This document shows positions 1 to 23,860 of a DNA stretch of 23,860 nucleotides, piece after piece. The stretch is from a virus. A program made the position numbers and the translations under genes. The DNA lies in IMG/VR virus record IMGVR_UViG_3300025120_011200, positions 1 to 23,860 of that record, one strand, 5' to 3'. The notes beneath the pieces were generated by a model that was not told where the DNA came from, did not search any database, and was given only the letters and a program-made list of their open reading frames with translations. Each line of letters begins with the position of its first letter. Positions within the stretch are counted from its first letter, which is position 1.

Positions 1-709
1 GTAACATATCAAATATCATATAAGCAGGATTTTCGATTTGATGATCTTTACGTCTTAATTGTTTCATTATACCTTGAAAATCTTCATCTCCATTTTCATC
101 AATCAAACAAATTTCACCATCAAACACTGTATTAGTAATACCTGATGCTTCTATGGCGTCTTTTACTTTATTTAATGTGGTTAATTCCTTACCCATTCTA
201 GAATAGAGTGTACATTCACCTTCATAATTAACAACTGCTAAACATCTAACACCATCCAATTTTCTTGAAGCATACCACCCATCATTCCAATCACATTTAT
301 CATCATACTCTTTAGCTAATGCAACTTTAAATGTAGGTATTAACCCAGGTATTGCTTTATTTATAATTGAATCACCAGCTCTAATGCCTAAATCTTTATC
401 TATAATTTTATAGATATAAGGTTCAAATTTACCTTCAGCCATCCCATTTATTAAACCTATAGCTTCATGTCCTGTATATTCTCTATTAGTCAATTTATCT
501 AATAATTCAAACAAACTATAATTACTTTTAGTAATTTTATCTTTATTTTTAATACAAGTTTTACTAGTAACATGATACTGTTTAAATGGATTATAAACAT
601 ATTCTAATATATTATGAATGTATCTATCAGCATCCTTAATAATTTGAATTTTTTCAGTAGCACTACTTGTAGCGCGCATCGATTCTATAAAATTTGTTAA
701 TTCTATCAT
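1..709 (-). CDS. ATP-dependent DNA ligase, N-terminal part (cut by left edge)
   Basis: Seals nicks in duplex DNA using ATP through an enzyme-adenylate intermediate; in T4-like phages (gene 30) it joins Okazaki fragments and repairs DNA. Reading minus from the ATG at 709 gives 236 residues before the window ends. Motif I, K-L-D-G-V-R, lies at residues 150-155, with Lys150 as the predicted AMP-accepting residue. F-D-G-E-I at 196-200 matches the next conserved nucleotidyltransferase motif. The 150-residue region before motif I fits the N-terminal domain of T4-type ligases, which is longer than in minimal viral ligases. The C-terminal motifs and OB fold lie outside the window. The start codon overlaps the stop of the SWIM-domain gene by four bases (ATGA), suggesting translational coupling. 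Confidence 0.93.
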   Translation of the reverse strand, partial: MIELTNFIESMRATSSATEKIQIIKDADRYIHNILEYVYNPFKQYHVTSKTCIKNKDKITKSNYSLFELLDKLTNREYTGHEAIGLINGMAEGKFEPYIYKIIDKDLGIRAGDSIINKAIPGLIPTFKVALAKEYDDKCDWNDGWYASRKLDGVRCLAVVNYEGECTLYSRMGKELTTLNKVKDAIEASGITNTVFDGEICLIDENGDEDFQGIMKQLRRKDHQIENPAYMIFDML

Positions 710-1146
710 ATATTTGATTTTTTTTCTAGTGATTTTATGTGTTTACATTTACCATCAAACGCTCTCCATCTACCTGGACAATTGCAATGAAACTTACCTG
801 AATCTGGATAATATACCGTTTTATACGTTTTATCTGCGTTGCTACTGCTAACAGTCATTACAACTATTGGTTCTTGTTTTACTTTAGGTTTGGGTTTAAT
901 CCAATTTATATCATCTATAGTAGTATTTGGATCTACTTCCTTCCATAAGGGCATTAAATATGTTTTACCACTTATATTTGCTATTGTTGGTGGAAAAACT
1001 TGATCTTTGTATTCATATTTAAATCGATTTGCAAACACAGTTGGACCTAACCCACTACCAGGTATGCTTAATGCACCCTTCGTATGAATAATTCTAGTCC
1101 TATAATTTCCGTGTTTATTTAAATTTGTGAATTTCCATAATGCCAT
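706..1146 (-). CDS. SWIM-type zinc-finger protein
   Basis: A 146-residue protein whose C terminus carries C-x-C at 121/123 and C-x-H at 134/136, inside a stretch reading K-F-H-C-N-C-P-G then K-C-K-H-I. This is the CxC...CxH pattern of SWIM zinc fingers, found in SWI2/SNF2 ATPases, transposases and recombination-associated proteins, where it binds DNA or protein. The first 100 residues show no domain I recognise. The gene is first after a terminator and a promoter-like element (1153-1182), has an AAAGG ribosome-binding site nine bases before the ATG, and its stop overlaps the ligase start. A role with the ligase in DNA repair or recombination is an inference from position only. Confidence 0.8.
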   Translation of the reverse strand: MALWKFTNLNKHGNYRTRIIHTKGALSIPGSGLGPTVFANRFKYEYKDQVFPPTIANISGKTYLMPLWKEVDPNTTIDDINWIKPKPKVKQEPIVVMTVSSSNADKTYKTVYYPDSGKFHCNCPGRWRAFDGKCKHIKSLEKKSNI

Positions 1147-1152
1147 ATAATG

Positions 1153-1182
1153 TAACCTTTATTTTATACGTGAATATACGAA
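1153..1182 (-). promoter_or_regulatory. Putative phage promoter/operator element with RBS (copy A)
   Basis: The 14-mer whose plus-strand form is CGTGAATATACGAA (1169-1182) lies just before the SWIM gene and recurs exactly at 3298-3311. Eight bases further toward the gene is the shared AAAGGTTA (1153-1160 on the minus strand), whose AGG is a plausible weak Shine-Dalgarno nine bases from the ATG. The 14-mer contains TATATT, which could be a -10 element, and has CGT/ACG ends giving an imperfect dyad. It directly follows a terminator, where a promoter is expected. It matches neither the T4 late box TATAAATA nor the MotA box, so the polymerase or factor using it is unknown. Confidence 0.5.
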
Positions 1183-1328
1183 AAAAATTTGCGGCAACCA
1201 AATTGGTCGCCGCTTTTCTTATGCTTAATTTTTTTATAGTATTTTTTTTTATTCCTATGAGGCATAGGAACTTTCATAGCATCATACCATTCATGCTGAG
1301 TAAGTGTTATTTTCTTTAAATTTTTCAT
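1164..1328 (-). CDS. Possible small basic protein (54 aa), partly overlapping a terminator
   Basis: An ATG at 1328 opens 54 codons to a TAA at 1164. The product starts M-K-N-L-K-K-I-T-L-T and contains H-E-W-Y-D-A-M-K-V-P-M-P-H-R-N-K-K-K, a plausible small basic phage protein. Its start lies inside the last 38 bases of the upstream gene, with AAGG directly before the ATG, which is poor spacing. Its last third runs through the hairpin at 1191-1213 and the promoter-like 14-mer, which argues that at least the C terminus is incidental. The N-terminal 35 residues look more protein-like than chance, but the lysine-rich A-tracts could be spurious. Function unknown. Confidence 0.4.
   Translation of the reverse strand: MKNLKKITLTQHEWYDAMKVPMPHRNKKKYYKKIKHKKSGDQFGCRKFFSYIHV
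1181..1213 (-). terminator. Rho-independent terminator
   Basis: A hairpin at 1191-1213 pairs GCGGC with GCCGC, then one A-C mismatch, then ACC with GGT around a five-base AT loop. On the minus strand it is followed by AAATTTTTTT (1190-1181). It lies after the group of genes from 3272 down to 1291 and just before the promoter-like element of the SWIM gene, so it fits the end of one transcript before the start of the next. It is the only clear strong hairpin plus T-tract I found in the window. Confidence 0.8.
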
Positions 1329-1602
1329 CCTTAATTGATTGTAAATCTAAGCTTAAAGCCGTACATAAATTCTTTAATTGACCCGCATTATGGATAGCCA
1401 TAAAATCTTCTTCAGTCATATTATTAAATAATGCTATTGTACTTAGTTGCATTTTATTTCCCTTGGCCTCTATATGCTTTGACATAATTTTTGCTTTGTT
1501 TACTTCTACTTGTGTTATTTTTTGAGTGTACTCCAGGTCGTTTTTTACGCTTATTAGCTTTGTAATCCGATACAACAATTCGTGCCATAATCTTTTTATC
1601 AT
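1291..1602 (-). CDS. Hypothetical protein (103 aa)
   Basis: Not recognised. A 103-residue soluble-looking protein with a basic, amphipathic first 20 residues (I-K-R-L-W-H-E-L-L-Y-R), a charged middle likely to be helical, and an E-E-D-F-M-A-I-H-N-A-G-Q-L-K-N-L segment around residues 64-80. No cysteine pair, signal peptide or true membrane span is visible, so it does not look like a classical holin or spanin despite following the lysozyme gene. Its ATG overlaps the lysozyme stop by four bases (1599-1602), so the two are probably translated together. It is the last or next-to-last gene before the terminator at 1181-1213. Confidence 0.65.
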   Translation of the reverse strand: MIKRLWHELLYRITKLISVKNDLEYTQKITQVEVNKAKIMSKHIEAKGNKMQLSTIALFNNMTEEDFMAIHNAGQLKNLCTALSLDLQSIKDEKFKENNTYSA

Positions 1603-2129
1603 AAATATAAGGTATAACCCGAAAAACGCTGCATGTATGTAGTTATTTTAACTCCATTACCATCTTTTCTTACTTTACCGTTCCTAAACCATTTTCTAAC
1701 ACTACCAGCTCCTCCTAAATGAGCAGCTGCTAATAAACCTGACTCTGTTACCAAAATACCATTTATAGTTTGACCATCAAACTTATCTATATAATTTTGT
1801 AATTTCTTTTTATTATATTTTAAAAGCTGTTGCATTGCATACTCTTGCAAATCAGGGCTATTTAAAAATGCTTCTTTAGTAACTTTGATTTTTAATGTTT
1901 TTAAAGTTGACTTACCAAATTGATATTTACCCATATAACCATATCTATTTACAATAAAGTATCTATTACCTGATTCTTGGTGGCCTATAGCGAATAAAAA
2001 TTCATTCATACCTTTAACTTCAATAACCTCTTCTTTAGTATCCTCAATTTTTGGTTGAGGTAATTCTTGAGAAATAGGTTTATTTGAAGGTACAATAAAT
2101 AATACAAATAATAATAAAAATGTTCTCAT
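1599..2129 (-). CDS. Exported lysozyme/lytic transglycosylase-like cell-wall enzyme
   Basis: Probably cleaves peptidoglycan glycan strands in the periplasm, for host lysis or DNA entry. The 176-residue product starts M-R-T-F-L-L-L-F-V-L-F-I-V-P-S, a short hydrophobic signal peptide or signal anchor. The catalytic region has G-H-Q-E-S-G-N-R at 49-56, with Glu52 the expected acid, followed by N-R-Y-G-Y-M-G-K-Y-Q-F-G at 61-72 and a C-terminal E-S-G-L-L-A-A-A-H-L-G-G-A-G. This is the lysozyme-like fold layout of SLT-type enzymes with the Y-Q-F submotif. I remember close relatives from Bacteroidota, which hints at the host. A linker (residues 20-40) separates signal and catalytic domain. It could instead be a virion muralytic enzyme, but the signal sequence favours a secreted or signal-arrest endolysin. 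Confidence 0.75.
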   Translation of the reverse strand: MRTFLLLFVLFIVPSNKPISQELPQPKIEDTKEEVIEVKGMNEFLFAIGHQESGNRYFIVNRYGYMGKYQFGKSTLKTLKIKVTKEAFLNSPDLQEYAMQQLLKYNKKKLQNYIDKFDGQTINGILVTESGLLAAAHLGGAGSVRKWFRNGKVRKDGNGVKITTYMQRFSGYTLYL

Positions 2130-2131
2130 AA

Positions 2132-2311
2132 TTAAAAGTTTTTTAAAAAATCACCCTTTATTGTTTTAGATTTTAACTGTTGAACTTTTTCATCATTTTT
2201 AAGTATTTTGTCAGTTAATTTTTCTAAATGTCTAGATTTTTGTTTATCATAATCTTTAGTTATTTTATGATATTTTTTATCTAATGATCTAGCTCGTTTT
2301 GCTTTTTTCAT
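2132..2311 (-). CDS. Small basic coiled-coil-like protein (59 aa)
   Basis: An ATG at 2311 opens 59 codons to a TAA at 2132. The product begins M-K-K-A-K-R-A-R-S-L-D-K-K-Y-H and continues as a highly charged helix-prone sequence with heptad-like leucines (L-E-K-L-T-D-K-I-L-K-N). The start overlaps the stop of the HNH-type gene by four bases (ATGA), and the stop lies two bases before the lysozyme start. It therefore fills the gap exactly between two real genes, which is the main evidence that it is genuine. Function unknown; a small nucleic-acid-binding or anti-host protein are possibilities with no direct support. Confidence 0.65.
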   Translation of the reverse strand: MKKAKRARSLDKKYHKITKDYDKQKSRHLEKLTDKILKNDEKVQQLKSKTIKGDFLKNF

Positions 2312-2922
2312 ATTCTTGAAATATATTGGTTAACATCATCTTCATCATCATCTAAGCCTAATTCTTTTAAACGTTGTAAATGATAATCATCCACTTCCCA
2401 CTCTACTTTTTCTGTAGTTCCAAAATGTTCCTGTTTAGTTTCAATTTGCTTAACATCTTTATCATTAAAAATGTCCCCCACAGTTAAAAAATAATGATTA
2501 TAACATAATAGCTGGACATTATCTAGACTGTAATTATTACTATTATTATCTTGGAAATGAAGTAATAAAGGCATTTTATAATCTAATACTCGCCTTTCTT
2601 TAAAAGAACATACAGCACATTCCTCTGATAAATATCCCTGTTCTATTAAAGCATATTTAAGTTTATTAGGATCAAATGAAGAAGCAGCTATTCTACCTTC
2701 AATTATTTCTAACATATGAGGCATTTTTTTAGGTCCTTTTAAAAATTTAGGAATACCTTTACCACTTTGATTTTTATGACTCGCAAATAATTTATATAAT
2801 TTAGCCCACTTTTTATAATGTTGGTATGATACATGCAAGTACCTAGCAGCAGCCATATTTGATTTTGTTTTGGCTTGAGCTGCTAAAATTTGTTCTTTGG
2901 ATAGTGGTTTTGCCTTAGGCAT
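2308..2922 (-). CDS. HNH-type endonuclease-like protein with N-terminal helix-turn-helix
   Basis: A 204-residue protein. Residues 8-42 (L-S-K-E-Q-I-L-A-A-Q then A-A-A-R-Y-L-H-V-S-Y-Q-H-Y-K-K-W) look like a DNA-binding helix-turn-helix. A treble-clef HNH-like core follows: C-x2-C at 102/105, L-L-L-H-F-Q-D at 119-125 with His122, N-N-Y-S-L-D-N-V-Q-L-L-C at 129-140 and C-x2-H at 140/143. This matches the order of HNH nucleases (Cys pair, His, Asn, C-x2-H), but His122 is followed by F-Q-D where a second His is common, so catalysis is not assured. The C terminus is very acidic. It overlaps both neighbours by 1-4 bases, so it is part of the operon rather than an obvious selfish insertion. It could be a DNA-processing enzyme or a transcription-associated zinc protein. 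Confidence 0.65.
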   Translation of the reverse strand: MPKAKPLSKEQILAAQAKTKSNMAAARYLHVSYQHYKKWAKLYKLFASHKNQSGKGIPKFLKGPKKMPHMLEIIEGRIAASSFDPNKLKYALIEQGYLSEECAVCSFKERRVLDYKMPLLLHFQDNNSNNYSLDNVQLLCYNHYFLTVGDIFNDKDVKQIETKQEHFGTTEKVEWEVDDYHLQRLKELGLDDDEDDVNQYISRI

Positions 2923-3272
2923 TAGCTTCTATCTTTATCTGTATTATTAATAATTTGGAATGGACCTTGCAGATTGCGTTCTTCTTTATCCATATTTAAC
3001 ATTTCAGCTTTAGTTGTTTTAGTATCACCACGTTCAATAGCTGTTGCCAATACAAAATCTTGATATTGATCTTCTTCCATAACAATAGTTTCAGTGTAAG
3101 TATGATCACCTGATCCTCTTGTTACAGGAATACCTCTTTTAGCACCAACTGTTGAACAGTTAACACAAAAATCATATCCAAATTTAGTTAACCTTAATTC
3201 GGGCATATCTTCTTTACATCTAATACATGGAATCATTTTCACAGTACGGGGGGTTTTAATAGTCTGTCGCAT
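2922..3272 (-). CDS. Small C4 zinc-ribbon protein
   Basis: A 116-residue protein with C-x2-C at 16/19 (I-P-C-I-R-C) and C-x2-C at 36/39 (D-F-C-V-N-C), a four-cysteine zinc ribbon of DksA/TraR-like spacing. The later half is hydrophilic and acidic. DksA/TraR proteins bind in the RNA polymerase secondary channel, but the coiled coil and acidic tip needed for that come before the zinc ribbon in those proteins, whereas here only 15 residues precede the first Cys. A direct DksA role is therefore doubtful, and a general nucleic-acid or protein-binding zinc finger is safer. It is the first gene after the promoter-like element at 3280-3311, with an AAAGG ribosome-binding site ten bases before the ATG, and its stop shares one base with the next start (TAATG). 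Confidence 0.7.
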   Translation of the reverse strand: MRQTIKTPRTVKMIPCIRCKEDMPELRLTKFGYDFCVNCSTVGAKRGIPVTRGSGDHTYTETIVMEEDQYQDFVLATAIERGDTKTTKAEMLNMDKEERNLQGPFQIINNTDKDRS

Positions 3273-3279
3273 AAATATA

Positions 3280-3311
3280 TAACCTTTTTAAATTAGGCGT
3301 GAATATACGAA
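3280..3311 (-). promoter_or_regulatory. Putative phage promoter/operator element with RBS (copy B)
   Basis: The 46-base gap between the glycosyltransferase stop (3319) and the zinc-ribbon start (3272) contains the exact 14-mer CGTGAATATACGAA (3298-3311, plus-strand form) also found at 1169-1182. Ten bases further toward the gene is the same AAAGGTTA (3280-3287, minus), placed ten bases from the ATG. Matching motif, order and near-equal spacing before two operon-leading genes support a shared transcription and translation start signal. There is no hairpin terminator in this gap, so the preceding sugar operon may read through. Confidence 0.5.
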
Positions 3312-3318
3312 CTATTTA

Positions 3319-4479
3319 TTAGGGAACCACATATTCTTGCATAGAAATTACGTAAATTTTTAAATTACCTAATTTAAATTCACCTATTTCACCACTATCT
3401 TGAATAATAGCTGGTAATTGGTTTATATAAATAAAATCTTGTTGGGTAAACTGTTGAGCATCTATAGAAACTAAAATATTATTTTGTTTTTCATTATCAA
3501 AAGGTTTTAATTTTTGATATAAATCAATAACTGTATTTGGTGATTCTAATGTAATATAATTATCTATTAGTGAAGGAATGTTCCCCTCATCTACATAAAT
3601 AGTATCAAACCAAGGTTCTAACATTGCAAGTAATTGATCAGTACAATTTTTAATAATTAAACCTTTATCATATTTAGGATGCATAATAGGGTATTGATAC
3701 GAATCATTTTGAATCCACTCACCCCACTTTCTTAAAAATTCTCTTCTACATCTACCCATTGTTTCTTTATAGTCTGAATTTTCAATACCTACACCTTTAT
3801 TCCACCTATGACCCCTACAAGTCATATGGTAACATAAAGAATCCCTAGATTGGATCATTTTATATCCCGCTTGTATCCACCTGTTAAATATATCTGAGTC
3901 TTCATATCCATAAGGGGTAAATCTTTGGTCATGTCCTCCTATACTTAAATGGTCTTCTTTATATAACATCCAAGGTGCAAATATACCTTTTGTAGTTACA
4001 TCTTTATCTTTTTTAGCAGTGTCTATAACAAAATTTTCAAATATATCCCAAGTAAAATCATTATAATCTATACCAAAGTTTTGTGTATGTTTTTCTAAAC
4101 CAGAAGGGTGAATTGGTGGTTCAATTCTTGTAGCACATACCACACTTAAGGGTTTAAGATGTTTTAACATATTTTCAAAATATCCTGGTCCTATTATCAT
4201 ATCTGAATGTAATATAGATACTATAGGTGTTTGGGCCCTTCTCATTCCTTCATCATACCAGTATGTATGTCCTTTTCTTTCTTTATCTATAATAACAGTT
4301 AAATTTTTATCATTTAGAGTATTTAACCATATATCAGTACCATCTTCGGATGCATCATCTATAATAATCATAGGTACATTAGGAGCATATTTCTTTATAC
4401 TCTGGTATGTGTTTTTTAAATGTTCTAGTGTATTATGACTAGGTATTATTACAGTATGTTGTTCATTTCTTTTTTCCAT
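3319..4479 (-). CDS. Family 2 (GT-A fold) glycosyltransferase
   Basis: A 386-residue cytoplasmic glycosyltransferase transferring a sugar from an NDP donor. The N terminus shows the GT2 nucleotide-binding strand T-V-I-I-P-S-H-N (9-16), I-I-I-D-D-A-S-E-D-G-T at 38-48, the metal-binding DxD-type S-I-L-H-S-D at 88-93, and P-Y-G-Y-E-D-S-D at 189-196, whose E-D is the usual catalytic base region. The last roughly 120 residues are an extra domain I do not recognise. It is the final gene of the sugar block. Its ATG lies 31 bases inside the preceding gene, an unusually long overlap, but no later in-frame ATG precedes the GT2 core, so this start is needed. Donor and acceptor cannot be deduced. Confidence 0.85.
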   Translation of the reverse strand: MEKRNEQHTVIIPSHNTLEHLKNTYQSIKKYAPNVPMIIIDDASEDGTDIWLNTLNDKNLTVIIDKERKGHTYWYDEGMRRAQTPIVSILHSDMIIGPGYFENMLKHLKPLSVVCATRIEPPIHPSGLEKHTQNFGIDYNDFTWDIFENFVIDTAKKDKDVTTKGIFAPWMLYKEDHLSIGGHDQRFTPYGYEDSDIFNRWIQAGYKMIQSRDSLCYHMTCRGHRWNKGVGIENSDYKETMGRCRREFLRKWGEWIQNDSYQYPIMHPKYDKGLIIKNCTDQLLAMLEPWFDTIYVDEGNIPSLIDNYITLESPNTVIDLYQKLKPFDNEKQNNILVSIDAQQFTQQDFIYINQLPAIIQDSGEIGEFKLGNLKIYVISMQEYVVP

Positions 4480-5444
4480 ATACTTAAATCGTAATATTTT
4501 CTATATAATTTTTTAGATTGTTCACTACATTTATTATAAAATTCTTTATCGTTTTTTAACTTAACAGCTAATATACGAGCTTTTTCTACATCATCCACAG
4601 ATACTGCTAATTCAGGATGACATAATCTCTGGGTGTCAACATCTTTATTTCCAATACAAGGTATACCAAGATAAGCACAATTTAAACTAAATGTGCCCGC
4701 TGCCACAGTTGGCATTAAATGCACAGCGTATTTAAAGGTTGATAATTCATTTATCCAAGCAGCCCAAGATAATCGGCGTAAATGGTTTAAATCTGGTATA
4801 TTACCTTCTAATTTACGTTTGGCATGTGATTCTTGAGCCCATTTTTCACACCCAAATTCATTTGCTACTATATAACTTTGAAATCCACCATACCATCTTG
4901 CAAAATTGCCACCTATAATTACTTTATCTTCTTTAGAAGGACTAATATGTTTAATTAAATCTTCTATTAATAATGTTTTAATTACGTTGACATTTATACT
5001 AGGAAATAATCCTTTATAAAACTTTTTATCTATTTCATTATGAGAAAATATAGTATCACATTTAGATAAAATATTATAAAAGTTAAACTGATCTATAATA
5101 TTATAATCATTAAACCACCAATTAGGACCTTCTTGAATATAATGTATTTTTTTATTGTTTTTCTTTAAAACATCAATAAAATTAGAAGAATATAAGCCTG
5201 ATATTGGGTTTGGTATTTCTGATATTTCGCTCCCTTCAGCACTTAAGTTTAATTTACCTTTAGGCAAAATCAAAAATACATGATCATAATTTTTTACATC
5301 ATTATATAAATTTAAATTTTTATGGTTAGCATTTAATGCATTCATCCAAGCAAATTCGGTACGCATATTAGTATGATTAGAAGGTATTTTACCTTCAAAA
5401 CCCATTTCTGATAAAAATATTATTTTAGATTTTTCAATTCCCAT
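4449..5444 (-). CDS. Putative GT-B-fold glycosyltransferase
   Basis: A 331-residue protein with a GT-B-like layout: an N-terminal half with H-Y-I-Q-E-G-P-N-W-W (101-110) and S-H-N-E (134-137), and a C-terminal half with the donor-site-like G-T-F-S-L-N-C-A-Y-L-G-I-P-C-I-G-N (250-266), followed by a helix-rich tail resembling the end of GT4-type enzymes. The classical E-x7-E motif is absent, so it is a divergent member. Its start overlaps the RmlD-like gene by 25 bases, and its end overlaps the GT2 gene by 31. Given the surrounding genes it most likely adds one sugar of the same glycan. A non-catalytic GT-B relative is possible. Confidence 0.65.
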   Translation of the reverse strand: MGIEKSKIIFLSEMGFEGKIPSNHTNMRTEFAWMNALNANHKNLNLYNDVKNYDHVFLILPKGKLNLSAEGSEISEIPNPISGLYSSNFIDVLKKNNKKIHYIQEGPNWWFNDYNIIDQFNFYNILSKCDTIFSHNEIDKKFYKGLFPSINVNVIKTLLIEDLIKHISPSKEDKVIIGGNFARWYGGFQSYIVANEFGCEKWAQESHAKRKLEGNIPDLNHLRRLSWAAWINELSTFKYAVHLMPTVAAGTFSLNCAYLGIPCIGNKDVDTQRLCHPELAVSVDDVEKARILAVKLKNDKEFYNKCSEQSKKLYRKYYDLSIWKKEMNNIL

Positions 5445-6118
5445 AATTGTTCTTCAATATTTTTTGTTATAATATTGCCTTTTAGAGTTTTATCTTTACC
5501 CAATTCCTTTTTTTGTATAATTATATCTTTTTGATAAATTTCTTTAAACAAATTTAATAATTCGTATTTTGAAACTGTATTTGATTGTAAAATATTAAGT
5601 TTTGGGTAATCATCCCAATTATTTATTAAATTTAAACACCATTTACTCCATTCAAGTGTTGTATTACCATTCCATAATGCTTTAGTATAACCAAATACTT
5701 CGTTTTTTTGGGATAAAAACCATTCTAATAAACTAGCATTAGAATTTATTTCAGGGCCAATTATAGAAGTTTGAATCATCTTAGTTTTAGTACCTTTAGA
5801 TTTAATAAAATCAGCAGCTTTTCTTTTTGAATTACCATAGTCGTCATCATCTATTTCACAATCTGTACTTGGGTGTATGATTTTACAATTAGTATTATTT
5901 TCTAACCATATAGGTATTTCCCAATTTATATGGAATTTATTTGTTTTTTGAGGTATAGACCCAATACAATTAATTATAAAATCAACATTTTTAAACATTA
6001 AAGGATCCCATTTTGGATATCTTTGCTTTATAGTATGAATTTTAAATTTAGAATTAGTTAATACTTTTTTAACCATGTGTCCTAACATACCTCTATGCCC
6101 TAATATTAATATTTTCAT
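5420..6118 (-). CDS. RmlD-like SDR sugar-nucleotide reductase
   Basis: A 232-residue short-chain dehydrogenase/reductase that probably reduces a 4-keto sugar nucleotide with NAD(P)H. It shows the RmlD-type Rossmann loop G-H-R-G-M-L-G at 7-13, S-T-D at 84-86 and the catalytic Y-x3-K at 94/98 (Y-G-N-S-K). It is shorter than RmlD (about 290-300), mostly because the C-terminal substrate domain is reduced. The A-L-W-N-G-N-T-T-L-E segment resembles the WbjC/FnlB/CapF group that acts after WbjB-type dehydratases. The gene right before it is a PseB/WbjB-like dehydratase, and the two overlap by four bases (ATGA), which supports a pair acting on the same intermediate. The exact sugar is unknown. Confidence 0.75.
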   Translation of the reverse strand: MKILILGHRGMLGHMVKKVLTNSKFKIHTIKQRYPKWDPLMFKNVDFIINCIGSIPQKTNKFHINWEIPIWLENNTNCKIIHPSTDCEIDDDDYGNSKRKAADFIKSKGTKTKMIQTSIIGPEINSNASLLEWFLSQKNEVFGYTKALWNGNTTLEWSKWCLNLINNWDDYPKLNILQSNTVSKYELLNLFKEIYQKDIIIQKKELGKDKTLKGNIITKNIEEQLWELKNLK

Positions 6119-7041
6119 GGTTTAAAATAATTATATTTATTTAAAATAATTTTTAATTCTTTTTTAGATAGACATACCTTATCACTTGTGAATTCTTTTT
6201 TATAGTTAGCATCTATTATATCTTTATAATGCATATAAATAGTACCATCTACATTTGGGTGACATCTTGGTGATTCTTCTTTTGATATCATCATTTCGTG
6301 AATTTTTTCAGATATTCTTGGTTTACCTATTTTATATACTAACCCAAATTTTTCTTCAAATATTTCAAATAAATCTTTAACTAAAAATGATTTTAAATCA
6401 GGTATAACATTAAAACCACTAGTATTAAGTCCTTTTTCAATTAAATCCATTGCCTCTTCTATATTAATCATAAAACGAGTCATTTGTTCTGAGTATAAAG
6501 TTAGAGGATATTTTTTATTGATTGAGTCCCAAATTAATGGTATAATACTACCAGTAGAATTAATAACATTACCGTATATTGCGGTAGATAAACGCACGTT
6601 AGAATCTTCAGCATTGACTATGAATGATTCACCTGCTACAAATTTCATCGCGCCATATAATGTAGTTGCTGATCTAGATTTATCTGAAGATATAAAACAA
6701 GCTGCTTCAAAATTATTTTCTTCAGCTGCCCTTCTAGAATTTAAGGCTCCCTCGATAATTACTTTTATTGATTCTTCAACATTTTGGTCAACTGCTCCTA
6801 TTTGTTTTAATGAAGCAGTAAAAATACCAATATCATGACCTTTTGATGATCTTTTTAATAGATCAAAGTTACGAATATCACCTATTACACATTTAATTTT
6901 AGGAAATTGCTGTTTAAGATAATAATGTTTTGCTTCATCTCTAGAATAAATTGTAATTTTATTATCGTTATAATAACGTTTAACTAAATTTTTACCTAAA
7001 AAACCTGCTCCACCAGTTATAAATATTTTTTTATTTTTCAT
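6115..7041 (-). CDS. PseB/WbjB-like NDP-sugar 4,6-dehydratase
   Basis: A 308-residue extended SDR of the inverting UDP-HexNAc 4,6-dehydratase group (PseB, FlaA1, CapE, WbjB), which oxidise C4, remove water from C5/C6 and may epimerise C5. Visible motifs are G-G-A-G-F-L-G (10-16), the family signature S-S-D-K-S at 118-122 in place of the usual S-T-D-K-A, Y-G-A-M-K at 129-133 supplying Tyr and Lys, and M-T-R-F-M-I close to position 190, equivalent to the M-T-R-F-W/F found in PseB. It is translationally coupled to the RmlD-like gene downstream and follows an SDR gene by two bases. UDP-GlcNAc, available in any host, is the likely substrate; that is inference. Confidence 0.8.
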   Translation of the reverse strand: MKNKKIFITGGAGFLGKNLVKRYYNDNKITIYSRDEAKHYYLKQQFPKIKCVIGDIRNFDLLKRSSKGHDIGIFTASLKQIGAVDQNVEESIKVIIEGALNSRRAAEENNFEAACFISSDKSRSATTLYGAMKFVAGESFIVNAEDSNVRLSTAIYGNVINSTGSIIPLIWDSINKKYPLTLYSEQMTRFMINIEEAMDLIEKGLNTSGFNVIPDLKSFLVKDLFEIFEEKFGLVYKIGKPRISEKIHEMMISKEESPRCHPNVDGTIYMHYKDIIDANYKKEFTSDKVCLSKKELKIILNKYNYFKP

Positions 7042-7043
7042 AA

Positions 7044-7802
7044 TTAAATAAAAAGTGTATTATATACATTATTTATTCCTTGTTTTAACCCTATTAGATT
7101 TAAATCATAATTTTTATAATTCCCCATATAAGGACTACCTAATTTTTTATTTTCTATTTTAATCTCACAGTGGTGATTATTTCTTGTATTAACATAATCA
7201 GCAATTTCTTTTAAAGAATAACTTTCTTTATAACAACAATCTATTAATTTAATACTAGGGTTTAATATAATAAAATTTATAATAGTAACCAAATCATCCA
7301 TGTAAATAAAATCAAATAATTTATTTTGATGTATTACTATAGGTTTTCTAGCTTTATAATTATTTAAACATGTTTTAATAAATCTAGTATCTGATTCATT
7401 TTCATCAAATACTCCAAATATTCTAATATTATTTAATTTAGAATGTGAACTAACTATATCCCAAATAATAGATTTACTTAAACCATAAGGATCTGAAGGC
7501 CAATTCAATTCGGCTCCAGAACCAAGATTAATTAATTGTCCAAACTTATGAGTATTAGCCATTAAATTATAAAACATTTTTAAATTATTAGCTAATGTGT
7601 CATTTTCATCTTTCTTTAATCTACTCCCACCACAAATCGCTGTGTGTATTATTACATCAAAATATTTATCCCTAAAAAAATTATTAGTTGATTCTCTATC
7701 TGTTAAATCAAAATCATCTTTGCCTATTCCAATAGTAGAATTAAGTTTAGATATTAAACTACTTCCTATATACCCATTTTTACCTGTAATTAATATTTTC
7801 AT
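7044..7802 (-). CDS. SDR-family sugar-nucleotide reductase/epimerase
   Basis: A 252-residue extended-SDR protein. It has the cofactor loop G-K-N-G-Y-I-G (7-13), D-F-D-L-T-D after the third strand as in GDP-fucose synthase-type enzymes, the serine in L-G-S-G at 93-96, and the catalytic Y-G-L-S-K at 106-110. It is shorter than typical Fcl or RmlD (about 290-320), with a compact C-terminal substrate domain. Its ATG overlaps the stop of the E1-beta-like gene by four bases (ATGA). Immediately after a thiamine-diphosphate enzyme, it sits where the yersiniose pathway has its reductase YerF, so reduction of a ketone formed by branching is one hypothesis. Simple 4-keto reduction is the alternative. 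Confidence 0.75.
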   Translation of the reverse strand: MKILITGKNGYIGSSLISKLNSTIGIGKDDFDLTDRESTNNFFRDKYFDVIIHTAICGGSRLKKDENDTLANNLKMFYNLMANTHKFGQLINLGSGAELNWPSDPYGLSKSIIWDIVSSHSKLNNIRIFGVFDENESDTRFIKTCLNNYKARKPIVIHQNKLFDFIYMDDLVTIINFIILNPSIKLIDCCYKESYSLKEIADYVNTRNNHHCEIKIENKKLGSPYMGNYKNYDLNLIGLKQGINNVYNTLFI

Positions 7803-8335
7803 TTTGTTTTACAATAATCAGCAAATTCAACTAATATAGTATTAACATTATCTTTTCTATTTAATGCCTTAGTATAAGAAGGTAGTATATCTTCTGGTTC
7901 TATTAATTCTATAATTTCGGTATTCGTAGTCATATTTCGAAACGCTTCAGCAAAATTACCTTTATGTTGACATTGTGGGTCAACAGGTTGTTCACTACCT
8001 ACTGCTACTCTAATTATAACTTTAGGTGTTAATTTTCCATTAGACATACTTTTAAATTTATCTAGATGATTTACTATTTGGTCAGTACCCATTAATAAAA
8101 AATTCCACCTTGGATAAGTTGAAACCGGTATTAAACCTTCTATAGCCATACCATTTGCTAAACCAGATTGTAAGTACTCAGCAACAGGTAATTCCATTCT
8201 TTTATCTTCTGGGAGATGAGATAATGAATCGTACAACCCAGTTCCTTCATATTCAACTGCTTGACCTATAAAAATTGTTTTAGGGTGATTAGCTAACATA
8301 CTCATTGCTTTTACTATTTCTTCAGTATACTTCAT
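7799..8335 (-). CDS. E1-beta-like subunit (Pyr domain) of a thiamine-diphosphate enzyme
   Basis: A 178-residue protein matching the pyrimidine-binding domain of two-subunit 2-oxo-acid dehydrogenase E1-beta chains. E-L-P-V-A-E at 48-53 places Glu53 where the thiamine-activating glutamate sits. A-N-G-M-A-I-E-G-L-I-P-V (60-71) and F-L-L-M-G-T-D-Q-I-V-N-H (79-90), then K-F-K-S-M-S-N-G, align well with E1-beta of pyruvate and acetoin dehydrogenases. The usual C-terminal transketolase_C domain (about 140 residues) is absent: the stop is followed by a coupled SDR gene, not by a remnant. With the partner at 8343-8969 this makes a minimal Pyr + PP enzyme. No E2/E3 genes or lipoyl domains are nearby, so an oxidative dehydrogenase role is unlikely; carboligation or decarboxylation in sugar synthesis is inferred. 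Confidence 0.85.
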   Translation of the reverse strand: MKYTEEIVKAMSMLANHPKTIFIGQAVEYEGTGLYDSLSHLPEDKRMELPVAEYLQSGLANGMAIEGLIPVSTYPRWNFLLMGTDQIVNHLDKFKSMSNGKLTPKVIIRVAVGSEQPVDPQCQHKGNFAEAFRNMTTNTEIIELIEPEDILPSYTKALNRKDNVNTILVEFADYCKTK

Positions 8336-8342
8336 ATTTTTA

Positions 8343-8969
8343 TTAAAATTGTACTCTTATACCCGCTCCAGCATGTGGATATTTAGTATTATCATATTGA
8401 TAATATATTAAATTCTTTTGTTTTACAATTCCACCTTTATATTCTGATTCTAGATAATATGGTGTATCCCTTTTCCAAATATCGGGTGTAGGTGTACATA
8501 CTGATTTTTTATTATCTTCTACAATAAAAGTAATAGGTAAGTTATGATTTAATGAATATTTATATGCCTCATGGAAATGTCCAGTTTCAGCACTCATATC
8601 ACCTACCCAACACCAAACTTTATTTAATTTTTTCTGGAGTTTAATAGCTAAGGCTATACCTGAAGCTATTGATGGTATACCACCTACTATAGAACTACAT
8701 ATAAATTTATATTCAGGAAGATTAGCTACCATAGATTTACCATCTCTAATATTAGATTCCATAATATCCTGAGGTATGCCTTTTAATAGACCTTGATAAT
8801 GATTTCTCCAAGTACAACATACCCAATCATTTTTAATATCTATATTTTTAAATAATTCTATCATTATATCCTCATTACTATGATATAAATGAATAGGTGC
8901 TTTTATTTCTCCATTATTAAAAGCATCTCCAATTTTAGTTTCAAAGTTTATTAATTCTTCTTTTACCAT
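8343..8969 (-). CDS. E1-alpha-like subunit (PP domain) of a thiamine-diphosphate enzyme
   Basis: A 208-residue protein corresponding to the diphosphate-binding domain of E1-alpha/transketolase-type enzymes. R-N-H-Y-Q-G-L-L-K-G at 55-64 matches the E1-alpha R-x-H-x3-L-x-x-G region. G-D-M at 123-125 and D-N at 152-153 fall at the exact spacing of the GDG-x26-NN thiamine motif, with F-H-E-A and L-P-I-T-F-I-V-E between them as in E1-alpha. The third Gly is Met and the first Asn is Asp, so metal coordination would use Asp124 and Asp152: an unusual but feasible site. It is much shorter than dehydrogenase E1-alpha (about 320-380). Its start overlaps the RmlB-like gene by seven bases; the beta-like gene follows seven bases on. 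Confidence 0.85.
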   Translation of the reverse strand: MVKEELINFETKIGDAFNNGEIKAPIHLYHSNEDIMIELFKNIDIKNDWVCCTWRNHYQGLLKGIPQDIMESNIRDGKSMVANLPEYKFICSSIVGGIPSIASGIALAIKLQKKLNKVWCWVGDMSAETGHFHEAYKYSLNHNLPITFIVEDNKKSVCTPTPDIWKRDTPYYLESEYKGGIVKQKNLIYYQYDNTKYPHAGAGIRVQF

Positions 8970-9949
8970 ATAAAATTTGTTTTATAATAATCAATTATAT
9001 TAGATAATTCATTATCAAACACCATTTTAGGTTTCCAACCTAATAATCTTAATTTACTATCATTTAAAGCATATCTAACATCTTGACCTTGTCTTGAGTA
9101 ATTTAAATCTAAATAATCACTAAAATCTTCACCTATTATTTCTCCAGGGGAAAGATATATATTAACATCTTTACCCATTGTTCTAATTAATTTACTTACA
9201 GTATCCCAATTACTTTGTTCAAATCCCCCACAAATATTATATATTTCATTTTTAACTCCACTTTCAATAATAGTTAATACAGCATTGGCAGTATCTTGGG
9301 CATGTAGCCAATTACGAATAGGATCACCATTATTATGTAGTGGTATTTTTTTACCTAAACCTAAATATTTAATGGCTTTTGGTATTAATTTTTCGGTATA
9401 TTGTCCTACCCCATAATTATTTGTTGGTCTTAATATAACATAAGGTATATTATATGTTCTACCCCAAGCTGTAATTAATTGATCAGCTGCTGCTTTTGTT
9501 GCTGAATATGGGTTTGAGGGTTTTAAAATATCTGTTTCAATATGTTCTCCTTCTGTAATATCACCATAAACCTCATCTGTAGAGAAATGTAATAATATAG
9601 GTAATTTATCTGTTTCTGCTCTGTAATTTCTAATTAATTCTAATAAATTATGTACTCCATTAATATTTGAATGAACAAAATTTTCACTTTTAACTATAGA
9701 ATTACCTACGTGGGTTTCAGCTGCCGTGTTAATAATATAATCACATTCATAAAGAAATTCTATATCATTTATATCAGTTTCTTCAAAAATAAAATTAGGA
9801 TATTCTAAAAATTCATCTAATAAATTTGGGTTTGAAGCATAAGTCATTACATCAATTCCTCTTACATACCATCCTTTCTTTAAACATTCTCTTGTTACAT
9901 AAGAACCTATAAATCCTAAACAACCAGTTATATAAACTATTTTACCCAT
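8963..9949 (-). CDS. rmlB: RmlB-like NDP-glucose 4,6-dehydratase
   Basis: A 328-residue extended SDR converting an NDP-hexose, in RmlB dTDP-glucose, to the 4-keto-6-deoxy sugar. It shows G-C-L-G-F-I-G (9-15), the RmlB-type catalytic S-T-D-E-V-Y-G (123-129, Asp125/Glu126), Y-S-A-T-K at 148-152, and N-N-Y-G-V-G-Q-Y followed by K-L-I-P-K-A-I and R-N-W-L-H, all characteristic of RmlB. Full length is normal. There is no RmlA, RmlC or RmlD partner in the expected order. Instead it lies between a histidine-type DegT 3-dehydratase and a thiamine enzyme, overlapping both genes by 7-8 bases. The nucleotide could be dTDP or another; RmlB and CDP-glucose dehydratases are related, but this one matches RmlB better. 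Confidence 0.85.
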   Translation of the reverse strand: MGKIVYITGCLGFIGSYVTRECLKKGWYVRGIDVMTYASNPNLLDEFLEYPNFIFEETDINDIEFLYECDYIINTAAETHVGNSIVKSENFVHSNINGVHNLLELIRNYRAETDKLPILLHFSTDEVYGDITEGEHIETDILKPSNPYSATKAAADQLITAWGRTYNIPYVILRPTNNYGVGQYTEKLIPKAIKYLGLGKKIPLHNNGDPIRNWLHAQDTANAVLTIIESGVKNEIYNICGGFEQSNWDTVSKLIRTMGKDVNIYLSPGEIIGEDFSDYLDLNYSRQGQDVRYALNDSKLRLLGWKPKMVFDNELSNIIDYYKTNFIW

Positions 9950-11096
9950 AATTATTAATTATTGATGTTATTTGATTAATTTCATCCTCTGTTAAATCTT
10001 GATGGTTTGGGATATAAAATCCTATTTTATTTACTAATTCACAATTAGGTAATGATGGAATATCATTTTCATTATACCACATAGGTTTAGTAGCCATATT
10101 ACCTGCTATTAAAGGTCTAACTTCTATATTATTATTTTGTAACTCTTGGGCTATCTCATTCCTATTTGTATTTAATATAGGAATAGCAAAACTGGAAACA
10201 AAATCATTTTCATTTTCCTTTAATTTTAAAATATTATTTTTTATTTTACGTCTATAATGGTGGAAATTAACTCTACGTTTATAAGAATATTCATCTAATT
10301 TATCTATTGCTCTTAAACCAATAAAAGCTTGTAAATCAGTTGATCTAACATTTAACCCAGGTACATAGAAATTATATAATGAATCAAAATCATTACTATT
10401 AAATTCTTTTCTTAATTTAGTTTGAGCATCTTTAGGTAAATCTCTATCCCAACCATGACTTCTCATCATTAAAAGTAAATGATATAACTCTTCATCATCT
10501 GTGTTTATAAATCCTCCTTCTATAGTAGATAAATGGTGACCAAAGTACATTGAATAAAATGAAGCTAAACCAAAACTACCTAAATATTTATTTTGATTTT
10601 TAGATCCCATACTTTCACAAACATCTTCAAGTAGTGTTACATTATATTGTTCACACAATAAAACTATTTCTTCCATATTTGGAACTAATCCAAGTGGTGA
10701 TACTAATATAAAAGTTGAAGGGTCGTGTTTTTGAAATAATTGTTCTAAGTGTTTTAAATCACAAGATAAATCTTCTAAATTACAATCACACATATAAGTT
10801 TCATATCCTAACAACATAGGTGAACTTACATCTGTTGACCAACTTAATCCTGGGACTATAATTTTATTATTTCTTGATTTACTATGATATTTTAGGGCTG
10901 CTAAAGTTAATAATATTGAAGATGATCCTGAATTTACAAATATAGAATATTTAGTGCCAATTTTAGTAGCCCATTTTTGTTCTAATTCTAATGTTAAAGG
11001 ACCCTTAGTTAATCTTGGTATTTCATCTTGTGATAACCAGTTTACTAAAGCATTAATATCATTTTTATCAATTGTATCACTAACTAATTTTATCAT
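9942..11096 (-). CDS. ColD-like PLP-dependent sugar 3-dehydratase (DegT family, Lys replaced by His)
   Basis: A 384-residue DegT/DnrJ/EryC1/StrS protein. Substrate entry region T-K-G-P, phosphate loop N-S-G-S-S-S (55-60) and the cofactor Asp in L-L-E-D (155-158) are intact, but the position of the PLP-binding lysine reads F-G-H-H-L-S-T-I-E-G-G (185-195), with His187 at the Lys position. This histidine is the hallmark of GDP-4-keto-6-deoxymannose 3-dehydratase (ColD) and RfbH-type 3-dehydratases, which remove the C3 hydroxyl rather than transaminate. The following T-D-D-E-E-L-Y-H and R-S-H-G-W-D-R-D-L-P, and V-R-P-L-I-A-G-N near the C terminus, also resemble ColD. It overlaps Fcl-like (17 bases) and RmlB-like (8 bases) genes. 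Calling it an aminotransferase would be wrong on this evidence. Confidence 0.82.
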   Translation of the reverse strand: MIKLVSDTIDKNDINALVNWLSQDEIPRLTKGPLTLELEQKWATKIGTKYSIFVNSGSSSILLTLAALKYHSKSRNNKIIVPGLSWSTDVSSPMLLGYETYMCDCNLEDLSCDLKHLEQLFQKHDPSTFILVSPLGLVPNMEEIVLLCEQYNVTLLEDVCESMGSKNQNKYLGSFGLASFYSMYFGHHLSTIEGGFINTDDEELYHLLLMMRSHGWDRDLPKDAQTKLRKEFNSNDFDSLYNFYVPGLNVRSTDLQAFIGLRAIDKLDEYSYKRRVNFHHYRRKIKNNILKLKENENDFVSSFAIPILNTNRNEIAQELQNNNIEVRPLIAGNMATKPMWYNENDIPSLPNCELVNKIGFYIPNHQDLTEDEINQITSIINNYG

Positions 11097-11970
11097 AAAC
11101 TTGTTTTAATCCTTCTTTTAAACCTGTAAATTTAAAAAGTGGAAATATTTTTAATAACTTGTTATTACTAACGTCTTTTCTAAATTGACCATCTAAATCC
11201 GGTCTATCATAGATAATTTCATAATCTTTTTCTGTAACTTCTAAAGCAATTTTAGCCATTTCATCTATAGAATAATTAAAATTAGGTGATACATTAAAAT
11301 TTTCAGTAATATCATTATCAATAACTAATTTAATAATGGCTGCTAAATCTCCTGCATACATAAATTGTCTTAATGGTTTACCTGTACCTAATAAATGTAA
11401 TGTTTTATCTTTACTATTCCTAATTTTATTTAATAAAGCTGTTATAAAATGCATTTTGCTTTCATCATGCATATTATCATAATCTCCATATAAATTACAT
11501 GGAATTAAATAATTATATTTAGTCCCAAATTGTTTATTATAAGCATCAATTTGAACGGCTAAACAACGTTTAGCATAACCATAACTAAAATTAGAAGGAG
11601 GTGGTGGTCCTATAAATAAATCTTCTTCCTTCATAGGATAATTATCAACTACACTAGGATAAATGCAAGTGCTTAAAATACCAATAAATCTTTTTATATT
11701 ATATTCTTTACATACTTTAACTATATTAGTATTGATTAAAATGTTATCATCAAAATAATCAGCAGGGTATTTTAAATTATCTTGTATACCTCCTACACGG
11801 GCAGCTAAATGTATAACTACATCAGGTGTATAAGATGAAATCATCCATTTTACTTTGTTTATATCTGTTAGATCACAATCTTTGCTACTTAAGTATATAG
11901 CATTAGGTAAAATTTCTTGTAGATGTTTACCTACTAAGCCTGTACCACCTGTTACTAATATTTTACTCAT
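11080..11970 (-). CDS. fcl: GDP-L-fucose synthase / GDP-L-colitose synthase-like epimerase-reductase
   Basis: A 296-residue SDR that epimerises and then reduces a GDP-4-keto-6-deoxy sugar with NADPH. It carries G-G-T-G-L-V-G (8-14), the Fcl signature A-A-R-V-G-G-I (56-62), L-S-T-C-I-Y-P (99-105) with Cys102 at the position of the catalytic cysteine, Y-G-Y-A-K (130-134), and a histidine in K-M-H-F-I-T-A-L-L matching the second epimerisation residue. Length is close to the usual 310-320. ColC, which makes GDP-colitose, is a homologue that cannot be told apart by eye. Its neighbours are two 3-dehydratase-type enzymes and, one gene upstream, Gmd, so either GDP-L-fucose or a 3-deoxy analogue is possible. 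Overlaps its neighbours by 8-17 bases. Confidence 0.85.
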   Translation of the reverse strand: MSKILVTGGTGLVGKHLQEILPNAIYLSSKDCDLTDINKVKWMISSYTPDVVIHLAARVGGIQDNLKYPADYFDDNILINTNIVKVCKEYNIKRFIGILSTCIYPSVVDNYPMKEEDLFIGPPPPSNFSYGYAKRCLAVQIDAYNKQFGTKYNYLIPCNLYGDYDNMHDESKMHFITALLNKIRNSKDKTLHLLGTGKPLRQFMYAGDLAAIIKLVIDNDITENFNVSPNFNYSIDEMAKIALEVTEKDYEIIYDRPDLDGQFRKDVSNNKLLKIFPLFKFTGLKEGLKQVYDKIS

Positions 11971-13108
11971 ATTTAAAAAATTGTTTTATTTTATCACAAA
12001 CATAATCTACATCTTCTAGATCCATACCATGATGTGCTCCTAATAAAAATCCATCTTTCATTACTTTATCAGCATTTTTAAAATCCTGTAGATATTCTCT
12101 ATAAATGGGGTGTCTTGTAACATTTCCAGCAAATGTAACTCTAGTTTGTATGTTGTTATCTTCTAAATAATTAAGTAATTCTAATCTACGTTCAGTTTGT
12201 AAAGGGATAGCTAACCAATTAGGTTTAATGCTATCATCTGGGAGTAATATTTCTTTAACATCCTTAAGATTTTTTAAATAGCGTTCAACATTATCTCTCC
12301 GTTTTTGTTTAAAAGTTTGAAATCGTTCTAATTGGACTAAACCAAAAGCTGCACTCATTTCACTACATTTCATATTATAACCTAATACACCATATAAAAA
12401 TTTATAATCATAAGGTAAACCATCAACATCATGAGCAAATCGTTCATCCATATTTTCACTATTGTCCCCAATTCTACCCCAATCTCTATATTGTAAAGCC
12501 TTTTTAACATGTTTTTTATCATTGAACATTACCATTCCACCCATACCACCAGCTGTAATTACGTGTGAAGCATAAAAACTAGTAGTAGAAACATCTGATT
12601 CTTCGGTGTATGTAACGGTATCAGCTGAGTCCTCAATAATGTAAATATCTTGTCTATTCATTATTTCTAAACCTGCTCTAAGTAATGACCAATCTGGTTT
12701 ATTACCAATTAAATTAGGTACCATAATGGCTTTAGTATCTTTTGTTATGACATCTAAAATATCTTCTACAGTTGGAACATAAGATGTTAAATTTGAATCT
12801 ATAAAAATGGGTTTAAATCCTAACTGTATGATGGGAGCTAAGGTTGTAGAAAATGTTAGAGCGGGTGTTATAATTTTACTTCCCTTAGGTAAATCTAATG
12901 CAGCTAAAGCTAATAAACAAGCAGATGATCCAGAGTTAACAAACACTCCATATTTTTTTCCAAATTCTTTAGCAATTTTTTCTTCAAATTCAATAGAACG
13001 AGGGCCAAAACCAGCTAACCAACCATCTCTAAGACATTGTTCAACTGCTTCAATTTCTTTTTCACCATAAGCCTCTAATTTATTGGGGGCATACCATATT
13101 TTTTTCAT
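11963..13108 (-). CDS. RfbH-like PLP-dependent sugar 3-dehydratase (DegT family, Lys replaced by His, no Fe-S cysteines)
   Basis: A 381-residue DegT-family protein with N-S-G-S-S-A at 58-63, the cofactor Asp in I-I-E-D-S-A-D (Asp160), and S-F-Y-A-S-H-V-I-T-A-G-G (177-188) at the lysine motif, so His182 replaces the Schiff-base lysine. Downstream, R-D-W-G-R, F-L-Y-G-V-L-G-Y-N-M-K, R-R-D-N-V-E-R and Q-T-R-V-T-F-A-G-N-V-T-R-H-P follow RfbH (CDP-4-keto-6-deoxyglucose 3-dehydrase) more closely than ColD. However, the cysteine cluster that holds the [2Fe-2S] centre right after R-D-W-G-R in RfbH is missing; only four scattered cysteines exist. It probably deoxygenates C3 by a ColD-like, iron-independent route. 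Position between Gmd (nine bases away) and the Fcl-like gene suggests a GDP-sugar substrate. Confidence 0.82.
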   Translation of the reverse strand: MKKIWYAPNKLEAYGEKEIEAVEQCLRDGWLAGFGPRSIEFEEKIAKEFGKKYGVFVNSGSSACLLALAALDLPKGSKIITPALTFSTTLAPIIQLGFKPIFIDSNLTSYVPTVEDILDVITKDTKAIMVPNLIGNKPDWSLLRAGLEIMNRQDIYIIEDSADTVTYTEESDVSTTSFYASHVITAGGMGGMVMFNDKKHVKKALQYRDWGRIGDNSENMDERFAHDVDGLPYDYKFLYGVLGYNMKCSEMSAAFGLVQLERFQTFKQKRRDNVERYLKNLKDVKEILLPDDSIKPNWLAIPLQTERRLELLNYLEDNNIQTRVTFAGNVTRHPIYREYLQDFKNADKVMKDGFLLGAHHGMDLEDVDYVCDKIKQFFKYE

Positions 13109-13117
13109 AATTTAATT

Positions 13118-14101
13118 TTATTTTAGTTCGTAAACATCTTTAGTATCCCAGTATTCAATCATATCATCTAATAAAGATACGAAATTATGCTTAGGTTTCC
13201 AACCTAATTTTCTTAATTTTGTTGAATCTCCTTTTAAATCATGTAATTCTTCTGCTCTATAATATTTTGGGTCTATCGTAACATAATCCTTATAATTTAA
13301 ATTTAATTTATTAAAAACATACTCACATAATTCTCTAACACTATGCGATTCACCAGTAGAACAAACATAATCTCCAGGTTTATCTTGTTGTAACATTAAC
13401 CACATTGCTTCAACATAATCTTTAGCATGCCCCCAATCTCTAGTAGAATCTAAATTACCTAATGCTAATTTATCTTTTAAACCTTTACTAATCTGAACTG
13501 CTGTTTTTACTACTTTATTAGTTACAAAATTAGTGCCTCGTCTTGGAGATTCATGGTTAAATAGTATACCATTTGATATAAACATACCATAAGAATTTCT
13601 ATAATTTCTACATATATTATACGAGAATACTTTAGCACAACCATAAGGCGATACAGGATGTAAAGGTGTTGTTTCCCTTTGGTATCCATCGCTATCTATT
13701 GAATTACCAAACATTTCCGATGATGATGCTTGGTATATTTTAGCTTTTGGGTTTGTTAACTTAACTGCTTCTAATAATTTAAGTGTACCAATTCCCGTAG
13801 TTTGAGCAGTATAAATAGGTTGATCAAAACTAATTCTAACATGAGATTGTGCTGCTAAATTATATATTTCATTAGGTTTACATAATTGTATTACTCTAAT
13901 AAGTGATGATAAATCGTTTAAATCTGCATATTCTAAATTAATTTTTTTAAATATATTATTATTAATTCTAGATGTTTGGTTTTCAGCTACAGAATTTCTT
14001 TTTACTGTACCCCAAACTTTATAACCTTTATCTAATAATAGTTCAGCTAAATAAGACCCATCTTGCCCATTAATCCCTGTTATTAAAGCAACTTTATTCA
14101 T
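13118..14101 (-). CDS. gmd: GDP-mannose 4,6-dehydratase
   Basis: Converts GDP-D-mannose to GDP-4-keto-6-deoxy-D-mannose, the precursor of GDP-fucose, colitose, rhamnose and perosamine. The 327-residue protein has G-I-N-G-Q-D-G-S-Y-L (9-18), diagnostic of Gmd; N-L-A-A-Q-S-H-V (81-88); catalytic S-S-E-M-F-G (127-132), Y-G-C-A-K (153-157); and N-H-E-S-P-R-R-G, N-L-D-S-T-R-D-W-G-H-A-K-D-Y and R-P/A-E-E-L type segments typical of the family. Length is slightly below bacterial Gmd (about 345-370). It is the first of the sugar-nucleotide genes after the glycosyltransferase run, overlapping the upstream gene by four bases. GDP-mannose must come from the host because no ManC/ManB is present here. Confidence 0.92.
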   Translation of the reverse strand: MNKVALITGINGQDGSYLAELLLDKGYKVWGTVKRNSVAENQTSRINNNIFKKINLEYADLNDLSSLIRVIQLCKPNEIYNLAAQSHVRISFDQPIYTAQTTGIGTLKLLEAVKLTNPKAKIYQASSSEMFGNSIDSDGYQRETTPLHPVSPYGCAKVFSYNICRNYRNSYGMFISNGILFNHESPRRGTNFVTNKVVKTAVQISKGLKDKLALGNLDSTRDWGHAKDYVEAMWLMLQQDKPGDYVCSTGESHSVRELCEYVFNKLNLNYKDYVTIDPKYYRAEELHDLKGDSTKLRKLGWKPKHNFVSLLDDMIEYWDTKDVYELK

Positions 14102-14952
14102 ATTTTTTTTCTTTTATTTATTATATTAGAATGATACATAGGAGGTATTTCCCAAGGAAATATAGGAAATCTACCTATATTTTCACCATTAAACCACCTC
14201 ATATCTGTAGGGTAGGATTTTAAGTCTTTAGGGGTTAAATGTAATACTTCTTTATTTAATATAAAATTATTTAAAGTTTCTATGTCAAATAATTCTTCAT
14301 ATCTTTTTCCAAAATTGTTAGTATGAATTTGAGAACATACATCTCCAATATTATACAAATTATAAGGATAATTTATAAAAATTGGTGAGTTTGTTCCTTT
14401 ATGTTCTAAATCTATGGGGTTACTAACATTTTCAACAGATAAAAACTCTTTTAAATCTTTTAATCTATGAATAGCTCCTGATACATTAAATGGGTATTTT
14501 AGGCACATATCTTGAATATCATTATTAATATTAAGAGACTTATCTACAATAGCTATATTATTTTTAATTTGATAAAATTTAGGATTAAAAATATTTAAAT
14601 CCATTCCTACACCTAATTTTGAAGCATTAGAATTATTAAATTTATTTTCTAAACTTTTTAAATCAACATCACCATAATAAACATTATCATCAACTTCTAA
14701 AAATAGATTTTCGGTTGATATTTCTTGATTTAAAATAGCTGAAAGGGTGTTGTGGAAACCATATGTTTTTTCATTAATAAAAGTTACATTTAGAAAATAA
14801 TCACTTAAAATTTTATATCCTTGTAAAAATTCATCATTAGAAGCTGAAAATTGAATATATATATTATTTATTCCTTTTAGATGTTTAATTAAAGTTTCTA
14901 TGGTACTAAATAATTGAAAAGCTCTATCTTTTGAAAATATTAAAACATCCAT
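14098..14952 (-). CDS. Putative GT-A-like glycosyltransferase
   Basis: A 284-residue protein with an N terminus like a nucleotide-sugar-binding strand, V-L-I-F-S-K-D-R-A-F-Q-L (3-14), followed by helix and strand (N-N-I-Y-I-Q-F-S-A-S) and by L-F-L-E-V-D-D-N at 83-90, where V-D-D could be the metal-binding DxD-type motif. That order matches GT-A transferases, but overall similarity to GT2 is weak and no catalytic base is obvious. The C-terminal end is basic (N-K-R-K-K). It lies between Gmd (four-base overlap) and the GT2-GT10 fusion (one-base gap), so a transferase of the same glycan is the simplest reading. A glycan-associated protein without transferase activity is the alternative. Confidence 0.6.
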   Translation of the reverse strand: MDVLIFSKDRAFQLFSTIETLIKHLKGINNIYIQFSASNDEFLQGYKILSDYFLNVTFINEKTYGFHNTLSAILNQEISTENLFLEVDDNVYYGDVDLKSLENKFNNSNASKLGVGMDLNIFNPKFYQIKNNIAIVDKSLNINNDIQDMCLKYPFNVSGAIHRLKDLKEFLSVENVSNPIDLEHKGTNSPIFINYPYNLYNIGDVCSQIHTNNFGKRYEELFDIETLNNFILNKEVLHLTPKDLKSYPTDMRWFNGENIGRFPIFPWEIPPMYHSNIINKRKKI

Positions 14953-14953
14953 A

Positions 14954-16582
14954 TTAAATTAATTTATTTAAGTATTTATTAAACATTCTATCATTATCCA
15001 TCCATATATTTTGGGCTATATTATAGTTTTCTTTTATAGCCTCTATATTATTATTATAAAACTCATAATCAAGATTATTTAGTATATCTATTAATTCTTT
15101 TTTATTATTAAAACTTATAATTCCTTTAGGGTTAAAGTATTTTTCTATATTAGAACAACCATAATATATAGGAATTGTACCTGATAGAAAACAATCAATT
15201 ATTTTTTCTGTAAAATAAAAGGGTAATTGTTCATTTTCCATAGCTATACTATAATAATAATTTTTTAGCCCCTCTAATTTTGAAGAAATAGGATTAATAC
15301 CCCTTCCAAAAATATCAACATCTAATTCTAAATTTTTTACTTCATTAACACATTCCAATCTTAATTGATGCCCAGGACATATATTTTTATTACTAGATAT
15401 AAAAGAAATTTGTTTTGTTTTATTATAAATTTTAAACTTATTAATATCTAACTTTTCAGGTAAAAGATTCCATTGTGAAATTTCAGTAAGAGGAAAGAAT
15501 TCAAAATTAGGTAACAAATGTAAACTTTCATGCCATCCTAGAATTTTAGTAAATTTATGGTGATTTTGAATAACTTTTTCATATACTTCTTTTTGATTAA
15601 ATAAGTGCGGTCCTTCAGCTACTAAAGCTACTATGGGGTGTGAATTATTTGTAAGAATTTCTTTATTTAAATAATCTATAATAGAATTATCTTGTAGAAA
15701 AGATAAATCATATTCTCCTTGGTTTAAATTATAAACATAAGAAAATTGGGTTGGGACTGTATGTCTTTCTTTAATATCACCAAAAACATTTACTTGTGGT
15801 AACTTTTTAGGTATATCATTAATATTTTTTAATTTTTGGTATACTTTCCTATTTCTAATCTCTAATTCAAATTTATGATTATTTTTATTACTTTCTCTAT
15901 TTACTGTACGTTCCTTAACCTCAGGGGTAGTGTTATAAGCATAACTGTAAAAATCTAGTACTCCAATTTTATCTTTACCACACATTTCTAAGCAAGGATA
16001 AGTTAAAGCTAAATCTGCAGCATGGTCAAAATAAGAATTATTGATATTAGATTTAAATTCAGATAAATCTATTTTTCTTAATAAAGAGCCTTTAAATGTT
16101 CTTAAATGAGATGCTCTCCAATGATCTTTTCTATAGAGACCATATTCATGTACAAAATCAGGATAATGGGTGTTTTGTGGGGAAGGAATATGAGTATTTT
16201 CTCCATCCCAATCAATATACTTACCATAAGTCATCCAAACATTATTATCATTATAATAATTATTTAGATTTTCTAAAACTTTATCATCATAAAGCCAGTC
16301 ATCAGCACTCATACAGATTAAAATTTCATTATCTTTAATTTGTTTTATACATTCTTCATAGCTAAATAAAGCTTGCATATTTTTTTCTCTAGTGGTAACA
16401 ATAAATTTCTTATTATTTTTTACTATTTCTTTTACTGTTTTATATGTATTGTCTTTAGAAGCATCATCATAAAATAAAACTTTATAATTGCTATAAGTTT
16501 GGTTTAAAATACTAGCTATATTGTATTTTACCCACTTTTCATCATTATAAGCAGTAATTAAAATTACAAAATTATTTTTCAT
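14954..16582 (-). CDS. Two-domain glycosyltransferase: GT2 + GT10 (fucosyltransferase-type)
   Basis: A 542-residue protein. Residues 1 to about 230 are a GT2 domain: F-V-I-L-I-T-A-Y-N-D-E (5-15), F-Y-D-D-A-S-K-D-N-T (37-46) and I-C-M-S-A-D-D at 89-95 as the DxD equivalent. From about 300 on it is GT10-like: D-V-D-I-F-G-R-G (421-428), Y-Y-S-I-A-M-E-N-E (443-451) and the diagnostic F-Y-F-T-E-K-I-I-D-C-F-L-S-G-T-I-P-I-Y-Y-G (455-475), matching the alpha-1,3-fucosyltransferase motif Y-x-T-E-K...G-x-P-I/V-x-x-G. GT10 enzymes use GDP-fucose or close relatives, and Gmd and Fcl-like genes are in the same operon, so the donor is probably made here. The fusion suggests two successive transfers. GT2 donor unknown. 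Confidence 0.85.
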   Translation of the reverse strand: MKNNFVILITAYNDEKWVKYNIASILNQTYSNYKVLFYDDASKDNTYKTVKEIVKNNKKFIVTTREKNMQALFSYEECIKQIKDNEILICMSADDWLYDDKVLENLNNYYNDNNVWMTYGKYIDWDGENTHIPSPQNTHYPDFVHEYGLYRKDHWRASHLRTFKGSLLRKIDLSEFKSNINNSYFDHAADLALTYPCLEMCGKDKIGVLDFYSYAYNTTPEVKERTVNRESNKNNHKFELEIRNRKVYQKLKNINDIPKKLPQVNVFGDIKERHTVPTQFSYVYNLNQGEYDLSFLQDNSIIDYLNKEILTNNSHPIVALVAEGPHLFNQKEVYEKVIQNHHKFTKILGWHESLHLLPNFEFFPLTEISQWNLLPEKLDINKFKIYNKTKQISFISSNKNICPGHQLRLECVNEVKNLELDVDIFGRGINPISSKLEGLKNYYYSIAMENEQLPFYFTEKIIDCFLSGTIPIYYGCSNIEKYFNPKGIISFNNKKELIDILNNLDYEFYNNNIEAIKENYNIAQNIWMDNDRMFNKYLNKLI

Positions 16583-17202
16583 AAAGTATTATAATAATTG
16601 TTTTGTTTTTCTTGGCGTTTAATATCTTTAGGATGATATAAAGCTAATCCTTCCATATCAGGTAATGTAGCATATGTTTTATGTCCACTTAATTTCTCAT
16701 GTACTTTATTTACCCATTTGATTTCTGGTTTGTTTTTCCAAACTCTCCATTGATAATCAGGCCAATTTACCCAACCTTTATCATTAACATTCCATCCCCA
16801 TTTTTGTATATGTTCATTAGTTAATCCTTTAACTGTATTTACTCTAGGAATTAAATATACTTCATTTTCAGGATTAGCCTCTAATATAACTGGTAATTGT
16901 GATATTAAACTATCATGTGGGTATTCATCTGCATCAATTTGAAATATATAATCACCACTACATAATTTTGTTAGTTGATTTTTCCAATTAGCAAAATGGC
17001 CTTTAAATTCTCCTTTATGCCAGCTAAATTCAGCATTTACTGATTTTGCTCTTAGGAATTGTTCAACTGATTCACTACCATTTTTAGAGTCATATAATAT
17101 TATAACTTCATCTTCATATCTTTTATATTTTAAAAGAATTGATATAAGTTTTTGTATTTCTACAAATTCATTACATACAGTTATAGCGTAACTTATTTTC
17201 AT
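16579..17202 (-). CDS. Small family 2 glycosyltransferase
   Basis: A 207-residue GT2 protein of the short WaaE/KdtX-like type. It opens I-S-Y-A-I-T-V-C-N-E (3-12), has E-V-I-I-L-Y-D-S-K-N-G-S near 32-43, and the metal site Y-I-F-Q-I-D-A-D-E (85-93, Asp90 and Asp92). The second half contains W-R-V-W-K-N and W-V-N-K-V-H-E, a pattern seen in WaaE-like proteins, where the conserved K-V-H-E follows the acceptor loop. Four-base overlaps with both neighbours (16579-16582 and 17199-17202) tie it into the operon. It probably transfers one hexose or heptose in the cytoplasm. Substrates are not deducible. Confidence 0.83.
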   Translation of the reverse strand: MKISYAITVCNEFVEIQKLISILLKYKRYEDEVIILYDSKNGSESVEQFLRAKSVNAEFSWHKGEFKGHFANWKNQLTKLCSGDYIFQIDADEYPHDSLISQLPVILEANPENEVYLIPRVNTVKGLTNEHIQKWGWNVNDKGWVNWPDYQWRVWKNKPEIKWVNKVHEKLSGHKTYATLPDMEGLALYHPKDIKRQEKQNNYYNTL

Positions 17203-18053
17203 TTATCTAAATTTAATATATAATCTTTTAATTTATCACTTGGTTTCCACCCTAATCTTTTTAAACTATCATTATTTTCTCTTAATGTTTTTTTATAATT
17301 ACCTGATTGATCAAGTAGAGATTTTGCTTCAATATGTGGGTACCTATCAAGAAACATTTCGTAAACTTCGTTAATCGAGTAATTTATACCAGTTCCTAAT
17401 TCCCAGGCATCTTCATGTTTCTTATCTTTCATTCCGATCCTCCATAAAGCATCACAAATATCGTCTACATGAGTGAAGTCTCTTCTTTGTTCTCCATCCC
17501 CTACTATTGTAATTTTTTGTCCATCTCTAACTTGTCTTCTCCAAATACCTATTACTGCTGCCCAATCTCCATCTACTATTTCACCAGGACCATAAACATT
17601 ATAAAATCTAGTTATTTCAATATCCATTCCATAGGTTTTTTTATACATTTTACATACTTCTTCTCCCATGTGTTTACATGCCGCATAAGGAGATTGGTAT
17701 GGGTTATGCCATCTAGAAGATGAACCCGCATATATAACTTTAGTTCCATTTAATCTAGCAAACTCACAAACCCTTTGTGTTCCAATAGTATTAACTCTAA
17801 ATGTTTCACTAGGATTATTAAATGAGGGTTGTATTCTAGATAAAGCTGCTAAATGGAATATTAAATCATAATTATAACCTATACTACCTATATTAGTAAT
17901 ATCATTACGATGATAAATACAACCCTTATGTTCATTTTTTTTTACCCCAATTTCATAATTATCTAAAGAATGGACATTATGTCCTTCTTTTAATAATTTT
18001 TTGATTAAAGCTGTTCCAATAAATCCAACTCCACCTGTAACTAATACTCTCAT
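17199..18053 (-). CDS. NAD-dependent NDP-sugar epimerase/dehydratase (GalE/WbpP-like SDR)
   Basis: A 284-residue extended SDR with G-G-V-G-F-I-G (7-13), D-N-Y at 31-33 preferring NAD, F-H-L-A-A-L-S-R-I-Q-P-S (66-77), S-S-S at 111-113 and Y-A-A-C-K at 123-127. R-F-Y-N-V-Y-G-P-G, G-D-G-E-Q-R-R-D-F-T-H-V-D-D and a final R-L-G-W-K-P are typical of UDP-glucose 4-epimerase, WbpP and UDP-glucuronate decarboxylase relatives. The serine-rich S-S-R-W-H-N in place of S-S-A/S-V-Y-G is a deviation. An NDP-hexose 4-epimerase is the best guess; a 4,6-dehydratase or decarboxylase is less likely. It begins directly after the stop of the 18054-18497 gene and overlaps the next gene by four bases. Confidence 0.8.
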   Translation of the reverse strand: MRVLVTGGVGFIGTALIKKLLKEGHNVHSLDNYEIGVKKNEHKGCIYHRNDITNIGSIGYNYDLIFHLAALSRIQPSFNNPSETFRVNTIGTQRVCEFARLNGTKVIYAGSSSRWHNPYQSPYAACKHMGEEVCKMYKKTYGMDIEITRFYNVYGPGEIVDGDWAAVIGIWRRQVRDGQKITIVGDGEQRRDFTHVDDICDALWRIGMKDKKHEDAWELGTGINYSINEVYEMFLDRYPHIEAKSLLDQSGNYKKTLRENNDSLKRLGWKPSDKLKDYILNLDK

Positions 18054-18497
18054 TTATTCTGGTAAGACCCCAATATACGAAAGTGCATCTATATAGTCAC
18101 GTTCTTTAAATAATTCCATTGTAGACATATCCATTTTATGTGTTTGTCCTTCTACTTTTGCATCTTCACCTTCTTTTAAAGGTATAGCTTTAACGGCAGC
18201 CCAATTCCATTCTTCAGCATTAGGACCACTAGCAAATACCATTCCTTTATCCTGAATATTGATAGTATTTGGAATCCAAATTAATTTTGTTTTGGGATCT
18301 TCCCAAGATATATCTTTGTATATTTCAGGTAAGGTACTAACTTGCTCATTGTAAAATTCTGAGTCTTTTTTCATTAAAGTATTAGTCCAAAACCCACAAG
18401 ATAAACTAAGAAAATTAGTAATGTCTTTATTTATTTCTGTTTTATAACATAAATCACCACCGGATTTAGGACAATTTATTATTTCATCATGTTTCAT
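18054..18497 (-). CDS. Conserved phage hypothetical protein (147 aa)
   Basis: A soluble 147-residue protein with an N-terminal C-P-K-S-G-G-D-L-C-Y (9-18) and a later L-S-C-G-F-W-T-N (32-39), then D-K-G-M-V-F-A-S-G-P-N-A-E-E-W-N-W-A-A-V-K-A close to residues 83-104. I recall similarly built proteins (N-terminal C-P-K-C, D-K-G-M-V-F and W-x-W-x-A-V-K-A) in marine T4-like phages, where they have no known function, but I cannot check this. It is not a sugar enzyme on any visible motif. It sits in the operon with no gap to the epimerase gene and one base from the upstream GT4 gene. The cysteines might once have formed a zinc site, but the pairs are irregular. Confidence 0.7.
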   Translation of the reverse strand: MKHDEIINCPKSGGDLCYKTEINKDITNFLSLSCGFWTNTLMKKDSEFYNEQVSTLPEIYKDISWEDPKTKLIWIPNTINIQDKGMVFASGPNAEEWNWAAVKAIPLKEGEDAKVEGQTHKMDMSTMELFKERDYIDALSYIGVLPE

Positions 18498-18498
18498 A

Positions 18499-19791
18499 TT
18501 AAACTTTGTTTAATTTTGGTAATTGTAATTTAGGTAGAGATAATTCTACTTGTTTTGGAAATTCAGGTACATTTTTTTCTAAACTATTTTTAACTAATTC
18601 TTTCATTTTATCCCAACTAAAATTATTTTGGGCATAATATTTTTGTTTTTTAGAATTTTTAGAATATTGTTTATATTTTTTAAATACTTCTTTCATTGCA
18701 CTTATTCCCTGTTGAGAATTTACTTGAAACCATTGTGCTTCTTTTATCAACCAATCATTAGCAGCAGAAGGGTGTACATTTTCTAATTTTCCACCTAATA
18801 AAACATTACTATTTTTATCTAAAAAATCCATATGACCAGACCATCCTGATGCAATAATAGGTTTTCCTGTTGTTGAAAATTCTAATAAAGGTCTTCCATA
18901 TCCTTCTCCTTTAGTAAATGAGACCATCCCTTTTACTTTTGGATGATTATATAATTCATTTACTTCTGAGTCATCAAATTCCCCATTTAGTAGATAAACA
19001 TTAGGTAAATTATTTCCTCCTACTTCTTTTCTTATACCTTTAATTCTATCTAAAATAACATCTCTACTAACATAAGAAGATACCCCAGTTGAGGATTTTA
19101 ATATTAAAGCAGGTTTTTCTCCTCTTTTATTTTTAAAAGCTTCATAAAAAGATTTAACTAAAACCCCTACATTCTTTCTATCATGACCATAGGTTCCATT
19201 CATCCAATGACCAACAAATAAATAACAAAATTGCTCTTTAATATCAGATAAATCTATAGTTTTAATTTCAGAAAATTTAACGGGTTTATAAGTAGTTAAA
19301 TCAACACCTTCAAATATTACTTCTATTGGTTTTTCTAATTTAACTTGTTTTACTATTTGTCCTGTTCTTTGATCTTGTTGATCATAAGTCATTCTTTGGA
19401 AAGTTTCTTTTGCAAAATTTGAGGAAACCCAATTCATATTCATTCGATTTAACCCCTCAATCCATTCTGCTTTACACGCTGTAGCTTCAATACCCGCTGT
19501 TAAGCCAATATTATATTTTCCTATAGGTTGAAATTCATTAGGAATAGTTATTTGCATCCATAATTCAGGTTGAACTTTTTGCCAATCAGATGTTGCTTTA
19601 TGATTATTTAAAAAATTCCATTCTGGGTGGTCTTCACAAAAACCCCATGATGTTTCTCCCCATCTTTGGGGAAGTAATTCTACTTTATATTTATCTAATT
19701 CAATTATAGATTTAACTATATCTCTTGATCTTGCACCATAACCTGAGTAGGTATCAAAGGGGCAACTAATTACAAAACGTGGCTTACTCAT
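18499..19791 (-). CDS. GT4 (group 1) glycosyltransferase
   Basis: A 430-residue GT-B-fold retaining glycosyltransferase. The C-terminal donor domain shows L-F-V-G-H-W (191-196), K-S-S-T-G (232-236), V-Y-L-L-N-G-E-F-D-D-S-E-V (265-277) and the E-x7-E motif in K-G-E-G-Y-G-R-P-L-L-E-F (294-305; Glu296 and Glu304), followed by G-K-P-I-I-A-S-G-W-S-G. The N-terminal domain begins F-V-I-S-C-P-F-D-T-Y-S-G-Y-G-A (6-20), the usual acceptor-side glycine loop. The last 40 residues are proline- and lysine-rich (P-K-L-Q-L-P-K-L). It shares one base with the end of the other GT4 gene. Donor unknown; the final glycan could be on the virion, on host lipid, or on phage DNA. Confidence 0.9.
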   Translation of the reverse strand: MSKPRFVISCPFDTYSGYGARSRDIVKSIIELDKYKVELLPQRWGETSWGFCEDHPEWNFLNNHKATSDWQKVQPELWMQITIPNEFQPIGKYNIGLTAGIEATACKAEWIEGLNRMNMNWVSSNFAKETFQRMTYDQQDQRTGQIVKQVKLEKPIEVIFEGVDLTTYKPVKFSEIKTIDLSDIKEQFCYLFVGHWMNGTYGHDRKNVGVLVKSFYEAFKNKRGEKPALILKSSTGVSSYVSRDVILDRIKGIRKEVGGNNLPNVYLLNGEFDDSEVNELYNHPKVKGMVSFTKGEGYGRPLLEFSTTGKPIIASGWSGHMDFLDKNSNVLLGGKLENVHPSAANDWLIKEAQWFQVNSQQGISAMKEVFKKYKQYSKNSKKQKYYAQNNFSWDKMKELVKNSLEKNVPEFPKQVELSLPKLQLPKLNKV

Positions 19792-21230
19792 TAATATATT
19801 ATTTTATGATTTAAAAATTTTCCTTTATATTCATTAGCATTTACTAACTCATACTTTTCTCTTGGTTTCCAAGTATTAAATAGTTCATTAAAAGCTTCCA
19901 TTACTCTTTGTGCTTGGTGTGGGGATGTAAAACCTGCTTCATCACTTAAAGCCCATTCTCTTCCTTTTAATCCTCTTCTTTTTAATTCTTTTCTGCCTAA
20001 TTTATAACATTCCTCAATTCTTTCCATAGCATCTTCCCATTTACATCTATCATCAAAAATATAAGGTGTTGGGGGCGAACCTTGAATAGACCTACTTGTT
20101 GGGTAAACTGGGAAGGCCCACTCACCATGCTTTTTATAAGTACCCCTATGATTAGAAGGAATATCAGCACTAGGGGTAAACCATTCTCCATTATCATCTT
20201 CAAATCTCATTTGGTCTTGTAACCCACCTGTTACATTAGCAATAATTGGAGTTCCAGCTAACATTGCTTCAGTAATTGTTAATCCCCAACCTTCATTTGA
20301 TGTTAATAATATTTGGACATCAGCTAAATTATATAACCAATTTAATTGTTGTTCAGTTAATCTTTGGTCTATAAACATTACATTATCTGGGTAGTTTTCA
20401 TCAAATAGATATTCTTTTACTTTAGTTAAATCTGTTCCAGCATCTGTAACTTTTTCTACTTTTAAAACCATATAACATTCCTTAGCTTCTTCTTCTGGTA
20501 AAGTGTCTAAGAATGTTCTAAATGCTAACATAGCATCAGGGATTTGTTTTCTTCTAATATTTCTTGAATTAAAAAATAAAACAAATCTAGGTTGTTTATT
20601 TCCAAATATAGATTTTTTAAAATTAAGATAATCTAAATCATTATCTTCAATTGGATAATAATTTTTAGTATCTTTACCATGGGGGATATATTTAAAAATT
20701 CTATTATCTTCATGTCCTTTTAATACTAATTTATTAATGTTAACAGTTTGCTTTGATATACCCATTAATAAATCACATGCTTCATAGTATGGTTTGTTAT
20801 ACATAGGAGCTGGGTAATCATCCCAAATATTTAAATAGGTAATAGGGATAGATTTTCTAATTTCTTGTTCTAGGTTCCAAATATGCATAAAATATCTTGG
20901 ATCCGTAAATAACATAATAGCATCTGGTTTTTCTAATTTAATAATTTCTCTTATCATATTAGAATTACCATAACCATCAGATGGATACAAAGTTATAGAA
21001 GAATCCTTAATACCCATTAAATCATTAGTATTTTGTGATAGATCTAATCTTTTGCCTTTTTCTGGGTGGTTTATAGACCCAGCTATTTGACACCAATTAA
21101 AATGGTGGGCAGTATGAGTAACTATTTCTTTAGCAACTGTTGCTACTCCTGAATGTACTCTAATATCATCACATATTAGAAGTATTTTTTTTCTTTTATC
21201 CTTAGGGATATGTTTAAAGTCTTTATTCAT
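19791..21230 (-). CDS. GT4 (group 1) glycosyltransferase
   Basis: A 479-residue GT-B-fold enzyme. The N-terminal domain reads I-L-L-I-C-D-D-I-R-V-H-S-G-V-A (16-30), a glycine-loop layout like its neighbour. The C-terminal domain has F-F-N-S-R-N-I-R-R-K-Q (219-229), the sugar-phosphate-contacting R-K, V-M-F-I-D-Q-R-L-T-E-Q-Q-L (284-296), and E-x7-E in T-S-N-E-G-W-G-L-T-I-T-E-A (310-322; Glu313 and Glu321) followed by G-T-P-I-I-A-N-V-T-G-G. It is a little long for GT4, with an insertion of about 60 residues after G-G. It overlaps the upstream small gene by eight bases and is the first large gene of the sugar block. Donor and acceptor unknown. Confidence 0.9.
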   Translation of the reverse strand: MNKDFKHIPKDKRKKILLICDDIRVHSGVATVAKEIVTHTAHHFNWCQIAGSINHPEKGKRLDLSQNTNDLMGIKDSSITLYPSDGYGNSNMIREIIKLEKPDAIMLFTDPRYFMHIWNLEQEIRKSIPITYLNIWDDYPAPMYNKPYYEACDLLMGISKQTVNINKLVLKGHEDNRIFKYIPHGKDTKNYYPIEDNDLDYLNFKKSIFGNKQPRFVLFFNSRNIRRKQIPDAMLAFRTFLDTLPEEEAKECYMVLKVEKVTDAGTDLTKVKEYLFDENYPDNVMFIDQRLTEQQLNWLYNLADVQILLTSNEGWGLTITEAMLAGTPIIANVTGGLQDQMRFEDDNGEWFTPSADIPSNHRGTYKKHGEWAFPVYPTSRSIQGSPPTPYIFDDRCKWEDAMERIEECYKLGRKELKRRGLKGREWALSDEAGFTSPHQAQRVMEAFNELFNTWKPREKYELVNANEYKGKFLNHKIIY

Positions 21231-21423
21231 TATCCTTTATTTCAAGATTAATTTGATTAGTAATTTGTTTACGAAAATTTTCATCTGTAAGATACAAAAA
21301 CAGGCTACGGTCAGCAAGTTTTTGAAAGGAAAATTTACGTTTTACACATTCAATCTTAAAATTCTCGAATAAATCGCTTTTGACTTTGACACTCGTTAGT
21401 GTCATTGGTTTTTTATTTGTCAT
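21223..21423 (-). CDS. Small ribbon-helix-helix-like protein (66 aa)
   Basis: A 66-residue protein with a predicted strand at M-T-L-T-S-V-K-V (7-14), followed by two helices (D-L-F-E-N-F-K-I-E-C-V-K-R-K and S-F-Q-K-L-A-D-R-S-L-F-L-Y-L). This is the strand-helix-helix order of MetJ/Arc-type DNA-binding dimers, but no operator or specific relative is identified. Such small proteins are common in T4-like phages. It starts 41 bases after the nuclease stop, the largest gap in the right half, and overlaps the first GT4 gene by eight bases, so it may head the sugar operon and regulate it. That role is inferred from position. Confidence 0.65.
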   Translation of the reverse strand: MTNKKPMTLTSVKVKSDLFENFKIECVKRKFSFQKLADRSLFLYLTDENFRKQITNQINLEIKDNE

Positions 21424-21464
21424 AGTCTTTATTATTTAAAACATTTGTTATACATATATAAGTA
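21424..21464 (-). promoter_or_regulatory. Possible promoter region before the sugar operon
   Basis: This 41-base AT-only-like gap is the only noticeable break between the nuclease gene and the start of the 18-kb sugar block. On the minus strand it contains TTATATATGTATAAC, which could supply a -10 box (TATAAC), but no convincing -35 is seen and the 14-mer found at 1169 and 3298 is absent. No hairpin terminator is visible. The call rests mainly on position. Confidence 0.25.
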
Positions 21465-22439
21465 TTATTCAAAATGCGCCTTTGCCCCACATAATTCTTT
21501 ATCTTCTCCATAAGGACAAAATGTACAATTCCATTTAGAAGGTGATTTTAAGTAATCTATTTCTTTAATTTTTCCACTTGAACTAAAACATTCTGTTATA
21601 AAATCTTTTACAGCATTGCTAGCTCTATTTATTTTTATTTTACCACTTGGTGGTACAAACTGTTGTACTCTATATGCTTGATGAGGTGACATTATTTTTT
21701 CATCATCCCAATCTAGCACTTTTCTTTTTACAATTAAAAATTCAATTTCAATCTTATCTAAAGGTATTCCATACTGTTCAGAGAAAAATTTCTTATATAA
21801 TATTAGTTGAAAATGTTTATCTTCATTCTTTTTATCATATGAATTCCAACCTTTAGTACTTGTTTTAATATCGATTATCTTGAATGTCTCAGTTTCTTCA
21901 TGATATGTAACAACATCAAGATACCCCATGTATAATACGTTATTTAACATTTTATTTGGTGCAATAACGATTGGTATCTCACAACCTACTAAATATGTAC
22001 CTTTTTTGCTAAAATACCTACTACGTTTTTTCTTAAACCAATCTAAAATAGCTACCCCATCTTCAAAAAATTCTCTCATTTCTTCAGCTGAAGAGAAGTG
22101 TTCACTATTATTAGATTTATATTGGGATTGATATTCGGATATAAATTTATCTTGAAAATATTCTTCCATATCTATTTCCCTATCGGCTGCAGCTGCTGAT
22201 TTTTCATACATAACATCTAAATAATGTTGCATTACTTCATGTATAGCCGTTCCAAATACAGTATGAATTGAAGAATTAAACCTTTTAATTTTATCCTTAT
22301 ATTGTAATTTCCATCTATAGGCACAACTTCTAAAGATAGACATTTGAGAATATGATATATTCTTTTGATAAGCAAAATTAATTGGTTTAGGTGGATTATT
22401 TCTAATCTCCTTTACAATCTTAGGAATTTTTTTAGCCAA
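21465..22439 (-). CDS. PD-(D/E)XK (RecB/Cas4-like) nuclease with Fe-S cysteines
   Basis: A 324-residue nuclease of the RecB/AddB/Cas4 type. The N-terminal S-Y-S-Q-M-S-I-F-R-S-C (29-39) and G-T-A-I-H-E (63-68, His67) precede the active site: G-Y-L-D at 172-175, then I-I-D-I-K-T-S at 188-194 (Asp190, Lys192) and H-F-Q-L-I-L-Y (209-215, Gln211). Cys39 together with C-T-F-C at 305-308 and Cys317 gives the one-plus-three cysteine pattern that binds a [4Fe-4S] cluster in AddB and Cas4. It probably processes DNA ends in replication or recombination; no helicase is fused or adjacent. The start is TTG at 22439, since the first ATG would remove the conserved N terminus. One base separates it from the upstream gene. 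No CRISPR components are present. Confidence 0.87.
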   Translation of the reverse strand: MAKKIPKIVKEIRNNPPKPINFAYQKNISYSQMSIFRSCAYRWKLQYKDKIKRFNSSIHTVFGTAIHEVMQHYLDVMYEKSAAAADREIDMEEYFQDKFISEYQSQYKSNNSEHFSSAEEMREFFEDGVAILDWFKKKRSRYFSKKGTYLVGCEIPIVIAPNKMLNNVLYMGYLDVVTYHEETETFKIIDIKTSTKGWNSYDKKNEDKHFQLILYKKFFSEQYGIPLDKIEIEFLIVKRKVLDWDDEKIMSPHQAYRVQQFVPPSGKIKINRASNAVKDFITECFSSSGKIKEIDYLKSPSKWNCTFCPYGEDKELCGAKAHFE

Positions 22440-22440
22440 A

Positions 22441-22857
22441 CTATTTTTTCCATTTATCTCGGCCTACTAAAAGACCGATTATTCCATAATTGGCAATATC
22501 TATAAATGTGTCTTGCATACCCTCACCTTCAACAAATGATCTACCATTAATTAATAAGTTTTTTAAACGTGAAATTTTATCAGTTAATCTAATACATAAC
22601 CCAGTTAGTGAAAATTGTTTATCATCGCTGTTATTAACGATATCTCCACCTAAAGCTATGTTATTCAAACCATAATCCATATGTTTACGAGCAAACATTT
22701 CATACATTTCTTTTTGTATTTTTTTAAATTCCTTAGATAATTCGGGATATTCTTTTTCAAATACTTGTATTCCTAATTTTGCTGATGCTCCTCTTTTAGC
22801 ATCCATAATTTCTCTATCGCTCATAATTTCGTGGTATTTAGTTATAGTATCACCCAT
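22441..22857 (-). CDS. Nmad1/DUF1599-like protein (nucleotide modification associated)
   Basis: A 138-residue all-alpha protein. Conserved-looking segments are F-A-R-K-H-M-D-Y-G (55-63), L-C-I-R-L-T-D-K-I-S-R-L (87-98) and D-T-F-I-D-I-A-N-Y (116-124). K-x-x-D-Y-G, R-x-x-D-K and D-x-x-x-D-x-A-x-Y are the pattern I associate with DUF1599, called Nmad1 because it occurs in phages with modified DNA bases and is related to all-alpha NTP pyrophosphatases. It may hydrolyse or bind a nucleotide for a modified-base pathway, but no base-modifying enzyme such as a thymidylate-synthase homologue is visible in this window. It overlaps the upstream gene by eight bases. Confidence 0.7.
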   Translation of the reverse strand: MGDTITKYHEIMSDREIMDAKRGASAKLGIQVFEKEYPELSKEFKKIQKEMYEMFARKHMDYGLNNIALGGDIVNNSDDKQFSLTGLCIRLTDKISRLKNLLINGRSFVEGEGMQDTFIDIANYGIIGLLVGRDKWKK

Positions 22858-23083
22858 TTACTTGTACTGGTCTATTAATGTTAAAATATTTATCCAATGC
22901 TTCTAATCTATCGTCAGCATCAACTAAATTTATAAGAGCTTCTTCAGCATTTTTATAAAAATCTTCTGTTGAATGATCTCCAATACCAACAGCTTTATTA
23001 CCTAATAATTCAAGTGATAATAATGCTTTTGCTTTATCTGCATCTGCAGATGTTTTTAACATAGTGTATAATTCTTTATTCAT
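22850..23083 (-). CDS. Small conserved phage protein (77 aa)
   Basis: A 77-residue helical protein containing K-T-S-A-D-A-D-K-A-K-A (10-20), G-I-G-D-H-S-T-E-D-F-Y (37-47) and L-V-D-A-D-D-R-L-E-A-L (53-63). The G-D-H-S-T-E-D-F-Y block closely recalls a small uncharacterised protein of cyanophage-type T4-like genomes; this is from memory and unverified. No catalytic or metal-binding motif is evident. It is coupled to gp62 upstream (four-base ATGA overlap at 23080-23083) and to the Nmad1-like gene downstream (eight bases), so it belongs to the replication group. Function unknown. Confidence 0.7.
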   Translation of the reverse strand: MNKELYTMLKTSADADKAKALLSLELLGNKAVGIGDHSTEDFYKNAEEALINLVDADDRLEALDKYFNINRPVQVNG

Positions 23084-23493
23084 TTTAATAATGGTTTTAT
23101 TTCTTTTTTGTTAAGTCCTCTTTCCATTAATATACGATTAATTTCTAGGGTATCCAATATATTTATATATTCTTTTGATTCTTTGCTTGAACATTTAAAA
23201 TAATCTTTAATATGATCTATTAAGTCTTTATTAGGTTGTTTTACCTTAGATTTAATGTACTTATTCCATTTATTATTTTTTGGGATGTATTCTTTATAAA
23301 TAGAATATATTTTCTTTTTTTCTTGTGGTAATATCTCCTGAATTTCGTTAATTAATTCAATATTAGAACGATCCATAGATAAAAACCTATGAATCATATA
23401 ACTATTCCAAACCTCCCAATCTTTATCAGTAAATGACTCAACAGGAGGTTTAGTAGTATTAATTGCCTTTAACCAATCAAAGATATTTTTCAA
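23080..23493 (-). CDS. 62: Clamp-loader small subunit, gp62-like
   Basis: In T4, gp62 joins a tetramer of gp44 ATPase to load the gp45 sliding clamp on DNA for the replicative polymerase. This 137-residue protein starts K-N-I-F-D-W-L (2-8) and has W-N-S-Y-M-I-H-R-F-L-S-M (28-39), Y-K-E-Y-I-P-K (66-72), and a helical C terminus D-H-I-K-D-Y-F then L-E-I-N-R-I-L. That set of segments fits the short gp62 of marine T4-like phages rather than T4's 187-residue version. The start is TTG at 23493 after CTAGG; no suitable ATG exists upstream, and the next internal Met would lose the conserved N terminus. gp44 and gp45 are not within the window; a small gene precedes it. Confidence 0.8.
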   Translation of the reverse strand: MKNIFDWLKAINTTKPPVESFTDKDWEVWNSYMIHRFLSMDRSNIELINEIQEILPQEKKKIYSIYKEYIPKNNKWNKYIKSKVKQPNKDLIDHIKDYFKCSSKESKEYINILDTLEINRILMERGLNKKEIKPLLK

Positions 23494-23495
23494 AC

Positions 23496-23741
23496 CTAGT
23501 CCATTAATTCATCAACCAATTCTTCTCTAAGTTCTTTTGGAACTGAAGATTTTAAAATTTTCTTAGTTGATGGATCATAAAAAACTGGAATTGGTAATAG
23601 AGCATCTTCATCTGTACCCATTACAAATTTAGATACAGTTCTTAATACTACTCCTTGTTGAAAAATAATCCCACCATCAAAATTTTTAATTGCTGTTGTA
23701 TTTTTTAAATCAATTGGGGGTTGTTGTACTTGCTGTTGCAT
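23496..23741 (-). CDS. Small conserved phage protein (81 aa), cysteine-free
   Basis: An 81-residue protein with P-P-I-D-L-K-N-T (8-15), F-Q-Q-G-V-V-L-R-T-V-S-K-F (27-39) and A-L-L-P-I-P-V-F (47-54), then an acidic tail. This recalls small proteins next to clamp-loader genes in marine T4-like phages in which two C-x2-C pairs form a zinc ribbon around the same strands. Here those positions read N-F-D-G-G and F-Y-D-P-S, with no cysteine at all, so zinc binding would be lost. The comparison is from memory. The start has no Shine-Dalgarno, only the AT-rich AAATAATT before ATG. It lies three bases ahead of the gp62 TTG start. Confidence 0.65.
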   Translation of the reverse strand: MQQQVQQPPIDLKNTTAIKNFDGGIIFQQGVVLRTVSKFVMGTDEDALLPIPVFYDPSTKKILKSSVPKELREELVDELMD

Positions 23742-23743
23742 AA

Positions 23744-23860
23744 TTATTTATTATTTATTAAGTTTTGAATTAACGACATTGTATTTATTTCCTTGTCGAT
23801 TCGGAAATTTGCTTTATATTGATGTTCATTTATTAAAATAGATGCTGTACCTTCTTTACC
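23744..23860 (-). CDS. C-terminal end of an unidentified gene (cut by right edge)
   Basis: The minus strand from the right edge is open in one frame for 38 codons, ending at a TAA at 23744-23746; the other two frames hit stops within 9 codons. The peptide starts G-K-E-G-T-A-S-I-L-I-N and ends S-L-I-Q-N-L-I-N-N-K. The stop lies two bases before the ATG at 23741, the same tight spacing as neighbouring genes, which supports a real coding end. It is too short to assign. Confidence 0.6.
   Translation of the reverse strand, partial: GKEGTASILINEHQYKANFRIDKEINTMSLIQNLINNK

Follow-up and report, generated by a model that had tools for sequence, protein, structure and literature searches.

What does a short E1-alpha/E1-beta pair of thiamine diphosphate (ThDP) subunits do in a phage locus otherwise occupied by nucleotide-sugar genes? 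Carbon-branched sugars are known from a few lipopolysaccharide types and from antibiotics, and the preliminary description of this DNA had proposed that the pair takes the place of YerE in a yersiniose-like pathway. Our analysis of the whole stretch (the window, 23,860 nucleotides of IMG/VR record IMGVR_UViG_3300025120_011200) makes it probable, at roughly 0.73, that the pair at 7799-8969 acts as a minimal ThDP carboligase of two subunits. It would join an activated acyl group by a C-C bond to the ketone of a nucleotide-linked keto-deoxyhexose, and the resulting carbon-branched sugar would go into a glycan directed by the phage.

Gene content and phage setting of the cassette

The five coupled genes reported between 7044 and 11096 (SDR, E1-beta, E1-alpha, RmlB-like and DegT) were all confirmed as minus-strand open reading frames, with neighbours overlapping or a few bases apart. 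Directly upstream, at 11080-14101, lie a second His-type DegT gene, an Fcl-like gene and a Gmd gene that had been overlooked. The features of the locus are as follows:

2308..4479, minus strand: conserved shell downstream of the cassette, with a glycosyltransferase, a DnaK-suppressor-like protein and HNH (immuto comparison)
7044..7802, minus strand: extended SDR, a reductase or epimerase, bordering the slot downstream (Epimerase family, 7.7e-18)
7799..8335, minus strand: E1-beta-like ThDP subunit, Pyr domain only, 178 aa (PRK09212, E=1.4e-13)
8343..8969, minus strand: E1-alpha-like ThDP subunit, PP domain, 208 aa (Pfam E1_dh, 5.5e-13)
8963..9949, minus strand: RmlB-like NDP-hexose 4,6-dehydratase, bordering the slot upstream (TIGR01181, 296 bits)
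9942..11096, minus strand: ColD-like 3-dehydratase candidate (phmmer ColD, E=1.1e-57)
11080..11970, minus strand: GDP-fucose-synthase-like (Fcl/ColC-like) SDR of a GDP module (phmmer GDP-L-fucose synthase, 2.5e-56)
11963..13108, minus strand: His-type DegT of RfbH ancestry, without Fe-S cysteines (phmmer RfbH-type dehydrase, 3.8e-56)
13118..14101, minus strand: GDP-mannose 4,6-dehydratase, Gmd (TIGR01472, 401 bits against a cut-off of 415)
16579..21230, minus strand: conserved shell upstream of the cassette, with GT2, SDR, a small protein and two glycosyltransferases (immuto comparison)

The window belongs to an Immutovirus-like flavophage and forms a glycan cassette: the upstream shell follows the gene order of Flavobacterium phage immuto except for the SDR (39-60% identity), and the downstream shell has its immuto counterparts on the same side (43-45% identity). 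Looking for E1 in 25 contigs anchored on the shell genes, with no positive control included, gave no match. The RmlB-like protein scored below the TIGR01181 cut-off of 365 bits but carries the TDE and YSATK motifs, its nearest solved relatives being dTDP-glucose 4,6-dehydratases, and the SDR at 7044-7802 carries GxxGxxG and YxxxK.

The E1-alpha/E1-beta pair

The comparison of both thiamine subunits with profiles, as the preliminary description had proposed, returned E1_dh, PRK09212 and Transket_pyr, the last (E=1.4e-5) just under the curated cut-off of the family; TPP_enzyme_N/M were not matched, so that the pair is no single-chain ThDP decarboxylase of the YerE type. AlphaFold models of the two subunits (pLDDT 89.7 and 86.5) matched the PDH/BCKDH E1 alpha and beta folds, E1-alpha aligning with human PDH E1-alpha (AF2 model, E=6.6e-10) and E1-beta with the E1-beta chain 1um9_B (E=9.9e-11). 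Residues R55, H57, G123-D124 and N153 of E1-alpha and the catalytic Glu53 and His124 of E1-beta are invariant in the phage clade; the pair retains its ThDP ligands and catalytic residues. R76 and H90 of E1-beta are likewise invariant in this family, though not in PDH/Aco E1. In place of the GDG motif the clade has GDM, a point that we counted against our preferred explanation. PF02780 (Transketolase_C) was absent from the entire record, leaving E1-beta without a C-terminal domain, and neither E2/E3 genes nor a lipoyl protein were found beside the pair in the window.

A two-subunit E1 type had been thought new for this chemistry, but enzymes of this kind (AviB1/B2, Pau11/12, KbDH) branch sugars in actinomycetes (PMC12247030, PMC4425429), and KbDH couples pyruvate with ketones in vitro (PMC12247030). 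Going by their published description, these alpha-KADH2 enzymes, including that of aldgarose, share with the window two PDH-E1-like subunits and a deoxysugar cluster. They differ in having longer subunits (Pau11, 325 aa; Pau12, 345 aa; PMC4425429) and in belonging to actinomycete antibiotic clusters, whereas the window pair is short (208 + 178 aa), lacks the C-terminal domain, is phage-borne and lies beside 3-dehydratases. DC, TK and alpha-KADH2 are the three ThDP superfamilies for which formation of such tertiary alcohols has been reported or proposed (PMC12247030). We found no paper on phage-encoded sugar branching, a weak negative confined to open-licence literature. Streptomyces plasmid E1 matches were considered as sugar-branching relatives, and neither of the two inspected lies in a sugar cluster.

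The ThDP slot across phage loci

The neighbourhood search suggested in the preliminary description placed the pair consistently with sugar genes: among 133 viral loci fetched with the E1 pair, RmlB was present in 126 and the 7044-type SDR in 125, a neighbourhood conserved far beyond chance. As an unbiased, E1-independent anchor we then used the RmlB-like gene, surveying 92 distinct phage loci by blast of the fetched loci. A ThDP enzyme occupied the slot just downstream of rmlB in 89 of the 92, and by side of the anchor such enzymes were downstream in 83/85 and upstream in 0/88. The slot held a split transketolase (31 loci), an acetolactate-synthase-like (ALS-like) enzyme (25), the E1 pair (16), a YerE/JanthE-like enzyme (14) or ALS plus E1 (3). 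With fewer reference sequences 54 slots had been unassigned; on reading, these intervals proved to hold pairs of split transketolase genes and genes that come before ALS. The 7044-type SDR, previously regarded as specific to the branch, turned out to be common property, following all four ThDP classes in 82 of 89 loci with no co-segregation with any of them, which we counted against the preferred explanation.

Along the RmlB tree, the slot switches from one type to another at least 36 times. The RmlB nearest to that of the window (90% identity) belongs to a phage with YerE in the slot, and the window SDR is likewise closest to SDRs of phages with a YerE-like slot enzyme. In these sister phages a YerE/JanthE-like enzyme, matching JanthE 8RPH with 550 bits, sits at the exact slot of the pair, surrounded by the same RmlB, DegT classes and SDR; JanthE accepts ketones (PMC12188165, PMC12247030). 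Because YerE-like enzymes occupy the same slot, its content has been exchanged so often and the bordering RmlB and SDR proteins are closest to those of YerE-slot phages, the E1 pair most likely replaces YerE here, acting as a carboligase on a keto-deoxysugar, in agreement with the yersiniose-like logic proposed earlier. All 14 YerE loci also contain relatives of an aldolase and an acylating acetaldehyde dehydrogenase, which likely supply a 2-oxo-acid donor; loci whose slot holds just the E1 pair showed no such donor gene. The ThDP classes sharing the slot probably each give a different branch.

With the yersiniose A pathway (YerE, ErwE, JanthE) the window shares an RmlB-like 4,6-dehydratase, a His-type 3-dehydratase for a 4-keto-6-deoxy sugar, for which there are two His-type DegT candidates, and a probable ThDP carboligase; the SDR that follows the slot is a candidate for the reductase role of YerF. 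It differs in its two-subunit ThDP enzyme of another superfamily, in a nucleotide that is probably not CDP but dTDP (or GDP), and in that no E3 reductase gene was seen in the window. The split-gene transketolase of the miharamycin/amipurimycin clusters, another two-gene ThDP enzyme proposed to branch a keto-sugar, belongs to a different ThDP family from the window pair; a short split transketolase occurs in the same slot of other phages.

Candidate pathway, alternatives and wider relevance

Both DegT proteins have His at the position of the PLP lysine, within YFGHHLST at 9942-11096 and SFYASHVITAGG at 11963-13108. The former, adjacent to rmlB and with ColD as its closest family (phmmer), had been taken as the pathway partner. 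ColD-like genes neighbour fcl/gmd in 10/10 other phage loci, and the close relatives L365/L366 carry an fcl-ColD-gmd module, with a ColD-like copy 97% identical, but no E1, RmlB or 7044-type SDR; we therefore set this gene aside as the partner; it probably belongs to the neighbouring colitose-type GDP module. The likelier partner of the slot is the DegT at 11963-13108, whose class adjoins rmlB, E1-alpha or the SDR in sister loci. The four [2Fe-2S] cysteines, present in 47/47 other phage RfbH-like proteins, are absent from 11/11 of this type. A DegT was found on 41/41 E1 contigs, high-scoring and of the RfbH-like or Fe-S-less kind in all 41, compared with 16/42 contigs that carry the fused relative (p=1e-10). 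Those E1-contig DegTs that were read are His-type, but so are the DegTs on fused-type contigs where present, which weakens the idea that a His-type DegT proves the sugar link; the argument is thus carried by DegT presence and slot position.

In the pathway that we propose, the RmlB-like enzyme would supply an NDP-4-keto-6-deoxyhexose, probably dTDP-linked, from which the Fe-S-less RfbH relative would remove the 3-hydroxyl. As one of the four ThDP types that replace one another in the slot (E1 pair, split transketolase, YerE-like, ALS-like), flanked by rmlB and the SDR, the E1 pair would then place an acetyl branch at C4, with pyruvate as the most likely donor, and the SDR would reduce the branched product. 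RfbH relatives use CDP sugars, and ColD and Gmd are GDP enzymes. Together with the sub-threshold RmlB score, this speaks against a firm choice of nucleotide and was counted against the proposal.

The same carboligase might instead act on the ColD-like product, GDP-4-keto-3,6-dideoxymannose, whose gene adjoins rmlB in the window, or on a 3-ketone, given that C3 branching exists among alpha-KADH2 products, aldgarose being the 3-ketone case (PMC12247030). We regard this as unlikely, in view of the constant company of ColD-like genes with fcl and gmd, the E1-free modules of relatives and the RfbH-like or Fe-S-less DegT on every E1 contig. A transketolase- or DXS-like role in building a sugar chain at an earlier stage, on a free sugar phosphate (e.g. 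a heptulose or 1-deoxyketose) rather than a nucleotide sugar, would fit the split transketolase in the same slot and the distant relatives beside heptose kinase, GmhA and nucleotidyltransferase genes. It is nevertheless quite improbable, since in the window clade the gene is locked between the 4,6-dehydratase and the SDR with no sugar-phosphate kinases or isomerases beside it, and since the slot is common to YerE-like enzymes, the known relatives of which use keto-deoxysugars (PMC12247030). Least probable by far is an ordinary metabolic auxiliary gene, encoding the E1 component of a 2-oxo-acid dehydrogenase that would feed acyl-CoA or lipoyl groups. PDH/BCKDH E1 are indeed the closest curated families and folds, but the lack of neighbouring E2/E3 genes and of the C-terminal domain indicates that the pair is not a dehydrogenase complex; true E1 operons were fetched as a contrast, the pair always lies in nucleotide-sugar clusters and a strongly supported branch separates its clade from PDH/Aco E1.

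Under the carboligase reading, it appears that phages bring along complete branching pathways and exchange, at a single operon position, branch-forming enzymes drawn from unrelated ThDP superfamilies. On balance, we lean towards seeing in this phage group a natural combinatorial system for carbon-branched sugars, in which a fixed frame (3-dehydratase, RmlB, slot, SDR) receives carboligases of three ThDP superfamilies and donor-supply genes as whole modules, including a minimal phage-specific E1-type sugar carboligase without C-terminal domain. Slot swapping provides genetic evidence of a common reaction step for never-assayed enzymes, and the many slot enzymes are candidates for ketone-accepting carboligases with which to make tertiary alcohols. 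By analogy with antigenic variation, module exchange may change the glycan on the surface of the phage or its host, which would offer phages a testable way to vary surface sugars in the course of infection.

The findings also give a lead for an unannotated phage family, the relatives of phrog_34187. The phrog_34187 and cyanophage 'transketolase central region' proteins (S-SM2, P-TIM68) have homologous PP and Pyr domains and likewise no C-terminal domain, but unlike the split pair of the window they form one fused chain, whose gene has a Zn-alcohol dehydrogenase on one side and a sugar kinase on the other, in a heptose-like context mostly without DegT. Fused cyanophage relatives (type III) occur with kinase, GmhA and Zn-ADH genes, mostly without DegT, and bacterial relatives (type II) in a heptose-type context with HddA/HddC-like genes, so that a tie to 3-deoxy-hexoses does not hold for the entire family; we counted this against the proposal. 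The bacterial loci had at first impression been taken for CDP-dideoxy clusters and are actually HddA/HddC/B12-radical-SAM operons.

Genes and setting of the window

Every recognisable gene of the 23.9 kb viral record lies on the minus strand. The five genes of the branched-deoxysugar pathway proposed in the preliminary description (7044-11096) were all found, overlapping or nearly so, and directly upstream of them lie genes for an Fcl-like SDR, a second His-type DegT (His at the PLP-lysine position) and Gmd. Besides the SDR gene (7044-7802), the relevant features are:

7799-8335, minus strand: E1-beta, 178 aa; weak Transket_pyr match (1.4e-5) and PRK09212 E1-beta match (1.4e-13)
8343-8969, minus strand: E1-alpha, 208 aa; E1_dh match (5.5e-13)
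8963-9949, minus strand: RmlB-like, nearest to dTDP-glucose 4,6-dehydratases
9942-11096, minus strand: DegT, nearest to ColD
11963-13108, minus strand: second DegT, His-type, nearest to RfbH, in the upstream block

Profile searches detected no Transketolase_C domain in the E1 pair or in the whole record. AlphaFold models of E1-alpha and E1-beta (pLDDT 89.7 and 86.5) matched PDH/BCKDH E1-alpha and E1-beta, respectively. Alignment with true PDH/Aco E1 pairs revealed alpha Arg55, Gly123-Asp124 and Asn153 and beta Glu53 and His124 to be invariant in the window's clade, in which the GDG motif reads GDM, and beta Arg76 and His90 to be invariant throughout the short family, where PDH/Aco have Phe/Leu and mostly Gln instead. 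On the family tree, short pairs clustered with fused proteins, separate from PDH/Aco, and formed three context groups: phage pairs with RmlB and SDR, including the window's (group I), bacterial pairs with ColD-like DegT, fcl-like, HddA/HddC-like and B12-radical-SAM genes (group II) and fused cyanophage-type proteins adjoining a Zn-alcohol dehydrogenase and a sugar kinase (group III). Since a scan of 84,980 prokaryotic genomes yielded only relatives about 46-53% identical to the phage pair, group I looks virus-specific within the sensitivity of that scan. Some phage contigs (L093, L014 and L130) carry both groups I and II, the group II module having its own E1 pair.

Counterparts of the flanking glycosyltransferase, PD-(D/E)XK nuclease, DnaK-suppressor-like and HNH genes occupy corresponding places in Flavobacterium phage vB_FspM_immuto, whose cassette holds a Lys-type DegT and no E1. 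The window is thus a hypervariable cassette for sugar synthesis in an Immutovirus-like flavophage, and the sugar may decorate either the virion or the surface of the host. The module is followed by genes for a PseB/FnlA-like SDR and a small unassigned protein (5420-7041), which probably belong to another pathway, as both are retained in the E1-free relative L365.

The likely 3-dehydratase partner

Loss of the C3 hydroxyl from 4-keto-6-deoxy sugars is catalysed by His-type DegT enzymes, and this step was previously assigned here to the adjacent ColD-like DegT (9942-11096). The neighbourhood recurred among viral loci with the pair, RmlB being present in 126 and the SDR in 125 of 133. Whole-contig searches of 13 viral loci without a nearby DegT located one farther off in 11, and none in one 10.5 kb fragment and one 22.7 kb contig. 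In a larger set, DegT was present in 41/41 group I versus 16/42 group III contigs (Fisher 9.5e-11); those read were His-type in both groups, so the His residue alone is not diagnostic.

Group I DegTs were RfbH-like, of the Fe-S-less type represented by 11963-13108, or ColD-like. The four Fe-S cysteines were all kept in 47/47 RfbH-like proteins and absent from 11/11 of the 11963-13108 type. ColD-like genes accompanied fcl/gmd in 10/10 cases other than the window, RfbH-like or Fe-S-less DegTs adjoining a recognised sugar gene were usually next to rmlB, E1-alpha or the SDR, and contigs L365/L366, 92-97% identical to the window across many genes, contain fcl-ColD-gmd but lack the RmlB-E1-SDR module. 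We therefore consider that two modules are interleaved in the window and that 11963-13108, rather than its ColD-like neighbour, is the likelier 3-dehydratase. Near the phage RfbH-like DegTs (e.g. L082:4982-6292), which retain all four cysteines, no RfbI-type reductase gene was recognised.

Enzyme exchange between rmlB and the SDR gene

We also collected loci through RmlB instead of E1, taking the best 80 matches per query for two related queries. Of the 98 distinct loci obtained, 92 extended downstream by 1.5 kb or more. With classes derived from the very loci in which they were counted, the slot between rmlB and the SDR gene held a split transketolase pair (31), an ALS-like enzyme (25), an E1 pair (16), a YerE-like enzyme (14), ALS plus E1 (3) or no ThDP enzyme (3). 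Within 3.5 kb of rmlB, a ThDP enzyme lay downstream in 83/85 loci and upstream in 0/88. The YerE-like slot enzyme of locus L385, whose start overlaps the rmlB stop identically to the window's E1-alpha, scored 550 bits against JanthE (8RPH, a code mentioned in the JanthE paper, PMC12188165). In one rare locus without a ThDP enzyme (L535:6909-8021), the slot holds, by eye, an apparent RmlC and an RmlD-like reductase, which would fit dTDP-4-keto-6-deoxyglucose as RmlB product.

The RmlB tree implies no fewer than 36 switches of slot label, E1 rows are scattered to the same degree as in shuffles, and the RmlB nearest to the window's (90% identity) is from a YerE-slot phage. The SDR likewise does not follow ThDP class, so its probable target is a feature that all slot products share.

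All 14 YerE loci encode proteins related to 4-hydroxy-2-oxovalerate aldolase and to acylating acetaldehyde dehydrogenase (representatives above NCBIfam cut-offs). Their presence would be expected with a hydroxy-2-oxo acid donor, the kind that ErwE reportedly uses (PMC12247030). Several ALS loci contain PanB (above cut-off in L477, the locus tested) or, by eye only, NeuB-like, dehydroquinate-synthase-like or aldolase-like genes, which possibly supply unusual 2-oxo-acid donors; L477, L513, L556, L580 and L603 are examples. No donor genes were seen in surveyed loci bearing the E1 pair alone, which fits pyruvate as its putative donor.

Genes, motifs, folds, slot conservation and frequent exchange form the established part of the mechanism. 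The E1 pair would move a pyruvate-derived acetyl group onto C4 of an NDP-4-keto-3,6-dideoxyhexose, and the SDR would then reduce the branched product. YerE-like, alpha-KADH2 (two-subunit E1-like) and split transketolase enzymes are the ThDP classes for which keto-sugar branching has been reported or proposed (PMC12247030, PMC4425429). Such branching is already known in LPS for YerE and, with two-subunit E1-type enzymes longer than the window's 208/178 aa, in actinomycete antibiotics. Within the reach of our searches, the novelty lies in a minimal phage-borne E1 pair within such an operon and in three ThDP superfamilies exchanged at a single operon slot.

Related loci in bacteria and cyanophages

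Group II hosts include Nitrospirota, Verrucomicrobiota, Pelagibacteraceae, SAR86, Betaproteobacteria and others. Their loci (L143, L155, L206, L213 and others) share a conserved operon of B12-radical-SAM, HddA-like kinase, fcl-like SDR, short E1 pair, ColD-like DegT, HddC-like nucleotidyltransferase and SDR genes, and in Nitrospira an ABC-2 permease gene comes next; the operon may encode a branched heptose pathway. All 73 DegTs of this neighbourhood are His-type and nearly all of them lie no more than 4 kb from the pair, Lys-type DegTs being seen only at greater distance. The GD-motif ThDP Asp is Glu in 17/34 group II alpha rows, and Met replaces the following Gly in groups I and II. The fused alpha-beta version (phrog_34187, an unannotated family; L216-L295, S-SM2 and P-TIM68) has a Zn-alcohol dehydrogenase gene on one side (51/57) and a sugar kinase gene on the other (51/57). 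GmhA and nucleotidyltransferase genes accompany it, and from this gene content it reads as part of a separate heptose-like pathway.
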